Source of the DNA: Dyella psychrodurans
GTDB lineage: Bacteria > Pseudomonadota > Gammaproteobacteria > Xanthomonadales > Rhodanobacteraceae
Assembly (NCBI RefSeq): GCF_003363265.1
Contig: NZ_QRBF01000005.1
Span: forward strand, 252,571-316,570
Direction: 5' to 3'
DNA: 64,000 nucleotides
The notes below the pieces were generated by a model. It was not told the DNA's origin and made no database searches. It saw nothing but the letters and a program-made list of their open reading frames with translations. Position 1 is the first letter of the stretch. Each line of letters begins with the position of its first letter. Made by a program: the position numbers and the translations under genes. This document shows positions 1-64,000 of the stretch, piece by piece.

Positions 1-1151
1 ACACCACGTACACCTATACCAGCGTGGGAGCCAATGGCGTTCCGGCCGGTCTGACGCAAGTGGGTCCCGTGCAAGGCAGCGCCGGTAGCGGCCTGCATTA
101 CCTGACGGCCGGACAGTTCATTTCGAGCACGACGCAAAACGCCAAGCTGAGGCAGTTCTCGATTTACGCGCAGCAAAAGCTCGGTGACAGCTGGACCGCG
201 GGCGCCACGTTCTTCACCAGCGAGCTGACCGGCCTGCCGAACATCTACAACAACATCGACCAGCTGAAGGCATACCTCACCAACAAGGGCTACCCGAACG
301 CTGTGTTCCTCGGCCAGTACCTGATCACGCCGGGCAAGGACATCAACATTCCGGTGCAGTTGAACGGTGCCAACAGCCCGCTCACGATGGTCGATTTCCC
401 GAACAGCTACATCGGCTTCCCCTCGCTGCGACGCAAGATCTATCAGCTCAGCCTGACGATGGATCACGCCTACTCCGAGGAAGAGCCGTACTACCTGAGC
501 GCGTCCTACACGTGGCGTCATGAATTCGGCAACACGGATGGCACCACCAGCTATGCCGGCGGCACCGGCAACACCGGCGCCACCGGCTATGACAGCGGGT
601 TGAATGCCCCGGGCTTCCTGCAGGGTGCCGCAGGTAATCTGGGCGACGATATCCCGTCCACGGTGAAGGTGTTCGGCTATTACAAGTTCGCCCATCTGGA
701 CAACTTCCTGAAGGGTCTGCGCGTGGGTGGTGCGCTCACGTACTACGCGGGTGGTCCGATCGATTGCCAATCCCAATATCCGAACAACGGAACGCTGGCG
801 ATCGGCAGCAACCAGCTGGGCAACAACAACGCGTATTACTGCAACACGTTGTCTAACGTGTTGGCCGGCCAGTCTCCGATATCCAACACCATCAACTACA
901 CCCGCGGCAGCTACGGTCGTCTTCCGTCGTACAAGCAGGTGGACCTGGATGTTGGCTACGACTGGGCCTACGGCCCGAATGCCTTCTCGCTGGATTTGAA
1001 GGTGCTCAACCTGTTCAACAGCAACACCGTTACCTCGTACATCACCAACATGAGCAACGGCAACGGGCAGTTCAACCCCAACTTCATGCAGCCCAATACG
1101 TTCCAGCAACCGCGCACCGGCGAGTTGGTGTTCCGTTGGCAGTTCCACTGA
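1..1151 (+). CDS. TonB-dependent receptor, C-terminal part (5' end outside window)
   Basis: The reading frame is open to the left edge, so this is the last ~383 residues of a larger protein. The sequence alternates short aromatic-rich strands with Gly/Asn/Ser/Thr-rich loops. It ends in a typical barrel tail: a YKQVDLDVGYDW strand, then an LDLKVLNLFNSN segment and a final GELVFRWQFH strand. In TonB-dependent outer-membrane receptors the penultimate segment often reads 'v.NlfN', as here. Such receptors import siderophores, carbohydrates or other large ligands using TonB energy; the plug and TonB box that would hint at the ligand lie outside the window. A terminal His instead of Phe/Trp is slightly unusual. 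A strong terminator follows directly, so the gene ends its transcript here. Confidence 0.8.
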   Translation, partial: TTYTYTSVGANGVPAGLTQVGPVQGSAGSGLHYLTAGQFISSTTQNAKLRQFSIYAQQKLGDSWTAGATFFTSELTGLPNIYNNIDQLKAYLTNKGYPNAVFLGQYLITPGKDINIPVQLNGANSPLTMVDFPNSYIGFPSLRRKIYQLSLTMDHAYSEEEPYYLSASYTWRHEFGNTDGTTSYAGGTGNTGATGYDSGLNAPGFLQGAAGNLGDDIPSTVKVFGYYKFAHLDNFLKGLRVGGALTYYAGGPIDCQSQYPNNGTLAIGSNQLGNNNAYYCNTLSNVLAGQSPISNTINYTRGSYGRLPSYKQVDLDVGYDWAYGPNAFSLDLKVLNLFNSNTVTSYITNMSNGNGQFNPNFMQPNTFQQPRTGELVFRWQFH

Positions 1152-1180
1152 TGGTTTGACGCTGTACTCGCGTTAACATC

Positions 1181-1222
1181 GATGCCTCCATGTTCCAGCG
1201 GACATGGAGGCATCTTTGTTTT
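1181..1222 (+). terminator. Rho-independent terminator after the receptor gene
   Basis: A perfect 13-bp stem (GATGCCTCCATGT at 1181-1193 with ACATGGAGGCATC at 1202-1214), an 8-nt loop, then TTTGTTTT. The only upstream ATG (1182) of the next reading frame lies inside this stem, which argues against it as a start codon. Confidence 0.9.
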
Positions 1223-1265
1223 ACCTGGTAGCGTGTATGCAAGCGCAGTGCGTTCGGAGGCGAAT

Positions 1266-2855
1266 TTGAATCCGCTATTGCAAGGCCTGGACCCCGCCGC
1301 GGCGAATCGCGTGATGGCGGCGGCGCAGGCATTGGAGATGCATCGCCCGGATCAGGCGGCCAGCCAATTGGCGCCCGTGCTGGGCAGCCATCCGGATCAT
1401 CCCGAAGTTTTGCGTCTGCATGCGAGTTTGCTGAGCATGCGCGGGGAACACCGCGCGGCTTTGCGCGACATGCATCGCGCGCTGGAGCAGCGCCCGCAAG
1501 AAGCGCTGTACCACAACGCATTTGCCATCTTTCTCGCCGAGGCGGGCGAACTCGATCAGGCGATCGAGGGTTTGCGTCGCGCCTGCGAACTTCAGCCGGG
1601 CTTTGTCATGGCCTGGTACAACCTCGGCCTGTTCTTGACGCGCAGCGCACGCTTTGACGAAGCGAGAGACGCACTGCGCCGTGCCGTCACCCTGGCGCCG
1701 GACTATGCGGCGGCGCGCGCGCAACTCGCCGACCTGTTGCGCATGGACAATTTCCGCGACGAAGCCATCGCCGAATATCGAACGCTGCTCGCGGAGCAAC
1801 CCTGGGCGGGCATGGCGTGGTGGGGCCTGGCGGAAATCAAGACGCTGCGCCTGGACACGAGCGACAGCGACGCCATCCAACGCGCACTCGCGCATCCGCG
1901 CGCCAACGACGGCGACCGCATCGCGATGGGTTTCGCCCTGGCCAAGGCGCTGGACGATCAAGGCCGTTACGCCGAATCCCTGCAGGCGTTGGCTGCCGCG
2001 AATGACATCGCTCGCAGGCACAGGACATGGAACGCAGCGACAGTGGCCGCGCAGATCGACTCGATCCGATCCGCGCCCTGCACCGCCGATGCCGGGCAAG
2101 ACCTCGGCTCGGAAGTGATTTTCATCGTGGGCATGCCGCGTTCGGGATCGACATTGATCGAACAAATCCTCGCGTCGCATTCCAGCGTCGAGGGCGCCGC
2201 CGAGTTGACCGACCTGCCCTTGCTTATCGGAGAAGAGTCGAACCGGCGCAAAAAACCGTATCCGAAGTGGCTCGCGGACATGAGCACGGAAGATTGGCGG
2301 CAACTGGGACAGCGTTATCTGGAACGAACCGCGCGCTGGCGTAAGCATCGCCCGATGTTTACCGACAAGTTGCCCAACAACTGGATGCACATCGGCATGA
2401 TCCGCGCGATGCTGCCTGGCGCACGCATTGTCGTCAGTCGTCGCGATGCGCTCGAAACCTGTTTCTCGTGCTACCGGCAATACTTTCCCGGCAACGACTA
2501 CACGCGCACGTTCTCCGATCTGGCCTCGTACTGGCGCAGCTTCGATGCCGCTGCGAGTTATTGGGCCCAGAAAGATCCGGTGCGCGTCTACCAACATGCG
2601 TACGAAGACCTGATTAAAGACCCTGAAACGCAAATTCGTGGATTGCTCGCATTCTGCGGCTTGCCATTCGAGGAAACATGCCTGCGTTTCAACGAAACGC
2701 AGCGCGTCGTCGGTACACCCAGTGCCATGCAAGTGCGGCAACCGCTGCGCACTGATACGGCACGCGCGCCACGCTACGGCGACTTGTTGAATCCGTTGCG
2801 TCAGGCACTTGGTCTTCCCGCGATGGATCATCGGAATCCGCATAAACCGGAATAG
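1266..2855 (+). CDS. TPR-repeat sulfotransferase family protein
   Basis: A two-part protein of about 529 residues. The N-terminal half (~1-230) is alpha-helical with TPR-like repeats (for example ALYHNAFAIFLAEAGELDQA and MAWYNLGLFLTRSARFDEA). The C-terminal half is a Sulfotransfer_3-type domain that starts with the 5'-phosphosulfate-binding loop FIVGMPRSGSTLIEQIL at about residues 286-302 and later has IVVSRRDALETCFSCY, matching the 3'-phosphate-binding region. Family members transfer sulfate from PAPS; the acceptor cannot be read from the sequence. I chose the TTG at 1266 because GGAGG (1256-1260) sits 5 nt upstream. A GTG at 1248 is an alternative. The ATG at 1182 is within the preceding terminator hairpin. 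Confidence 0.85.
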   Translation: MNPLLQGLDPAAANRVMAAAQALEMHRPDQAASQLAPVLGSHPDHPEVLRLHASLLSMRGEHRAALRDMHRALEQRPQEALYHNAFAIFLAEAGELDQAIEGLRRACELQPGFVMAWYNLGLFLTRSARFDEARDALRRAVTLAPDYAAARAQLADLLRMDNFRDEAIAEYRTLLAEQPWAGMAWWGLAEIKTLRLDTSDSDAIQRALAHPRANDGDRIAMGFALAKALDDQGRYAESLQALAAANDIARRHRTWNAATVAAQIDSIRSAPCTADAGQDLGSEVIFIVGMPRSGSTLIEQILASHSSVEGAAELTDLPLLIGEESNRRKKPYPKWLADMSTEDWRQLGQRYLERTARWRKHRPMFTDKLPNNWMHIGMIRAMLPGARIVVSRRDALETCFSCYRQYFPGNDYTRTFSDLASYWRSFDAAASYWAQKDPVRVYQHAYEDLIKDPETQIRGLLAFCGLPFEETCLRFNETQRVVGTPSAMQVRQPLRTDTARAPRYGDLLNPLRQALGLPAMDHRNPHKPE

Positions 2856-3663
2856 CTCGCGGTGACGCAGCGCTTGGTTTGATGCACGGATGAAACGTCC
2901 CAACGATTTCAGCTTGCGTTGGCGGGCTTCCGCCGATGTCCTTATGCCGTGCCCCCGGGCGCGGGCGTTTGTGCTTGTAGAACTGGATTTACTGCCCGAT
3001 TTTTTGCAGGTGCAAAACCCGTAAGTCCGCGATTAATTAGATCGATCCAAGTTATTTGCTGTCACGCAGCATGGTCATCACAAAATTTTCATGCACATCA
3101 ACAAGATACATTTAGAAAATCTAAATTTGAATCGATATAAATTTTCATTGACATAGCCTTTTTCGTGCCCTATTCATAGCCCACCCGCGACCTTCGGTCC
3201 AACGTTGTCATTGGATTTTGGATCGATTGAAAGATCGATGATCGAAGGGCTCCGGGACGGTGCGGCGAGGCGTTATCCGCCTGCGGCATGCGCCGGTAGT
3301 GGGGTCGGTTTTCGTATCTCTGAAAAGCAGTGCCGGAGGGTCATGGCAGCAGCCATGGCTCAGGGTGAGTTCGTGCTCTCAAAAAGCATCACGCATGAGG
3401 CACGACAGCTAACAAGCCGAAAGGCAGGGGGATCCATGTATCGCAAGAGCGCGCCATGCGCGGCAACCGAAGTGACATCGACCGAAGTGACACCGACGTT
3501 CAGCGACTTGCCTTTGCAGCGCTAAGCCAAAGGGTGCCGCGACAAGCCTTTGATGCCGCAGCACCTTCGCAACCTCACTTCTCAGCAGCGCCGAATGCCT
3601 GTGGCCACGCGGTGTCATTGGGGCATGTAGGGCAGTCAGCGCGTTTCCGTCCAATTTCGTTTT
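2856..3663. other. Long intergenic region upstream of the GH18 gene
   Basis: About 800 bp without a convincing gene. The part 3040-3180 is clearly AT-rich against a GC-rich background, and the part 3230-3640 is GC-rich with small hairpins (AGGCG-TTATC-CGCCT near 3270; CATGGC-AGCA-GCCATG at 3342-3357) and a short direct repeat of CGAAGTGACA near 3465-3495. Open frames here have no recognisable domain. It could be a long structured 5' leader, but no known riboswitch consensus was matched. Confidence 0.5.
3148..3176 (+). promoter_or_regulatory. Candidate sigma-70-like promoter for the GH18 gene
   Basis: TTGACA at 3148-3153, a 17-nt spacer, then TATTCA at 3171-3176, in the AT-rich stretch. The -35 is consensus; the -10 matches the consensus only partly. 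If used, the GH18 mRNA would carry a leader of roughly 490 nt. Confidence 0.4.
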
Positions 3664-3676
3664 GGAGAGCGTGTCC

Positions 3677-5659
3677 ATGAAGCATTCGAAGGATCAGTAT
3701 TCGCGGTTGCGTCGCACATCGTCGCTGCTGCTTGTTGTTTCGGCGCTTGCATTCGCATGCGGAAGCGTGAGTGCTCAAACCACGGGTTACACCGGCATTT
3801 ATGGTGGCGGCCCGTTGTACAAGCACGTAGCGAGCAATATCTCGGAGATCGAAAACTCCGGTTTCACGGAAGTGATCGTGTGGAGCGTCGAGGTGAGTTC
3901 CGCGGGCGACCTCAACCTCAACGGCGAATTCCCGTTGACGTCCGGCGGCACGTATGTGGGCAACAACACATGGCCGTCGTTCGCGGCCGATCTGGTGACC
4001 ATGAAGCAGGGAACGCCCAAGCGCATCACCCTCAGCATTGGTTCGTCGAACGTGGGGGATTTCCAGGACATCAAGGCCTTGGTCAATTCGCAAGGTACGG
4101 GATCGAGCAGCATCCTCTACAAGGATTTCCAGGCGCTGAAGGCTGCATTGCCTTCCGTCGATGCGATCGATTTCGACGACGAGAACAGCTACGACGCGGC
4201 GTCGACCGAAGCCTTTGCGGTGATGCTGGGCAACCTCGGCTATCACGTGACGATATCCCCGTACACCAACGCCTCGTATTGGACGTCGGTCGTTTCGCAG
4301 ATCAACACCACGCTTCCCGGTACGGTCGATGGCGTCCATCTGCAGACTTACTCGGGTGGCGCAGGCAACAGTCCGTGCTCGGGCTGGAGTTTCGGATCGG
4401 TGCCGGTTTATCCCGGCGTTTGGGATAGCAACGACACGCCTCCGCAAGCGCAAAGCCAGATGAGCAGCTGGCACTCTCAGTGCAGCATCACCGGCGGCTT
4501 CCTGTGGTTGTACGACGACATTGTCGGCAAGACGTACAACGGCGGAGACGAAACGGCCGCCTACGCCAGCGCCATCAATAACGGCGTGGGAGGAAGCACG
4601 ACGACGACCGGCGTGTACGGCATCTACACCGATGGAACGTCGTTCACCACCGGCGGCCTGGATGGCAACGGTTACGCCTACTCCGCCAACCTGCTGGGCA
4701 GCTCGCAGACCTGGAACGGCGATACCTTCAGCTTCGGTGCGGCCAACACCGCCAACGCCCTGAGCGGCGGCACCATCACGCCTACGCAAGGGCAGTACAG
4801 CGAATTGAGCCTGCTTGCGACCGGCCTCAACGGTGGCCAGACAGCGCAGACGTTCATGGTCGACTACACCGATGGCAGCAGCACGGTCATCAGCCAAAGC
4901 ATGAGCGACTGGTTCAGTCCGCAAAGCTATCCCGGCGAATCGAACGCCGTGACGATGGCGTATCGCGACACCAGCAGCGGCGGCAAGGATAGCCGCACGT
5001 TCTACTTGTACGGCTACGCGTTCCCGATCGACAGCACCAAGACGGTCAAGAGCATCGCGCTGCCGAACAACCGCAACGTGGCGGTGCTTTCTTATGTGTT
5101 GAGCAATCCGACCATCAATGCGACGTCGGTGAGTCTCGCATCGGCCTTCAATCGCACCGCCATCTACAACGACGGAGCCACCTTCTCGTCCACCGGCGGC
5201 GTGGATGGCGTGGGCGATGCGTATTCGGCACAGTTGCTGGGATCGTCGCTGGAATACAACGACGTGCTGTACCACTTCGGCAGCGCCAACGCCGCCAACG
5301 ACGTCAGCGCGTCGGGACAGACGATCACCTTGCCGTCGGGCCAGTTCTCCGGCCTGCAATTGCTGGCAGCCGCCATGAATGGAAGCCAGACCTCGCAAAC
5401 CTTCACCGTCACCTACACCGACGGCACGCAATCGACCTTCACCCAAAGCATCAGCGACTGGTTCACTCCCCAGAGCTATGCCGGCGAATTGCAGGCCGCC
5501 GTGGAGCCCTACCGCGACACCTACAGCGGTGGCCGCGATAGCCGCACCTTCTATCTCTACAACTACAAATTCAATTTGAACAACGCCAAGACCGTTCAGA
5601 GCATCAAGCTGCCGAACAACACCAATGTGCAGATCATGGCGATGACGCTGGTGCAGTAA
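3677..5659 (+). CDS. Secreted GH18-type (chitinase-like) protein with duplicated C-terminal domain
   Basis: The protein (660 aa) starts with a signal peptide (basic MKHSKDQYSRLRR, hydrophobic LLLVVSALAFA, likely cleaved near SVSAQ). An N-terminal domain of about 260 residues contains DAIDFDDE at 162-169, an exact match to the GH18 catalytic pattern DxxDxDxE with Glu169 as candidate acid/base. The rest is two tandem ~160-residue repeats (about 308-470 and 483-660). Each has an (I/Y)YxDG start, a Ser-Asp-Trp-Phe motif (SDWFSPQSY, then SDWFTPQSY) and a PYRDT/DSRTFYLY block. Such repeats probably bind carbohydrate or serve as cell-surface modules; that is inference. ATG 3677 has GGAGAG 7 nt upstream; a TTG at 3662 is in frame. 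A terminator follows. The substrate is unknown: chitin, peptidoglycan or N-glycans are possible. Confidence 0.75.
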   Translation: MKHSKDQYSRLRRTSSLLLVVSALAFACGSVSAQTTGYTGIYGGGPLYKHVASNISEIENSGFTEVIVWSVEVSSAGDLNLNGEFPLTSGGTYVGNNTWPSFAADLVTMKQGTPKRITLSIGSSNVGDFQDIKALVNSQGTGSSSILYKDFQALKAALPSVDAIDFDDENSYDAASTEAFAVMLGNLGYHVTISPYTNASYWTSVVSQINTTLPGTVDGVHLQTYSGGAGNSPCSGWSFGSVPVYPGVWDSNDTPPQAQSQMSSWHSQCSITGGFLWLYDDIVGKTYNGGDETAAYASAINNGVGGSTTTTGVYGIYTDGTSFTTGGLDGNGYAYSANLLGSSQTWNGDTFSFGAANTANALSGGTITPTQGQYSELSLLATGLNGGQTAQTFMVDYTDGSSTVISQSMSDWFSPQSYPGESNAVTMAYRDTSSGGKDSRTFYLYGYAFPIDSTKTVKSIALPNNRNVAVLSYVLSNPTINATSVSLASAFNRTAIYNDGATFSSTGGVDGVGDAYSAQLLGSSLEYNDVLYHFGSANAANDVSASGQTITLPSGQFSGLQLLAAAMNGSQTSQTFTVTYTDGTQSTFTQSISDWFTPQSYAGELQAAVEPYRDTYSGGRDSRTFYLYNYKFNLNNAKTVQSIKLPNNTNVQIMAMTLVQ

Positions 5660-5769
5660 TCCCACATCCACGCGCGGGAGGCGACGTCCACGCCGATCCA
5701 GGCCGTAGCTTCCCCTGCGTGGCCGTGCTGATCGTGAAGAAAGTTCCCGGTAATTCACCCACTGGTGAG

Positions 5770-5801
5770 CCAGCGAAGTCTCCCCTTCGCTGGTTTTTTT
5801 T
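5770..5801 (+). terminator. Rho-independent terminator after the GH18 gene
   Basis: A 9-bp perfect stem CCAGCGAAG (5770-5778)/CTTCGCTGG (5785-5793) followed by eight T (5794-5801). Confidence 0.9.
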
Positions 5802-6175
5802 GCGCGATTCCGGCAACGCTTATCGACTTGGCTGTCAACACAAGTCCGCGTCGCCTGACAGATGACGTGCCGCTTTTATGCGAAGGTTCGAAAGTCGGGC
5901 GTGTCCATCCGGCTTTGATGACACCGACACGCCCGACATGAGTGAAGTAGCGCGGATCGCCTGGGCGCCAACCCAAACGATCCGCTGGCCACAACCAACG
6001 AAGGACGTTGACCATGGTTATGTTCGATCATACGGCACGCACGCTCACGCGTGACCCCGCCAAGCCGCTTTTTGTACTACTTCACCGCCGCTCATACTGG
6101 ACGGCGTCGGGCCACAATGGGCACACGTAGAAAACGGTACCGGAAAGTTCCAACACTACGTGCAGGATTTTTCCT

Positions 6176-6214
6176 GTAGCCCTTCGCGCCACGCGCAATA
6201 CGTGGCGCGACCTA
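6176..6214. repeat. GTAG-headed palindromic REP-like element
   Basis: A perfect 9-bp hairpin CGCGCCACG (6185-6193)/CGTGGCGCG (6201-6209) flanked by GTAG (6176-6179) and CTAC (6211-6214). GTAG-headed palindromes are a known repeat style in Stenotrophomonas and relatives. The rest of the 5802-6232 gap holds no gene I can support. Confidence 0.6.
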
Positions 6215-6232
6215 CGGTAATGGACGAGGCCC

Positions 6233-6502
6233 ATGAATCCCCCCAATCACACCCTGTTCGACGCGGGCAGCTACGTGCTGTCCCAGGATCACTACGACGA
6301 TCTGTGCATGATCCGCGACAAGCTGCTTTTAATGGCGCAGCTCGCCGGCACCGCCACCACGAACGGCGATCACGACACCATCCTTTTCATCAACCGCAGC
6401 ATGATCGGGCAACTCTTCGCCGATCTGAGCTTTCAGATGGGCGATGTGTTGAAGACCGTCAAACACGCTTCAACGTGTGCGGATCTGGCGCAGGCACATT
6501 GA
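6233..6502 (+). CDS. Small XAC0095-like protein
   Basis: An 89-residue soluble protein with no signal peptide or membrane segment. The pattern 'Y.L....Y..L...RDKL.LM..LA' in the first 40 residues resembles the XAC0095-like small proteins that are common in Xanthomonadales and have no known function. The second half is a short helical segment ending in ADLAQAH. It stands alone: a REP-like palindrome lies just upstream and an intergenic repeat downstream. The family assignment is by eye and tentative; reality of the gene is supported by a short compact frame with sensible composition. Confidence 0.55.
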   Translation: MNPPNHTLFDAGSYVLSQDHYDDLCMIRDKLLLMAQLAGTATTNGDHDTILFINRSMIGQLFADLSFQMGDVLKTVKHASTCADLAQAH

Positions 6503-6582
6503 ACAACGGCGGACAAAATCAGCCTGAAAATCAGGAAAAAGCGCCACCCATTCCCTGAGCATCACATCCCGGCTATTTTTGC

Positions 6583-6639
6583 CCGTCATTCCGGCGAAGG
6601 CCGGAGGCGCTTCACAACAGCGAAGCTGGTCATCCAGTG
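6583..6639. repeat. Interspersed intergenic repeat, family A (single arm)
   Basis: It begins CGTCATTCCGGCGAAGGCCGG and continues through CGCTTCACAACAGCGAAGC to GGTCATCCAGTG. Nearly the same ~55 nt recurs at 17541-17595, and the CGTCAT(T/C)CC...GGCCGGA core recurs at 57921-58024. It is not protein-coding. Confidence 0.75.
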
Positions 6640-6741
6640 TCGTCACCCTCCAGACGTGCCCTTATCCCGCCGCCTTCTCAAAAAACGTATGATGTCCCGT
6701 CATACAAGGCAGATCACTCCTCCAAATCAGGATCGGTGAAT

Positions 6742-7404
6742 ATGGCAACCGAACTTCACACGTTCATCCATCTGCTCTTCATCGGCGTGGTAGCGCTGTT
6801 CCCGGTGGTCAATCCCATCGGCACCGCCTTCGTGGTGATGCCCTACTTCGCACAACTGGACGAAGCCGGCAAAGAGCAAGCCGTGCGCAAGATCACGATG
6901 TACGCGTTCTTCATCTGCACCGTGACGCTGATCGCCGGCGCGTGGATCCTGAAACTGTTTGGCCTATCGATCCCCGTGGTGCGCCTGGCAGGCGGCATCA
7001 TGATCTGCAAAATGGGCTGGGAATTCCTCTCATCCGACAAAGATGACAGCGCCGACAGCAGCAAAGACGTCAACACGACGAAACACCGCAGCATCGAAAA
7101 CCAACTGTTCTATCCCCTGACGTTTCCACTAACCACGGGCGCAGGAACGATCTCGGTGCTGCTAACCCTGAGCGCACACGGCGCGGATGCCGACCTGCGC
7201 CAACTGGCATTCAACATGACAGCCATTCTTCTGGCCATCATTGTGATGTGCGTGCTGGTGTACGTGTTCTTCCTCAACACGCAACGCATCGAGCGTTATC
7301 TTGGCTCCCAGGGAGAGCGGATTTTCAATCGGTTGATAGCGTTCTTTATTTTTTGCGTTGGATTGCAGATCGCCGTTACAGGACTTAAGACGCTCTTTAC
7401 TTGA
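6742..7404 (+). CDS. MarC family integral membrane protein
   Basis: A 220-residue protein with about six hydrophobic helices and the typical MarC/UPF0056 N-terminus (LLFIGVVALFPVVNPIGTAF), the FGLSIPVVRLAGGIMI segment and the PLTFPLTTGAGTIS segment. MarC proteins sit in the inner membrane; the old link to multiple antibiotic resistance has not held up and their transport substrate is unknown. I chose ATG 6742 because the hydrophobic N-terminus begins right after it; a longer frame from 6637 would add 35 polar residues derived from the upstream repeat. It stands alone, with an 84-bp gap to the next gene. Confidence 0.85.
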   Translation: MATELHTFIHLLFIGVVALFPVVNPIGTAFVVMPYFAQLDEAGKEQAVRKITMYAFFICTVTLIAGAWILKLFGLSIPVVRLAGGIMICKMGWEFLSSDKDDSADSSKDVNTTKHRSIENQLFYPLTFPLTTGAGTISVLLTLSAHGADADLRQLAFNMTAILLAIIVMCVLVYVFFLNTQRIERYLGSQGERIFNRLIAFFIFCVGLQIAVTGLKTLFT

Positions 7405-7488
7405 GGCGGCGACAACATCAGCGCGCCGCACTAGCAAAAGCAGGTTACGCAAGGCAATCGTAACTGTGAACAATGAAGGGGGATAGTA

Positions 7489-8286
7489 ATGAGCTCGCCA
7501 AAAAAGAAGGGCGACAAAACTGTGGTGGACGCTGAACGTGATGCTTCGCACGTGCTCATTGAAAGTTGGCAGCACTTGCACGCCCAGTTCGAAGAAACCC
7601 GTGATACCGGCTGGATCTTTCGCGGTGTGTCATCGCCCGAACATCGTTTGATTCCGTCGATCGGACGCGAAAAGGTGTATGGGACATATGATGCCGAGCG
7701 CGAACAGCGGCTATTTGAGGAGTTTAAGTTACGCGCGGTCGCCTTAGTTAGCGACTATCGCTTCAACGACTGGACCTGGCTTGCGTATGCGCAACATATC
7801 GGAGTGCCGACGCGATTGCTCGACTGGACGGTTAGCCCGTTGGTTGCGTTGTACTTTGCACTGGAGTCCGACAGCGACACGGACCGTGTTATCTACGCCG
7901 TGAAGTACTCGCACTACATCTTTGAAGTTGATCATCGCAATACCAGTCCATTCTCGAACACCGAAGTAGGCCGTTTTACAGCGCCCTTAGCGTTTGATCG
8001 TATCCGTGCGCAGCGCGGTGTTTTCACGATCCATCCCACACCGACAAAGATCTTTGCCCCGAAGGGGCTTAAGAGCTTCCTCATCCCTAGTGCGATGGTG
8101 CATGACTTCCGCCGCCGATTATTCAAGTACGGCGTGGACCACTGGTACGTCTATCCCGATGCCAAGGGGCTCGGTCAGCAGCTTGCCTGGCAATTCAAGA
8201 ACAAAGTCGGGCTGGGACTCGTCACCGACACCGGCGCGTCCGGGAACAAGGCGTCGCCCAAGAAGGCCAAGCGCAGCACAGCATAG
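7489..8286 (+). CDS. FRG domain protein (first copy)
   Basis: The 265-residue protein has the features that define the FRG domain: WIFRGVSSPEHRLIPSIGR (the F-R-G signature followed by L-x-P-S/T) and, about 60 residues later, the AQHIGVPTRLLDWTVSPLVALYFAL motif region. The C-terminus is a basic Lys/Ala-rich tail. FRG proteins occur in mobile and phage-related regions and have no established biochemistry. AAGGGGGA sits 5-6 nt before ATG 7489. The gene ends in a hairpin shared with the convergent neighbour. It differs strongly from the second FRG protein at 8588-9679, so the two are not a recent duplication. Confidence 0.8.
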   Translation: MSSPKKKGDKTVVDAERDASHVLIESWQHLHAQFEETRDTGWIFRGVSSPEHRLIPSIGREKVYGTYDAEREQRLFEEFKLRAVALVSDYRFNDWTWLAYAQHIGVPTRLLDWTVSPLVALYFALESDSDTDRVIYAVKYSHYIFEVDHRNTSPFSNTEVGRFTAPLAFDRIRAQRGVFTIHPTPTKIFAPKGLKSFLIPSAMVHDFRRRLFKYGVDHWYVYPDAKGLGQQLAWQFKNKVGLGLVTDTGASGNKASPKKAKRSTA

Positions 8287-8331
8287 GGACGGAGTTAGTT
8301 AAATCCATCTCAGCTTAACTATCTCCGTCCC
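8286..8331. terminator. Shared hairpin between convergent genes
   Basis: GGGACGGAGTTAGTTAA (8286-8302) pairs imperfectly with TTAACTATCTCCGTCCC (8315-8331). The stem covers the last base of the stop codon of the upstream gene and the stop of the minus-strand gene. There is no clear T-run, so this is a probable but not classical bidirectional terminator. Confidence 0.5.
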
Positions 8332-8550
8332 CAAATCACTCAAATCACTGCCGATGTAAGTAATGTGGTCGTTGTCCACGCTCACGCCGTGGAGGTTTCG
8401 CCGTTCGAAATCCGAACCAATCGTGGAGGCATTCTTCAACGTGAGCGTGGTGGCAGGACCATTGAGAATCAACTCACCGAACATGGACTTGCCGTCGGGC
8501 AAAGTAAAAGAGCCATGGAACGATGAAGCCTCTTTCCTTGCCTTGATCAT
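8299..8550 (-). CDS. Small protein resembling an ApeA N-terminal domain
   Basis: 83 residues: a beta-rich pattern SFHGSFTLPDGKSMFGELILNG..TTLTLKNAS. It resembles the start of ApeA-like abortive-infection proteins, where a short beta domain precedes a HEPN RNase. Here no HEPN domain follows: the frame stops at 8299. It could therefore be a truncated remnant or a stand-alone small protein. It lies on the minus strand just downstream of the second FRG gene (38-nt gap), so the two are probably co-transcribed. The family link is by eye and weak. Confidence 0.45.
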   Translation of the reverse strand: MIKARKEASSFHGSFTLPDGKSMFGELILNGPATTLTLKNASTIGSDFERRNLHGVSVDNDHITYIGSDLSDLGTEIVKLRWI

Positions 8551-8587
8551 CTCTTTCCCTCAAATCGTTTATCGAATGCTCTGCCCA

Positions 8588-9679
8588 TCAACCCGGCTCA
8601 CCTTCATTCTGACGGCTGATGGCGCCCAACTCAGTGGATATCGGCCTGCAGACAGCCAACGCGCGAACGTCGTGCAAAAACGTTGGCTTCATCTGTTCCA
8701 GTTGAGCCTGGGCCACTAGGAGTTGTTCCGGTGAAAGCCCGATCGGTTCCCTGTCCACCACATCAATGCCAAAGTGGTGCGCAAAGAATCCCACACTGGC
8801 GTCCAGTTCACGGTCATGCATTTCGCCCGTGCATCCCTGTGATGTCAGCACCTCGCTCACCAAGCTCCGGGCCATCGTCGGGGCTGTCTTGATGGCTTCG
8901 ACAACCTCCGACAACACATCCGGCGGAAAGAGTTTTAGACCCGCATCGAACTTCTGGCGAAAATCGACTCCGCATGACTCCCTCTGGTCAAACGTCAGGA
9001 TGTCCCCTGGATAATCTTCGAAGTCCACCCCCAGCGAAACCAACAGCGTCCATCCTTTCTGTTCCCCGGGCCGTGGCCAGGCCTGTTTGCCGATCCACTC
9101 CGCGCAGAACTCATACCTTTCATCGCCCAACACTTGCTTCAAATGAGAGATGACCACCCGGTAGACAACCCCAACTCCTTCCTTCACCGGGTGCCACTGC
9201 CCGTTTGCATCACGCCAGTTGGTCGCAAAGAAAGCCGCCACATCGGGATCCTGGGTCAAATCCAAACGTCCGGTTGCAAGTTCATAATGCTGAGCCAACG
9301 CCTCCTCGCTCACCACCAGATTCATCTCTTTGGAATAAGCGTGTGCAGGATGCGAGCGAAGTGCCATCAGGAACTCTTCCAATCGAACCCGTGCGATGAA
9401 GCATTTGGCTCGCTCCAACTGCGACAACTTTTGCGGGTGATCAACCATTTGCAATCCACGGAATACACCAGGAACACAGTGCGGATGCCGCTTGGTTTGC
9501 CCTCGATACAAGAATGGAGATGAAAATGGGGCGCCGGGTGAAGGGACCAGTCGCCCTTGGCCTCCATCATTGACCCACACATAGCCATCTCTCGATGTTT
9601 CGGGAAACGGGTTTTCTGGAATCTCTGATCGAAGCAGATCCATCACCTCGTGGATGGACCCAAAATGCTGATGGCGCAT
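8588..9679 (-). CDS. FRG domain protein (second, divergent copy)
   Basis: A 363-residue protein. The FRG hallmarks are FLYRGQTKRHPHCVPGVFRG near residues 57-76 and LAQHYELATGRLDLTQDPDVAAFFAT about 75 residues later, corresponding to the AQHxGxPTxLLDWTxxPxxAxxFA motif of the family with several substitutions (ATGRLDLT instead of PTRLLDWT). A C-terminal extension of about 170 residues (residues ~190-363) has no domain I recognise. ATG 9679 is chosen for the GGGGG stretch 4 nt upstream; a GTG-type longer start at 9709 is possible. It points away from the membrane-protein pair at 9833. Confidence 0.7.
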   Translation of the reverse strand: MRHQHFGSIHEVMDLLRSEIPENPFPETSRDGYVWVNDGGQGRLVPSPGAPFSSPFLYRGQTKRHPHCVPGVFRGLQMVDHPQKLSQLERAKCFIARVRLEEFLMALRSHPAHAYSKEMNLVVSEEALAQHYELATGRLDLTQDPDVAAFFATNWRDANGQWHPVKEGVGVVYRVVISHLKQVLGDERYEFCAEWIGKQAWPRPGEQKGWTLLVSLGVDFEDYPGDILTFDQRESCGVDFRQKFDAGLKLFPPDVLSEVVEAIKTAPTMARSLVSEVLTSQGCTGEMHDRELDASVGFFAHHFGIDVVDREPIGLSPEQLLVAQAQLEQMKPTFLHDVRALAVCRPISTELGAISRQNEGEPG

Positions 9680-9832
9680 ATGTCCCCCTGACTCTGTGCC
9701 AAGCCGCAACCATGGACCGATTTTACCCAGAGCGATCTCAACCCTTGAGACCCCTCTGTCCGACGATGTCGGAGGTCTTATCCAACGCCAGGCCGGACCG
9801 ACGACACCCGGGCGGGCGACTCAGGGGGTTTC

Positions 9833-10180
9833 ATGTCCAATGTCGACAAAATGTGCCTGCGGCTGCTGGTGATCTGCTTTCTCCCCATGATCGCCGCCGT
9901 TCCAATCGCCATGGCGGTCTCGGCGTTCAACGATGCTTTTGTGCGCATGGGCGCCCTGCCCATGTCGCCCGATCTTCCATGGCTGATCACCCTTGTGGCA
10001 GCTGCAGCGTGCGTGATCCTCTTTGCGGTCCAGGCTGCTCGCATCTGGAGGTGGAAGGAAGGCAGAAGCCTCAGTTGCCCGAACTGCGGTTGCCTGCTGG
10101 GCGGCATCCGAGAGGGTCGGTGGGGGCCTCACCGCAAATGCCTGGGCTGCCGAAACAACCACGCCGAGAGGTCGTTATGA
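9833..10180 (+). CDS. Small two-helix membrane protein with a zinc ribbon
   Basis: 115 residues: two hydrophobic helices (about 9-31 and 48-66), then a basic linker and a C-terminal four-cysteine cluster (CPNCGC... and CLGCRNN) that would bind zinc. With a short N-terminus and two helices, the zinc ribbon would face the cytoplasm. Not recognised as a named family. Its stop overlaps the start of the next gene by 4 nt (ATGA), so the two are translationally coupled and probably work together. Confidence 0.6.
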   Translation: MSNVDKMCLRLLVICFLPMIAAVPIAMAVSAFNDAFVRMGALPMSPDLPWLITLVAAAACVILFAVQAARIWRWKEGRSLSCPNCGCLLGGIREGRWGPHRKCLGCRNNHAERSL

Positions 10181-10752
10181 GCAAGCACACCGGCGACCAC
10201 GAAACCGCGAAGCATCCCTTGAAGAACCCTGCCGTCTGGGCCGCCATCCTGTCCGCCCTCACCCTCGCCTCGGGCATCTACTCCACCGTCGCAACTCAAC
10301 ACATGACCCTGTCCCAGGAACTACGCGCCAAGCGTGAGAGCGCGTACGAAGACCTCCTGACACTCAGCGCCGATGCTTCCCTGGGTAAAACGGACCCCGC
10401 GTATTACCAGGACCTCTTTGAGAAGGTGCACCCGCTGGTGCGCGGTAGGATCGAACTGTATGGCTCCGAAGACGTTCTTTCCTGCTCCGTTGATCTGGAC
10501 AACACCCTCTGGCTGTGCGCCCATCCCAAGAACCCAAAGGCGCGCGAATGCACCGAATGGAACTTGCACATGATCAACCAGAGTTTGGTGGGCGCGACTC
10601 GTCAATCGATCAGCGACGGCTGGAACCAAACGCCCAAGGAGTTGGAGGAAGAGATGCACAAGGGTGGCCAGTGTGGCGCGGAGTATTACCTGGCTCTGTC
10701 CATGAAGAGTCCCCCATCGCCGGCCAGTGCGTCCTCAAGCCAAACCAAATAG
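10177..10752 (+). CDS. Membrane-anchored protein of unknown function
   Basis: 191 residues with one N-terminal membrane segment (AVWAAILSALTLASGIYSTVA, about 20-40) followed by a helical, polar region that carries scattered cysteines (CSVDLDN, LCAHPKN, ECTEWN, GGQCGA). The C-terminus is Ser/Pro-rich. The layout fits a single-pass protein with either a periplasmic or cytoplasmic soluble part. ATG 10177 overlaps the stop of the zinc-ribbon gene (ATGA). No family recognised. Confidence 0.6.
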   Translation: MSKHTGDHETAKHPLKNPAVWAAILSALTLASGIYSTVATQHMTLSQELRAKRESAYEDLLTLSADASLGKTDPAYYQDLFEKVHPLVRGRIELYGSEDVLSCSVDLDNTLWLCAHPKNPKARECTEWNLHMINQSLVGATRQSISDGWNQTPKELEEEMHKGGQCGAEYYLALSMKSPPSPASASSSQTK

Positions 10753-10910
10753 TCAGATTCACATGGGCAGGAGATGTTGAAGAACTTAAGAAAAGAAGGG
10801 TTCGCGTCTATACGATTGCCAGTGGCGCTGGATTGTCGATGCCTTCGGCCTGAAAGCGCGGCGACTTAAGTCTTGTACACGCCTCTGCACGTGTTTGAAC
10901 GGAGTTGGAA

Positions 10911-12107
10911 ATGCCCGGTCCGCTTAGGGTCTACCTGGACAGCCAAGATTTTTCTCATCTTTCGCCAATTCATTCGAAGGCCGATGAGTACCTGCCGACG
11001 AAGGAAGCCCTGTTGGAGCTGCGAACGCGTGGCGTTGCCCAGTTCGTGTTCAGCGACATCCATATTTTCGAGTGCCTCTCCGAGACCCAAGAGCGTGCTC
11101 CGGAGGGTATGGCGCGAATCAAAGCAATTCTGGATTTGTGCGGCAAACACAATTTGCCAAACTCCGGATCCATCATCGAATACGAAATAAAAAAGTTGGC
11201 TGCCGTGAAGGGGTATTACCACGAACCAATCGTCTTGACGAAAGATTGGTTCCCAGATTTCCCGGCGCCGACTGATCTGCTCGATCTATCGGCAGCCATG
11301 AAAGAACAGGCAGAAAAACTGCCAAACAGCACGCGCTCGCAACGAAGATTTGCAACAAAGATGATGCGAAAGGAGTTGCGAAATAGAATTAATGGAAAGA
11401 AATTTCAAGCCGCACTCAAAGAACTGACGGTCACGTACCCGATCAGACCGTCTGATTCAGATCGAATAATGAGGGTCTTTGAAGGAAAAGCCGACGAAGA
11501 AGAACTCGTCAACATCATCAAAGATGGCCTCAGAGATGTTGGATTGTTTTGCAAATGGACTGTAGCGAACTGGGACGAAGGAAACCCTCTCATTCGCACC
11601 CTTCGCGATGTGGGATCGGATTTTCACTCTTCTTTGCTCAACCTCTACGACGACACGCGAACTTTCCACGCCCATGCAAAAGAAACGGGCTTTAATAAAA
11701 ACTCGGACGCCATGGTTGCGGAGCAATTTAGGAGCACACGCGATGAAATGTTTTACAACATCGCGCAGTCATTGGCCAAAGAACTACTGAACATCAACGT
11801 TCCGGAAAAGGCGTTGCACATCAATCCTGGCGATACGCCGTCTCTCTACTCGTTGTTTGAATATTTATCTCTCGTCATGCGTCAATCTACCCCCGAACAA
11901 CGCGCCAGGAATCCGCACAACAAGCGGTCCAGCGACTATGTGGACGGACTGCACGCCCTTTTTTTACCCCTAGCGGACATCTTTCGCGCGGACAACCAGT
12001 CTCAGGCGCAACTTCGAAAAATAGGAAAATCACAGGCGGCGAAACTTGCTCCGTCGCTTAAAGATCTTCCATCATTCATCGAAAACATGGCAGCAAACAG
12101 GGGTTAG
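10911..12107 (+). CDS. Hypothetical protein with PIN-like features
   Basis: 398 residues, soluble and highly charged. The start (LRVYLDSQDFSHLSP) looks like the first strand of a PIN nuclease with its early acidic residue. Near the C-terminus SSDYVDGLHALFLPLADIFRAD resembles the PIN pattern of an Asp followed by 'h..y.d.f.t.D'. The middle 150 residues are a Lys/Arg-rich helical insertion. If this is a PIN-like RNase it is an unusually large and divergent one; I have no confident family. ATG 10911 has GGAG 6 nt upstream. Codon use looks more AT-rich than neighbouring core genes, consistent with transfer. It is convergent with the 66-aa gene, with a 4-bp gap. Confidence 0.6.
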   Translation: MPGPLRVYLDSQDFSHLSPIHSKADEYLPTKEALLELRTRGVAQFVFSDIHIFECLSETQERAPEGMARIKAILDLCGKHNLPNSGSIIEYEIKKLAAVKGYYHEPIVLTKDWFPDFPAPTDLLDLSAAMKEQAEKLPNSTRSQRRFATKMMRKELRNRINGKKFQAALKELTVTYPIRPSDSDRIMRVFEGKADEEELVNIIKDGLRDVGLFCKWTVANWDEGNPLIRTLRDVGSDFHSSLLNLYDDTRTFHAHAKETGFNKNSDAMVAEQFRSTRDEMFYNIAQSLAKELLNINVPEKALHINPGDTPSLYSLFEYLSLVMRQSTPEQRARNPHNKRSSDYVDGLHALFLPLADIFRADNQSQAQLRKIGKSQAAKLAPSLKDLPSFIENMAANRG

Positions 12108-12111
12108 CGGA

Positions 12112-12312
12112 TTAGCTCTTACGATTTCTCATGGCAGCGCGAATCGCCTGCTCGCTCATCTTCCCCGTTTCATCTCTCATTTCCTTGAGTGTTACATCCG
12201 GCCCAAATCCAGGTATGGGAGTGGGGAGGTTCTTGTTCTTCGTGTTGCCATGCTTCAAGTCAATCGTGCCTTTTTTGTCACGATGGCGCCCGTCCAGTCC
12301 TGGTTGTTTCAT
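12112..12312 (-). CDS. Small basic protein (66 aa), widespread hypothetical type
   Basis: It begins MKQPGLDGRHRDKKGTIDLKHGNTK, an N-terminus typical of short proteobacterial proteins of unknown function ('M.QP..D.RHR...G.I..KHGNT'). The rest is charged and ends in MRNRKS. GGAGGA lies 8 nt upstream of ATG 12312, which decides the start; the frame extends further but lacks a better signal. It converges on the PIN-like gene with only 4 bp between stop codons. Confidence 0.6.
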   Translation of the reverse strand: MKQPGLDGRHRDKKGTIDLKHGNTKNKNLPTPIPGFGPDVTLKEMRDETGKMSEQAIRAAMRNRKS

Positions 12313-12420
12313 AACGAATGTCCTCCGCGTTGGGAATATCCGTAGATTTGTTTTGTCAGTAGGGGACAAGCATGGTCATGCAGTCGCACGGAGGCAGCTC
12401 TGACAGGTTCTTCGATTCAT

Positions 12421-12708
12421 TCACATCTCATAACCATCACCCGCACTCGCCTCTGGTTGGGCTTTCTGACGCTCCATTTTCATGGCCTCATCAAAGTCCC
12501 GATCCAGTTTCCTTCTCAGCGCCTTGGCCTTGTTCTCGATCTCGTTGGCCACCACGGGCCACTGTCCAAGACGGCGCAGCAGAAACTCCAACCTACCAAT
12601 GTCATCGATGGTTGTTCTGGCCAACTGACCCCTGAGAACACCCATATCAATGGGCTGGTTTTCATCCAGCAAGCCGTCAACCAGGTCCTCAACCTTCCTG
12701 ATGGTCAC
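12421..12708 (-). CDS. Hypothetical protein, helical
   Basis: 95 residues, entirely charged and predicted helical (for example DDIGRLEFLLRRLGQWPVV and NKAKALRRKLDRDFDEAM). No signal peptide. It could be a small coiled-coil regulator or part of a protein complex. It lies 12 nt downstream of the lipophilic-anchor gene at 12721-13353 on the same strand, so they probably form an operon. No family recognised. Confidence 0.5.
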   Translation of the reverse strand: MTIRKVEDLVDGLLDENQPIDMGVLRGQLARTTIDDIGRLEFLLRRLGQWPVVANEIENKAKALRRKLDRDFDEAMKMERQKAQPEASAGDGYEM

Positions 12709-12720
12709 TCTAGAGACCCT

Positions 12721-13353
12721 TTATTGCGAGGCGTCGGCGGTGTTGAGGGTGGTATCGGCGTTTGCGGCCGCTTGGCAGAAGTCCGGGGCATATTTCGCGT
12801 TTTCGCTGTCTGGGGCACACTCCTGCTCGACGATGTGCTCCGACACCGGATTCAAAGACGACACGTGAGCCATGTTCAAGACGTTCCAGCCTACGATGTT
12901 GTCGTAGTTGAACTTCTCCACATCGTCGCGGCTCAGGTCGAGCCGCAAAATCGGAACATCGGATTGGCGACCATAGCCATCCACCAGCGTTTCCACCATA
13001 TCAATCTCGACACCCACATACGGGGTCTTGCCCGCATGATTGCCGATGGTGTGCAACACGTCTTTGCTGGTGTTGCCACCCTCAAAAATGGAGCCCTGCT
13101 TCACCTTGACGACGAACACATTGCCGTTCTTGTCCGAAGGAGGATCCACCGACAAGACGTTTCGAATCGTTGCCGCCCGCTTGGCCACATCAGCGCCCGG
13201 CAGGGCCGCATGACTGTCCAGTGATGTTGAAGTGGCTCGATCTGACGGCTTATCGCCACCGCTGTCGTGGGACGCCAGAAAACAAATGGTGGCAACGCCC
13301 ACCAACAGCAGAAAAACCGTCCGCGACTTGGACAGTTGCTGACTCATATGCAT
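12721..13353 (-). CDS. Exported or membrane-anchored hypothetical protein
   Basis: 210 residues. The N-terminus has a basic stretch and a hydrophobic segment (TVFLLLVGVATICFLAS, ~12-28) that reads as a signal anchor; the following region is Ser/Asp-rich and then a folded-looking domain with VFVVKVKQGSIFEGG and PILRLDLSRDDVEKFNYDN. It contains two cysteines near the C-terminus. No family recognised. The start may be ATG 13353 or the in-frame ATG at 13347. Confidence 0.55.
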   Translation of the reverse strand: MHMSQQLSKSRTVFLLLVGVATICFLASHDSGGDKPSDRATSTSLDSHAALPGADVAKRAATIRNVLSVDPPSDKNGNVFVVKVKQGSIFEGGNTSKDVLHTIGNHAGKTPYVGVEIDMVETLVDGYGRQSDVPILRLDLSRDDVEKFNYDNIVGWNVLNMAHVSSLNPVSEHIVEQECAPDSENAKYAPDFCQAAANADTTLNTADASQ

Positions 13354-13825
13354 CCCCTGTTATTGAAAACATTTCGCTGAAGTATGCCACGCTTGCTTTA
13401 AGGCTCGCCTTCCTTCCGACGGCTTCCGGCGCAGACATTCGATTTCTGCATGCAGCGAAATGTGAAGGCCACGTCAATAGTCGCTCGCGGACGTCCTTTG
13501 CCAACTGCGCCCCACCCATACCCGTTGTTGCAGACCATCCCAGCCAGATCAAATGACGCAGTACTGGCAAGTTCCACGAATTCGAGCACTGCATCCGTGT
13601 CTGGATCGGCTCGCTGATTTAGGGTCAATGCCGAAATCAAGAGGATAACAAAACGGTACCAGGCTGACTTTCTGACAGCATCTACCAGTTCCCGGGACCA
13701 GCCACGGGCAACCGATAAACCAACCTGCGCCAGTCGTTAGGGTGCCGGTGCGCCTGATCGTTATCTTGATTGCTCAGCGGCATCGCGAACTCCCCTGGCA
13801 GACCACGTTGCCGTCGGCAAGGCAC
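13354..13825. other. Intergenic region without a supported gene
   Basis: About 470 bp between two minus-strand genes. Short open frames exist on both strands, but none shows a recognisable domain, a good ribosome-binding site or coding-like composition. It may hold decayed coding sequence at the right border of the accessory patch. Confidence 0.4.
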
Positions 13826-15343
13826 CTACATACCGCTGCTTTCCAGGGAAACGCCATTGGTTACTGGCCCGAACAAACCGATCACCGCAATACCCACCAC
13901 CATCGCCGTGGCGATAAAAAACGCCACGGCCATCACGCCGCCCGCATTCAAGAAGTAGCCCACGGCGAGCCCCGCGAAAGCCGCGGCAATACGGCTCCAC
14001 GAATAGACAAAACCCACCGCCGTCGCCCGAATCCGGGTTGGATAAAGCTCCGCTTGATAGTTGTGATAGGCGTACGACATCACGTTGGAGGCGAGCGTGA
14101 ATACCACGCCCAAAACAATGAGCACGGCCGGCAAGGTTGCATTGGCGAAGCCGAGCATGGCAAGCCCCATGATCAAGAGGCCCCAGACGATCTGCGATTT
14201 CCGTTCGATCCTGTCCGCGAACAGCACGCCGAGCAGAGGCCCAAACGGATTGGCCACGGCGATGATGAAGGAGTACTCCAGACTATGCGTAATGGTGATG
14301 CCGCGCGCGATCAGCAGCGTCGGCACCCACGCAGCAAAACCATAGAAGCCGATCACCTGCGCCATATTGAACAGGGACAGCATCAGCGTGCGTCCACGAT
14401 AGTGCGCGGAGAATATCTCCCCGAAGCGCCCTTCTCCCATCTCCTCGGCAATGTCGCTCTTTGGCGCCGGCAAGGGTCGCCCGGTTTCTGCCTGAACTCG
14501 GGTTTCGATGGCGGTGGTCACCCTGTCCGCTTCTTCCAGGCGCCCCTGTAAGGCAAGCCAGCGAGGGCTCTCCGGTATGCGGCGGATCAGCAGCCATACA
14601 AGGCCTGCTCCCGTGGAACCGATCAACACAACCCAGCGCCAACCATCCAACCCCAACGGCGCACTAGGCACCAACAACCAGGCAAGCAAGGCCACCACCG
14701 GAACCACGCTGAAGGTGATGAACTGGTTGACGGAAAACGCACGGCCGCGCTCAGCACTGGGAATGAGCTCCGAAATGTAGGTGTCGATGGTGACCAGTTG
14801 CACCCCAAAACCGACACCGGCAACGAAGCGCCACACATTGACCATTTCACCCGAATGCTGGAACGCCATGATGGCCGTACACACGACGTACCACACCAAT
14901 GACCACGTAAACACGGGACGGCGGCCGAAACGATCGGCAAGCTGACTGAAGAGCACGACACCCGCCCATAGGCCGGCAAAGGTGCTGAAGACGAAGGTAC
15001 CGAAACCGGCGACCTTGATCGCGTCCAGATGCGCGAAAAAACCTAACGACTGTGCCGTGAACAATCCGGACTTTGTCATGCCGGGCGCGACGTAACCGGT
15101 GAAGAACAGATCGTAGAACTCGAACACACCGCCCAATGAAATCAGAACGATGATGGTCCACACCGTGCGCGACGGCGGCAATCTATCCAGGCGTGCCGCG
15201 ATCTGAGCGGAGCCAATGTTGGATGCCGTCGCCTTGGCCGGCGATGATTTCATATCGGACGACGCATGCGCGGATGCTCCATGTGCGCCATGCGAAACCT
15301 GCGAATTCACGGGGATGTCGCTATCGTGTTCTGCGTTTTGCAT
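13826..15343 (-). CDS. MFS transporter, sugar/organic acid porter type
   Basis: A 505-residue protein with 12 hydrophobic helices and MFS signatures: an early LGGVFEFYDLFFTGYVAPG helix, the loop 2-3 motif ADRFGRRPVF, PESPRWLALQGRLEEAD after helix 6 (the PESPRWL motif is typical of sugar and metabolite:H+ symporters) and the loop 8-9 ADRIERKS. The N-terminus is an unusually long hydrophilic extension of about 60 residues rich in His and Ala. It diverges from the porin gene at 15831, with which it may share regulation and substrate: an outer-membrane channel plus an inner-membrane symporter. The substrate is unknown. Confidence 0.85.
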   Translation of the reverse strand: MQNAEHDSDIPVNSQVSHGAHGASAHASSDMKSSPAKATASNIGSAQIAARLDRLPPSRTVWTIIVLISLGGVFEFYDLFFTGYVAPGMTKSGLFTAQSLGFFAHLDAIKVAGFGTFVFSTFAGLWAGVVLFSQLADRFGRRPVFTWSLVWYVVCTAIMAFQHSGEMVNVWRFVAGVGFGVQLVTIDTYISELIPSAERGRAFSVNQFITFSVVPVVALLAWLLVPSAPLGLDGWRWVVLIGSTGAGLVWLLIRRIPESPRWLALQGRLEEADRVTTAIETRVQAETGRPLPAPKSDIAEEMGEGRFGEIFSAHYRGRTLMLSLFNMAQVIGFYGFAAWVPTLLIARGITITHSLEYSFIIAVANPFGPLLGVLFADRIERKSQIVWGLLIMGLAMLGFANATLPAVLIVLGVVFTLASNVMSYAYHNYQAELYPTRIRATAVGFVYSWSRIAAAFAGLAVGYFLNAGGVMAVAFFIATAMVVGIAVIGLFGPVTNGVSLESSGM

Positions 15344-15830
15344 CGATCCGTTCCTTTATTCCCCGAAAAAATAACTCTGCGTGATTACTCGCCGTGACTG
15401 GCCGTGAGCTTATGAATGTCTCACGAATATGCGGTGACGCCCATTGATTCGCCGTCCTAGCATGCAAAGACAACGAACACGGAATTGATTCGTCCCCACC
15501 ATTGCAGATAGACGGCTTTATCACAACAGGTTGACGCATCGTGCCGCGATGTCGGAAGCAATAAGGGAATTACCTTACTTCCAGACACAGCAGATGTTGA
15601 CAGTTGCCGGCAGCGTTAAAGAGCTGGCAAGTGTCGAACAGACGCGCACGATAACGACAGCGAAAGCATCGTCGCTTTCGGCTTCGAATAATTTCGAATG
15701 AAGTCGCCGCACGATGCCGTTCGTATCGTAATTGAAGAGCTATTGATCGCTCACAAGGCGCCGCAATGGCGTAAAGACAAGATCGATAGAAAAAAACTAA
15801 AAGCAACAACTATGGAGAGGAAGACTTTCG
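15344..15830. promoter_or_regulatory. Divergent promoter region of the MFS and porin genes
   Basis: A 487-bp gap between divergent genes that should carry both promoters. It contains CGAAAGC-ATCGTC-GCTTTCG (about 15660-15679) and next to it TTCGAATAATTTCGAA, two imperfect palindromes that could be operators. No confident -35/-10 pair was identified. Confidence 0.35.
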
Positions 15831-17450
15831 ATGTTAGCCACGAGGGGTAAGGTTTTGATGTTCCAAAAATCGCGACGACTACGCATAGCGCTTCTTATTG
15901 GCGCCGCTTTCGCCATATCGCTGCCGGTCATCGCCCATGCCGACGAACTTTCTGACTTGAAGAAGGAAGTCCAGGCTCTTAACGCGCGTCTGGCAAAGCT
16001 CGAAAAAGAAAAGTCCCAACCTGCGGCTCAAGAAACACTGGTCCGCCAACAAGATGCCAAGGTGATCGCCAACACGTCTGCCGGCGATGTACCGGCGATG
16101 CCCAAGACGGAGAACAGCGACAACGTGGCCGGCGTTCTTCAGCAGCCCATCATGCTTTATCACGGACACGACACGTCGTTGCATATATACGGCATTATCG
16201 AAGGCACTATCAGCGGCTGGTCGAATCAGCCGAACGCCAACGGCAACGGCAAGCCCTCATGGGCCACCGGTTTCCAGACCGCTTGGTTCAGTGGTAACCG
16301 CCTGGGCTTCGATGTCGATCATGCCCTGACATCAGCCGAAAAATTCGGTCTGCATGATTTGAAGGTCATTGCCAAACTCGAGGCCGAATTTGAATCACCC
16401 TCCGGCAATATGGACACTCCCGGCGTGTTGTTTAACCGTGACGCCTGGATTGGCTTCCAGAGCCCAGAACTCGGCAAGTTGACTTTCGGCCGTCAAAACA
16501 CGGTCACGCGCGACTTTACGCAAACGTGGGGCGACCCTTACGGAACGCCGTTCGTGTCTCTGAACGAGGGTGGCTACTCGAATGTCAACAATTTCAAGCA
16601 GATCATCTTCTATTCCGCCTCATCGACCACCACGCGTAACGACTCTGGAATTGTCTGGAAAAAAACGTTTCTTGGCGACCACATGATCCTCGGCCTCGAC
16701 TACTCCTTCGGCTCCCAAGGCGTCGGCGGCAGTGGCAACGGTGGCATTGGCAATATGCCGCTGTTGGACGGCGGCGGCGGCAGCCCGGGACAATTCAAGG
16801 TCGGCAGCAATCAAGCCATTTCGCTTGCCTACAACAATTTGGAGGTCGGCGGAGGCCAGTTAAGCTGGAACGTCAACTATAACCGCTCCTCTTGCGGCAA
16901 CTTCGGCGACGATCATTGTGACGCCTCCGACCCAAGCGCCGGCAACTATGTCAACCAGAACACCAACCAGGCCTTCCTGACGGGCGGAACGTACGTCTTT
17001 GACGGTTGGCGAGTCGGCGCCGGTTATATCCGCTACATCGCGCAACAGCACACTAACACGGGCAATCTCGGCGACCGGAAGGATAATGTCTGGATCGTCG
17101 ACGGTACGATTCCTGTCCGGCCGATCAGCAAGGATCTCGACTTGTACTGGGGCGCTTGGGAAGCGTTTGGGCATAACAGCGCTCTTTATGCTGGCAACAA
17201 CCTTGTCGTTCTACCGTTCTTTATTTCAACTGCGAACAGCACGAAGACCGTCAACGGTAGCCGCATCAATGCGACGGTGAGCCTGATGTATCACCTGGAC
17301 AAGCAGACCGATGTCTATTTCGCCTACGACTACCAATTGGGTAGAGGTGGTTGGAGCCATACTCTTTTCGACACGCAAGGCAATGGTGGTGGCCCCAGCT
17401 TGCGTGCTGAGACGACTGGCATTGGTACTGGCGTCCGGCTCAAGTTCTGA
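15831..17450 (+). CDS. Outer-membrane porin with N-terminal coiled coil
   Basis: 539 residues. A signal peptide (RRLRIALLIGAAFAISLPVIAHA) is followed by a short coiled coil (DELSDLKKEVQALNARLAKLEKE), then a barrel domain of alternating strands ending in GVRLKF with a terminal Phe, as expected for porins. The coiled coil plus barrel and the RNAWIGF/LGKLTFGRQ-like region recall DcaP-like and gram-negative porin families, which pass small dicarboxylates or sugars; here the motif is DAWIGFQSPELGKLTFGRQ. GGAGAGG lies 10 nt before ATG 15831. An internal ATG at 15858 would also leave a complete signal peptide. It probably supplies substrate to the divergent MFS transporter. Confidence 0.8.
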   Translation: MLATRGKVLMFQKSRRLRIALLIGAAFAISLPVIAHADELSDLKKEVQALNARLAKLEKEKSQPAAQETLVRQQDAKVIANTSAGDVPAMPKTENSDNVAGVLQQPIMLYHGHDTSLHIYGIIEGTISGWSNQPNANGNGKPSWATGFQTAWFSGNRLGFDVDHALTSAEKFGLHDLKVIAKLEAEFESPSGNMDTPGVLFNRDAWIGFQSPELGKLTFGRQNTVTRDFTQTWGDPYGTPFVSLNEGGYSNVNNFKQIIFYSASSTTTRNDSGIVWKKTFLGDHMILGLDYSFGSQGVGGSGNGGIGNMPLLDGGGGSPGQFKVGSNQAISLAYNNLEVGGGQLSWNVNYNRSSCGNFGDDHCDASDPSAGNYVNQNTNQAFLTGGTYVFDGWRVGAGYIRYIAQQHTNTGNLGDRKDNVWIVDGTIPVRPISKDLDLYWGAWEAFGHNSALYAGNNLVVLPFFISTANSTKTVNGSRINATVSLMYHLDKQTDVYFAYDYQLGRGGWSHTLFDTQGNGGGPSLRAETTGIGTGVRLKF

Positions 17451-17517
17451 TCGCCATCGTTCTGGCCTAAAAAGCAACGAGTTACCATTTCGCCGCGTCG
17501 GGAAAAGGGGTTAGCGT

Positions 17518-17776
17518 CTGAGGTTTCCCCGCATTTTTGCTCGTCATCCCGGCGCAGGCCGGAAGCGCTTCACAACAGCGAAGCTGGTCATCCAATGAAA
17601 TAAGCGTGCGCAGCACACTGGAAAGCTTTTCAGTTGTTGAGTGCTTCGCACCGTTATTCAAAATGGATCCCGGCCTGCGCCGGGATGACGAGTAAAAAAA
17701 GCATGTGGCATGCCGTTCTAAATCCATCCCCTGTTTTGTGGGCGATTTTCGGTCGCAAAACGTGGGGAAACCTCAG
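17518..17776. mobile_element. MITE-like element with terminal inverted repeats and family A repeats inside
   Basis: The ends are inverted copies: CTGAGGTTTCCCC at 17518-17530 and GGGGAAACCTCAG at 17764-17776, with the similarity continuing inward (GCATTTTTGC against GCAAAACGT). Inside lie a family A repeat (17541-17595) and an inverted copy of its core (17663-17691). There is no coding capacity. No clear target-site duplication was seen, so its status as a transposable MITE is inference. Confidence 0.55.
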
Positions 17777-17831
17777 GGTCAGAGTGCGTTGTTGAATAGG
17801 TAAAACTACGCACTCACCTTTTTGCCGCTCG

Positions 17832-18855
17832 TCAGAATGAGAGGGCCAGCAATCTACGTACCGACTCACAGACGTATTGTCCCCAAAGCCAAGTCGATTT
17901 AACCGTCCTGATTCTGCGGTCTAAGGATGCTCTGATCATCCCTCGTTTTTGACGGCAGCAGCCGATAATCGCTCTCGCTTGACCCTCACCCGCAGCCGTC
18001 ACACTCGGTTCGGCGCTGTTTCGCGCCCCGTTTTGCCACCGCGAGGCGTGCCCAAGGCGCATCCATCCTGCCTGCGCCAGCAGGTGCTTGCGAGCCATCC
18101 AAACGTTGCTCAGCGCAAACAGCGCCAGCACCTGCGCGCCGTTCTTGGTCAAGCCGCGATAACGGGCTTTCACATGGCCAAACTGGCGCTTGATGACCCG
18201 GAAGGCAGGCTCAACCGCTGCGCGAATCGGTGCTTTGGCGCGTTCGATCTGCGTGGTCAGCTCGCGCAGCTTCACGTCGTTGATGGCCTTGACCGCGCTG
18301 CGCTTGATCGCGATGTACCAGCGCCGGCCGCGCTTCGCCTTGGCATGTTTGACTGCACCGGTATAGCCAGCATCGCCAAACACGGCTTTCTCACGACCAT
18401 GCAGCAGATGCTCCACTTGCGTGACGTCCGCCACGTTGGCCGCGGTCGTCATCACACAGTGCACTAGACCGGTCGCTTCATCCACACCGATGTGCGCCTT
18501 CAAGCCAAAAAACCACTGGTTTCCCTTCTTGGTCTGGTGCATCTGCGGGTCGTGTGCTTTGGCCCAGCTCTTGGTCGAGGGTGCCGCCCAAGGATGGTAG
18601 CGTCCACGATCGTGCCCTGCGCAAGCTTCAGGCCATGGTCGTGCAGATGCTGGCTCACTGTCTTGAACAGCGGCGTGGCCAGCCGGTGCTTTTACAGTAG
18701 GTGGCGGAACTTACATACCGTCGTTTCGTCCGGCACCGGCTCATGGCCCAAATCGATGCCCACGAACCGGCGCATCGATGCCGAGTCGTATAGGGCTTCT
18801 TCCATCGAAGGATCGCTCAACGCGTACCGCTGCTGCAGGAAGTGGAGGCGCAGCT
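17832..18855 (-). pseudogene. IS5 family transposase, degraded and 5'-truncated
   Basis: The readable fragments on the minus strand follow IS5 transposases in order: LHFLQQRYALSDPSMEEALY, then RRFVGIDLGHEPVPDETTVC, KFRHLL, an in-frame TAA, KHRLATPLFKTVSQHLHDHG, GTIVDATI, a frameshift near 18590, then KSWAKAHDPQMHQTKKGNQW and the rest of the DDE domain (VFGDAGYTG, VEPAFRVIKRQFGHVK). So one nonsense and one frame change break it. Its N-terminus is missing: at about 18853 the sequence switches to an IS3 fragment in the opposite orientation. Not functional. Confidence 0.85.
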
Positions 18856-19327
18856 CTCTCGCAAGATTGTTGGGTGGTCAGCCAAACCAACGATTCACCA
18901 AGAACTTGTCTTGGACGCTGTTACCAAGGCTGTACGTCATCGCCGACCTCGCCACACGTTGATCCATTCGGATCAAGGAACGCAGTATGGTAGCAACGCG
19001 TGGAGACGCTTCTGCAAGGCAAATCATCTTGAGCCGAGCATGAGTCGCCGAGGAAACTGTTGGGATAACCCCGTCGCCGAGTCCTTCTTCGGAAGCCCAA
19101 AGAAAGAGCGCATCAAGAAACGAATTTACGCCAATCGCGACGCTGACGTTGCGGAAATTTCTGAGCACATCGATGAGCTTTACAATCGAACACGCCGCCA
19201 CAGCTATCTAGGCGTCATCAGTCCTGAGTAGTTCGAGGCAACGCACAACGCTCTCGATCGCGTGCCCACTAAATCCTGGGAACTCCATTTCGGGCCCAAC
19301 CAGGCGCGTCATCAGCACACACACTGA
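18853..19327 (+). pseudogene. IS3 family transposase OrfB, 3' fragment
   Basis: It starts abruptly inside the integrase core (LSRKIVGWSA) and retains the second catalytic Asp (HSDQGTQYGS) and the Glu (GNCWDNPVAESFF), but the first Asp and the whole OrfA/N-terminal part are missing. A TAG at 19229 interrupts the frame after YLGVISPE; the same frame continues to a TGA at 19325. It is fused tail-on to the truncated IS5 gene, so one element inserted into or recombined with the other. It forms the left border of the biosynthetic cluster. Confidence 0.85.
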
Positions 19328-19473
19328 TTTTGGTTTACTCCCGACCCAAGGCCGCAGCGATCAGAGCCTACGTATTAATCGTCGTTTCCTGACTATTGAG
19401 AGATGACGGAATGGCGCTTCATTGGCGCTCGGACGACGACGAGCGTCCTCCCTAAAAAACTAGGAGCCGATAG

Positions 19474-19557
19474 ATGGGATTCATAGCCAAACGCGGCGTT
19501 CCTACAACGACAGGTGGTCGCGTGCTCGCATTCAGTGAAATGACTGCAACGGTGTAA
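19474..19557 (+). CDS. Short ORF (27 aa) at the head of the biosynthetic cluster
   Basis: ATG at 19474 is preceded by AGGAG with 7-nt spacing, an excellent ribosome-binding site. The peptide begins MGFIAKRGVPTTTGGRVL and continues for nine more residues (ending in EMTATV) before TAA at 19555. It has no membrane segment. It lies 46 nt before the first enzyme gene on the same strand and downstream of the IS3 debris. It could be a leader peptide controlling the operon, a precursor or scaffold peptide, or a chance ORF. No family recognised. It is kept because of the ribosome-binding site and position. Confidence 0.4.
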   Translation: MGFIAKRGVPTTTGGRVLAFSEMTATV

Positions 19558-19602
19558 CTCGTAAATAACGTGATCTTCTTTCTGAGGCATATGAGGCCGT
19601 TT

Positions 19603-20694
19603 ATGAGCAATGTCAGGGTTGGACTTGTTGGAATAGGCGCACAATCACAAGAGAATCTGTTGCCTTCGCTGCTTCAAACTCCTGATATTCACGTGGTTGC
19701 TGTGTGCGATGGAGTCGCCGAGCGTGCGCGACTCGTGCATCGGCATGTCAAGGATGTCGAGCTGTACGACGACGTCGCCAAGATGCTTACCGATACGAAA
19801 CTGGATGCCTTGGTCGTGGCGTGTCCACCCCAGGCGCATCGAGATATCGCCACGCTGGCGATGAATCGTGGCGTGCATGTCTTTGTCGAGAAGCCGCCGT
19901 GCTTCACGCTCAATGAGCTTTTGTCGCTGACTGAACTTTCGCGCCAGTCGGGGCTAGTCACCGGCGTGGGGATGAATTTTCGATTCGCGAGGTCGATTCA
20001 GCATCTGCGGCTGATCCAGAATGAGCCGCAATTCGGTCGGACGGCCCATATCCAGCTGAATCACTACGCGAACAAGCCAAGGGCGCCAATGTGGGGCCTG
20101 GATTCCACGCTTCGCTCGTTCCTGCTGGCGCAGGCCATCCACACCATTGATTTGGCCATGCTCTTTGGCGGTGACGTCAAGGAAACGCGATCGGAAGTGC
20201 AGAATGACAATGGCAGCTTGATCGTCGAGATCAACATCTCTTTCAAGAATGGTGCAACGGCGTCAATCCTCACTGGAACGATGTTCCCTTACTTCGAATT
20301 CGAAATGAAGTTGATCAGCGATACGTCGACGATGGTTCGCCTTGACAACCTGTCGGATATCACGTTGCACGAGCCCGACCATGTTACCCGCGCGGGTGGC
20401 AACGATAAACGTTGGCGCGGCTATTGGCGCCCTGGACCGCTGGACTCAGGCTACGTGCGAAGCGGCTATCAGAGTGAACTGCAGGATTTCTTTGACGCCA
20501 TTCGAACCGGTGGCAAGTTCGAAGCGGACTTCGCCAACCTTATTCCTACCTACGAAGTCATCGAGCAGGTGTGCGAGAAGGGCGATCGGCTGGCAGCGGA
20601 GGTTGCCATCGACACGCTGAATCTCCTCCAGGGCCACAAGCCAAGCCTGCAAGCATCGGATCTCGGACAAGGCAAGGTGAGCGCTAATGTCTAG
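19603..20694 (+). CDS. Gfo/Idh/MocA family NAD(P)-dependent dehydrogenase
   Basis: 363 residues. A Rossmann N-terminus (VRVGLVGIGAQSQENLLPSL) and the hallmark EKPP near residues 96-99 (VHVFVEKPPCF, matching the EKP motif whose Lys acts in catalysis) identify the family. Its members oxidise or reduce sugar, cyclitol or amino-sugar hydroxyls with NAD(P). A downstream DegT aminotransferase would act naturally on the keto product. ATG 19603 has GAGG about 6 nt upstream; ATGs at 19591 and 19570 are in frame but leave a non-Rossmann extension. First enzyme of a same-strand run; its 3' end overlaps the next gene by 8 nt. Confidence 0.85.
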   Translation: MSNVRVGLVGIGAQSQENLLPSLLQTPDIHVVAVCDGVAERARLVHRHVKDVELYDDVAKMLTDTKLDALVVACPPQAHRDIATLAMNRGVHVFVEKPPCFTLNELLSLTELSRQSGLVTGVGMNFRFARSIQHLRLIQNEPQFGRTAHIQLNHYANKPRAPMWGLDSTLRSFLLAQAIHTIDLAMLFGGDVKETRSEVQNDNGSLIVEINISFKNGATASILTGTMFPYFEFEMKLISDTSTMVRLDNLSDITLHEPDHVTRAGGNDKRWRGYWRPGPLDSGYVRSGYQSELQDFFDAIRTGGKFEADFANLIPTYEVIEQVCEKGDRLAAEVAIDTLNLLQGHKPSLQASDLGQGKVSANV

Positions 20695-21793
20695 TCGCAG
20701 TGAAATCTCGCATCGAGTGATCTCTGACAAATATCGGCCGGTTTACGAAGGGGATATGCCGGCCATTCTCGAAGGACTGGCAGGTAGCCTGTCTGGCACC
20801 AGCGACATCGTTACGGAATATGAGCAAGCCCTGGCGGCCTGGTTCGACAGCCGTCACGCGGTCGCCGTCTCGTCCGGCGCAGCGGCGATCAGCGTTGCCC
20901 TGGGCACGCTTGGCGTCAAGCCCGGCGACGAAGTCGTGCTGACTCCCACGTGCCCGCTTTGCACCGTCTATCCGGTGATGAGTGCCGGCGCCAGGCCCGT
21001 GTTTGTCGACACCCGCCCACATGGTTTTGGCGTGGATCTGTCAGATCTTGCCAAAGTAATTACACCACGCACGAAGGCCATCATCGATATTCCCATGTGG
21101 GGTTATCCGACCGAGGTCGACGAGCTGCAAGCAGTAGCGCGTGGCCGCAGTATTCCGCTGATCCTGGATCTTGCTCACTCCCATGGTAGCAAGCTTAACA
21201 GCAAGCACTTGTCGCACTACGCAGATCTGTCCTGCTTCAGCACGCATGAGCGCAAACCGCTGGCGACGGGAGAAGGCGGTTTCATCCTGACGGACAATCT
21301 CGAGCTGGCCGATCGCTGCAGAAGCTACAGCCGGTTTGGCCACCTCAACGGCAAAGACTTCGGACTCAATTACAAGCTTGCCGCGTTATCGAGCTGCCTG
21401 GGCCGGAGCCGTCTGGAGCATCTCGAACGACAGATCGAAGCCCGGCGCCGCAACGCGCATTACATCGTCTCGCGGATTACCCATCCGAAGGTGAGCGAGA
21501 AGCAGATCATCGCCGACAGCAGCCCGAACTACTACTTCCTGAACCTGAGCCTCAGCCTCCGCGACAACCGGAAATTCATCGATTATCTGGACGAAAACGG
21601 TATTCCATCCGACATCAAGCGCTATGGATGCCGCTGCCTTTACGAATTTCCAGCGGTGGCAGCCTATGCAAGGCAGTGCCCGAACGGCGAGCGTCTGCTC
21701 AATAGCATGACGACGGTTCCCGTTCATCCTGATCTCAAGGATGACGATCTGAGCTACATCGTTGAGTTGATCAACGACTACTCGGAAGACTGA
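20687..21793 (+). CDS. DegT/DnrJ/EryC1/StrS-type aminotransferase (first copy)
   Basis: 368 residues with the fold type I pattern of sugar aminotransferases: VSSGAAAISVAL (phosphate-binding), ARPVFVDTRP, LILDLAHSHG with Asp161 for the pyridine nitrogen, and CFSTHERKPLATGEGG with Lys190 as the PLP lysine. The usual active-site string is SFHATKNLTTGEGG, so this is divergent. Such enzymes transaminate keto sugars or cyclitols, using Glu or Gln. The upstream dehydrogenase could make the ketone. It overlaps that gene and is followed 7 nt later by a Nudix gene. The protein is shaped as an active enzyme; the substrate is unknown. Confidence 0.85.
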   Translation: MSSRSEISHRVISDKYRPVYEGDMPAILEGLAGSLSGTSDIVTEYEQALAAWFDSRHAVAVSSGAAAISVALGTLGVKPGDEVVLTPTCPLCTVYPVMSAGARPVFVDTRPHGFGVDLSDLAKVITPRTKAIIDIPMWGYPTEVDELQAVARGRSIPLILDLAHSHGSKLNSKHLSHYADLSCFSTHERKPLATGEGGFILTDNLELADRCRSYSRFGHLNGKDFGLNYKLAALSSCLGRSRLEHLERQIEARRRNAHYIVSRITHPKVSEKQIIADSSPNYYFLNLSLSLRDNRKFIDYLDENGIPSDIKRYGCRCLYEFPAVAAYARQCPNGERLLNSMTTVPVHPDLKDDDLSYIVELINDYSED

Positions 21794-21800
21794 TCACCAA

Positions 21801-22307
21801 ATGTCCACCAAGCCACATCTCAAAAAACATTTCACGGCATCGGCCTTCGTCCTGAAGGCCGAGCGGCAAGTCTTTCTCCTGAGGCATAAGAAGCTTGGAG
21901 TGTGGCTGTACCCCGGCGGCCATATCGAAGCGGATGAAACGCCGGATGCCGCGGTGTTGCGGGAGGTGCTTGAAGAAACAGGCCTCGTTGCCACATTCCT
22001 CGATGCCAGGGACAGGAAGCTCGACGACGAGGCCGCCGATGTGGCGGCGCTGCATGTTCCTTACCGGATTCTCTGCGAGTTCATAAACGATCCCAAAGAC
22101 CCTCACTATCACATCGATCTCATCTACCTGTGTGGAGTGAAAGACCATGCCGACGAAAGCCGCGTGGGCAACACCGGGATGGGCTTCTTCGATGAGGCGG
22201 CCCTGGAAGGCCTAGCGCTCTTTCCGAATTTTCGCGCGCTGGTCAAAGGCGTCTTCAGGGACGATGCCATTTGGCAACGCGTGGACGAAAAGGTGGCGCC
22301 CCTATGA
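21801..22307 (+). CDS. Nudix hydrolase
   Basis: 168 residues with a perfect Nudix box: G40 ... E46 ... R54-E55 ... E58-E59 ... G61, in PGGHIEADETPDAAVLREV then LEETGL. Nudix enzymes cleave nucleoside diphosphates linked to another group X, using Mg2+ held by the REUxEE glutamates. In this operon it could cut an NDP-sugar or nucleotide intermediate to a phosphate, or clean up. The start overlaps nothing; its TGA overlaps the next ATG (ATGA at 22304). It is unlike the second Nudix protein of the cluster (27491). Confidence 0.85.
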   Translation: MSTKPHLKKHFTASAFVLKAERQVFLLRHKKLGVWLYPGGHIEADETPDAAVLREVLEETGLVATFLDARDRKLDDEAADVAALHVPYRILCEFINDPKDPHYHIDLIYLCGVKDHADESRVGNTGMGFFDEAALEGLALFPNFRALVKGVFRDDAIWQRVDEKVAPL

Positions 22308-23437
22308 GCAAGGTCATGACGGGTGACTCCGGATTTCGGGCGGTCGCCGAGCTGTGCAGCCATCGCCAGCCGAGTGATATTGATTACCTGGAGCGCGCGC
22401 TGGCGACGGGGCTGACGGGAACCTCGCTTATCGTGCTCGAATTTGAACAGGCGATTACCGCCATTTATGGTGTGCCGCATGTGGTGGCCGTCTCCTCGGG
22501 AGCGGCCGCGGTGATGGCCGCACTCAAAGGATTCGACTGGTCGCCGGGACAGGAGGTCATTGTTTCTCCCACTTGTCCCATCTGCACGGTGCTGCCGTTG
22601 CTGGAGCATGGGCTGGTGCCGGTGTTCTGCGACGTCAGGCCGAACAGCTTCGGTTTGTGCCCTGATGATTTGGCTCGCCTGATATCGCCCAAGACGTGCG
22701 TGATTATCGAAGTGCCGATGTGGGGGTATCCGGTTGCCGTCGATGAGACCCAACGTATCGCCGCCGAGCATCGCATCCCCCTGGTGCTGGACCTGGCTCA
22801 CGCACACATGGCCAGTCTTCGCGGACGATATCTGGCCCACTATGGCGACGTGGCTTGTTTCAGCACGCATGACTGCAAGTTCATGTCCACCGGCGAAGGT
22901 GGCTTCGTGATGTCGCAGCATGAGGCAGTCGCATCACGCGTCAGGTCCTACACACGGTTTGGCAATCTCGACGGCAAGAGCCCCGGCATCAACTTGAAAA
23001 TGGGCGGCCTGCAGGCAGCGCTCGGCGTAGCGCGCGCGCCGTTGTTGAAACAGCACTTGGCGATCCGCCAGGGCCACCGGCAGAAGCTCAAGGCATTGCT
23101 CGACAACGCCCACTTCCGTGAGCTGCCTGTCACACCAGGTGGCAGCCCCAGTGGCTATGCATTGTTGCTGCAGGCGATTGGACACGACGGCCGCGATTTG
23201 GTTCGCCATCAGGTCAGCCATGGAATCCCTTCTGATATCCGTAAGTACGACAATCGACCTTTGTACGAGTATCCGTTGCTGGCGAAGTACAGCCGGCATT
23301 GCCCCAACGCGACGTCGCTGTTGAGGTCACTGACTACAATCCCATTGCATCCGGACTTGTGCGAGGACGACCTCGTCCACATCGCACACGTACTCAACCG
23401 CTATCGGCCGGAAAGTATCGAACATGCGTACGCCTAA
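22304..23437 (+). CDS. DegT/DnrJ/EryC1/StrS-type aminotransferase (second copy)
   Basis: 377 residues with the same layout as the first copy: VSSGAAAVMAALKG, VPVFCDVRPNSFG, LVLDLAHAHMAS with Asp163, and CFSTHDCKFMSTGEGG with Lys192. Shared odd features (PT-C-P-x-CTV before the second strand, PMWGYPxxVDE) show that both copies belong to one subfamily, but the overall divergence indicates an old duplication and probably different substrates, or a heterodimer. ATG 22304 overlaps the Nudix stop. The end overlaps the FAD gene by 14 nt. Two paralogous aminotransferases suggest a product with two amino groups or two sugar units. Confidence 0.85.
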   Translation: MSKVMTGDSGFRAVAELCSHRQPSDIDYLERALATGLTGTSLIVLEFEQAITAIYGVPHVVAVSSGAAAVMAALKGFDWSPGQEVIVSPTCPICTVLPLLEHGLVPVFCDVRPNSFGLCPDDLARLISPKTCVIIEVPMWGYPVAVDETQRIAAEHRIPLVLDLAHAHMASLRGRYLAHYGDVACFSTHDCKFMSTGEGGFVMSQHEAVASRVRSYTRFGNLDGKSPGINLKMGGLQAALGVARAPLLKQHLAIRQGHRQKLKALLDNAHFRELPVTPGGSPSGYALLLQAIGHDGRDLVRHQVSHGIPSDIRKYDNRPLYEYPLLAKYSRHCPNATSLLRSLTTIPLHPDLCEDDLVHIAHVLNRYRPESIEHAYA

Positions 23438-24773
23438 GACGGCCATCGTCATAGGCGGCAACATGATGGGCTGTCTCGCCGCCGAAGTGCTTTCCAAGCA
23501 TCTTGATCGCGTGCTTGTGATTGAAAAGGGTGACTTCGACGACGAAACCGGGTATCGCAAGAGCGTTCCCCAGGAGCACCATGTTCATTTGCTGCTGCTG
23601 CGCGGCAAGCAGATCTTTGAAAACATCTTTCCTGGCTTCCTGGATGAGCTTGGTGAAGCGGGGGCCGAAATTGCGGATCTGGGCCACGACGTCAAGTGGT
23701 ACCAATACGGCCGCTGGAAAAACCGCTACAAGACCGGCATCAGCGCGCACTACTGCAGCCGACGCCTGATCGACAACGTTGTCCGCAAGCGGGTGCGCTC
23801 CAACGAGAAAGTGAAGGTCATCTCGTACGCAACGACGTATGGACTGTGCTACGACGGTACGCGGGTGAGTGGTGTCAAGCTGCGCGTCGGTGGCAGCGAG
23901 CATGAGGAATTCGCTGACCTTGTGGTCGACGCCAGCGGTCGCGGCTCGCGGTCTTCCGAGTGGATCGGCGAGTTCTGCGGCGACAAGGAGTGCGTCCAGC
24001 AGGACCTGGTGGAAACCCGTCTGGGTTATGCGTCGCGCATCTACCGCAGGGATCCGAAATATCGGGATCTGTGGAAAGTACTGCTGGTCCTGCCCAAGCC
24101 GCCGCAACAGCGCTGCATGGGTGTGATCAGCCCGATCGAAGGAGATCGGTGGCTGGTCACCACGGGCGGCTGGTTTGGTCATTACCCCAAGCCGAACCCA
24201 GAGCAGTTCCTGGACTATCTCGGCCAGCTTCCTGTGCCCGACATCTACGAGATCATCCGGCAAGCCGAGCCGCTTTCCGATGTCTTCGGCTTCGGCATGC
24301 CCGGCAGTCTGCGCCGTCGTTTCGACTTGCTCACGCGGTGGCCCGAGGGCTATTTCGTGCTTGGCGACGCGCTGTACAGCCTCAATCCCCTATACAGCCA
24401 GGGCATGACGTTGTGCGCCCTGGAAGCGAACTGTTTCCGCAAGATGCTGGGCGGTTTTCTGGCCGGAAGGATCAGCGCGCACGAGATCCAGAAAGAAGTG
24501 AGCAAGGTGGTGGAGCCTGCCTGGAACATGGCGACCGAGGAAGATCTCCGGTTTCCGGAAACCATCGGGCATCGGACGCCCGCTGTTCGTCTGCGCCACT
24601 GGTATGGCATGGGCATAGGGCGGCTTTCGGCCAAGCATCGCTTGGCGCTGAAGACGCAGATCGGTGTCACCAACCTAGTCACGCCGTCTGGCCAGCTATT
24701 CCGCCCGGAGATCGTCGGCGGGGTGCTGCTCGACAAACTGACGATGTTCAAGCGCAGCAAGGAGTGGCTATGA
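23424..24773 (+). CDS. FAD-dependent oxidoreductase (monooxygenase/reductase type)
   Basis: 449 residues. The N-terminal FAD-binding motif reads VIGGNMMGCLAAEVL followed by RVLVIEKG; the second glycine of GxGxxG is Asn here. A later GDALYSLNPLYSQGMTL is the second FAD motif (GDA...P..GQG) of the group A flavin monooxygenase/geranylgeranyl reductase superfamily; Ser-Gln-Gly replaces Gly-Gln-Gly. The C-terminal 100 residues are basic. Possible roles are hydroxylation, desaturation or oxidation of the pathway intermediate. Its stop overlaps the next ATG (ATGA at 24770). The exact reaction cannot be told. Confidence 0.8.
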   Translation: MRTPKTAIVIGGNMMGCLAAEVLSKHLDRVLVIEKGDFDDETGYRKSVPQEHHVHLLLLRGKQIFENIFPGFLDELGEAGAEIADLGHDVKWYQYGRWKNRYKTGISAHYCSRRLIDNVVRKRVRSNEKVKVISYATTYGLCYDGTRVSGVKLRVGGSEHEEFADLVVDASGRGSRSSEWIGEFCGDKECVQQDLVETRLGYASRIYRRDPKYRDLWKVLLVLPKPPQQRCMGVISPIEGDRWLVTTGGWFGHYPKPNPEQFLDYLGQLPVPDIYEIIRQAEPLSDVFGFGMPGSLRRRFDLLTRWPEGYFVLGDALYSLNPLYSQGMTLCALEANCFRKMLGGFLAGRISAHEIQKEVSKVVEPAWNMATEEDLRFPETIGHRTPAVRLRHWYGMGIGRLSAKHRLALKTQIGVTNLVTPSGQLFRPEIVGGVLLDKLTMFKRSKEWL

Positions 24774-25465
24774 GACAGCTCCTGCTTGATGCGCAACATA
24801 TCGTCTTCGACTGGAATGGGACCCTGATCGACGACGTCGACCTGGCCGTCCGGGCGGTGAATCGGTGCTGCAACCTCTACGGGCTGAACGCCATCAGCCG
24901 TGACGAGTATCGCAGCAAGTTTCGTTTTCCGATCCGGGACTTTTACCGCGACCTAGGCTTCCAGGTGGAGAATCGACTCTTTGACGACGTCATCAAGAAC
25001 TATCTGAGCGTGTTCGATCGGAATGTCTTTCAGTGCGCCTTGTACGAGGGCACCGTGGCATTGTTGGAAAAGCTTCTTGACGAAGGGAAAATTTTGTCCA
25101 TTTTGTCAGCATCTCATCAATCCATTCTCACCGAAACCGTGGGCACTAAGGGGCTTGAGAGGTATTTCACGTACGTGGTCGGTCTTGGCGATAACCACGC
25201 GCGCGGAAAATTGGGAATCGCCCGAGAGCTACAGGATCGCTCAGGCGTCGCTACGCACAGGACCCTTTACATCGGCGATACCAACCACGATGCAGAAGTG
25301 GCCACGTCGATGGGGTGGTCCTTTTTGATGGTCAGGAGTGGCCATCAGACCAGGAGTGACAAGGGCAACGAAGCTGTCGACTCATTGCGGGAAATTCTTG
25401 TCCGCCTTCAAGAAAGCGAACATCCCGGCGCGCCCGGGCAACGTACAGGGGGGTTTGCGCCATGA
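24770..25465 (+). CDS. HAD superfamily hydrolase with Asn at D+2
   Basis: 231 residues. HAD motif I is VFDWNGTLIDD: the nucleophile Asp is present but the normal D+2 acid/base is Asn. Motif II is LSAS (residue Ser), motif III is a Lys in ARGKLG, and motif IV is YIGDTNHD with the expected acidic pair. A helical cap follows motif I (C1 type). Phosphonatases lack the D+2 acid as well (Ala there), so the reaction may be other than simple phosphatase. Coupled to both neighbours by 4-nt overlaps, so it is an integral part of the operon. Confidence 0.8.
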   Translation: MRQLLLDAQHIVFDWNGTLIDDVDLAVRAVNRCCNLYGLNAISRDEYRSKFRFPIRDFYRDLGFQVENRLFDDVIKNYLSVFDRNVFQCALYEGTVALLEKLLDEGKILSILSASHQSILTETVGTKGLERYFTYVVGLGDNHARGKLGIARELQDRSGVATHRTLYIGDTNHDAEVATSMGWSFLMVRSGHQTRSDKGNEAVDSLREILVRLQESEHPGAPGQRTGGFAP

Positions 25466-26589
25466 CACCGTCGACGACGTACGTGATGGAGGTGATCGGC
25501 AAGCTTGTGGCGATCGACATCGCCTTGCGGCTGATTACCTGGGCCTACTATGCGGATGAGGAGCGCGTGCTGCAGATCCTGAACCTGCTGCCGCGGCCAA
25601 AGGGACCAAGGATGCCGTACTACAAGCGATTCGACGCGGTGCTCGCACCGCTTCCTTTCTTGTGGACCTGGATCGAAATTTTTTTGATGGTATGGCTGGC
25701 CAACCATTTCGATCATGCCATCGTCTGGGGGCTGGCCATCGTGATCATCGGCGGCCGGTTCAGGGCGCTGCAGGAGTTCGGCCACAATGCCGTGCATTTC
25801 GCGCTGTGCAAGTCGCATGCATGGCAATGGTTCTTGTCGGATTACTTTTATCAGTTTCCGGCTTTCAAGCGGGACATGCATAGCCGGCACGTCACCCATA
25901 CTCGCGAGCACCACAAGAACCCGAACCATATCTCCCTTGATCCGAACCGAGCAAGGGTCCGGGACGGTGGCATGGCTTATCCGCTGACCGAGCGGCAATT
26001 TTACGCGCGCTTGCTCTATCCCCTGACACCCGGAGGGTTGAAGGTGAACATCACCACCATGCTTCGCAACAGCACACTCAACCACAGCAAGGCGACAACG
26101 ATGATCCGCTGCATCTGCCTGCTGCAGCTTGCGTTGACGTTCTTTCTGCTGGCCGGATGGAAGGGCATCGTGCTTGGTTGGTTCGCTCCGCTGTTCACCA
26201 CTTATGCGCTGCTCGCCTGGCTTGCACTGCTGGCCGAGCACCGCTGGTTCGTGAGCGGGAGCTTCGAGAATCGGCGCGAACTCGAATACCTGGCAGGCAG
26301 ACCCACCGACTACTGCGGCTTCAGCGGCTGGATGGTCCGCATCCTGGTAAGCCCTACCTCGGATGCCTACCACCTTGCGCATTCCTTGTATCCGGGCGTT
26401 CGCTGGAATTACCTGCCGGCGATAGACAGGATTCTCAAGATTACCGACTCCCGCTACACCGCCCACGCCAGCGAAGGTTTGATCTTTTCCAAACATGGCG
26501 CGCCATCCGCCCTGTCAGAGCTGCGCGACCGGTTGGTCATCCGTGAGTTGGAACAACACTCTTCTGGCGTGCAGGGAATTGGTGGATGA
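25462..26589 (+). CDS. Membrane fatty-acid-desaturase-like protein
   Basis: 375 residues with several hydrophobic helices and three histidine boxes of the di-iron desaturase/hydroxylase family: EFGHNAVH (HxxxH), HVTHTREHHKN (HxxxHH) and YHLAHSLYP (HxxH). These acidic and His ligands hold two irons in the membrane-embedded active site and use O2. In Bradyrhizobium a homologous enzyme, RtxC, desaturates dihydrorhizobitoxine, a small amino acid derivative, so a small polar substrate is plausible here too. Overlaps both neighbours by 4 nt. Confidence 0.8.
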   Translation: MTPSTTYVMEVIGKLVAIDIALRLITWAYYADEERVLQILNLLPRPKGPRMPYYKRFDAVLAPLPFLWTWIEIFLMVWLANHFDHAIVWGLAIVIIGGRFRALQEFGHNAVHFALCKSHAWQWFLSDYFYQFPAFKRDMHSRHVTHTREHHKNPNHISLDPNRARVRDGGMAYPLTERQFYARLLYPLTPGGLKVNITTMLRNSTLNHSKATTMIRCICLLQLALTFFLLAGWKGIVLGWFAPLFTTYALLAWLALLAEHRWFVSGSFENRRELEYLAGRPTDYCGFSGWMVRILVSPTSDAYHLAHSLYPGVRWNYLPAIDRILKITDSRYTAHASEGLIFSKHGAPSALSELRDRLVIRELEQHSSGVQGIGG

Positions 26590-27476
26590 GCTTACAGGGC
26601 AAGCAGCATAGTATCGGTGTCATTGGCGGAAGCGGCCTGCAAGGCTTGCAGGGGCTTGCGCACGTCGAACACATCGAGATCAAGACGCCGTACAGCGACA
26701 CGCCGGTCAACATCACGACCGGACAGCTCGGTGATGTTCATGTCGCTTTTCTGCAACGACATGGAGTGGGGCATCGCGTGCCTCCGGCATCGATCAATGT
26801 CCGGGCGAACATGGCGGCCCTCAAGCACATCGGCTGCCGGCAAGTGTTGTCGCTGAGTGCGGTCGGCAGCCTGGATGAAAACGTCGCGCCTGGGACCTTT
26901 GTGGTCGTCGACCAATTTATCGACCGCACGATCCAACGGCAAAAAACCTACTTCGGTCCCGGCCTGGTGGGACATGTGCCGTTCGGCGACCCGACCTGCG
27001 CGCGCATGCGCGATGCACTGATCAACGTCTCGCGCGAAAAGGCGCTTGCCTTGCGCACCAGCGGCACCTACGTGGTGATGGAGGGGCCGCAGTTTTCGAC
27101 CAAGGCGGAATCGAACCTGTATCGTCAATGGGGTGGCACCATCATCGGCATGACGGGCATGCCCGAGGCCAAGCTCGCCCGCGAGGCGGAAATGTGCTAC
27201 GCGATGGTGGCCATGGCCACCGACTACGATTGTTGGTTCTCCGGCGAACCGCCGGTGACGGCAAGCATGATCAGCGAGCGCATGGCTAAGATCAGCGCCA
27301 GCGCCAATGCGCTGGTCGCGGACGCGACAACCTATCTGTCCGGCGTCAATGGGGAGGACTGCCAGTGCGGCTGCCATCGCGCGCTGGATACGGCCATCAT
27401 GACAGCACCGGCGCATCGCGATCCAGAGATGCTTTCGCGCTTTGAATTCGTCGTTTCAAGAATCCGCCAGATCTAA
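26586..27476 (+). CDS. mtnP: S-methyl-5'-thioadenosine phosphorylase-like protein
   Basis: 296 residues. GVIGGSGLQGLQGL at the start, FLQRHGVGHRVPPASINVRANM, and MTGMPEAKLAREAEMCYAMVAMATDYDCW near 199-227 are characteristic of MTA phosphorylase / purine nucleoside phosphorylase II. MTAP cleaves MTA to adenine and methylthioribose-1-phosphate. MTA arises when SAM donates its aminocarboxypropyl or aminopropyl group, so one pathway step may use SAM in that way, or the enzyme may act on another nucleoside. The C-terminus has a Cys-rich CQCGCH run. Overlaps the previous gene by 4 nt. Confidence 0.85.
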   Translation: MSLQGKQHSIGVIGGSGLQGLQGLAHVEHIEIKTPYSDTPVNITTGQLGDVHVAFLQRHGVGHRVPPASINVRANMAALKHIGCRQVLSLSAVGSLDENVAPGTFVVVDQFIDRTIQRQKTYFGPGLVGHVPFGDPTCARMRDALINVSREKALALRTSGTYVVMEGPQFSTKAESNLYRQWGGTIIGMTGMPEAKLAREAEMCYAMVAMATDYDCWFSGEPPVTASMISERMAKISASANALVADATTYLSGVNGEDCQCGCHRALDTAIMTAPAHRDPEMLSRFEFVVSRIRQI

Positions 27477-27490
27477 AGAGGGAGGTTGGA

Positions 27491-28066
27491 GTGAGTGAGC
27501 GAATTCGCAACATCAAAGAACAGCTGTTATCAGATAACTGGTACGTCCTAAAAAAAGCCACGTTTGACTTCCAACGGCGGAACGGCACCTGGGAAACAAC
27601 GAGCCGAGAGGCCTACGACCGCGGCAACGGCGCCACCATCCTTCTGTACAACACGACGCGTAATGGCGTCATTCTCACCAGACAGTTCCGTTATCCGACG
27701 TTTGTAAATGGCAACCTAGATGGGATGCTTATCGAGGCCTGTGCGGGATTGCTCGACAATGACGATCCGGAAACCTGTATCCGGCGGGAAACCGAGGAAG
27801 AAACCGGCTACATCATAGACAGCGTGCGCAAGGTCTTTGAAGCGTACATGAGTCCGGGATCGGTCACGGAAAAGCTATTCTTTTTCGTTGGTGAATATTC
27901 CGAACGGAACCAGACGAGCGACGGAGGCGGCGTAGACAGCGAAGATATCGAAGTGTTGGAGCTCGACTTTGCGCAGGCCATGGCCATGGTCGAAGGCGGC
28001 GAAATCCGCGACGGCAAGACCATCATGTTGCTTCAATACGCAAAGCTGGCGGGGCTGCTGAAATGA
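27491..28066 (+). CDS. nudK: NudK-like Nudix hydrolase (GDP-mannose pyrophosphatase type)
   Basis: 191 residues that follow E. coli NudK closely: ILSDNWY-like start (LLSDNWYVLKKATFDF), EAYDRGNGATILLYNTTRNG, LTRQFRYPT, LIEACAGLLDNDDPE, IRRETEEETGY, MSPGSVTEKLFFFVGEYS, EDIEVLELDFAQA, EIRDGKTIMLLQYA. NudK cleaves GDP-mannose and other NDP-sugars to sugar-1-phosphate and NMP. Here it could process an NDP-sugar of the pathway. GGGAGG lies about 8 nt upstream of GTG/ATG start context at 27491. The stop overlaps the next start by 4 nt. Confidence 0.85.
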   Translation: MSERIRNIKEQLLSDNWYVLKKATFDFQRRNGTWETTSREAYDRGNGATILLYNTTRNGVILTRQFRYPTFVNGNLDGMLIEACAGLLDNDDPETCIRRETEEETGYIIDSVRKVFEAYMSPGSVTEKLFFFVGEYSERNQTSDGGGVDSEDIEVLELDFAQAMAMVEGGEIRDGKTIMLLQYAKLAGLLK

Positions 28067-29004
28067 CCCATGCCGGCGCCGACGATACGCTTGTCGCCTA
28101 CAGCTCGATGGAAGATGGCGAGCTTGCCGACTATGTGAGCCAGATAGAGCGGGATAACCCGGACCTCCACATCAAGGTGATCCGGGTGTCCACGGCTGCG
28201 CTGCACGAGCGCATTCTTCAGGAAGGCGATGCAGGGCAATGGGACATCATTTTCGGGTGGTCACTGACCAAGTTGCTCGACCCGATGATTCAGACCTTGC
28301 TGGCCACCTTCGACAGCGCGCAGCTGGATCGCCTGCCTCGGGAGGCACGGGACGAGGGCGGCAAGTGGTTCAGCCCGTCGGCGTTTGTGCCGGCGTTCTG
28401 TGTCAACGAAGCCAGGCTGAAAGAGAAAGGATTGCCTGTGCCGCGAAACTGGAATGAGCTCGCCGAATCGTACTACGGTGGCGAGATCGTGTTACCGGAT
28501 CCCGCCTACTCGGGCGCGGGATTCCTGCATGTGACGGCGTTGAACCAGAAGTCCGGCTCGGCGTATGTGGACTCGGTGTTCCGGCGTGTTGCCAATAGCA
28601 GGCCACGCGTGGTCAGGTCAGCGTTCGAGCCTTGCTCGGCCGTTCTCAATGGCGAAGCGGCCATTGGCGTCACGGTGTCTACCGCCGTATGCGGCCTGAT
28701 GAATCAAGGTGTCGATGTGCGCATGGTGATTCCCTCCGATGCGGCTGCCTTCGAGCCGGAAAGTTTTGCCATCAGGGCGGGATCAAGGCACCTGTCACAG
28801 GCACAGCGCGCACTGGATTGGACGATGAGTTCCGCCGCCTGCGAAACCTACGGCCGGTATGGCAAGGTGGTGCTGAAGGACATCGATATACGCAGTCCTG
28901 AGGATGGCGATCCGCGCTTCCCTGCGATGACGGCGATCAATGCCGCCAAGGCCAACCAGGACCGTGACGCGATGTGCTCGGCATGGTCAAGGTTTTTCAA
29001 TTGA
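28063..29004 (+). CDS. Solute-binding-protein fold (SBP family 1) without a signal peptide
   Basis: 313 residues. The pattern DTLVAYSSMEDGELADYVSQ, then VSTAALHERIL, IIFGWSL, ALVPAFCVNE-like FVPAFCVNEARLKEKGLPVP and WNELAESYYGGEIVLPDPAYSGAG is that of periplasmic iron(III), thiamine or 2-aminoethylphosphonate-binding proteins. But the protein begins MTHAGADDTLVAYS, with no signal peptide or lipobox, and no ABC permease or ATPase is nearby. It therefore acts in the cytoplasm, perhaps as an enzyme, a carrier of an intermediate or a sensor. The same fold has been recruited as an enzyme elsewhere (for example in thiamine and menaquinone pathways). ATGA overlap with the previous gene. Confidence 0.75.
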   Translation: MTHAGADDTLVAYSSMEDGELADYVSQIERDNPDLHIKVIRVSTAALHERILQEGDAGQWDIIFGWSLTKLLDPMIQTLLATFDSAQLDRLPREARDEGGKWFSPSAFVPAFCVNEARLKEKGLPVPRNWNELAESYYGGEIVLPDPAYSGAGFLHVTALNQKSGSAYVDSVFRRVANSRPRVVRSAFEPCSAVLNGEAAIGVTVSTAVCGLMNQGVDVRMVIPSDAAAFEPESFAIRAGSRHLSQAQRALDWTMSSAACETYGRYGKVVLKDIDIRSPEDGDPRFPAMTAINAAKANQDRDAMCSAWSRFFN

Positions 29005-29048
29005 ACAGGGCGCGTTCGCGCCGTTTTGCTGACTGAAGGTGGTTATCT

Positions 29049-29792
29049 ATGTCTCGGAAAAAACCTACTGCGACGCTACTTTTCGATCTTGATGGAACCC
29101 TGGTCGATACGGATGCCCTTCATCTGAAGGCATACAACACACTCCTTCAAACATTCGACCGGCACATAGATGAGGACTATTACAAGACCTACGTGATGGG
29201 CTTTTCCAACGACGAGATCATGCGCAAACTGTTCCCTGCCGAGAGCAGCAGCAAGCACACTCAGTACGCCAACCAAAAAGAGGAGATCGTCCGCTCCCTG
29301 TTTACCGATCTCACGCCGGCTCCTGGATTGCTGGAACTGCTGCAGCGTGCGGAGCTGTTCTGCTGCCGCATCGCGGTGGTGACCAATGCTCCGCGACAGA
29401 ACGCGGAGCTGCTGCTGAGCGGACTCGGGTTGCGAGACCGATTCAAAACGGTCGTCCTCGGCGAGGAGCTTACCCATGGCAAACCGCACCCGCTGCCGTA
29501 TTTGACTGCCCTGGAGCTTCTGGGCGCGCGCGCGGAAAGTGCTTTTGCCTTCGAGGATTCCTACTCGGGCGTAAAATCGGCGTCCTCCGCGGGCCTGCGA
29601 ACCTTCGGCCTGCTGACGTCACTGCCGGAGTCGAAGTTACTTGAAGCCGGTGCGGTGCGCGCGATAAGGAATTTCCTCGATCCGACCATGCGCGCCATGC
29701 TCTATCCGCTGTTTGATGTGGAAGCGCCGGAACTAGACGAATACATCTCCGCGGACAGGAAGGATCTGGCAGAAAGCGCGCATGACGACTGA
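29049..29792 (+). CDS. HAD superfamily phosphatase, beta-phosphoglucomutase-like
   Basis: 247 residues with canonical HAD motifs: FDLDGTLVDTDALHLKAY (DxDGT), VVTNAPRQNAELLL, GKPHPLPYLTAL with the motif III Lys, and FAFEDSYSGVKSASSAGL (motif IV). The CbbY/beta-PGM subgroup acts on sugar phosphates and related compounds. In the operon it may remove a phosphate from a sugar phosphate intermediate. Its end overlaps the MFS gene by 11 nt. Together with the Asn-variant HAD (24770) it makes two HAD proteins of distinct type in one cluster. Confidence 0.85.
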   Translation: MSRKKPTATLLFDLDGTLVDTDALHLKAYNTLLQTFDRHIDEDYYKTYVMGFSNDEIMRKLFPAESSSKHTQYANQKEEIVRSLFTDLTPAPGLLELLQRAELFCCRIAVVTNAPRQNAELLLSGLGLRDRFKTVVLGEELTHGKPHPLPYLTALELLGARAESAFAFEDSYSGVKSASSAGLRTFGLLTSLPESKLLEAGAVRAIRNFLDPTMRAMLYPLFDVEAPELDEYISADRKDLAESAHDD

Positions 29793-31017
29793 CCCTGGCC
29801 AGGTGCACGCAGGAAGCTTGCATGGTGCCGAGCGAATCGCGCTCTGGTCGGTGGTGGGAGCTTTTTGCGCATTCGGCATGATGTGGGGCATCTGTCACGT
29901 CGTGCTGGTCGATCTTCAAGAGGCGCTCAAGCTTTCCACTGGAGCACTGGGCGCGGCCATGACCTTCGGCGTGTCGACTTCGATCCCCAGCATGCTCATC
30001 AGCGGGCGTCTTGTCGATAAGCTCGGCCCGAGGGCGTTGATGGCCATGACGGCGCTGCTTCTGGCAGCCGGCCTGCTGTGCTTTGCACTGGCGAGAAACT
30101 ACGTGACGTTTTGTGCTGCGATGGCGATTCTTTATGGATCGTCCGGTGCATACGACGTAGCCATCAATGCCGCGGCCATCCATATCGAGCGCACCACCAA
30201 GCGACGAGTCATTGCTTATTTCCACGGTGCGTTCAGCGGCGTTGCTGCGATTTCGGGCCTGTCCGCCGGTTATCTGCTTTCCAGTGCCGTTCCCTTCCGG
30301 TGGATCTACATAGGGCTTGCCGTGCTCATGCTTGTGGTGAGCATACTGGTCACCAGCAACCCCGTGCTTGCGCATGCCAAGGTATCGCCGCCGAAGCCGG
30401 CTGGCGGAAACGTCAGTGCGATCAACCTGCTGCTGGTGCCGACGGTGCTGCTGGTCGCGGCGATTACCACCTTGAGCTTCCTGTCGGAGAACGCGCTCCA
30501 GACCTGGTCGAGCATCTATTTGCGCATTTCGCTTGGCGTTCCTGTGCTGATCGGATCGATCGCGCCGGCCGGCGTATACGCAGCCATGTCGCTCGGGCGC
30601 TTTATTACCGGATATGTCGTGACGCGTCTTGGCAGGTGCGCGTTGCTGCGTATCTCCGGTGTACTTACCGCGCTGGGCATGGTCATCGCGCTGTCCAGTA
30701 CGATTCCATGGATCGTGATTGCCGGCTTCCTGTTCTGTGGCGTGGCCCAGTCAGGCCTCGCGCCGGTGGCCTATTCGATCGGTGGCGACGTTGCGCCGGA
30801 CAAGGCCGGGCAGGTGACGTCGATCATTACAACCATCAGTTACACGGGCTTTCTGAGCGGTCCTGCACTCATCGGTGGGTTGGCCGAGCTTTACGGATTG
30901 AGGTTTGCGTTCGGCTTGGTGATCGTGGGCGGCGTTCTCATCTCGATACTGGCGCTTTACATCAAGGAGCCAAAGCCAGTGCAGGAAAGCCTGCCCAGCT
31001 ACGCGCTCGAATCCTGA
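29782..31017 (+). CDS. MFS transporter, probable exporter of the pathway product
   Basis: 411 residues, 12 hydrophobic helices. The loop after helix 2 has GRLVDKLGPRAL, the MFS motif A type, and the Arg/Lys-rich stretch THRRVIAY (after helix 5) and loop 8-9 GYVVTRLGRCALL match the second half repeat. The protein is of the general MFS_1 type; in a biosynthetic operon it is most likely an efflux or self-resistance pump, although import of a precursor cannot be excluded. Coupled to the upstream HAD gene by overlap. Confidence 0.8.
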   Translation: MTTDPGQVHAGSLHGAERIALWSVVGAFCAFGMMWGICHVVLVDLQEALKLSTGALGAAMTFGVSTSIPSMLISGRLVDKLGPRALMAMTALLLAAGLLCFALARNYVTFCAAMAILYGSSGAYDVAINAAAIHIERTTKRRVIAYFHGAFSGVAAISGLSAGYLLSSAVPFRWIYIGLAVLMLVVSILVTSNPVLAHAKVSPPKPAGGNVSAINLLLVPTVLLVAAITTLSFLSENALQTWSSIYLRISLGVPVLIGSIAPAGVYAAMSLGRFITGYVVTRLGRCALLRISGVLTALGMVIALSSTIPWIVIAGFLFCGVAQSGLAPVAYSIGGDVAPDKAGQVTSIITTISYTGFLSGPALIGGLAELYGLRFAFGLVIVGGVLISILALYIKEPKPVQESLPSYALES

Positions 31018-31138
31018 TGGCCGGAGGAGCAGGGCTCGACACGCCGATGCCTCGTTCACCACGTGATCGTGGAACGCTGAGACGCTCATCGCTTTGTCTG
31101 GTTATTCATCGTCAATGATTGTTGCCGGTAGGTCCTCG

Positions 31139-32659
31139 ATGTCATCCATCACGGAAGTCAGCCTTCGCTCTGCACCATTTGACTGCTTTTCGAGCCTGAT
31201 CGGGCCCGGTGGCGCGCGCGAGCTCACGGAGCTCGCAAAGCGCGCCTCGGGTCAGTTACATGGCCGGACGTGGTGGCATATCAATTCAACTTCGCGCGGC
31301 GGCGGCGTGGCGGAAATGCTGCAGTCGCAGCTGGCATATGCGCGCGGACTGGGCATCCATACGCGTTGGCTCGTGCTTGGCGGACATGCGGATTTCTTCA
31401 AGATCACCAAGCGCATGCACCATGCTTTTCACGGTGCGCTTGGCGATGGATCCGACCTGGGAGAAAAAGAACAGGCCATCTACGACGCAACGCTCAAGGA
31501 AAACATTCTGCAACTTCTCCCCCTCATCAAGCCCGGGGACATTGTGCTTCTGCACGACCCGCAGAGCGCGGGGCTGGCGCCGGCACTGGTCAAGCACGGG
31601 GCCACGGTTCTCTGGCGCAGCCACATCGGCGCTGATGTAGTGAATGAACATACGGATCTGGCGTGGCATTTCGTCGGGCATTACCTGAGGCACGTTTTTG
31701 CAACGGTGTTTTCCAGGAAGGAGTACATCCCGGAGTTTCTAAAGTCGCAACGCAGCTTTGTCATTACGCCTTCCATCGACGCGTTCTCACCCAAGAATCA
31801 GAATATGGATGAGAAAACGGTCAAATCCATCCTTGTCCATACCGGCTTGATACGTGGCGAAGCATGGGCGGAAGTGTTGCCGCGCTTCACGCGAGAAGAC
31901 GGGACGCCGGCGCTGGTCACATCCAAAGCCGACATCGTGCGTGAGGGTACGGCTCCAGGCTGGGAGACGCCACTGATCGTGCAGGTGTCGCGCTGGGACC
32001 CGCTTAAGGATCCGGTCGGAGTCATTCGTGGGTTCGTCAATCTTATCCTCCGCGTTGTTTCCGTCGACGCTCATTTGGCGCTGGTGGGGCCTGATGTCAC
32101 ATCGGTTACGGATGATCCGGAAGGGCGTGCCGTACTCGACAGCGTGATCGGCGCCTGGAAGGTGTTGCCCGCACCTATCAGGCAGCGCATTCATCTCGTG
32201 TCCTTGCCGATGGAGGACCGCGAGGAAAATGCCGCTATCGTCAACGCCATACAGCGACACGCCGCGATCATCGTGCAAAAGAGTCTGAAGGAAGGCTTCG
32301 GCCTTACCGTGACCGAAGCCATGTGGAAAGGACGTCCGGTGGTGGCGAGTGCCGTTGGCGGCATCCAGGACCAGATTGTTCATGGCCAGCACGGACTATT
32401 GCTGACCGATCCCCATGACGAGCTCGCCTTTAGCGAAGCACTCGAGAAGCTTAGCCATGACCAATGTCTGGCGACACGGCTGGGGGTTCAGGCGACAGAG
32501 CGCGTGCGCGACCTGTTCCTGACCTCCTATCACCTCGAGCAGTACGCCCGCGTCCTGGACGCGATTGATTCGGCGCAAGAGGTTCAGGTGCCGGCCAACG
32601 TGGCAAACCATCCTTTGCGAGAAGTCGCGGATGAAATGCGGTCGCCGGTCAATGGATGA
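31139..32659 (+). CDS. GT4 glycosyltransferase, trehalose synthase (TreT)-like
   Basis: About 506 residues in a GT-B fold. The N-terminal half has NSTSRGGGVAEMLQSQLAYA and RWLVLGGHADFFKITKRMHH, the C-terminal half VSRWDPLKDPVGVIRGF, QKSLKEGFGLTVTEAMWKG and RPVVASAVGGI. The EGFGLTVTEA string is the E-x7-E nucleotide-sugar motif of retaining GT4 enzymes. TreT-type enzymes join an NDP-glucose to glucose to make trehalose; the SRGGGVAEML motif is typical of that group. With an aminosugar acceptor or donor it would give a trehalose-like amino disaccharide; this is inference. ATG 31139 is chosen as the start with weak ribosome-binding context; ATG 31115 is an alternative. Last gene of the cluster. 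Confidence 0.75.
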   Translation: MSSITEVSLRSAPFDCFSSLIGPGGARELTELAKRASGQLHGRTWWHINSTSRGGGVAEMLQSQLAYARGLGIHTRWLVLGGHADFFKITKRMHHAFHGALGDGSDLGEKEQAIYDATLKENILQLLPLIKPGDIVLLHDPQSAGLAPALVKHGATVLWRSHIGADVVNEHTDLAWHFVGHYLRHVFATVFSRKEYIPEFLKSQRSFVITPSIDAFSPKNQNMDEKTVKSILVHTGLIRGEAWAEVLPRFTREDGTPALVTSKADIVREGTAPGWETPLIVQVSRWDPLKDPVGVIRGFVNLILRVVSVDAHLALVGPDVTSVTDDPEGRAVLDSVIGAWKVLPAPIRQRIHLVSLPMEDREENAAIVNAIQRHAAIIVQKSLKEGFGLTVTEAMWKGRPVVASAVGGIQDQIVHGQHGLLLTDPHDELAFSEALEKLSHDQCLATRLGVQATERVRDLFLTSYHLEQYARVLDAIDSAQEVQVPANVANHPLREVADEMRSPVNG

Positions 32660-32749
32660 GTGGCGCGCATAACTTGGGCGCGCCATGGGGGAAATGGATT
32701 CGGCCGACATACCTTTAGACGTCCAGCTAGTTAGTCAGGTTCTTGTCGG

Positions 32750-33391
32750 GTGGGGCGCCGCTTCATGTTGGTGCGACAAGCCGTGCAACTCATGCTTTCC
32801 ATCCAACCGAGCTTTAGCCGCACGACCGGCCGGCAGCTGTCGAGCAAAGCCATTCGCCGGATCACCTCCACGCAACTGGAAGCCGCCTTTCCCGATACCA
32901 CCACGCGCTACGGCACGCTCATACAACTGAAGCTTTGGCTCACCTTGCAGGATCACATTGCCGAACTGGAACGTTGGGTTCGACAGGATCTGGCGCGACC
33001 GGATCTGCTGAAGCGATTGCAAAGCGTACCCGGCATAGGTCCCATCCTCGGCATGACGATCCTGCTGGAAACCGGTGCGATCGAACGCTTCGCTTCCGTC
33101 GGCGACTACGCCTCCTACTGCCGCATGGTCGAGAGCGTGCGTCTGTCCAATGGCAAACGGAAGGGCCATGGCAACCGCAAGTGCGGCAATCGCTACCTGT
33201 GCTGGGCGTTTGTGGAAGCGGCCAACTATGCCACCCGCTACCAGCCCGCCATACGTCGCTGGTACGAGCGCAAGCGCGCACGCAAACACCGCGTGGTGGC
33301 CATCAAGGCGGTGGGCCACAAACTCGCACGGGCTTGCTATTACATGCTGCGTGAGGGCACGACGTTCGATCCCGGTCGAGCTTTTCAATGA
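32750..33391 (+). pseudogene. IS110 family transposase, C-terminal fragment
   Basis: The 213 residues include the Transposase_20 domain: LQSVPGIGPILGMTILLETG, VGDYASYCRMVESVRLSNGK and HGNRKCGNRYLCWAFVEAAN. The N-terminal DEDD catalytic domain (about 150 residues) is missing, so the fragment is inactive. It lies about 90 bp after the glycosyltransferase gene and marks the right border of the biosynthetic cluster. Confidence 0.85.
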
Positions 33392-33655
33392 TTACGTCAA
33401 CGGCCGCAGGCCGGAAACAGGGGTGGCCTTGAGCCAGGCGCTCTGATTGGCCGCGGCCGTTGACACCCGTGTGGTAGCAAGACCGCACGCGGACCGAGCC
33501 ATGAAACGGGTGGGCCATGAGCCCGTGACTCTGTGCCACGCATGGCGTGCACATGGACGGATACCGCGATGATCGGAGATGGGCGTCTATTTGCCTATTG
33601 ACCGGAGCGGCGAAATGGTAACCCTTTTTTCTTGCCTATTAGAAATTGCACATAT

Positions 33656-33817
33656 TCAGCGAAGATTTCGTGCGTAGCTTTTTCGCACGTAGCGGTTGAT
33701 GAAGCTATTTAGCCCTTGGCCCAACTCGGCGAGACGTTGCATCTGTTGAATATTTTCAGACCCTGCGCTTTGGTTGTATAGATAGACTGCTCCGTCATTG
33801 AATGCGACGGTAACCAC
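33656..33817 (-). CDS. Small protein (53 aa) with a tyrosine-rich strand and helical end
   Basis: On the minus strand from GTG 33817 to TGA 33656: VVTVAFNDGAVYLYNQSAG, then NIQQMQRLAELGQGLNSFIN and RYVRKSYARNLR. The pattern (short beta strand with DG turn, YLY, then 'M..LA..GQGL..FIN..VR..Y') resembles small proteobacterial proteins of unknown function that share a KTSC-like shape. AAGGGA lies 8 nt before the GTG, and a stop codon closes the frame just upstream. It is shorter than usual ORF cut-offs. The region 33392-33655 has no other gene I can support. Confidence 0.5.
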   Translation of the reverse strand: MVTVAFNDGAVYLYNQSAGSENIQQMQRLAELGQGLNSFINRYVRKSYARNLR

Positions 33818-33833
33818 TGATATGTTCCCTTAG

Positions 33834-33956
33834 ATGACGCGAGTGCTGATCATGTTGTTTCCGAATGTCATTCGCTCATTGATCGTGTTTGCATCATTCC
33901 TGGTGGTGGGCTGCGTCATGGCGAAATCAACTACCGTGTCGCATGCTCGAATCTGA
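33834..33956 (+). CDS. Short lipoprotein-like ORF (40 aa)
   Basis: ATG 33834 to TGA 33956: a basic start, a hydrophobic stretch RSLIVFASFLVVG and a lipobox-like LVVGC at about 23-27, followed by only 13 residues. It would be a lipoprotein with almost no mature part, or the broken start of a longer gene. No ribosome-binding site is clear. It diverges from the small gene at 33656, with a 16-bp gap. Confidence 0.3.
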   Translation: MTRVLIMLFPNVIRSLIVFASFLVVGCVMAKSTTVSHARI

Positions 33957-34068
33957 AATTCTCCTGGGCAACTTGTCGAAGTCCGGTCACGCCGTTCGTT
34001 GTAATAGTGACGTGCAGGGCAACTGGCCCGGCTGACGCAGCGACACAAACCTGTAAAGGAGATCCAGC

Positions 34069-34659
34069 ATGCGCAAGCTGAAAATCATGGAACATATTTC
34101 GCTGGACGGCGTGATCGAGGTAGCCACTGGTCCGAACGACAGCGACTTTCCCTACGGTGACTGGACCGCGCCGTATCGCTCGCCTGCGGGGCTGGAGAAA
34201 GTCCTCGCGATGTATGGCGAGACCTTCGATGTGTTGCTTGGCCGCCGGACCTACGATCTGTGGTCGGGCTTCTGGCCGAAGGCAGCGAAGAGTCCGATGG
34301 CGGACCGCCTGAACGCGGCGACGAAGTATGTCGTCACCCACCGGCCAGAGAGCCTGGCATGGGGCCCGTTCGAAGGTATTGGACCGGATGTCGTGGAGAG
34401 CGTTCGTGGCATCAAGGCGAAGGACGGTCCGGACCTGGTTCTCGCGGGAAGCTCGACGCTGACGTCGGCAGTGATCGAGCATGGGCTGGCGGATGAGGTG
34501 GTGCTTTTGGTCAATCCGGTCCTGCTGGGCAAGGGAAAGCGCCTTTTTGCGGAGGGCACTCCGCCACGCGCGTTGGCGCTGGAAAGCTCGCATACGACAC
34601 CGACTGGCATCGTGGTGAATATCTTTAAGGCCGTTGGACCTTTGCAGAATCTGAGATAG
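34069..34659 (+). CDS. Dihydrofolate reductase / RibD C-terminal domain protein
   Basis: 196 residues of the DHFR-like RibD_C family: start RKLKIMEHISLDGVIE, then GRRTYDLWSGFWP, TKYVVTHRPESLAWGPFEGI, LVLAGSSTLTSAVIEHGLAD, VNPVLLGKGKRLF. The fold binds NADPH; stand-alone members reduce unknown substrates and are common in soil bacteria. AAGGAG lies about 9 nt before ATG 34069. It stands alone in the accessory zone between the IS110 remnant and the fic gene. Confidence 0.85.
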   Translation: MRKLKIMEHISLDGVIEVATGPNDSDFPYGDWTAPYRSPAGLEKVLAMYGETFDVLLGRRTYDLWSGFWPKAAKSPMADRLNAATKYVVTHRPESLAWGPFEGIGPDVVESVRGIKAKDGPDLVLAGSSTLTSAVIEHGLADEVVLLVNPVLLGKGKRLFAEGTPPRALALESSHTTPTGIVVNIFKAVGPLQNLR

Positions 34660-34757
34660 GGGGCACCTCAGAAGAGAAAGGTGTCAGAGACCTTTTCGCG
34701 CAGTTCCGTTCTAGTGCTGCGCCCCTCCCCCATGGCGCCCATGCCAATCTGGCCTCG

Positions 34758-34853
34758 TGAGCCCATTGGTGGTGTAAATAGGCTCATCAGCTGAGCCCAT
34801 TATGGTGCATAATAGGCTCACAAGCTGAGCCTATTTGGAAGAAAATAGGCTCA
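34758..34853 (+). promoter_or_regulatory. Array of three inverted-repeat operators upstream of the fic gene
   Basis: Six 10-nt half-sites: TGAGCCCATT (34758-34767) with AATAGGCTCA (34777-34786); TGAGCCCATT (34792-34801) with AATAGGCTCA (34811-34820); TGAGCCTATT (34826-34835) with AATAGGCTCA (34844-34853). Within a pair the spacer is 9, 9 and 8 nt; between pairs it is 5 nt (TCAGC, CAAGC). Centres lie about 34 bp apart. The array ends 22 bp before the fic start codon. A dimeric regulator, possibly the Fic protein's own winged-helix domain, could bind cooperatively here. Confidence 0.75.
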
Positions 34854-34875
34854 GCGCCCTCAAAAGGCGCAGCCC

Positions 34876-36006
34876 ATGAGCGTTGAATGGATCTGGCAAC
34901 AGCCTCATTGGCCCAAGTTCACTTGGGTCAGTGAAGATTTCGCCTCCCTGCTAGCCGAATGCCACCAATCCCAGGGGAAACTCTTAGGGATGGCGGGGAC
35001 TGTCGACAAGGATGATTTGGCCAAGCGAGAGTTGAACACGCTCCTTCAAAACATCGTTAACTCGTCCAAGATCGAGGGCGAGCATTTGAATGAAGACGCC
35101 ATTCGCTCTTCATTGGCCAAGCGTCTTGGCGTCGTCGAGGCAGGTAGCACGCGTCCATCGCTCGCAAGCGAAGGCCTGGCCGAACTCATCCTAGACGCCA
35201 CCACGAACTACGATGCCCCGCTTGACCTCGATCGCTTGAAGTGGTGGCACACCCTCTTGTTTCCAGGCGACCAGGCCAGCTACGTACATAAACCCATCCT
35301 CGTGGGGGCATTGCGTAAAGAAGATCCTATGCAGGTTGTTTCCGGCCCGGAAAACCGGCGACGCGTCCATTTTGAAGCACCGCCATCTGCGAAAGTTGGA
35401 CGCGAGCTCCAGTCGTTTTTGAAGTGGTTTGAGAGTACGCGCGAATCTTCCGACATCGATCCATTCGTGCGCGCTGCCATCGCTCAATTCTGGTTTGTCA
35501 CCATCCATCCATTCGAAGACGGCAATGGCCGCATGGCTCGCGCACTCACCGACCTGGCGTTGTCACAAGCCGAACATCAATCGATTCGGCTTTACTCCAT
35601 GTCGCTGAGCATCCTCAATGACAGAGTCGGTTACTACAACGTCCTGGAATCCTGCCAGAAGTCCGGCATGGACATCACGCCATGGCTCGTATGGTTTCTG
35701 AAGACTCTAAAGAACAGCCTCGACGAAGCGCTGGCACGCATTGCGGCTGTCGTTGCGCGCATGCGCTTTTGGAGGGATCACGAAGCTACGGAATTGCAGC
35801 CAGAACAAAGACGCTTTCTAACTCGCATGCTCAGAGAGCTCGACGAGAATGAAAGCCCGACGTTTAGCGCGCGGAATTACAGGAACATCACGAGCGTATC
35901 GAAGCCAACGGCGAGCAGGCATTTGGCTGACTTGATAGCTAAGGGATGCATCGTTGGCGTCGACAGCGGCAAAGGTCCCGGAGCGCGGTACAAGCTCGCT
36001 CTGTGA
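34876..36006 (+). CDS. Fic family protein (DUF4172-Fic) with C-terminal DNA-binding region
   Basis: 376 residues. The N-terminal domain begins VEWIWQQPHWPKFTW (DUF4172 type) and contains NSSKIEGEHL, matching the inhibitory helix motif (S/T)xxxE(G/N). The Fic core HPFEDGNGRMAR (around 211-222) has the full catalytic motif HPFx(D/E)GNGRxxR, so AMP transfer or another nucleotide transfer should be possible when the inhibitory Glu is released. The C-terminal 70 residues (FLTRMLRELDENE, ARNYRNITSVSKPTASRHLADLI) look like a winged helix-turn-helix. This DNA-binding part and the operator array just upstream suggest autoregulation. Target proteins are unknown. Confidence 0.85.
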   Translation: MSVEWIWQQPHWPKFTWVSEDFASLLAECHQSQGKLLGMAGTVDKDDLAKRELNTLLQNIVNSSKIEGEHLNEDAIRSSLAKRLGVVEAGSTRPSLASEGLAELILDATTNYDAPLDLDRLKWWHTLLFPGDQASYVHKPILVGALRKEDPMQVVSGPENRRRVHFEAPPSAKVGRELQSFLKWFESTRESSDIDPFVRAAIAQFWFVTIHPFEDGNGRMARALTDLALSQAEHQSIRLYSMSLSILNDRVGYYNVLESCQKSGMDITPWLVWFLKTLKNSLDEALARIAAVVARMRFWRDHEATELQPEQRRFLTRMLRELDENESPTFSARNYRNITSVSKPTASRHLADLIAKGCIVGVDSGKGPGARYKLAL

Positions 36007-36142
36007 CGAAGTCCGGTGTCTATGGTTGATCAACATCGATGAAATCGCTTCGGCGGATCGGTGTAGTCGAAATTTTTTGGGGCGGCAGTGCCAACAGCGC
36101 TTGAAGCTTCACATAGTGTGCTTCGCACGGTTTATTAGATGA

Positions 36143-36570
36143 GAGACTAGGATTGTTCGCCCCATCCATGGGGCTCACCCCTCCGCGCTGCGCGCTCCGG
36201 GGCCAGCGCTGCGCGCTGTCCAAATTTGCTCCAGGCAAATTTGTCACTGCGAAGGCACGGATGCCGAAGCGAACATCGGCGCAGCCGATGGCCCGAAGGG
36301 CGAGGCACAGGATGTGCCGAGTCAACGATAGGTTCGAGTCCGACAGTCTCCCAGCCATACGCAAAAAGCCCGCCTTACGAACGGGCTTACTGCACACATG
36401 GAGGCTAGGATTGTTCGCCCCATCCATGGGGCTCACCCCTCCGCGCTGCGCGCTACGGGGCCAGCGCATTCGCGCTGTCCAAATTTGTTCCGGACAAATT
36501 TGTCGAACGATAGGTTCGAGTCCGACAGTCTCCCAGCCATACGCAAAAAGCCCGCCTTACGGGCGGGCTT
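36143..36570. repeat. Tandem duplicated tRNA-proximal repeat (two copies)
   Basis: Copy 1 is 36143-36390, copy 2 is 36401-36570. Each starts with GAG(A/G)CTAGGATTGTTCGCCC, then palindromes (GCCCC-ATCCAT-GGGGC; CAAATTTG pairs), then AGGTTCGAGTCC...TCTCCCAGCCATACGC and AAAAAGCCCGCC. The beginning and end of each copy are corrupted fragments of the tRNA-Gln 3' end that lies next to it. Copy 1 has about 80 extra bp between the palindrome and the tRNA-like part. These look like remnants of insertion or duplication at the tRNA attachment site. Confidence 0.65.
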
Positions 36571-36577
36571 TTTGCGT
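36541..36577. terminator. Bidirectional hairpin terminator beside tRNA-Gln
   Basis: ACGCAAAAAGCCCGCC (36541-36556), a 5-nt loop, then GGCGGGCTTTTTGCGT (36562-36577): a perfect 16-bp stem with A- and T-runs at the sides. On the minus strand it lies directly behind the tRNA. The inverted repeat in fact continues outward into the tRNA 3' end on both sides (30-bp arms 36527-36556 and 36562-36591). Confidence 0.85.
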
Positions 36578-36578
36578 A

Positions 36579-36652
36579 TGGCTGGGAGACTAGGATTCGA
36601 ACCTAGATAAACGGAGTCAGAGTCCGTTGTCCTACCGTTAGACGATCTCCCA
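36579..36652 (-). tRNA. tRNA-Gln (anticodon CTG)
   Basis: On the minus strand the acceptor arms are TGGGAGA and TCTCCCA, the discriminator is G and CCA is encoded. D-loop sequence TCGTCTAACGGTAGGAC, anticodon stem ACGGA with loop CTCTGAC (anticodon CTG), T arm CTAGG-TTCGAAT-CCTAG. All four arms pair. It is followed by a hairpin terminator and sits at the border between accessory and core genes, next to fragments of its own 3' end, which makes it a likely integration site. Confidence 0.95.
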
Positions 36653-36719
36653 ATGTCGTACCGAGCGGTGCGCTCTGACTTTGTGCACCGGACGGTCGAA
36701 TCGCTGCCTCTTGCGAGGA

Positions 36720-37112
36720 TTAGCGCTTCGAGAACTGGGTAGCGCGACGTGCCTTGTGCAGACCGACCTTCTTACGCTCGACTTCACGGGCGTCGCGGGT
36801 CACGAAGCCAGCCTTGCGGAGCTGGGTCTTGAGGCTTTCGTCGTACTCGATCAAAGCGCGGGCGATGCCGAGGCGGATGGCGCCGGCCTGGCCGGTGATG
36901 CCGCCGCCGGAAACCGTGACCTTGATGTCGAACTTGTCGGCGCTCTGGGTCAGTTCGAGCGGCTGGCGCACGATCATGCGCGAGGTCTCGCGACCGAAGA
37001 ACTGATCAAGGCTCTTGCCGTTGACTTCGATTGCGCCGGTGCCCTTGCGCAGGAACACGCGAGCTGCGGAGGTCTTGCGGCGGCCGGTGCCGTAATTCTG
37101 CTGAATCGCCAT
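36720..37112 (-). CDS. rpsI: 30S ribosomal protein S9
   Basis: 130 residues, the usual length, with the S9 signature IVVNGKSL-like [34 protein letters not shown] and the basic tail [17 protein letters not shown] that reaches the ribosomal P-site tRNA. It lies 9 nt downstream of rplM on the minus strand, the near-universal rplM-rpsI operon. Confidence 0.98.
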
Positions 37113-37121
37113 GTTGCTTCC

Positions 37122-37550
37122 TTAGATTTCCAGCGCCTGCGGCTGCTGTGCGGTGTGCGGATGTTCGGCGCCACCGTAAACCTTGAGCTTGCGGTACATG
37201 GCGCGGCCCAGCGGGTTTTTCGGCAGCATGCCCTTCACGGCGATCTCGATGACGCGCTCGGGATGGGTGGCCAGCATGTCTTTCAGACTGGTGGTCTTGA
37301 GGTTGCCGACGTAACCGGTGAAACGGTGGTACTTCTTGTCGTCCAGCTTGGCGCCGGTGACAGCCACCTTCTCGGCGTTGATCACGACGATGTAGTCGCC
37401 GGTATCGACGTGCGGGGTGAACTCGGGCTTATGCTTGCCGCGGAGACGACGCGCGATCTCAGTCGAGAGACGACCGAGGGTCTTGTCCGTGGCGTCAACC
37501 ACGTACCAGTCGCGCTTGACGCTTTCCGGCTTGGCGCTGAACGTTTTCAT
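37122..37550 (-). CDS. rplM: 50S ribosomal protein L13
   Basis: 142 residues, full length. [20 protein letters not shown], the [20 protein letters not shown] region and [20 protein letters not shown] are characteristic of L13. ATG 37550 gives the expected N-terminus [15 protein letters not shown]; an upstream in-frame ATG at 37631 would add 27 foreign residues. First gene of the operon with rpsI. Confidence 0.98.
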
Positions 37551-37675
37551 TTCGGAATACCTGTCTGCCGCCACATGGGCGGTAAGCGGAATCGGTGGAA
37601 CAAAGGCGCGAGATGATAGCGAAGCTTTCATCTGCCGCGCAAGCCCACGGTGGGCTGCGAGTCGGCAATGATAAC

Positions 37676-38875
37676 ATGAATGTTATGCCCTTTGAGAAGC
37701 CCCAACACCGCATTGCCGTGCTGGCAGACCAGTGCGTGCAATGCGGCCTGTGCCTGCCGGTCTGCCCCACTTACGCGCTGGACGGCAATGAGGCCGAATC
37801 GCCCCGCGGGCGCATTGCCATCGCGGCGGCGCTGGCGCGGGGTGAGGTATCGCCTTCCCCGGCGCTGCGCGAGCCGCTGGATCATTGCCTGGGCTGCCTG
37901 AATTGCCAGCGGGTGTGCCCGGCGGGCGTTCAGTATGAAGAATTGCTGGTGGAAACGCGCGCCCTGCTGGGGCCGGCACCCACCCGGCCTAAATTTCTGC
38001 TGGGGTTGGCAAAGCGGCCGAAGCTGAATCGCTGGCTGCAGCGATTGGCCCGCTGGACGGGCGCGGCGTATTGGCTGCCTGCCCTGCCCGGTTTTCGGAC
38101 CAGTTCGGCGTGGCGGGCGGCATTGTCGCTGCTTCCCCGGAATCAGGCGCCGCCAGCTTCCATTCGGGAAGCCAAGCCATCGGCCCAGCCTGTGGGCACG
38201 GTCGCCCTTTTTCCCGGCTGCGCCGCCAGCGTCCAGGATGCCGAGGCGGAGCGCGCTGCCGAAACCTTGCTGCGCGCCGCCGATTTTCGAGTGACTCGCC
38301 TGCCGGCTTTCTGTTGCGGAGCGCTTGATGCGCACGATGGCGAGGCGGCAGGAGCCGAGGCATCCGCAGCCCACGTTCGCGAAGCGTGGCGCGCTGCCGG
38401 CGCCGATTACCTGGTCACCGTGACACCCGGCTGCCTGGGCACGTTGCGCCGCGCCCTGCCGGATGTGCGCGTGGACGATCCGTATCGCCTGCTGGCCGAG
38501 CGCGTCAATACGTTGCGTTTCCGTCCTTTGACGCTGCGCGCCGCACTGCATGTGCCGTGCACGCAGGCGAACGTGGCGCGCAGCGACGCGGCGCTCGTGA
38601 AGCTGCTGCAACGAATCCCCGATCTCGACGTGAAGCGCCTTCCCGCGCCGCCCTATTGCTGTGGTGCGGCGGGTAGTCACGTGTTGCAGTTCCCGGAACG
38701 GGCCGCGCTGTTGCGCGACGATATGCTTTCGAACGTCCACACGCTGGATGTCCAACTGCTTCTGTCGTCCAATATCGGCTGCCGGCTTCATCTTGCGGCA
38801 GGGCTGGCCGGACAGGCATCGACGCTTCCGACCATGCATCCGCTCACCCTGCTCGCACAGCAATGGGAACCTTGA
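37676..38875 (+). CDS. Glycolate oxidase iron-sulfur subunit (GlcF)-like protein
   Basis: About 399 residues. Two ferredoxin clusters [12 protein letters not shown] and [12 protein letters not shown] would hold two [4Fe-4S], and two CCG domains follow ([10 protein letters not shown] and [10 protein letters not shown]) as in GlcF, HdrB and related electron-transfer subunits. No flavin subunit (GlcD) is adjacent, so its partner dehydrogenase is elsewhere. It is divergent from rplM with a ~125-bp gap and coupled to coq7 by TGATG. ATG 37676 is chosen; ATG 37685 is equally possible. Confidence 0.8.
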
Positions 38876-39528
38876 TGGACACCACCGCAAACATTCGCTC
38901 GCTCTCGCCCTTCGACCGCCTGCTTGCCGGCATCGAACGCGCCATGGAAACCGTGGCCGGGTCGCCGGAAGCGCGTCGCGTATCGCCGGCGCACGGCATC
39001 GCCGACGCGGAGATGGACGATGCCGAGCGTCGCCACGCCGCAGGCTTGATGCGCGTGAATCACACGGGCGAGGTGTGCGCGCAGGCGTTGTACGACGGAC
39101 AGGCCGCGCTTGCACGCAAGGACGAAAATCGCGCGCATCTGCAGCATGCTGCCGCCGAGGAGACGGATCATCTCGCCTGGTGTGCCGAGCGCCTGAACGA
39201 GCTGGATAGCCATCCCAGCCGGCTCAATGCGCTGTGGTATGCGGGCAGCTATGCGATCGGCGCGCTCGCTGCATTGGCGGGCGATGCGATCAGTCTCGGT
39301 TTCGTGGTGGAAACGGAGAAGCAGGTGGAGGCGCATCTTGCCGATCATATGGACCGGCTGCCTGCTCAGGACGAGCGTTCGCGTGCGGTGCTTCATCAGA
39401 TGCAGAACGATGAGGTGCAGCATGCGCAGAATGCGCGCGAGCGTGGTGGCGTGAAGCTACCGTTTCCGATTCCGCAGGTGATGCATGTGAGTTCGATGGT
39501 GATGAAGACGGTGGCGTACCGAATCTAA
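38875..39528 (+). CDS. coq7: Demethoxyubiquinone hydroxylase Coq7
   Basis: 217 residues with the di-iron ligand pattern of Coq7: [37 protein letters not shown] and NDEVQHAQ (two ExxH-type motifs). It hydroxylates 2-nonaprenyl- or octaprenyl-3-methyl-6-methoxybenzoquinol in ubiquinone synthesis, at the membrane. The ATG overlaps the preceding stop (TGATG), so translation is coupled to the Fe-S subunit. This is the usual Xanthomonadales arrangement. Confidence 0.93.
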
Positions 39529-39531
39529 AAG

Positions 39532-39662
39532 CCCTCTCCCCTCCGGGGAGAGGGTTTGGGTGAGGGGATACTCTTGCGGTCGTGTCGATTTGGAGCACGG
39601 GTTAAAGAGGCTCTTTCGCAAGATTGGCCCCTCACCTCGGTCCTCTCCCCGGAGGGGAGAGG
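39532..39662. repeat. Paired inverted intergenic repeat, family B
   Basis: Arm 1 (39532-39568) reads CCCTCTCCCCTCCGGGGAGAGG... and arm 2 (39627-39662) is its reverse complement (CCCCTCACC ... CCGGAGGGGAGAGG). Between them lie about 58 nt ending GCAAGATTGG. The same architecture occurs at 41516-41647. Confidence 0.8.
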
Positions 39663-39696
39663 AGGAAAAGCCGATCTCTTGCGCGCCGCGAAAGAA

Positions 39697-39725
39697 AAAA
39701 CCCGCCTTTTGGCGGGTTTTCTTTT
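39697..39725. terminator. Bidirectional terminator between coq7 and speD
   Basis: AAAACCCGCC (39697-39706), TTTT loop, GGCGGGTTTT (39711-39720), then CTTTT. It would serve both the plus-strand coq7 and minus-strand speD transcripts; it overlaps the last bases of speD. Confidence 0.85.
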
Positions 39726-40509
39726 ACATCAGGTTGCGACCGTGGAAGAGTTCTTCGATCTCCCGACGCAGCAGCTGCTCAATCTTCTGACGCTCCTTGA
39801 ACGACAGGTCGTCGGCATGCGCTTCGAACAGGTAGGTGTCGAGGTCGAAGTCCTTGATGTGCATCTTCGTGTGGAAGATGTTTTCCTGGTACACGTTCAC
39901 GTCGAACATTTCGTACTTCTGGCGGATGTGGCGCGCCAGGTAATCCTGCACCGAGTTGATCTTGTGGTCGATGAAGTGCTTCTTGCCCTTCACGTCGCGG
40001 GTGAAGCCGCGCACGCGGTAGTCGCACACCACGATGTCCGACTCGAAGCTGTCGATCAGATAGTTCAGGGCCTTCAACGGGGAAATCACGCCGCAGGTGG
40101 CAACATCGATATCCGCACGGAAGGTCGCGATGCCGTTGTGGGGATGCGTTTCCGGGTAGGTGTGGACGGTGATGTGGCTCTTGTCCATGTGCGCCACCAC
40201 CGCTTCGGAGATGGTGTCGCGGCCCAGCTTCTCCACCACCGGCTCTTCGGAGATGAGGATCGTCACCGAGGCACCCTGCGGATCGTAGTCCTGGCGGGCC
40301 ACGTTGAGGATGTTCGCACCGATGATCTCGGCCACGTCGGTGAGGATCTGGGTGAGACGGTCGGCGTCGTACTGCTCGTCGATGTACTCGATGTAACGCT
40401 GGCGCTGATCTTCCGACACGGCATAGCAAATGTCGTAGATGTTGAAGCTCAGGGCCTTGGTCAGGTTGTTGAAGCCCTGCAAACGCAGGCGCGGGAGGGG
40501 TTTCACCAC
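39724..40509 (-). CDS. speD: S-adenosylmethionine decarboxylase proenzyme (E. coli type)
   Basis: 261 residues, like E. coli SpeD. The start [20 protein letters not shown] is typical. The self-cleavage site [13 protein letters not shown] places the cut between Lys110 and Ser111, with Ser111 becoming the pyruvoyl group. Decarboxylated SAM feeds spermidine synthesis, which releases MTA. The start is a GTG at 40509, preceded by GGAG with 7-nt spacing; longer frames add a non-homologous N-terminus. Convergent with coq7. Confidence 0.95.
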
Positions 40510-40796
40510 GGCGACACTCCATGGCCGGGTCACGGCCGACAGGTGAGGCGGGTTAGCTACAAGGGTCCCCGCTGAAATTGGACAGACGTGCTGGACCCTT
40601 ATCCTGCACGCCTCTTGTGTACGGACGATGGCAACTGTCACCATCCGGTAGATTGCGAAGTATGCGGCAAAACGGTTGAAAACTGAACCTTCGGGGCTCG
40701 CTCCGACTTTGCCATAATGCGAAAGTTGTCAGGGACGTACGCCTCTTGGCCGCTGGATGGGGCGGCTCATGAACTATCAGCTTGGGGAAAACTTCT

Positions 40797-41492
40797 GTGG
40801 TGCAGCTGAAATATCAATTACAACAAGCGTTCGAAAAGTCTCAGGCGCCCCTCGGCTTTGCGCCGGACCCCGCAGCCATGGAACGTTTCCTTGGCCTTTG
40901 CCACCGCCGCCGCTACCCCGGCAAGACCGCCATCATCCGCCCCGGCGACCCCGCCAACACGCTTTATTACGTCATCGAAGGCTCGCTGGCCGTCTGCACC
41001 GAGGACGAACAGGGGCGTGAACTGATCCTGGCCTATATCAGCCGTGGCCAGTTCATCGGCGAGATGGGCCTGTTCGTGGAACAGGCGCAGCGCGAGTCGA
41101 TGGTGCGCACCCGCAGCGCCTGCGAGATGGCCGAGATCAGCTACGAGCGTCTGTTCCAGCTGATGGAAGGCCCGCTGCGCGACGAATGTCCGAAGATCCT
41201 GTTCGCCATCGGCGCTCAGTTGACCCACCGCCTCCTGCGCACCTCGCGCCAGGTGAGCCGGATGGCGTTCATGGATGTGACGAACCGCATCTCCCGCACC
41301 CTGCTGGACCTGTGCCAGGAGCCGGATGCGATGAGCCATCCCGACGGTACCCAGATCCGCATTTCGCGTCAGGAAGTCAGCCGCATCGTGGGTTGCTCGC
41401 GCGAGATGGTCGGCCGCGTGCTCAAGCAGCTCGAGGAGCAAGGCATGATCGAGGTGTCCGGCAAGACCATCGTGGTGCGCGGCACCCGCTGA
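40797..41492 (+). CDS. clp: CRP/FNR family global regulator Clp
   Basis: About 231 residues. The cyclic-nucleotide-binding domain has RPGDPANTLYYVIEGSLAV and GQFIGEMGLFVE; the C-terminal helix-turn-helix is ISRQEVSRIVGCSREMVGRVL, close to Xanthomonas Clp, which controls exoenzymes and virulence and responds to c-di-GMP rather than cAMP. GGGGA lies 8 nt upstream of the GTG at 40797; a TTG at 40782 is an alternative. Conserved position next to speD. No regulatory site was searched for here. Confidence 0.88.
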   Translation: MVQLKYQLQQAFEKSQAPLGFAPDPAAMERFLGLCHRRRYPGKTAIIRPGDPANTLYYVIEGSLAVCTEDEQGRELILAYISRGQFIGEMGLFVEQAQRESMVRTRSACEMAEISYERLFQLMEGPLRDECPKILFAIGAQLTHRLLRTSRQVSRMAFMDVTNRISRTLLDLCQEPDAMSHPDGTQIRISRQEVSRIVGCSREMVGRVLKQLEEQGMIEVSGKTIVVRGTR

Positions 41493-41515
41493 CACCCTGC
41501 CTCCTCGCGCTTTTC

Positions 41516-41647
41516 CTCCTCTCCCCTCCGGGGAGAGGACCGAGGTGAGGGGACACGCTCGCCCCAGTCCTTATAAGAGCCACGCTCTTATGTGAGCATC
41601 AGGCAAGATTGCCCCTCACCCCAACCCTCTCCCCAAAGGGGAGAGGG
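41516..41647. repeat. Paired inverted intergenic repeat, family B (second full copy)
   Basis: Arm 1 at 41516-41553 (CTCCTCTCCCCTCCGGGGAG... ending GAGGTGAGGGG) and arm 2 at 41611-41647 (CCCCTCACCCCAACCCTCTC...GGGGAGAGGG) are reverse complements. The centre has a perfect hairpin ATAAGAGC-CAC-GCTCTTAT (41573-41591) and ends GCAAGATTG, as in the copy at 39532-39662. Confidence 0.8.
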
Positions 41648-41649
41648 AG

Positions 41650-42606
41650 CTATGAGCGGCGAGGTTCGTAGATCATGTAGACATCCGCCCGCTCGTAATG
41701 CGAGCCCGGGCGGATGTTCGGCTGCAAGCGGAATCCAGCCTGCTCGTACATGCGCAGCGCGGGCTTGAGGATGCTGTTGGATTCCAGGAACAAGGTCGTG
41801 CCGCCGCGCCGATGGAATTCGGCAATCGCCGCGTCCAGCAAGCGTTTGCCCGCACCAAGGCCGCGGAATGTTTCATCCACGCTCATCTTGGTCAGCTCGA
41901 ACACGCCGGGCGATTCCTGCAGCAGCGCACAGGTGCCGATGATTTCGTCGCCAAGGCGCGCAAAGAAAATCTCGCCGCCGGGTTGCAGGATGTAGCGCTC
42001 CGGATCGTTAAGCACCGCGCGGTCGATGTCCTCGATGCGGAAATAGCGTTCCAGCCACTGCGCATTCAAGCGATAGAAGTGTTCGCGCCACTCGGGCGCA
42101 TACGGCACGATCTCCACCGGCCTGGCCAGCAGCGCCGTGTGTTCGGCAAGAATGGCGTCGACGATGGGGCGCTCCTGTAGCGCACGCTCGCAGGCCTCGA
42201 TGGCAGCCAGCAACTGCGCGGCGTGTTCGCCGAGCGACGACGTCACGCCTTTGCGAACGGCGCACCAGATGGGTCCGAGTTCGGCCATCGCGCCGTGCGC
42301 CTTATCGGTGAGAACCAACACGGTACGACGGCCATCGGCCGGATCGCGCCGGCGCTTCACCATGCCGGCACGGACCAGCTTGTCGGTGAGCTGGCTGACG
42401 GCGGAGTGGGTCTGGCCGATGGCGTTGGCCACCTCGGTGACCGAACCGGGCCCGACATCCCACAGGTAGCGCATGACCGGCAGCCAGCGGGATTCGATGC
42501 GGGCGCCGCGCGCCTGATAGACCGCGTCCGCCGCGCCATAGAAGTGATCGCTGAGCGCCTTGAGGCGACTCCCAAGGGCCAGTTTTCCCAATGATGCCAA
42601 GTACAT
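41650..42606 (-). CDS. MarR-GNAT fusion protein (regulator with acetyltransferase domain)
   Basis: 318 residues. Residues 1-150 are a MarR-type winged helix (RYLWDVGPGSVTEVANAIGQ, SAVSQLTDKLVRAG, RRRDPADGRRTVLVLT). Residues 165-318 are a GNAT fold (IIGTCALLQESPGVFELTKM, DETFRGLGAGKRLLDAAIAE with the acetyl-CoA loop R-G-L-G-A-G, TLFLESNSILKPALRMYEQAGF). Such fusions couple DNA binding to acetyl transfer; ligands and targets are generally unknown. It lies on the minus strand beside a family B repeat. Confidence 0.88.
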   Translation of the reverse strand: MYLASLGKLALGSRLKALSDHFYGAADAVYQARGARIESRWLPVMRYLWDVGPGSVTEVANAIGQTHSAVSQLTDKLVRAGMVKRRRDPADGRRTVLVLTDKAHGAMAELGPIWCAVRKGVTSSLGEHAAQLLAAIEACERALQERPIVDAILAEHTALLARPVEIVPYAPEWREHFYRLNAQWLERYFRIEDIDRAVLNDPERYILQPGGEIFFARLGDEIIGTCALLQESPGVFELTKMSVDETFRGLGAGKRLLDAAIAEFHRRGGTTLFLESNSILKPALRMYEQAGFRLQPNIRPGSHYERADVYMIYEPRRS

Positions 42607-42685
42607 AGACCGACTCGTCGAGCAGATACGTAAGTACTAACGTATCTCGGCCGAGATGGCCTTGCAAGTGTCTGCCAAACGGAAA

Positions 42686-43387
42686 TCAGTACCAGTCAAC
42701 GCGCGCGACCGTCCGACCCAGCGCCCTCTCCATGCGCTTGCACAGCTTGGGCGAGCCGTTGACCAGCACCGCCTCGTGCGCCTGCTTGAGCATCTGCGCG
42801 TCGAGCATCGAATCGCCGTAGGCGACACGCCAGCTTTTCACGCCCTTGCCGACCAGGCTTTGCACCTTGCGGCGCCCCACGTTGTGCAAACTGATCCGCA
42901 AGCCCGACCAACCGGGCTTCAGCTGCGAGCCGATCACGCCGATGTCCGGCAAGCCGATCTGCGACAGCAGGCGCGCGGCGAGCGTCTGCTCGCAGCCGGT
43001 CACCACGATCACTTCATCGCCATCGGCCACGTGCTTGCGCAAGGTCTGCAGGCCATCGCGGCAAAACTGGCGCGGGCGACGCACCGCCTGATCGACAAAC
43101 GCATCGACCGCCTGCTGATAACGCTTCTGCCCCATGCCGAACAGGGCCACATGCACCAGCGCACGCGCCGCCCACCAGCGCGAGAACACCAGGCACAGCA
43201 ACCACCACGGCATGGTCAGCAACGCGAGCAGCTTGCTCAGCAGCGAATGCTTGAAGCGATGACGCATGAACATGGAGAACGAATCGCCGTGAAACAACAC
43301 GCCGTCGAAATCGAAAACCACGATGCGCGACGCGCGCGCCTCGGCGCCGGTGTGCTCCGGCGCAGCCGTCTTGTCCCCTGTAAACAT
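42686..43387 (-). CDS. HAD-IB family phosphatase with a hydrophobic cap
   Basis: 233 residues. Motif I is IVVFDFDGVLFHGDS, motif II VIVVTGCEQT, motif III a Lys in VGRRKVQ, and motif IV AYGDSMLDAQML. The HAD-IB subgroup (SerB, phosphatidylglycerophosphatase C, CicA-like) acts on phosphoserine or lipid phosphates. A hydrophobic stretch LLALLTMPWWLLCLVFSRWW at about 55-75 suggests contact with the membrane. ATG 43387 lies 4 nt after the trpC stop, so it is co-transcribed with the trp genes. Confidence 0.8.
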   Translation of the reverse strand: MFTGDKTAAPEHTGAEARASRIVVFDFDGVLFHGDSFSMFMRHRFKHSLLSKLLALLTMPWWLLCLVFSRWWAARALVHVALFGMGQKRYQQAVDAFVDQAVRRPRQFCRDGLQTLRKHVADGDEVIVVTGCEQTLAARLLSQIGLPDIGVIGSQLKPGWSGLRISLHNVGRRKVQSLVGKGVKSWRVAYGDSMLDAQMLKQAHEAVLVNGSPKLCKRMERALGRTVARVDWY

Positions 43388-43391
43388 GATG

Positions 43392-44186
43392 TCAGTTCGT
43401 GCCGAACAACCGCTTGAGTTCCAGTCCCGGATCGGGCGCGCGCATGAAGGCCTCGCCGACCAGGAAAGCGTTGATGCCGGCATCGCGCAGGCGCGCCACG
43501 TCGGCGGGTGTGTGGATGCCGGATTCGGCCACGAGCACGCGGTCGTATTCCATCAATTCCTGCAGCTCGAGCGAGGTGTCGATCGAGGTTTCGAACGTGC
43601 GCAGGTTGCGGTTGTTCACGCCGATCAGCGGCACGGGCACGGCCTGCGCGCGTTCCAGTTCCTCGGCATCGTGCACTTCGCAAAGCACATCCATGTCGAG
43701 CTCGGCGGCGAGCAGCGACAGTTCGAGCAGATCGGCGTCGCTCAGCGCCGCGACGATCAGCAGGATGCAGTCCGCGCCGATCGCGCGCGCTTCGTACACC
43801 TGATACGGATCGATCACGAAGTCCTTGCGCAGCACCGGCAGCGAACACGCCGCGCGCGCCTGCTGCAGGAAATCTTCGCAGCCGTGGAAAAAATCCTTGT
43901 CGGTCAGCACCGAGAGACAGGCCGCACCCGCCGCTTCGTAGCTGCGCGCAATCGCGGCCGGATCGAACTCGGCGCGGATCACGCCCTTGCTGGGGCTGGC
44001 CTTCTTCACTTCGGCGATCACGGCGGAAAGCCCCGCGGCGATCTTCGCTTCGATCGCGGCGGCGAATCCGCGCGTATCGGGCATGTCGGCCGCGCGCGCC
44101 GACAGCTCTTTCAGCGGCAACTTGGTGCTGCGCTCGGCGAGCTCTTCCGCCTTGCGGGCAAGGATGCGTTGAAGGATGTCGGTCAT
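43392..44186 (-). CDS. trpC: Indole-3-glycerol phosphate synthase
   Basis: 264 residues. [20 protein letters not shown] is the TrpC signature with its catalytic Lys; further catalytic segments are [12 protein letters not shown] and [15 protein letters not shown], then [11 protein letters not shown]. It closes the indole ring from CdRP in tryptophan synthesis. ATG 44186 gives the usual start [12 protein letters not shown]. It is 55 nt downstream of trpD on the same strand. Confidence 0.96.
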
Positions 44187-44241
44187 GGGCTCGCGATCAA
44201 CGTGATGTCGGTGGAACGGACGTGGGGATTTCAGGGGCCAT

Positions 44242-45297
44242 TTACGGCGTAGTATCGGCGAGTCGCCGCGTGGTTGCCACGAACAATTCCATTTTGGCGT
44301 GCGCGGCGCCGCTGGCGATGGTCGCCCGCGCCAGCTCGATCCCGCTACCGATGGAGCCGGCCAGCCCGCAGGTGTACAGGGCGGCGCCCGCATTCAGGCA
44401 GACGATATCGTGCGGCACGCCGTGCCGGTCCTGCAGGGCGTCGAGCAGCATCGCTTTCGATTCGGCGACGCCCTCCACCCGCAGATTGCGGCTGGACGCC
44501 ATGGCCAGGCCGAAATCTTCCGGCTCGATCTCGTACTCGTGCACCTCGCCGTTGCGCAGCTCGCCCACCAGGGTGGCCGCGCCCAGCGAAATCTCGTCCA
44601 TGCCATCCCTGCCCCACACCACCATCGCGTGCTGGGCGCCCAGCGCCTGCAGCGCGCGCACCTGGATGCCCACGAGATCCGGATGAAAAACGCCCATCAG
44701 AATGTTCGGCGCGCCGGCCGGATTGGTCAGTGGTCCCAGGATGTTGAACAGCGTGCGCACGCCCATTTCCTTGCGCACCGGCGCCACGACCTTCATGGCG
44801 GGATGATGATTGGGCGCGTACATGAAGCCGATGTCCGTCTCGGCCATGCACGTGGCCACCTGGGCCGGGGAGAGATCGATGCGCGCACCGAGCGCCTCGA
44901 GCACATCCGCACTGCCGGACTTGGACGACACGCTGCGCCCGCCGTGCTTGGCGATCCGCGCACCCGCCGCCGCCGTGACGAACATCGCGGCGGTGGAAAT
45001 ATTGAAGCTCGAGGCCCCGTCGCCGCCGGTGCCCACGATGTCGATGAAATGCGGATGCGGCGGCGCGTCCACCTTGGCCGACAGCTCGCGCATCACGCGC
45101 GCCGCGCCGGTGATTTCGCCGACGGTTTCCTTCTTCACGCGCAGGCCGGTGATGATCGCCGCCGTCATCAGCGGGCTCACTTCACCGTTCATGATCTGGC
45201 GCATCAGCGCGATCATCTCATCGTGGAAGATCTCGCGATGCTCGATCGTGCGCTGAAGCGCTTCCTGGGGCGTGATGGTGATGGCGCGCCCGGTCAT
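44242..45297 (-). CDS. trpD: Anthranilate phosphoribosyltransferase
   Basis: 351 residues. [20 protein letters not shown] is the PRPP-binding signature and [20 protein letters not shown] the second conserved block. It attaches anthranilate to PRPP. Start ATG 45297 overlaps the trpG stop by 4 nt, so the two are translationally coupled. Confidence 0.96.
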
Positions 45298-45893
45298 GCC
45301 GCGAGCTTTTGCAGCGGCAATCCAAGGAAATTGCGCAGCAGGTCGTGACCGTACTGGGTCAGGATCGATTCGGGGTGGAACTGCACGCCCTCGACCGCCA
45401 GCGTCTTGTGGCGCAAGCCCATGATTTCATCGATGCTGCCGTCCGGATTCTCCGTCCACGCCGTGACTTCCAGGCAATCGGGCAACGAGGACTGCTCGAC
45501 CACCAGCGAGTGATAGCGCGTCGCCTCGAACGGATCGGGCAATCCTGCGAACACACCCTGGCCACGATGGCGCACCGGCGAGGTCTTGCCATGCATGATC
45601 TGCTTGGCGCGGATCACCTTGCCGCCAAAGGCCTGGCCGATGGCCTGATGGCCGAGGCACACGCCGAACACGGGAATGTCGCCGCTCAACTGCGTGAGCA
45701 CGTCCAGAGAAATGCCCGCGTCGTCCGGCGTTCCCGGACCAGGCGAAATCATGATGTGCGAGGGCCGCAGTGCGCGGATGCCGGCGATATCGAGCGCGTC
45801 ATTGCGCACCACCTTCACCTCCTGTCCCAACTCGCCCAAGTACTGCACGAGGTTGAAGGTGAAGCTGTCGTAATTGTCGATCATCAACAACAT
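45294..45893 (-). CDS. trpG: Anthranilate synthase glutamine amidotransferase subunit
   Basis: 199 residues. [20 protein letters not shown] at the start, [30 protein letters not shown] with the nucleophile Cys, and [12 protein letters not shown] with the catalytic His/Glu. It supplies ammonia from glutamine to TrpE. ATG 45893 is the standard start. The partner trpE lies 2 kb upstream on the same strand, separated by two other genes. Confidence 0.96.
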
Positions 45894-46184
45894 GGCTGGG
45901 AATCCTGGAGGTGCGATGCCGCAGTGCGGCATGGACGCTCATTGTGCGCGATCGCCTTCGCCGCCGTCATCTGCTTTACGGCACAGCGCTCATGTCAAAC
46001 CGTCATGTGCCCGGGTGCTTACCGCGGAAGCATTCCGACAAATGAGAACGAATCGCAACAATACCACGCTCAGGCGGCACCCCTAAAGAGCCTAAGCGTC
46101 CTGTCAGACGCGGGCTATGGCACCCGAACGCAACCGCCATAAGTTGCTGGAGCACACATCATTAGTTCCTGCCCGGTATTTCGC

Positions 46185-47309
46185 ATGACTGTGGCAACGA
46201 TCGGCGAAACGAAGCCCGCGCGCCTGACAAGGTCTTCGATACGCGCGCCAGGCCTGATCCTCGCGACCATCACTGCACTGGTTGTGCTGTTTTTCGGCTT
46301 GAAGAAACCTACCAACAACTGGGACATCGTCGGCTACGTCGCCGTGGCGCTCAACGCCGACGGGTATCGCGGGGCCGATCTCAACAAGGCGACGTACGAC
46401 AGCGTGCGAAGCGAGGTGAGCGCGAGTACGTTCGATCAATTGACGCAGGGAGAATATCGGGAAACCGTTTATCGCGACCCGTCGTCGCTCGCGCAACAAC
46501 TGCCGTTCTATCGCATTCGTGTGGTGTATGTCGGATTGATCCGGACGGTTCACGCGATGGGATGGGATTACCCCACATCGACCTACATCGTAAGCGCGGT
46601 GTCCGCAGCCCTTTCGGTCCTGCTGCTCGCGCTCCTCGCGCGTAGAACCGGCGCACCTGTCGCTGCCGTTCCGCTGGTCGTCGCGTTCGCCGGATTCGTC
46701 GACATCGCAAGATTATCGACGCCCGATGCGATGGCTTGTTTCTTCTCCCTTCTGACGATCTACGCGCTGATCAGACGAAGCATGTGGGTCCTCGTCATCG
46801 CCGCCTTGCTTCCGCTGGTCAGGACAGATCTTCTACTGCTTTCGTTGCTGGTTTTGGGCCACACCTACGTTTTCGGCCAAAGAAAATACGCGCTCGCGTC
46901 GGCGGTGGTGGCTTGCGTGGTGTACGGGTTGGTCGAGAGGATGAACGGTGCCTACGGATGGTTGACCTTGTTCAACACATCGTTGATCCACAAGACGGCT
47001 TATCCGGCCACGCTGGTTCCTTCACATGCGATCGGCGATTACCTCAGACCTTACGCTTTCATGGCCTACGACTTCGCGATGCACCCGCATTTCGTGATCT
47101 ACAGCCTCGCCCTATGGTTTCTCATGAGGGGCGGAACCAGGACGCTTCCCGCAGACAAGCGCCTACTCGGCGCCGTTTTCGTCATCCCGATGGCGTTTGT
47201 CGCCGCTCACCTTTTGCTCTTCCCCGCAGACACCTACCGATTTTTTGTGTTCGCCGCATCGCTGGTTGCGATCGGATTGATCGGTCAGATGAAGCTGGCG
47301 GCACGCTAA
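46185..47309 (+). CDS. Polytopic membrane protein, GT39/GT87-like
   Basis: 374 residues with about 9-10 hydrophobic helices and a first periplasmic loop containing NNWDIVGYVAVALNADGY. That loop layout (first helix, then an acidic aspartate in a loop, then many helices) resembles polyprenyl-phosphate-dependent mannosyltransferases (GT-C), but no clear family motif was found. It may transfer a sugar in the periplasm or be an unrelated membrane protein. It is the only plus-strand gene inside the split trp locus and its end overlaps the UbiC-like gene on the other strand by 4 nt. Confidence 0.6.
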   Translation: MTVATIGETKPARLTRSSIRAPGLILATITALVVLFFGLKKPTNNWDIVGYVAVALNADGYRGADLNKATYDSVRSEVSASTFDQLTQGEYRETVYRDPSSLAQQLPFYRIRVVYVGLIRTVHAMGWDYPTSTYIVSAVSAALSVLLLALLARRTGAPVAAVPLVVAFAGFVDIARLSTPDAMACFFSLLTIYALIRRSMWVLVIAALLPLVRTDLLLLSLLVLGHTYVFGQRKYALASAVVACVVYGLVERMNGAYGWLTLFNTSLIHKTAYPATLVPSHAIGDYLRPYAFMAYDFAMHPHFVIYSLALWFLMRGGTRTLPADKRLLGAVFVIPMAFVAAHLLLFPADTYRFFVFAASLVAIGLIGQMKLAAR

Positions 47310-47980
47310 GGGCGAGCCAATACGTGCGAGGTATAGCTCTCGATGACCAGGCTGAAAGGCTGGTTATCGGCGGTATACAGCACAGCGCGATGCTGTAGCA
47401 CATGATCGGGGATCGCCAACGGCTTGTCGCCGGCAGGTGGCAGCGACGTGCCGCTGTCCCAGCCTTCCGGCAACGGCGACCAGAGCAGATCGGCAGAGAG
47501 CGTCTGTCTACGGAAGTGCAACGGCTGGACGACTTTGCCGAACGGCACATCGGACGTATCGAGTTGCCGGTTCATCTCGGGCGTAAGGCGCGCGGGTACG
47601 TACCAGTTGTCGGCATCCGACAGCACGACATCGCCGCAGCTCAGTGCCACGCGGCGATAACGCACAGGCTCGTCCGGGCCGATGCCGAGCAGCGCACGTG
47701 CGCCCTCGGGCAGCGGTTTGTCCGCATCGTGCACGCGATGTGCAACGACCCGCGCCTCCGGTGCGAGGTGATGCGCGCCGCACCACTGCTCCAGTGTCAA
47801 CGTTGCACTCGGATGGCTGAGCAACTGCGCATTGAGCGTTTGCAATTCCGCCAACGCCTGTGTGCGGCTGAGCGGCGTATCCGGCCAGCCTTGCGATGCG
47901 TCGCGCGCCGACAGCGACGATGCGCATACCAGCATCGACAACACGGCGAGATGGCCAAGGCGGCGAACGTTGCATCGCAT
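47306..47980 (-). CDS. Secreted protein resembling chorismate lyase (UbiC-like fold)
   Basis: 224 residues. An N-terminal signal peptide (RRLGHLAVLSMLVCASSLSA) is followed by a domain whose second half (GPDEPVRYRRVALSCGDVVL, DADNWYVPARLTPEMNRQL, TPFG-like DVPFGKVVQPLHFRRQTL) resembles the chorismate pyruvate-lyase/UTRA-type fold. Chorismate lyase is normally cytoplasmic, so a secreted relative probably does something else, such as binding an aromatic ligand. It is 3 nt downstream of trpE on the same strand, near the trp branch point, which may or may not be meaningful. Assignment by eye. Confidence 0.5.
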   Translation of the reverse strand: MRCNVRRLGHLAVLSMLVCASSLSARDASQGWPDTPLSRTQALAELQTLNAQLLSHPSATLTLEQWCGAHHLAPEARVVAHRVHDADKPLPEGARALLGIGPDEPVRYRRVALSCGDVVLSDADNWYVPARLTPEMNRQLDTSDVPFGKVVQPLHFRRQTLSADLLWSPLPEGWDSGTSLPPAGDKPLAIPDHVLQHRAVLYTADNQPFSLVIESYTSHVLARP

Positions 47981-47983
47981 GAC

Positions 47984-49459
47984 TCAGAGTCCCTTCGCGG
48001 CCTGGGCAACCGCGCGGAACAGCGCACGGCCCTTGTTCATCGTTTCTTCCCATTCCGACGCGGGATCGGAGTCGTACACGATGCCCGCGCCCGCCTGCAC
48101 GTGCAGACGGCCGTTCTGGATCACCGCGGTGCGAATGGCGATCGCGGTGTCCGCATCGCCCCACCAGCCAATCCAACCTATGGCACCGGCGTAAATGTTG
48201 CGCTTGTAGGGTTCGAGTTCCTGGATGATCTCGATGGCGCGGATCTTCGGCGCGCCGCTCAACGTACCGGCCGGGAAGGTCGCCTTGAGCACGTCCATGT
48301 AGCTGAGATTCGGCTTCGCCGTACCCTGCACCTGCGACACGATGTGCATGACGTGCGAGTAACGCTCGACCACGAACGATTCGCTCACCTCGACCGTACC
48401 CGTCTCGCTGATGCGGCCGATGTCGTTGCGACCGAGATCGATCAGCATCACGTGCTCGGCGCGTTCTTTCGGATCGGCCAGCAGTTCCGCTTCGAGCGCA
48501 AGATCTTCTTCATCCGTCGCACCGCGCTTGCGTGTGCCGGCAAGCGGACGCACCAGGACCTTGCCATCCTTCATGCGCGCCAGAATTTCCGGCGAGGAGC
48601 CGACGATCTGCGTGTCGCCAAGATCCACGAAATACATATACGGCGACGGATTCATCGCACGCAGCGCGCGGTACACATCCACCGGCCGCGCGTTGAAGCC
48701 GACGCTCAGGCGCTGCGATGGCACCACCTGGAAAATATCGCCGGCGCGAATGTATTCCTTCGCGCGCTCGACCATCGCCTCGAATTCCTCGCGCGTGAAC
48801 GAGGATTTGAAATCGCTTTCGTTGAGCGCCGTCGATTGCGTGAGCTGCGGATAGGACGCGCCACCCTGGCGCAGGCGATGCGTCAGCGCATCGAGGCGGC
48901 GCTGTGCGTGCGCATACGCCTGCGGCTGCGAGGGATCGGCGTGCACGATCAGATACAGGCGGCCCTTGAGGTTGTCGAACACCGCCACTTCTTCGGCAAG
49001 CATCAACAGCACATCGGGCGTGCCCAGTTCGTCTTTGCGATCCCACTGCGCCAGACGCGGTTCGATGTAACCGATGGTTTCAAAGCCGAAGTACCCAACC
49101 AATCCGCCGCTGAATGCCGGCAGTTGCGGCAGGCGCGGCACATCGAACTGCTGGCGCAGCGTTTCGATTTCGGCGAGCGGATCGTCCAGATGACGACGCT
49201 CGATCACTTCGCCGGCCTCTTCCACTTCCAGCTCATGACCGCGGAGTCGATACACGCGCCTGGCCGGCAGGCCGATGATCGAATAGCGCCCCCACGTCGC
49301 GCCGCCTTCCACGGATTCGAACAGGAACGTGTACGGGCCATCGGCCAGTTTCAGATACACCGACAGCGGCGTGTCCAGATCGGAGAACACTTCGCGCACC
49401 AGCGGGATACGAGTGTGCCCTTGCGCGGCAAGCGCATCGAATTCGTCGCGAGAAATCAC
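47984..49459 (-). CDS. trpE: Anthranilate synthase component I
   Basis: 491 residues, a normal length. The N-terminal VREVFSDLDTPLSVYLKLAD, FLFESVEGGATWGRYSIIGL and the C-terminal chorismate-binding blocks (GDIFQVVPSQRLSVGF, RPLAGTRKRGA, LIDLGRNDIGRI, FPAGTLSGAPKIRAIEII, GAIGWIG) are diagnostic. It forms anthranilate with TrpG. I chose GTG 49459 because the protein then starts VISRDEFDALAAQG as in xanthomonads; longer frames run into an intergenic repeat (translating as NPPLEGEG) and lack homology. Confidence 0.95.
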   Translation of the reverse strand: MISRDEFDALAAQGHTRIPLVREVFSDLDTPLSVYLKLADGPYTFLFESVEGGATWGRYSIIGLPARRVYRLRGHELEVEEAGEVIERRHLDDPLAEIETLRQQFDVPRLPQLPAFSGGLVGYFGFETIGYIEPRLAQWDRKDELGTPDVLLMLAEEVAVFDNLKGRLYLIVHADPSQPQAYAHAQRRLDALTHRLRQGGASYPQLTQSTALNESDFKSSFTREEFEAMVERAKEYIRAGDIFQVVPSQRLSVGFNARPVDVYRALRAMNPSPYMYFVDLGDTQIVGSSPEILARMKDGKVLVRPLAGTRKRGATDEEDLALEAELLADPKERAEHVMLIDLGRNDIGRISETGTVEVSESFVVERYSHVMHIVSQVQGTAKPNLSYMDVLKATFPAGTLSGAPKIRAIEIIQELEPYKRNIYAGAIGWIGWWGDADTAIAIRTAVIQNGRLHVQAGAGIVYDSDPASEWEETMNKGRALFRAVAQAAKGL

Positions 49460-49535
49460 GTGGGGAAATCCATCCGGTGAAGCGTGAAAGGGGGATTGTA
49501 TAGGGATGTGCGATGAATTCTCGCGCACTGTTACT

Positions 49536-49646
49536 CCCTCCCCTTCCAGGGGAGGGTTGGGGAGGGGTTGCACGAGCTTGCCGCACGGTGATGGGCTTCA
49601 CCCCACCCCCGCCCTCCCCTGCTGCACGCAGGGGAGGGCGGGGGTG
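49536..49646. repeat. GC-rich inverted repeats upstream of trpE
   Basis: 49536-49570 is a degenerate family B arm (CCCTCCCCTTCCAGGGGAGGGTTGGGGA). 49604-49646 is a perfect 19-bp hairpin CACCCCCGCCCTCCCCTGC-TGCAC-GCAGGGGAGGGCGGGGGTG without a T-run. They lie between trpE and the histidine kinase gene. Confidence 0.7.
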
Positions 49647-49650
49647 CGAA

Positions 49651-51657
49651 TTAGCCGGCCAAACGTTGCCTTGGCATGCCGTGCAGGCGAAGGCTGAAAG
49701 CCACGCCGGAACCCTCTTCGAGGTTGCGGGCGGCGGCGATGCCGCCGTGCCGCTCGGCGACGAGACGCACGACATAGAGGCCCAGGCCGAGATGCGGCGC
49801 ATCGCCGGGCGTGGCTTTGTCGCGCAAGCTGACCAGCGAATCGAACAGGCGGCCTTGCATCGCGGCCGGCAACGGGGGGCCCTGATTCGCCAGCTCGATC
49901 TCCGCGCCGCCGTCGACGGCGCGCAGGCTGAGTCGCAGCCAACCGTCAGCAGGCGTGAACGACAAGGCGTTGTCGAACAGCTTGTCCAAGGCTTGCGCGA
50001 TGAGTTCGGGTGCACCGTGCAGATGCACGGGCTGGTCCGGCAACACGCAATCGAGTCGGCGAGTGCCCGCCAAAGGACGATAAGCGTCCGCGCAGCCGCG
50101 CACGACATCGACCAGATCGACATCTTCCGGCTCGGCGGCGGCGATGGCGCGCTCCATGCGGCTTGCCTCGCTCATGGCGCGCACCAGCGTACCCAGTCGC
50201 GCTACGCCATCGCGTGCTCGCGCCAGATACGGCTGGGCTTCGTCCGAGAGTTCGGCGTGCTCGAGGTTGTCGAGCGAGGACTTCACAATCGCCAGCGGCG
50301 TGTTGAGCTCGTGCGAGAGCTTGGACGCCAACGTGCGCAGATAATCGGTATAACCGCCGACCGCTTCGAACAGACGCTGGAAGCTTCGCGCCAGGTCGCC
50401 GATCTCGTCGTCGGCCTCCGCCATCGGGAAATGGCCCTGGATCATCTGGCCGTCCATACGTCCGTCATCGAGCTGGGCTCGCTCCACCGCGTCGCGCAAG
50501 CGACCCAGGCGCAAGCTCAGTCGCGTGGCGAACAGAAGCAGGATCGCACCGGCAACCAGCATCACGCCAAAGCTGGTCATCAGCAGGCTCAGGAACGCAC
50601 GGTTGGCGAGCAGCGGCACCGCGCGACTGGCCTGCTCCAGCAGCAGCACGCCGACTACGCTGCGATCGCGCTCGATGGGGACGGCCGTGGCCAGCACCAC
50701 GCTGTCGCGCTGCTCGCCCTGGCGCCACACGGCCGTAGGCTGGCCGTCGCGCGCACCTTGCACTTCCGGCAGATCCAGCCGCGGCGCATCGGAGGTCCAG
50801 GCTTCGGCATCCTCGAGCGGATTGGCAAGCAGCGAACGGTAGACAAATGAGGACAGCCAACCCGGCTGCGGCCCCGTTGTCGTCAGGCGTCCTGTCTGCG
50901 CCAGCAACCAGCCGGCCGGACTGAGCAGGCGCGCGCGCGCGTCGTCGGGTGCGAGACGGGAGAGTTCCTGCGAAAGATCGGGCGAATAACGCCACAGCGG
51001 ACGCACATCCGCCGCCATCGGGTCGCCGCCATCCACGGCCGTGTACACACCGACACCCAGCGAGGTAAGTCCAAGACCGCGCGGCAGGCCCAACTCGGCG
51101 TGATAACCGCTGCCGTCTTCCTGCCACTGTCCTGTGACGCGATCGGGCAAACCGCCGACGGGCGGATCCAGCGGCAATGCCGTGAATGCGCCCGGCGCCG
51201 CGCTCGCCAGCAGATAGCGTCGGTGCTGGTCGCCCTGATACAGATCCAGGATCAGATGATCGGCCGAAAGCGCATTGGGATCGGCCGCGTCGGCCCGCGT
51301 GCGGCGCCCCACACGCACGTCGATATAGAGATAGAAGCCGTTGTCGTCCTCGGCCAGCAGTAATTTGGCATTCTTGCCGAGCGGCTGGCTCCACGGTGTC
51401 ATCGGTGCCCAATCGTCGCCGTAGCCATCGACGGTGATGGGACTCACCGCCTGCTGCACGTACCAACCCTTGCCCGCCAGCGGCAACGGCGCGTCGGTGA
51501 CGGCAAGGCTGCGCGCCACGGCCGTGGCGGTGGCCAGCAGCGCCTGCTCCTGTCCCTGGCGCAACAGCGTTTCCATCTGGCGCACGTACAACCAGCCCGC
51601 CACGGGCAGCGCGAGCGTGCATAGCGCGACGAGCAGCAGTTTGTGGCGCAGGGTCAT
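49651..51657 (-). CDS. Membrane sensor histidine kinase with a large periplasmic domain
   Basis: 668 residues. TM1 (KLLLVALCTLALPVAGWLYV) and TM2 (FGVMLVAGAILLLFATRL, ~375) enclose a periplasmic domain of about 350 residues with a beta-sandwich pattern (ITVDGYGDDWAPMT, FYLYIDVRV) that recalls CBM9-like domains. HAMP, then the H box KLSHELNTPLAIVKSSLDNL and ATPase boxes (LIAQALDKLFDNALSF, LGLGLYVVRLVAERHGG). The overall plan matches the kinase called 'proteobacterial dedicated sortase system' HK, but no sortase is in the window. It is the third gene of an operon with the response regulator. Confidence 0.85.
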   Translation of the reverse strand: MTLRHKLLLVALCTLALPVAGWLYVRQMETLLRQGQEQALLATATAVARSLAVTDAPLPLAGKGWYVQQAVSPITVDGYGDDWAPMTPWSQPLGKNAKLLLAEDDNGFYLYIDVRVGRRTRADAADPNALSADHLILDLYQGDQHRRYLLASAAPGAFTALPLDPPVGGLPDRVTGQWQEDGSGYHAELGLPRGLGLTSLGVGVYTAVDGGDPMAADVRPLWRYSPDLSQELSRLAPDDARARLLSPAGWLLAQTGRLTTTGPQPGWLSSFVYRSLLANPLEDAEAWTSDAPRLDLPEVQGARDGQPTAVWRQGEQRDSVVLATAVPIERDRSVVGVLLLEQASRAVPLLANRAFLSLLMTSFGVMLVAGAILLLFATRLSLRLGRLRDAVERAQLDDGRMDGQMIQGHFPMAEADDEIGDLARSFQRLFEAVGGYTDYLRTLASKLSHELNTPLAIVKSSLDNLEHAELSDEAQPYLARARDGVARLGTLVRAMSEASRMERAIAAAEPEDVDLVDVVRGCADAYRPLAGTRRLDCVLPDQPVHLHGAPELIAQALDKLFDNALSFTPADGWLRLSLRAVDGGAEIELANQGPPLPAAMQGRLFDSLVSLRDKATPGDAPHLGLGLYVVRLVAERHGGIAAARNLEEGSGVAFSLRLHGMPRQRLAG

Positions 51658-51690
51658 TCAGTGTTCCAGCCGATAAGCTCGCACAAGAGC

Positions 51691-52284
51691 CTAATGCGAT
51701 GCGGCTTGGCGGGTCGAGCTGGCCGGAGCGGTGAATTTAGCGTAGTTGGATTGTTCGACGACGTGCTTGAACGCATCGAGCAACGGCTGCCGCATCGGAT
51801 CGGACTCGGCGACCGTCATCGACCAGCTGTAACGAACGCCGGCGACCTGGCCCGGATCGCAAAACACGACGATGTCATCGACGTGATCGGAACCGGAATA
51901 CACCACGCCGCGACACGGCATATGCGGATTGCTCACCGCGAACACATCGACCTTCCCCGCCGGGTCGGCCTGCAGATAATGCTTGCGATCGCCCTGCAGT
52001 TCGTCATCGAGCGTGGGCAATTTGGACGGCCAAACGTTCAGCACCATGACGCGATCGGGCTTGCCCGTCCATTCGCCCTGATAAAGCACATAGTTCACGC
52101 CGATGGCGCTTGCGTACGTGCAGCAGTCTTTGGTCCAGCCAGCCGGCGCAGTCGTACTGATGGTCCAACCCGGCACGTTGCCGTCCGCCGCGCCATGCGC
52201 TTCGACTGACGTACCCACCGGACCGGCAGCCAGGGAAACGCCGGCATAGAGCAGCATGCCGATGCACAACACGAGAACCCGCAT
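51691..52284 (-). CDS. Periplasmic protein of unknown function within the two-component operon
   Basis: 197 residues. Signal peptide (RVLVLCIGMLLYAGVSLAA), then a domain with VPGWTISTTAPAGWTKDCCTY, a pair of adjacent cysteines, a later MPCRGVVYSG and a CDPGQVAGVRYSW segment; disulfides are likely. The ATG at 52284 overlaps the stop of the response regulator (TGATG), so it is translated with it. Lying between regulator and kinase, it may be a periplasmic accessory of the sensor. No family recognised. Confidence 0.6.
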   Translation of the reverse strand: MRVLVLCIGMLLYAGVSLAAGPVGTSVEAHGAADGNVPGWTISTTAPAGWTKDCCTYASAIGVNYVLYQGEWTGKPDRVMVLNVWPSKLPTLDDELQGDRKHYLQADPAGKVDVFAVSNPHMPCRGVVYSGSDHVDDIVVFCDPGQVAGVRYSWSMTVAESDPMRQPLLDAFKHVVEQSNYAKFTAPASSTRQAASH

Positions 52285-52973
52285 CACGGACGCCACCGAT
52301 AACCCACGCCGTGCACGGTCTCGATCGCATCGAACTCCGGCGCCACCGCGATGAACTTCTTGCGGATGCGCTTGATGTGCGAGGTGATGGTGGCATCGTC
52401 CACCACCAGCTCGGCCTCGCGCATCAGCTGGTCGCGGTTTTTCACGTGACCGGGGAAACGCACCAGCGTGTGCACCATCCAGAATTCGGTGACGGTGAGC
52501 GGCACTTCCACATCGTTCCAGGTGATGCGCATGCGCTCGGATTCGAGCTTCAACGGCCCGTGCCCGATCACCGTTTCGCTGGACGCCGGCGCCTTCAGCG
52601 ATTCGATCCGGCGGAACAAGGCGGCGATGCGCGCCGCCAGCTGATGCAGGCTGGTGTCTTTGCTGAGGTAGTCGTCGGCGCCCAGGCGCAGACCGGAAAT
52701 CACGTCGAAATCCGAATCGCGCGCGGTGAGGAAGATGATCGGCAGCGTGGCGGAACGCGCCCGCAGTTCGCGGCAGAGATCGAAACCGCCTTCCGGTTCG
52801 TCGCCGAGGCCGATGTCGATGATGACGAGCTCCGGCAGCCGCACGCCGAAAGCATTGGAGGCTTCCTGGCGCGAACCGTAGCCGCGCGTGTCGTAGCCGA
52901 AGCGATTCAGCGCTTCGACGTAATTGGCGCGGATCAGCGGCTCGTCTTCGACGATGGCGATGTTGCGTCCCAT
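52284..52973 (-). CDS. OmpR-type response regulator
   Basis: 229 residues. Receiver domain: IAIVEDEPLIRANYVEALNR with the acidic pair, LVIIDIGLGDEPEGG with the phospho-Asp, and LTARDSDFD; then a winged-helix output domain (GPLKLESERMRITW, VVDDATITSHIKRIRKKF, VHGVGYRWRP). First gene of the operon regulator - periplasmic protein - kinase. The gap to upstream genes has no obvious operator. Confidence 0.93.
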   Translation of the reverse strand: MGRNIAIVEDEPLIRANYVEALNRFGYDTRGYGSRQEASNAFGVRLPELVIIDIGLGDEPEGGFDLCRELRARSATLPIIFLTARDSDFDVISGLRLGADDYLSKDTSLHQLAARIAALFRRIESLKAPASSETVIGHGPLKLESERMRITWNDVEVPLTVTEFWMVHTLVRFPGHVKNRDQLMREAELVVDDATITSHIKRIRKKFIAVAPEFDAIETVHGVGYRWRP

Positions 52974-53150
52974 GGGGAGAGGTTCCTCGTGATGATGGCG
53001 CAGGTTGCTATGTAGGCATCTACTTACGCAAGCCGGGCGGCGCGTTTGCCCGCGTTCTGTCAGATTCCATCGGCCGATCGCCCTCGAGGCGCCGGTTCAT
53101 GCGCCGGGACGCGGTGTTTGATAGCACCAAGCCCACAACGAACCGACTCC

Positions 53151-53264
53151 ATGCGCGCCGACCCCTCCATCGATCCGAATGCCGAACTCCGCAGCTTTGA
53201 GCCCCTGCGCGTGGTGCTGGCCTTGGGGGCGCTGCTGCTGGGCCTGTTGCTCAGCCTCCCCTGA
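53151..53264 (+). CDS. Small single-helix membrane protein (37 aa)
   Basis: It begins MRADPSIDPNAELRSFEPLR and ends in a hydrophobic helix VVLALGALLLGLLLSLP. The charged N-terminus and a C-terminal helix fit a tail-anchored small membrane protein. The ribosome-binding site is weak, but a plus-strand terminator follows at 53413. No family recognised; it may be a chance ORF. Confidence 0.4.
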   Translation: MRADPSIDPNAELRSFEPLRVVLALGALLLGLLLSLP

Positions 53265-53412
53265 TCGCTTTTTTGTGGCAGCCGTGGAAGGCATGGGTGC
53301 GACTGGTCAGTAAGGAAGCCGGCCAGTCGCACCGCCCGGCGAGCCTCGCTCCCACCCCTCGCAAACCGCATAGCTAAGCCGTTTCTTGATCGTTCCCGAC
53401 CGACGCTCCTTT

Positions 53413-53443
53413 CCCCTCCGCATTTCCGGAGGGGATTTTTTTT
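53413..53443 (+). terminator. Rho-independent terminator
   Basis: CCCCTCCG (53413-53420), 6-nt loop, CGGAGGGG (53427-53434), A, then T8 (53436-53443). It ends a plus-strand transcript that comes from 53.0-53.3 kb. Confidence 0.85.
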
Positions 53444-53680
53444 GGGGCGGCGGAAATTTTTTTGCCTGAGGGCGGGAACCAATCGAATTCGACCCTGTCC
53501 GAATTATCGGCAGGCGCGTGATCCATATGCCGTGGAACTCGCCCCTGGCTGAAACGACGGCCGAGCCTCCCGTCCTTCAGCCAAGAGCAAGTCGCTCCTG
53601 CCGATGGTGTCTCCTCTAGCGTCTTTTCGACGCCCCTCCAGCCCGGCACAGACTTCCCCCTGTGCCGGGCTTTTCTTTTT
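53444..53680 (+). ncRNA. Candidate small RNA ending at a strong terminator
   Basis: The stretch after the first plus-strand terminator ends in a second one: GCCCGGCACAG (53641-53651), 8-nt loop, CTGTGCCGGGC (53660-53670), then TTTTCTTTTT (53671-53680). In between no plus-strand gene is credible. Two same-orientation terminators 200 bp apart imply a short transcript. Short pairing segments (for example GGCCGAGCC and its surroundings) are possible but no known RNA family was recognised. Confidence 0.4.
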
Positions 53681-53685
53681 CCGCT

Positions 53686-54354
53686 TCAGCCAATGGCGGA
53701 GCGCATGCGGTTGATCATCGCCTGATAGTCGGGGGCGTTGAAGATGGCCGAGCCGGCCACGAAGGTATCGGCACCGGCCGCTGCAATCTGGCCGATGTTG
53801 TCGGCGGTGACGCCGCCATCGACTTCAAGTCGGATCGCCCGGCCACTCTCGTCGATGCGACGGCGCACTTCACGGAGCTTGTCGAGCGCCGAGGGGATGA
53901 ACTTCTGCCCGCCGAAGCCCGGGTTCACCGACATGATCAGGATCAGGTCCAGCTTGTCGAGCACGTGATCGAGCCAGTTCAGCGGCGTGGCCGGATTGAA
54001 GACCAGGCCCGCCTCGCAGCCGGAATCCTTGATCAGGCCGAGGGTGCGATCCACGTGCTCGCTCGCTTCCGGGTGGAAGCTGATGCCGGTCGCACCCGCC
54101 TTGGCGAAGTCCGGCACGATGCGATCCACCGGCTTCACCATCAGGTGCACGTCGATCGGCGCGGTGATGCCGTAATCGCGCAGCGCCTTGAGCACCATCG
54201 GGCCCATGGTGAGATTGGGCACGTAGTGATTGTCCATCACGTCGAAGTGCACCCAGTCGCCGCCGGCAGCCAGCACCTTGGCGGTGTCTTCGCCCAGCCG
54301 CGCGAAATCGGCGGAGAGGATGGACGGAGCGATGATCGGGGATTGTTTGCTCAT
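53686..54354 (-). CDS. rpe: Ribulose-phosphate 3-epimerase
   Basis: 222 residues. [74 protein letters not shown] and [12 protein letters not shown] cover the TIM-barrel active site, including metal-binding His/Asp residues. It interconverts ribulose-5-P and xylulose-5-P, feeding transketolase (also in this window). ATG 54354 is the usual start. Confidence 0.96.
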
Positions 54355-54506
54355 GGCGAACCTTGGCGTAAGAGGCGTTTGGCTAGGGATATACAGCGAA
54401 AGCGCGAGCACCTCGCCGTCCACGACGGACATGCCGTGAAGCGCTAACCGGAAGCGGCAATTTTGCCATGAGGCCGGACGCTGCGCCCTCGCTACCGGCC
54501 CTTGCC

Positions 54507-55307
54507 CTACTTGAAACCGCGCTCCGCCTTGATGCGCTCGTATGCCGCGTTGATGTCGCTGGCGCGCGCCTCGGCGCGCTTGCGCATGTCTTCGGGCAGG
54601 TCGCCCAGGCGGTCGGGGTGATGTTCGGAAATCAGCTTGCGGTAGGCGCGCTTGATGGCGCGATCGTCCGCATCGCGCGGAATGCCGAGCACGGCGTACG
54701 GATCGGGACCCTGTGTGTTGCGCTGTGGCGGTGCATAACCGCCGCCGTGTCCCGTACCGTAGCGTCCGCCCGCGCCTTGCCACACATAGCCCTTCATGGC
54801 CATCAGCGCCATCAATTCCATGTCGCTGATGCGCAGCGCGAACGCCAGCTGCCGCAGGATCGCCATTTTCTCCGGCGACGGATTGCCTTCGGCCAGCACC
54901 GTCTCGATCACCACGTCGAGCACCGGAAACGCATGGTCGCGACGCAGGCCCGCCCATTGGCGCAAGGCGTTGATCGGACCGGTGACGTCGAATTCCGGCT
55001 GCTTGCCGGTGTTGAAGGCCTTGATGGCGACCTGACGCAGTCCATTGTCCAAACCCATGCGCGACATCAGGCGTTCGGCGACGGCGATTTCGGCCTCGGA
55101 AACGCGACCGTCGGATTTCGCGATCGCCCCGAGCAAGGCGAACAATGGCGAGACATAGCCACCGGATTCGGGAGTGGCACTGCGACGCTGGCTGAAGCGC
55201 AGGTTGTCGAACACGAAACCGAGGATGGCGCCCACGCCGGCACCCACGATGCCGTGGCCCATCAGCAATCCCGCCACGGCGAACCAGAAGGTGTAGGTGT
55301 AACTCAT
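54507..55307 (-). CDS. djlA: Co-chaperone DjlA (membrane-anchored DnaJ-like)
   Basis: 266 residues: one N-terminal membrane helix ([21 protein letters not shown]), a central TerB-like helical domain ([39 protein letters not shown]), a Gly-rich linker and a C-terminal J domain with the HPD motif ([13 protein letters not shown]) ending in [15 protein letters not shown]. It stimulates DnaK at the inner membrane. Starts 4 nt inside the end of the cytochrome gene. Confidence 0.93.
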
Positions 55308-55627
55308 GGTTGAGCGGGGGCCTGTGTTTGCGGTGTCTGCGCGCTGTACCAGCGCGCGAGCTGATCCAGATCGGCATCGCTCACCGGACCGATGGCCGCG
55401 CGCATCAACGGCACGTCGCGGCTGCCGTCGCGGTAATCCTTCAGCGCCTTGCGCAGGTAATCCAACCGTTGACCGGCCAGATTCGGCGCGCCGGGAATCT
55501 GCGACATGCCCGTTTCACCGTGACAGGCCGCGCACAGGCCAAGCCGGACCGGCTTGGGCGGCATATCGGCAGCAAGCGCTGGCATGGCACAGGTCAGACC
55601 GAGTGCCGCGATCAGTACGGTTCGCAT
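55304..55627 (-). CDS. Small c-type cytochrome
   Basis: 107 residues. Signal peptide ([18 protein letters not shown]), heme-binding motif CAACH at 32-36, [13 protein letters not shown] and a Met in [16 protein letters not shown] as candidate sixth ligand. A class I monoheme periplasmic cytochrome. It is co-transcribed with djlA (4-nt overlap), lying upstream of it on the minus strand. The electron-transfer partner is unknown. ATG 55627 begins the signal peptide. Confidence 0.88.
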
Positions 55628-55735
55628 CGGTAACGGGCGGAGGTAACGGGCGGATGGAAAGCGCGTGATTCTAGCAGCGTCCGGCGCCTGGGCCGTTACA
55701 ATAGCCCGCTCGTCACACCCCGATCGGAGCGCGCT

Positions 55736-56632
55736 GTGCCCACCACCCTGCTGCAATCGAACCTGCCCGGCCTCGAGCTGATCCACCGCGGCAAAGTGCG
55801 CGATGTCTATGCCCTGCCCGGCAACCGCCTGCTCATCGTTGCGACCGACCGCCTGTCGGCCTTCGACGTGGTGCTGCCCGATCCGATCCCCGGCAAGGGC
55901 GAAATGCTCGCGCAGATTTCCAATTTCTGGTTCGGCAAGACCGCACACATCGTGCCGAACCACCTGCTGCACACACCGCTCGAAGAAGTGTTGCCGAAGG
56001 GCACCGACGTCGCGCTGTACAGCAAGCGCGCGGTGGTGACCAAACACCTTAAGCCGGTGCCGGTGGAAGCCATCGCCCGCGGTTATCTGATCGGCTCGGG
56101 CTGGAAGGATTACCAGGCAACGGGTTCCTTGTGCGGCATCAAGCTGCCCGCAGGCCTTCGTCAGGCGGAACAACTGCCGGAACCGATCTTCACGCCGTCG
56201 ACCAAGGCCGCCGTGGGCGATCACGACGAGAACGTGAGCTTCGATGCCGTCGTGGCTGCCGTGGGTAAAGACCTCGCCGAGCAAGTGCGCGATGCCACGC
56301 TCGCCATCTACAAATGGGCCGCGGCCTATGCCGCCGAACGCGGCATCATCATCGCCGACACCAAGTTCGAGTTCGGCACCGATGAACACGGCAAGCTGTA
56401 CGTGATGGACGAAATGCTGACGCCCGATTCCTCGCGCTTCTGGCCGGCCGACGAGTACAAGGTGGGCATCAGCCCACCGAGCTACGACAAACAGTTCGTG
56501 CGCGACTATCTGGAAACGCTGGGCTGGAACAAGAAAGCGCCCGGCCCGAAGGTTCCTGCCGAAGTCATCGCGGGCACGTCGGCGAAGTACGCCGAAGCAC
56601 TACACCGCCTCGCCGGCATTACGTTGGACTGA
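55736..56632 (+). CDS. purC: SAICAR synthase
   Basis: 298 residues. [60 protein letters not shown] and [11 protein letters not shown]... [18 protein letters not shown] are diagnostic of PurC. It joins aspartate to CAIR in purine synthesis. GTG start at 55736, in the expected place for this protein. Followed by a transporter 4 nt later. Confidence 0.97.
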
Positions 56633-56636
56633 TCGC

Positions 56637-56969
56637 ATGAACGCGTGGCTTAGCCTGGGCCTCGCGATTCTTGCCGAGGTCATCGGAACCAGTGCGCTGA
56701 AGGCCTCGAACGGCTTCAGCCAGTGGCTGCCGAGCGTGATCGTTGTCGCGGGCTACGGCGTGGCGTTTTATTGCCTCAGCCTGACGCTGCGACAGATTCC
56801 GCTCGGCATTGCTTATGCGGTGTGGTCCGGCGCAGGCACCGCGTTGATCGCGCTGATCGGCGTGGTGGTGTATCGACAGAAACTCGACCTGGCTGCCGTG
56901 CTTGGCATCGGCCTGATCGTTGCCGGCGTGCTGGTGCTCAACCTTTTCTCCAAGAGCAGTGCTCACTGA
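56637..56969 (+). CDS. Small multidrug resistance (SMR) family transporter
   Basis: 110 residues with four hydrophobic helices. The membrane Glu14 in AILAEVIGTSALKASNGF and GIAYAVWSGAGTALIALIG match the EmrE/QacE subgroup of SMR proton-coupled drug exporters, in which that Glu binds H+ and substrate. It acts as a dimer in the inner membrane. Substrate unknown. Stop overlaps the next ATG (TGATG). Confidence 0.9.
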   Translation: MNAWLSLGLAILAEVIGTSALKASNGFSQWLPSVIVVAGYGVAFYCLSLTLRQIPLGIAYAVWSGAGTALIALIGVVVYRQKLDLAAVLGIGLIVAGVLVLNLFSKSSAH

Positions 56970-57466
56970 TGACGACGCACGAATCTTCGCAAGGTGTACG
57001 CAGCATGCGCGACTGGCTGGACAGCTACAGTCGCGATCACCAGCATCCGACGAATCAGCTGCTGCACTGGATCTGCGTGCCGCTGATCGTGTGGAGCGCC
57101 ATCGCGATGATGTGGACGATCCCCGTTCCCGAATCCCTGCTGCATCCGGGTGCGTGGTCGGTGTTCGCCATCGTTCTCGCGTTTACGTGGTACTGGAAAC
57201 ATTCGCATCGTCTGGGCGCTGCGCTGCTGATCGTGTTGGCGCTATTTGCGTTGAGTTGCTATGGGCTGTTCCAGCAAATGGGCGCCATGCATCTGCTCCA
57301 GCTTGGCATCGGCGTCTTCGTGGTGGCGTGGATCGGTCAGTTCATCGGCCACATCTTCGAGGGGCGCCGCCCCAGCTTCTTCACCGATCTGGCTTACCTG
57401 CTTGTCGGGCCGGCATGGCTGATGGATAAATTTCTGCGTCGCCTGGGCTTCAAGGAAAACGCATGA
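56969..57466 (+). CDS. Mpo1-like (DUF962) membrane protein
   Basis: 165 residues. The start RDWLDSYSRDHQHPTNQLLH and several helices with conserved His (NQLLHWICVPL, FIGHIFEGRRPSFFTDLAYL) match DUF962. In yeast Mpo1 is an iron-dependent 2-hydroxy fatty acid dioxygenase of the ER; bacterial members probably have a related lipid function. ATG 56969 overlaps the stop of the SMR gene. Confidence 0.88.
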   Translation: MTTHESSQGVRSMRDWLDSYSRDHQHPTNQLLHWICVPLIVWSAIAMMWTIPVPESLLHPGAWSVFAIVLAFTWYWKHSHRLGAALLIVLALFALSCYGLFQQMGAMHLLQLGIGVFVVAWIGQFIGHIFEGRRPSFFTDLAYLLVGPAWLMDKFLRRLGFKENA

Positions 57467-57876
57467 CGAGTGTGCTTACGCTGCTCAGCAGCCTGATCTG
57501 GTGGGTGTTGTTCAGCAGCGTGGGCGCCGTGTTGCCTGCCGTGATCGCCTGGATGGTGTTGCGCTGGAGCGAGCGAGCGCCGGTGGTGTTCAACCGCGTT
57601 TATCTGGCATGCCTGGTCTGGTGCCTGCTTACGCTGCTGATCGGCGCGATGGCGGCCATGCATGTGGGTGTGACACGCGCGCCCTTTGCTCCTTTGATCG
57701 CCAGCGGGACATTCCGTGCGTCGCTGGTGCTGTCGATGCTGGTCGGCGTGGTGGCGTTATGGCGCTTGATACCGCGTGTCGATGCACGGCGTATCCGGGT
57801 GGGTAGCGCTTGTGTTGCGGTGGCCGTGGTGATGGCGATTGCGTTTGGTTTTGCGACGACGATGGCTAGCGTTTAA
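57463..57876 (+). CDS. Small membrane protein of unknown function
   Basis: 137 residues with four hydrophobic helices (about 8-30, 46-68, 78-100, 112-134) and short basic loops. No signal peptide cleavage site. Overlaps the previous gene by 4 nt (ATGA), so purC, SMR, Mpo1-like and this protein form one transcription unit. No family recognised. Confidence 0.65.
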   Translation: MTSVLTLLSSLIWWVLFSSVGAVLPAVIAWMVLRWSERAPVVFNRVYLACLVWCLLTLLIGAMAAMHVGVTRAPFAPLIASGTFRASLVLSMLVGVVALWRLIPRVDARRIRVGSACVAVAVVMAIAFGFATTMASV

Positions 57877-57920
57877 TCAAGCGCTAGCGCGTCTTTAGAG
57901 CAACACCGGAACTTGCCTTA

Positions 57921-58024
57921 CCGTCATTCCCGCGCAGGCCGGAATCCAGTGACGACTACTTATCGAGACTGGCGCAGAAATGTAGCTTACAGACACCGGA
58001 TTCCGGCCTGCGCCGGAATGACGG
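57921..58024. repeat. Paired inverted intergenic repeat, family A
   Basis: Arm 1 (57921-57951) begins CCGTCATTCCCGCGCAGGCC and ends ATCCAGTG; arm 2 (57994-58024) is its near reverse complement (GATTCCGGCCTGCGCCGGAA then TGACGG). About 42 nt lie between. Related to 6583-6639 and 17541-17691. Confidence 0.8.
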
Positions 58025-58058
58025 TGAGGTATTGGTAATGGCTTTCGCTAGTGCGGCC

Positions 58059-58095
58059 CCTCACCCCAACCCTCTCCCCGGAGGGGAGAGGGAGT
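58059..58095. repeat. Intergenic repeat, family B (single arm)
   Basis: CCCCTCACCCCAACCCTCTC then CCCGGAGGGGAGAGGG. It is the right-hand arm of the paired repeats at 39.6 and 41.6 kb, without its partner, directly after the transketolase gene end. Confidence 0.75.
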
Positions 58096-58104
58096 AAAGC
58101 AGGG

Positions 58105-60099
58105 TCAGCCGATGACGCGCTTCACCGAATCGACGACGTGCGCCACGGTGAAGGCGAAGTTCTCGAACAACGCCGGTGCCGGTGCGGATGCACCGAACGT
58201 GGTCATGCCGACCACGGCGCCATCCAGGCCCACGTACTTGCCCCAGAAATCGACACTGGCCGCTTCCACCGCGACGCGTGCGCGGCACCAGCTCGGCAGA
58301 ATGGCTTCGCGGTATTCCAGCGGCTGCGCATCGAATTCCTCGGTGCATGGCATCGACACCACGCGCACCGGCACGTTCTGCTGCGCCAGCGTGCGGGCCG
58401 CTTCCATCGCCAGTTCCACTTCCGAACCGGTGGCGATGAGGATGGCCTTGAACTTGGTGTCCGCCGGATCGGAGAGCACGTACGCACCGCGCGTGATATC
58501 GGCCACCTGTTGCGCAGTGCGCTGCTGATGCTTCAGCGTCTGACGCGAGAAGATCAGGCACGACGGCGCACCCTTGCGTTCGATCGCGACCTTCCACGAC
58601 ACGGCCGATTCCACCGCATCGCAAGGACGCCACACGCGATTGTTCGGAATCAGGCGCAACGAGCCGAGATGCTCGATCGGCTGATGCGTGGGACCGTCTT
58701 CGCCCAGGCCGATCGAATCGTGCGTGTAGACGTGCACGACGTGCGACGGAATCAGGCAGCTCATGCGTACGGCGTTGCGCGCGTAATCGGAGAACACCAG
58801 GAAGGTGCCGTCATAAGGCAGCAAGCCACCGTGCAGCGCGAGGCCGCTGGCGATGGCGGTCATACCGAACTCGCGCACGCCATAGTGCACATAGTTGCCG
58901 TCGGGGCCGGTGATGTTCTTGCTGCCCTTCCACATGGTGAGGTTGGAACCGGCCAGGTCGGCCGAACCGCCCACGAGTTCCGGCAGCAGCGGACCGAAGG
59001 CATCCAGCGTCATCTGCGAAGCCTTGCGCGAAGCGACGTCCGGACCTTCGGCCTGCATCTTGTCGACATACGCCTGCGACTTGCTGGCCCAATCGGCCGG
59101 CAGCTCGCCTGCGGTGCGGCGACGGAATTCGGCGGCGAGTTCCGGATAGGCGGCTTCGTACTTGGCGAAAGCGTCGTTCCACTGCTGCTCGCGTTCGGCG
59201 CCGACTTTCTTCTTGTCCCAACCGGCGTAGATCTCTGCGGGAATGTCGAAGGGCGCATAGCGCCAGTCGAGCACGTCGCGCGCGGCGGCGACTTCGGCTT
59301 TGCCCAGTGCGGCGCCGTGCGATTCTTCCTTGCCCTGCTTATGCGGCGCGCCGAAGCCAATGATGGTCTTGCAGCAGATCAGCGTGGGCTTGTCGCTTTG
59401 CGCAGTAGCAGCGGCGAAGGCCTTTTTCACGGCTTCGGAATCATGACCGTCGACACCGCGGATCACGTTCCAGCCGTAGGCTTCGAAACGCTTCGGAGTG
59501 TCGTCGGTGAACCAGCCTTCCACTTCGCCGTCGATGGAGATGTTGTTGTCGTCGTACACCGCGATCAGCTTGCCCAACTTCCACGTGCCCGCGAGCGACG
59601 CCACTTCGTGCGAAATCCCTTCCATCAGGCAGCCGTCGCCCACGAACACATAGGTGTGGTGATCGACAATGGCATGACCGGGACGATTGAAGTGCGCAGC
59701 CAGCACTTTCTCTGCCAGCGCGAAACCCACGGAGTTGGCCAAGCCCTGGCCCAGCGGGCCGGTGGTGGTTTCCACGCCTGGCGTTTCGCTGGCTTCCGGA
59801 TGGCCCGCGGTCTTCGAATGCAGCTGACGGAAGCGCTTGAGCTGATCCATCGGCAGGTCGTAGCCGGTCAGGTGCAGCAGCGCGTATTGCAGCATCGAGC
59901 CGTGACCGTTCGAGAGCACGAAGCGATCGCGATTGGGCCACTTCGGATTCGTGGGATTGAACTTCAGATGGTCGTTCCACAGCACTTCGGCAATGTCGGC
60001 CATGCCCATCGGCATGCCGGGATGGCCGGAATTGGCTGCTTCCACAGCATCCATGGCTAAGGCGCGGACGGCGTTGGCGAGTTCGCGACGCGTGGTCAT
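58105..60099 (-). CDS. tkt: Transketolase
   Basis: 664 residues. Thiamine-diphosphate segments include [20 protein letters not shown] (GDG motif), [11 protein letters not shown], and [40 protein letters not shown] and [20 protein letters not shown] form the middle domain. It moves two-carbon units in the pentose phosphate pathway. ATG 60099 is the standard start. Works with rpe (53.7 kb). It faces away from the outer-membrane barrel gene. Confidence 0.97.
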
Positions 60100-60211
60100 T
60101 AAGGGGGGTCTCCGGTGCGGACAACAGTAAAAGTCGCCATTGTCGCCGATCGCTGTCCGACTGTCGCCCACAGGTCATCGACCAAACGTCATTAGCCGCC
60201 CCGGCAAAGGG

Positions 60212-60249
60212 TTGACATTAACCACCCCTTAATACTGTACCGATCGGTA
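60212..60249 (+). promoter_or_regulatory. Candidate promoter with palindromic operator
   Basis: TTGACA at 60212-60217 lies upstream of the outer-membrane gene. At 60238-60249 there is a perfect 12-bp palindrome TACCGATCGGTA, part of a wider AATAC...GTATT symmetry. The palindrome lies where a -10 element should be, so a bound repressor would block the promoter. The -10 itself is not clear. Confidence 0.4.
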
Positions 60250-60386
60250 TTGAAACGGCTCCCACCGCTCCCCATCTAGCCCATCAGCACCGTCACGAGA
60301 CGGATTGCTCGGCCGCGGTATCGCCTCTCCCCAAGGCTCCGCGGGCTGGACATCGACAAGATCAAAAAGATCAAAGGAATACCCCA

Positions 60387-60986
60387 ATGAAAAAGACTCT
60401 GTTCGCTGTTGCCCTCGCTACCGCCGGCCTTGTAGCCATTCCTGCCGCCTTCGCCCAGGACGCCTCCACCCAGCAGCTCGCGCAGCAGGGCTGGTATGTC
60501 AGCGGTGAAGCCGGCTACGGCCAGGTCAACAAGGGCCCCTATGACTCCAACGGCGATGTCGTCGGCGGCGTCAAGGGCGGCTATCGCTTTGCCCTGAATC
60601 CGAATATTTCGCTAGGCGTGGAAGCCGGTTACGAGTACCTGGGCCGGGTCGACGCCCGCGGTGCTTCGGGCAATTCCTCCCTCCGCTCCAAGCTCTATGG
60701 CCCGACGCTCGGCACGAGCCTGCGCTACAACTTCACGCCCAAGTGGTACGGCGAAGTGCGTGCCGGCGCCTTCTTTGCGGAAGGCCAGGGTCTGACCGAT
60801 AGCGCCAATCCGAGCTACCAGCGCTTCGACCGCACCCGTTACTACGCGGGCGCAGGCGTGGGCTACAACATCACGCAGAACTGGAGCGTGGGCGTCAACT
60901 ACAACTACTACGACGGCTCGGGCCGCCGCGGTGGTGCGCAGCTGGATACCAACGCCGTGACGGTGGCTGCGGAATATCGCTTCTAA
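60387..60986 (+). CDS. Outer-membrane beta-barrel protein (Ail/OmpX-like)
   Basis: 199 residues. Signal peptide KKTLFAVALATAGLVAIPAAFAQ, then about eight amphipathic strands (GWYVSGEAGYGQV, ISLGVEAGYEYLG, YYAGAGVGYNIT, WSVGVNYNYYDG) ending in VTVAAEYRF with a terminal Phe. This fits a small eight-stranded outer-membrane barrel. Function not predictable: adhesion, stability or protection are usual in this group. Strong terminator follows. Confidence 0.8.
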   Translation: MKKTLFAVALATAGLVAIPAAFAQDASTQQLAQQGWYVSGEAGYGQVNKGPYDSNGDVVGGVKGGYRFALNPNISLGVEAGYEYLGRVDARGASGNSSLRSKLYGPTLGTSLRYNFTPKWYGEVRAGAFFAEGQGLTDSANPSYQRFDRTRYYAGAGVGYNITQNWSVGVNYNYYDGSGRRGGAQLDTNAVTVAAEYRF

Positions 60987-61030
60987 GCGTTGCAGGCTCA
61001 CCTCTCTTCCGGGAGGTGAAAACAAAAAAA

Positions 61031-61058
61031 GAGCGCCGTTAAGGCGCTCTTTTTTTTA
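61031..61058. terminator. Bidirectional terminator after the barrel gene and aldolase
   Basis: GAGCGCC (61031-61037), GTTAA loop, GGCGCTC (61043-61049), then T9; the other side has A7. Serves both the plus-strand barrel gene and minus-strand aldolase gene. Confidence 0.9.
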
Positions 61059-61091
61059 TCGCGGACTTGTTCGCCGTTCTACAGCAACCGA

Positions 61092-62096
61092 TCAGCCCTT
61101 CCACTGACCCAGCGCGGCGAGGCCGTTGTCCTTGGCACGCAGGGCGACAGTCTTCTGCGCTTCGGCGTAGTTGCTCTTCATGTCCTTCGACCAGAGCTTC
61201 AACGCGGCCTGCTGCATCGCGCGACCGTAGGAGAACGACAGCGGCCACGGATGCGGACCCATGCGGTTCATCGCATTGAGATGCGCGGTGGACTGCTCGT
61301 CGGTCTGACCGCCGGAGAGGAACACGATGCCCGGCAGCGTGGCCGGCACGGTGGTCTTGAGTACGCGCACGGTGGCTTCGGCGACTTCTTCGACGCTCGC
61401 CTGATCGTCCGCATCCTTGCCCGGGATCACCATGCTGACTTTGAGGATGGTGCCTTCGAGCAGCACGTTCTGCTCATACAGCGCATTGAACAGGCTGCGC
61501 AGCACGGCTTCGTGCACTTCGTAGCTGACTTCGATGCTGTGGTCGCCGTCCATGATCACTTCCGGCTCGACCATCGGCACGATGCCGGCTTCCTGGCACA
61601 GCGCGGCGTAGCGGGCCAGCGCGTGGCAGTTGGCTTCGATGGCGGTGGAGCTGGGATTGTCTTCGCTGATGTTGATCACCGCGCGCCACTTGGCGAACTG
61701 CGCGCCGAGCTTGACGTATTCGGCCAGGCGCTCGCGCAGGCCGTCGAGGCCTTCGGTGACCACGTCGCCCGGGAAGCCGGCCAGCGGCACCGGACCCTTG
61801 TCGACCTTGATGCCCGGGATGATGCCGTTCTTCTTCATCACCTGGGTAAAGGGCACGCCGTCCTTGGTGGACTGACGGATCGTCTCGTCATAGAGGATCG
61901 CACCGGAAATGTGATCGCCGAGGTTCGGCGCCGTGAGCAGCAGCTCGCGATAGGCGCGACGATTCTCTTCGGTGTTTTCGATGCCGACCGCCTCGAAGCG
62001 CTTCTTGATGGTGTTGGTCGACTCATCGATGGCGATGATGCCCTTGCCGGGTGCGACCATCGCCAGGGCGATGCTCTCGAGATCTTCAATGCTCAT
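61092..62096 (-). CDS. Fructose-bisphosphate aldolase class I
   Basis: 334 residues. IIAIDESTNTIKKRFEAVGI at the start, KVDKGPVPLAG, WRAVINISEDNPSSTAIEAN, VPMVEPEVIMDGDHSI, LLEGTILKVSMVIPG with the Schiff-base Lys, and IVFLSGGQTDEQSTAHLNAM are typical of animal-type class I aldolase. It splits fructose-1,6-bisphosphate in glycolysis. ATG 62096 gives the start MSIEDLESIALAM. Upstream of it on the same strand lies the TonB-like gene. Confidence 0.95.
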   Translation of the reverse strand: MSIEDLESIALAMVAPGKGIIAIDESTNTIKKRFEAVGIENTEENRRAYRELLLTAPNLGDHISGAILYDETIRQSTKDGVPFTQVMKKNGIIPGIKVDKGPVPLAGFPGDVVTEGLDGLRERLAEYVKLGAQFAKWRAVINISEDNPSSTAIEANCHALARYAALCQEAGIVPMVEPEVIMDGDHSIEVSYEVHEAVLRSLFNALYEQNVLLEGTILKVSMVIPGKDADDQASVEEVAEATVRVLKTTVPATLPGIVFLSGGQTDEQSTAHLNAMNRMGPHPWPLSFSYGRAMQQAALKLWSKDMKSNYAEAQKTVALRAKDNGLAALGQWKG

Positions 62097-62245
62097 GGGA
62101 CGACTCCGTAAAGCTCGGGCGGCATAAGGCCGCAAGACGGGAACCCACCCGTGCGGGCGGCTAGGTTGGAAAAGGCGCGATTATAGACCCAACCGACCGG
62201 AGGCGCCCGGCCGGGGTCCTTGAAAGCCTGCGGACTAAGCGGGGA

Positions 62246-62689
62246 TCAGCTCTGGCCGTAGCCCGGCAGCTTGCACGGAGCCATCAGCTGGGCGCGCTGG
62301 GCGGGATCGTCGGAGGAGTTGAACGGCACGATGTAATAAGTGGACACCGGCTGCTCGGTCTTGTTGGTAAGGGATGGGCCGTAGCGGAAATTGGACACCG
62401 CGCTCACCGCCGCCTTGCCCAGATCGCTGGGCGGTTCCATCTTGGCGACCTTCACGTCGAACGGCACACCATCCGAGCCGATGCTGTATGTCACGGCAAT
62501 GCAGCTGGGCTTGTAGATGTTCACGCCGCTATTGGGCACATCCACCGAGACGTCGCGATTGAGCAGGATCCAGTCGTTGCCGAGCTGCTCCGGCGCGACG
62601 CGACGCGCCTGCTGGGCCATCGCGGGCAAGCTTGCGGCCAATGCAACGGCCAACAGCAAGGGTTGGCCGAGACGAATCATCGTGCGCAT
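62246..62689 (-). CDS. Secreted protein with a TonB C-terminal-like domain
   Basis: 147 residues. Signal peptide RTMIRLGQPLLLAVALAASLPAMA, then a domain with CIAVTYSIGSDGVPFDVKVA, LGKAAVSAVSNFRYGPSL, resembling the TonB_C fold (a V.f.i...G.v.dv.v....... f...a..a...w.f.P pattern). It lacks the transmembrane anchor and Pro-rich linker of an energising TonB, so it is periplasmic and of unknown role. GGAGG 6 nt before ATG 62689 decides the start. Confidence 0.7.
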   Translation of the reverse strand: MRTMIRLGQPLLLAVALAASLPAMAQQARRVAPEQLGNDWILLNRDVSVDVPNSGVNIYKPSCIAVTYSIGSDGVPFDVKVAKMEPPSDLGKAAVSAVSNFRYGPSLTNKTEQPVSTYYIVPFNSSDDPAQRAQLMAPCKLPGYGQS

Positions 62690-62775
62690 GGCATACCTCC
62701 GATGTATTTCAGTGGGGATGGACGTAAGTCTAGCCAACCCCGCACGCGTCCGCGCAGCGGGGCGGCGATTCCCAT

Positions 62776-64000
62776 TTAGAGATCGCGCAGACTTTCGACC
62801 ACGCCGTCCGCACCCACCGAGAGCAGCTTGAGCGTATTGGTGCCGCCACCGCGACCGATATGGTCACCGTGGGTAAGCACCACGCGATCGCCTTCGGCGA
62901 GCTTGCCCATGGTGAACAGCTGACGCACGGCTTCGCGGGCCGACACCGCCGGATTCAGGGTGTCGTGCGTGAACTTCACCGGCTGCACGTCGCGCAGCAC
63001 CAGCATGCGGCGGCGCGCGTCGTCGAAGGGCGACAGCGCATAGATCGGCACGGCACTGCGATAACGCGAAAGCCACTGTGCCGTCGCACCTGACTCGGTC
63101 AGCGCGACGATCGCGCGCACGCCGATTTCGCTGGCCAACAACATCGAGGCCAGCGCGATGGCCTGGTCGGTGCGATCGAGACGATGCCCGGCCGTGGCCA
63201 GGTCTTCCTTCGGCTCGAACTGGCGTTCGGCGCCGAGGCAGATGCGACGCAGTGCCGCGACGGCCTTGTCCGGATGCGCGCCCGCGGCCGATTCTTCGGA
63301 AAGCATCACGGCGTCGGTGCCGTCGATCACGGCATTGGCCACGTCCAGCACTTCCGCGCGCGTGGGAATGGGCGAGCGCACCATCGATTGCAGCATCTGC
63401 GTGGCGGTGATCACCGCGCGATTGCGCTGCACTGTCTCGCGGATGATCTTCTTCTGCAGACCCGGAAGCTCCGCGTCGCCGATTTCCACGCCCAGGTCGC
63501 CGCGCGCCACCATCACCACGTCGGAGGCGTCGATGATTTCGCCGAGCACCGGAATGGCATCCGCGCGTTCGATCTTCGCCACCAGCGAAGCCTTGCCGCC
63601 GGCCTCGTGCAACAGCTGGCGCGCCAGTTCCATGTCGGCGCCGGAGCGCACGAAGGAAACCGCCAGAAAATCCGCACCGATCTCGGCAGCCAGCTTGATG
63701 TCGGCCTTGTCTTTATCCGACAGCGCGGACACGGACAAACCGCCACCTTGACGATTCAGACCCTTGCGATCGGAAAGACGACCGCCGATCAGCACCTTGC
63801 AACGTATCTCGGTGCCGACGACCTCGAGCACCGTCAGCGCCACCAGGCCATCGTCGAGCAGCAACACGTCGCCCGCCTTTACGTCGTTCGGCAGGCCGAG
63901 GTAACTCACGCCCACGCGCGTCGCGTCGCCGGCGGGTGCATCGGCACGGCAATCGAGCACGAAGGGATCGCCATCGCGCAACTCCACGGGGCCGTTGGCG
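62776..64000 (-). CDS. pyk: Pyruvate kinase (5' end outside window)
   Basis: The frame is open to the right edge. It covers the barrel and C-terminal allosteric domain: LGLPNDVKAGDVLLLDDG, the active-site KIERADAIPVLGEIIDASD and VMVARGDLGVEIG signature, ITATQMLQSMVRSPIPTRAE, and the C-terminal domain TEFSGATA-like LTESGATAQWLSRY. It makes pyruvate and ATP in glycolysis. The first ~75 residues are missing. It lies 87 nt from the TonB-like gene on the same strand. Confidence 0.93.
   Translation of the reverse strand, partial: ANGPVELRDGDPFVLDCRADAPAGDATRVGVSYLGLPNDVKAGDVLLLDDGLVALTVLEVVGTEIRCKVLIGGRLSDRKGLNRQGGGLSVSALSDKDKADIKLAAEIGADFLAVSFVRSGADMELARQLLHEAGGKASLVAKIERADAIPVLGEIIDASDVVMVARGDLGVEIGDAELPGLQKKIIRETVQRNRAVITATQMLQSMVRSPIPTRAEVLDVANAVIDGTDAVMLSEESAAGAHPDKAVAALRRICLGAERQFEPKEDLATAGHRLDRTDQAIALASMLLASEIGVRAIVALTESGATAQWLSRYRSAVPIYALSPFDDARRRMLVLRDVQPVKFTHDTLNPAVSAREAVRQLFTMGKLAEGDRVVLTHGDHIGRGGGTNTLKLLSVGADGVVESLRDL

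Follow-up and report, generated by a model that had tools for sequence, protein, structure and literature searches.

A compact unit of 13 genes, probably for the production and export of a small amino-sugar compound, was identified in the window, a 64,000-nucleotide stretch of the Dyella psychrodurans genome. Its gene content, family placement, conservation, co-transfer, and purifying selection were observed directly, and the unit is a mobile block that has been transferred horizontally among bacteria of distant lineages. Tentatively, and at somewhat less than even confidence, we propose that this mobile operon makes its small amino-sugar metabolite from a purine nucleotide, ATP being the simplest choice, by puromycin-like chemistry.

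Architecture of the 13-gene unit

The 13 open reading frames between 19603 and 32659 were all on the plus strand, with every frame open (Table 1). Ten of the 12 gene junctions were overlaps of 4 to 14 nt or gaps of 7 to 14 nt; the two looser ones were the SBP/HAD2 gap of 44 nt and the MFS/GT4 gap, which was 76 nt from TTG 31094 or 97 nt from ATG 31115. ATG 22304 is the most likely start of DegT2, giving a 4-nt overlap with Nudix1. The compact same-strand arrangement described in the initial annotation was thus confirmed, and its left limit, 19474, proved slightly too far left, since the DNA match to the sister species spans 19539 to 32671.

The families matched in Pfam and NCBIfam were GFO_IDH_MocA, DegT (two proteins), NUDIX (two), FA_desaturase, PNP_UDP_1 (the MTA phosphorylase, MTAP), SBP, HAD_2 (two), MFS, and TreT_GT1 plus GT4. 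The family labels assigned earlier therefore held, that of the FAD protein through a profile match in the PDB, its sole Pfam match (DAO) being below the cut-off. Likewise, as originally stated, the family matches of the 13 proteins included no PKS, NRPS, PEP mutase, or methyltransferase.

Table 1. Positions of the unit, its 13 genes, and flanking transposase reading frames in the window
Feature	Position	Strand	Remark
Co-inherited unit	19539..32671	+	Both ends of the DNA match to the sister species
Gfo/Idh/MocA dehydrogenase	19603..20694	+	EKP and IHxxD motifs kept; Pur10-like role proposed
DegT1 aminotransferase	20687..21793	+	Lys190 kept
Nudix hydrolase 1	21801..22307	+	Nudix box intact (by eye); Pur7-like role proposed
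DegT2 aminotransferase	22304..23437	+	DegT1 paralogue, 43% identical
FAD monooxygenase, MonCI/Lsd18(LasC) epoxidase family	23424..24773	+	Profile match
HAD1 hydrolase	24770..25465	+	Motif I is DWN, not DxD
Membrane di-iron desaturase/hydroxylase family	25462..26589	+	Distant relative of GntB (arginine hydroxylase); His boxes kept (by eye)
Adenosine-type MTA phosphorylase	26586..27476	+	Second MTAP-family copy of the genome
NudK-type Nudix hydrolase	27491..28066	+	NCBIfam NudK model, over cut-off
Solute-binding-protein (SBP) fold, AfuA/P5PA/PhnS2 branch	28063..29004	+	No visible signal peptide
HAD2 hydrolase, beta-phosphoglucomutase/sugar phosphatase-like	29049..29792	+	Canonical DLD motif
MFS exporter	29782..31017	+	20-23% identical to MFS proteins adjoining other clusters
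GT4 with TreT N-terminal domain	31094..32659	+	In sister-species unit; no relative found in other lineages' loci
DDE transposase ORF	17832..18542	-	Left of unit
rve-type transposase ORF, 129 aa	18842..19231	+	Partial; left of unit
IS110-type transposase ORF, 213 aa	32750..33391	+	Partial; right of unit

Conservation and transfer between lineages

A second species of the genus (genome G473) carried the whole unit, GT4 included, at 94 to 95% DNA identity, and dN/dS between the window and this sister species was 0.05 to 0.23 for all 13 genes; in a third species of the genus, the site was nearly empty. Eleven genes recurred in near-identical order in two loci on Mycetohabitans megaplasmids, a plasmid of Pantoea ananatis carried a rearranged version with GalE within it, and Myxococcus vastator carried a six-gene core (Gfo-DegT-Nudix and DegT2-FAD-HAD1) without MTAP. 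Rhizobium sp. BT04 had the Gfo-DegT-Nudix trio without the remaining genes. The suggestion of a genuine conserved biosynthetic-type cluster, for which a search for the same gene order in other genomes had been proposed, was borne out by the sister-species, Mycetohabitans, Pantoea, and Myxococcus loci.

The unit was present in 2 of 233 genomes of the family, one of them the window's own. Ribosomal protein S9 suggests a host related to the xanthomonads. Gfo at E 1e-50 was found in 1 of 369 genomes of a class sample, and the desaturase at E 1e-20 in 1 of 398 genomes of a phylum sample, both times in the window's genome. Scanning of genome contigs with the Gfo profile confirmed at least 512 relatives, and among the 80 of these kept for closer comparison, Myxococcus vastator was the sole clear cluster member. 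An unannotated Microvirga locus held fewer than 3 of the 13 cluster proteins. In the Gfo and DegT trees, the cluster proteins grouped with Pantoea, Rhizobium, and Kitasatospora proteins; the position of Pantoea differed between the two trees, and the placement of Kitasatospora and Rhizobium is unsure because of long branches. The MFS gene was probably replaced, given its low identity to the MFS proteins adjoining other clusters (20 to 23%).

Enzyme families and competing routes

Amino/sugar chemistry, as first suggested, is likely, and the gene set suits puromycin/ADG-type chemistry on an NTP better than the kanosamine reading. Judged from the genes alone, the families and adjacency of the puromycin/ADG type are present, with Gfo, DegT1, and Nudix1 encoded side by side. 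The Rhizobium trio, the Myxococcus core, and the grouping in the Gfo and DegT trees speak for the nucleotide route. In the available parts of two reports, a set of the pur10/pur4/pur7/pur3 or adgB-E kind makes 3'-amino-3'-deoxynucleosides, and the puromycin genes and the Photorhabdus adg operon (3'-amino-3'-deoxyguanosine) resemble the unit in combining a Gfo-type dehydrogenase, an aminotransferase, a Nudix hydrolase, a phosphatase, and an MFS protein in a compact operon (PMC9239236, PMC11641026). Compared by gene families, the unit differs from both in its additional DegT2, MonCI-like FAD enzyme, di-iron hydroxylase, MTAP, NudK, SBP, and GT4, and in the lack of a Pur3-type phosphatase. We take Pur10 to belong to the Gfo family, Pur4 to the DegT family, and Pur3 to be an inositol-monophosphatase-like phosphatase; none of the latter type was present among the 13 proteins, which include HADs instead. 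This absence and the DWN motif of HAD1, found in all four aligned sequences in place of DxD, are points against the nucleotide route. No Pur10, Pur4, Pur7, or AdgB-D sequence was recognized among the matches listed (40 from plasmids and 80 of at least 512 genome loci). The entry 3m2t, labeled "Probable dehydrogenase," is presumably a Chromobacterium violaceum protein.

Two MTAP-family genes were found in the window genome and two in the sister-species genome. The cluster MTAP, 35.5% and 37.5% identical to the other genomic copies over 242 and 208 residues, passed TIGR01694 (292.4 bits; cut-off, 274.85) and scored under the cut-off of the MTI phosphorylase model (202.3 versus 223). The other copy of the window genome best fitted the MTI phosphorylase model (379.6 versus 223); because it also passed the MTAP model (283.3 versus 274.85), its assignment as an MTI phosphorylase follows the model with the better score. 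The D-Y/F-D-C-W motif, presumably that of the adenine site, was kept in all four aligned cluster copies; the alignment excluded the other genomic copies, none of which had the required ORF of at least 200 residues with DYDC. Ordinary methionine salvage is a less likely role for the cluster MTAP, because the genome has this other family member and no SAM-using family able to release MTA was found among the 13 proteins (Pfam/NCBIfam). The enzyme, to which the initial annotation gave a tailoring role, looks more like one that releases the base, and such a step would lie outside the common core, since Myxococcus lacks MTAP.

A parallel is offered by the A-90289/muraymycin aminoribose pathway (LipL-LipO-LipP-LipM-LipN), in which, according to the available part of the source, LipO and LipP act by transamination of uridine 5'-aldehyde and subsequent phosphorolysis, freeing 5-amino-5-deoxyribose-1-phosphate (PMC4902027); the matching steps of the unit are proposed ones. 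The unit shares the trait of a nucleoside phosphorylase, in the form of its second MTAP-family copy, adenosine-type by model. Unlike that pathway, it has an MTAP-type (adenine) phosphorylase and DegT aminotransferases, and no LipM-like nucleotidylyltransferase or 2-oxoglutarate oxygenase family was found among the 13 proteins (Pfam/NCBIfam).

The FAD protein matched MonCI/LasC in the PDB at E 1e-76 over profile positions 10 to 429 of 447, which likens it to the MonCI and Lsd18 (LasC) flavin epoxidases, although the unit is without polyketide genes. This enzyme and the desaturase, a distant GntB relative, both likewise assigned to tailoring earlier, look like oxygenases. Known MonCI-like flavoenzymes act on alkenes, so the place given to the FAD enzyme in the third step below is a guess. 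None of four plasmid neighborhoods of FAD homologues had a nucleoside context. Desaturase relatives on two actinomycete plasmids lay near dapF genes, away from a cluster-type gene set.

A serious rival to the nucleotide route, though a rather unlikely one, starts from an NDP-hexose: Gfo would oxidize C3, DegT1 and DegT2 would aminate, the two Nudix enzymes would release a sugar 1-phosphate, the HADs would dephosphorylate it, and GT4 would join it to another sugar, with MTAP serving MTA salvage only. In NCBIfam, both DegTs indeed matched NDP-sugar aminotransferases best, albeit far under the cut-off (PseC, 157.5 and 128.7 bits versus 423.5), and many of their PDB matches were of this kind, although the first for DegT1 was labeled glutamine--scyllo-inositol transaminase. 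TreT enzymes use NDP-glucose, and the above-cut-off NudK match and the Pantoea GalE are also compatible with NDP-sugar chemistry. This route, however, has no NDP-sugar-forming nucleotidyltransferase in the 13-gene unit (Pfam/NCBIfam), and the lack of an MTA-making family and the other MTAP-family gene in the genome also speak against it.

The analogy with the Bacillus ntd genes (kanosamine and neotrehalosadiamine), drawn initially from the shared Gfo, DegT, and HAD families, was weakened; rifamycin-type kanosamine genes have these families as well. Starting from glucose 6-phosphate, Gfo, DegT, and HAD would yield 3-amino-3-deoxyglucose, which GT4 would convert into an amino trehalose; the required families are present, and GT4, with its TreT N-terminal domain (PF21269, 135.8 bits), lies inside the co-inherited unit. 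NtdA, however, ranked 22nd among the 59 PDB matches of DegT1, and the cluster DegTs were separated from two AHBA-type DegTs (L026 and L040 loci) with 100/100 support. The HADs beside the latter, used as controls, passed the AHBA HAD model TIGR01454 at 336.5 and 333.7 bits (cut-off, 246.65), whereas HAD2 reached 43.3 bits and HAD1 was not listed. To our knowledge, ntd/kanosamine pathways include no Nudix enzyme or MTAP. On this reading, the two Nudix enzymes, MTAP, and SBP would be left unexplained. GT4 scored 217.7 bits against a cut-off of 775 on the NCBIfam TreT equivalog, and tblastn at E 1e-8 found no relative of it in any of the loci from Mycetohabitans (two), Pantoea, and Myxococcus. The kanosamine-like origin is accordingly very improbable. 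Of the trehalose-like disaccharide suggested earlier, the presence of GT4 in the unit of this genus stood, and such a product would at best be a lineage-specific end step, given that the search found no GT4 relative in the other loci.

The nearest solved relatives of the SBP included AfuA and P5PA, binders of phosphosugars and PLP, and also ferric-iron-binding proteins, which scored similarly. Sharing its fold and some of the phosphate pocket with AfuA, P5PA, and PhnS2, the SBP keeps Thr44 (P5PA Thr37/AfuA Ser37), Ser150-Gly151, and Glu231 (AfuA Glu229), whereas AfuA Thr150, His205, and Asp206 have no counterpart; residues were mapped by hand from an alignment, with a numbering offset of 2 deduced from the residue numbers in the papers. 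Unlike these proteins, it had no signal peptide in any of four aligned sequences (by eye), and, unlike two plasmid-borne relatives, it was not accompanied by ABC genes in the loci of the window, Mycetohabitans, and Pantoea. Nudix, HAD, MTAP, and SBP proteins are common in salvage, and the unit might instead be a conserved operon that salvages or breaks down an exotic amino sugar or nucleoside. We consider this highly unlikely in view of these features of the SBP; in addition, the exporter-type MFS, the pairs of aminotransferases and oxygenases, and the rarity and mobility of the unit better suit a secondary metabolite.

Neither a described product of the unit nor a published match to it was found in the open literature, in agreement with the initial annotation, which knew of no cluster with this gene set. 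PNP-1 of Pantoea (PMC4010436) and the Pbo cluster (PMC8473136) have different gene sets in the available parts of their sources, and the available part of a review on purine N-nucleoside mining does not mention puromycin, Nudix, DegT, or phosphorylase (PMC12648386).

Proposed pathway and its implications

For the nucleotide route, we infer the substrates, step order, and product, with Pur10- and Pur4-like roles proposed for Gfo and DegT1. First, the 3'-OH of the nucleotide would be oxidized by Gfo and aminated by DegT1, and Nudix1 would remove pyrophosphate, as with Pur10/Pur4/Pur7 and AdgB-D. HAD1 would then take off the last phosphate, and a second position would be oxidized and aminated by the MonCI-like FAD oxygenase, DegT2, and the di-iron hydroxylase. 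In a fourth step, the second MTA phosphorylase would split off adenine, giving an amino(di)deoxyribose 1-phosphate, much as uracil is released by LipP in the A-90289 pathway. Finally, this phosphosugar would be handled by the SBP and HAD2, glycosylated by GT4 in this genus, and exported by the MFS protein. A bolder version, which we regard as improbable, would convert ATP itself into an oxygenated pentose bearing two amino groups, perhaps a cyclic iminosugar. An MTA phosphorylase specific to the pathway would discard the adenine, and a former transport protein, now cytosolic, would chaperone or transform the reactive phosphosugar; the product would represent a new natural-product class.

In our judgment, a compact cluster free of PKS and NRPS genes, present in this genus, one beta- and one gammaproteobacterium, and, in core form, a myxobacterium, points to a type of metabolite that may escape class-based genome mining. 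Should the nucleotide-to-aminosugar route prove right, puromycin-like chemistry would extend to free amino sugars, the MTAP family would gain a biosynthetic role in Gram-negative bacteria, and a former transport-protein fold would gain a cytosolic one.

The gene block and its probable gain as a unit

All 13 open reading frames of the initial annotation were found open on the plus strand, in the order Gfo, DegT1, Nudix1, DegT2, FAD, HAD1, desaturase, MTAP, NudK, SBP, HAD2, MFS, and GT4; the tight packing described there was borne out by an overlap or a gap of ≤14 nt at 10 of the 12 junctions, and its family labels were upheld by Pfam and NCBIfam. The window occupies positions 252571 to 316570 of its contig in a 4.54-Mb genome of 16 contigs. 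Gfo aligned with the solved structure 3m2t over 327 residues (454 bits). The FAD protein gave almost no Pfam signal; its four-sequence profile matched MonCI at E 1e-76, which places it among the flavin monooxygenases of the MonCI/Lsd18(LasC) family. The closest NCBIfam model to the desaturase was the guanitoxin arginine hydroxylase GntB (109.2 bits; cut-off, 380), and the subthreshold score makes it a distant GntB relative.

At E 1e-40, the desaturase occurred in 2 of 233 genomes of the family, the window's own and that of a second Dyella species (G473), which carries all 13 genes in the same order. DNA matches between the two (94.3% and 95.1% identity) jointly span the unit, and at E 1e-20 nothing else in the 32-kb G473 segment matched the window. 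Pairwise dN/dS (NG86) was 0.05 to 0.23 in all 13 genes. In a third species (G471), the left-flank match ends at window position 17492 (96% identity) and the right-flank match begins at 33955 (88% identity); these ends lie about 2.2 kb apart in G471, with repeat copies between them, versus 16.5 kb in the window, where transposase ORFs flank the unit on both sides. Because of the limits of the G473 match, the short G471 site, and the flanking transposase ORFs, the unit, including GT4, was most likely acquired as a block.

Left of the insertion, a palindromic element has 29-nt arms that are 97% complementary, with two matches also in G471. To the right, a DUF4172-Fic gene without a match in G471, present in 3 of 16 Dyella genomes (own included), is a second accessory gene adjoining the unit. 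Between it and rpsI, short stretches match another compared locus, L106, at several places in both orientations and look like dispersed repeats.

Coordinates of features in the window and in the compared loci
Sequence	Feature	Positions	Strand
Window	Palindromic element	17503-17783
Window	Joint span of G473 matches	19539-32671
Window	Cluster MTAP	26586-27476	+
Window	DUF4172-Fic protein	34876-36006
Window	Repeat-like stretches	36096-36604
L002	Cluster MTAP	24981-25892
L003	Cluster MTAP	17485-18369
L004 (Rhizobium sp. BT04)	Trio and neighboring genes	5029-16631
L006 (Kitasatospora sp. NBC_00374)	Gfo-DegT locus	5957-20459
L010 (Myxococcus vastator)	APH-type kinase	8510-9553	-
L010 (Myxococcus vastator)	Poly(A)-polymerase head domain protein	15518-16207

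Related gene sets in other lineages

The neighborhood proved to be conserved, being the same in G473, nearly so in Mycetohabitans, rearranged in Pantoea, and reduced to a core in Myxococcus. Among the plasmid matches listed, four Mycetohabitans megaplasmids had both Gfo (57 to 63%) and desaturase (59 to 61%). Both of the two loci inspected for gene order run from Gfo to SBP as in the window, followed by MFS and HAD2, the reverse of the window's order; by tblastn at E 1e-8, they contain relatives of 11 of the 13 window proteins and none of MFS or GT4. The Pantoea ananatis PNA 97-1R plasmid NZ_CP020945.2 holds relatives of 10 of the 13 (same threshold) and additionally encodes GalE and a third DegT-like protein; DegT1 and DegT2 had the same Pantoea gene as their best tblastn match, and its Nudix aligned at only 26%. 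Myxococcus vastator has the six-gene core Gfo-DegT1-Nudix1-DegT2-FAD-HAD1, and no relative of desaturase, MTAP, NudK, SBP, HAD2, or GT4 turned up in the 20.7 kb of this locus that was compared (tblastn, E 1e-8). The core is followed by a stand-alone poly(A)-polymerase head domain protein and two ORFs judged by eye to be MFS and HlyD-like, and a divergent APH-type kinase lies upstream; in a related pathway, the head domain protein and the kinase may act in conjugation or self-resistance. The window MFS shares only 20 to 23% identity with its counterparts in Mycetohabitans, Pantoea, and Myxococcus, so the exporter has probably been replaced.

A Rhizobium sp. BT04 plasmid has only the Gfo-DegT-Nudix trio next to glycosyltransferases; its surroundings (three GT2, a His phosphatase, a nucleotidyltransferase, a HAD, and two MFS) make it a candidate for a different, smaller amino-nucleoside or glycoside cluster. 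On a Kitasatospora sp. NBC_00374 plasmid, a Gfo-DegT pair that groups with the window cluster's family accompanies an APH kinase, GT2, AMP-binding protein, ACP, Asn-synthase-like protein, Nudix, and HAD in another uncharacterized cluster. Random samples pointed to rarity, the desaturase being found in 1 of 398 phylum genomes and Gfo in 1 of 369 class genomes, in each case the window's own. Full-text searches of an open-access library returned no description of the 13-gene cluster.

A 22-row DegT tree placed the DegT1 and DegT2 rows of the window, G473, Mycetohabitans, and Myxococcus, five of each, on opposite sides of one branch (93/90; 100% of 200 bootstrap trees). This split suggests that the duplication predates the spread of the cluster, with the reservation that the fork holding Myxococcus DegT2 is unresolved. 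Together with two DegTs from Pantoea and one each from Rhizobium and Kitasatospora, all ten were set apart (100/100) from the remaining eight, which include the DegTs of control loci L026 and L040, assigned as AHBA-type because the adjoining HADs pass TIGR01454 (336.5 and 333.7 bits; cut-off, 246.65). A 28-row Gfo tree grouped the same organisms (98/97). The two trees conflict over Pantoea, which the DegT tree puts close to Rhizobium and Kitasatospora (91/91) and the Gfo tree close to Myxococcus (83/69), and we are unsure of the Kitasatospora and Rhizobium positions, since long branches may attract. In an HMM search, the seven cluster-type Gfos, of which only those of Myxococcus and G473 were absent from the profile, scored 404 to 600 bits versus 149 for the best outsider (Kitasatospora).

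Predicted chemistry of the pathway

The combination of Gfo-type dehydrogenase, aminotransferase, and Nudix protein is the one that produces 3'-amino-3'-deoxynucleosides. Its puromycin version is pur10/pur4/pur7/pur3, and Photorhabdus adgB-E yields 3'-amino-3'-deoxyguanosine in E. coli (PMC9239236; PMC11641026). The cluster likewise combines these three families, and a link to the puromycin set is proposed from family composition and order, not from a tree; NDP-hexose chemistry in place of a nucleotide route is a serious rival. Both DegTs should be transaminases because the invariant catalytic lysine, K190, is retained. The least certain step of the nucleotide route is a second oxidation and amination, which would fall to DegT2, the FAD enzyme, and the di-iron hydroxylase. 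A phosphatase role for HAD1 is uncertain, since DWN replaces DxD in all four aligned sequences.

SBP scored 165.4 bits on the 2-aminoethylphosphonate SBP model, below its cut-off of 392.75. No signal peptide was seen by eye in any of four aligned sequences, and no ABC genes adjoin SBP in the window, the inspected Mycetohabitans loci, or the Pantoea locus; by contrast, two relatives inspected on plasmids, neither belonging to this set, are ordinary SBPs accompanied by ABC genes. By profile, the nearest solved chains were 8x1a (named iron-compound-binding), the AfuA sequence 4r72/4r73, SfuA, P5PA (6wce), and more iron binders. AfuA is described as binding hexose and heptose phosphates (PMC4546632) and P5PA as binding PLP (PMC8427247). 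In alignments read by hand, the window SBP retains pocket residues Thr44, Ser150-Gly151, and Glu231 and lacks AfuA Thr150 and His205/Asp206. We read it as acting in the cytosol, with PLP or a phosphorylated amino sugar as its putative ligand; iron is another possible ligand.

MTAP is a new element relative to the puromycin/adg-type set. The window genome and G473 each hold a second MTAP-family gene outside the cluster; aligned with the cluster copy over 242 and 208 residues, these showed 35.5% and 37.5% identity. The window genome's other copy scored best on the S-methyl-5'-thioinosine phosphorylase (MTI) model (379.6 bits; cut-off, 223) and also passed the MTAP model (283.3; cut-off, 274.85), whereas the cluster MTAP passed the latter (292.4) and fell below the MTI cut-off (202.3). 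A segment reading VPFG(D/E)P is common to the cluster MTAPs; the three PDB relatives compared have VSMADP there, and the segment possibly marks an altered substrate choice. No SAM-dependent family was found by Pfam or NCBIfam among the 13 proteins, and for this reason the simplest job of this extra adenosine-type phosphorylase would be to split a pathway nucleoside. A-90289 biosynthesis, as set out in PMC4902027, offers a close precedent for such a step: LipO aminates uridine 5'-aldehyde, and LipP then swaps uracil for phosphate to give 5-amino-5-deoxyribose-1-phosphate.
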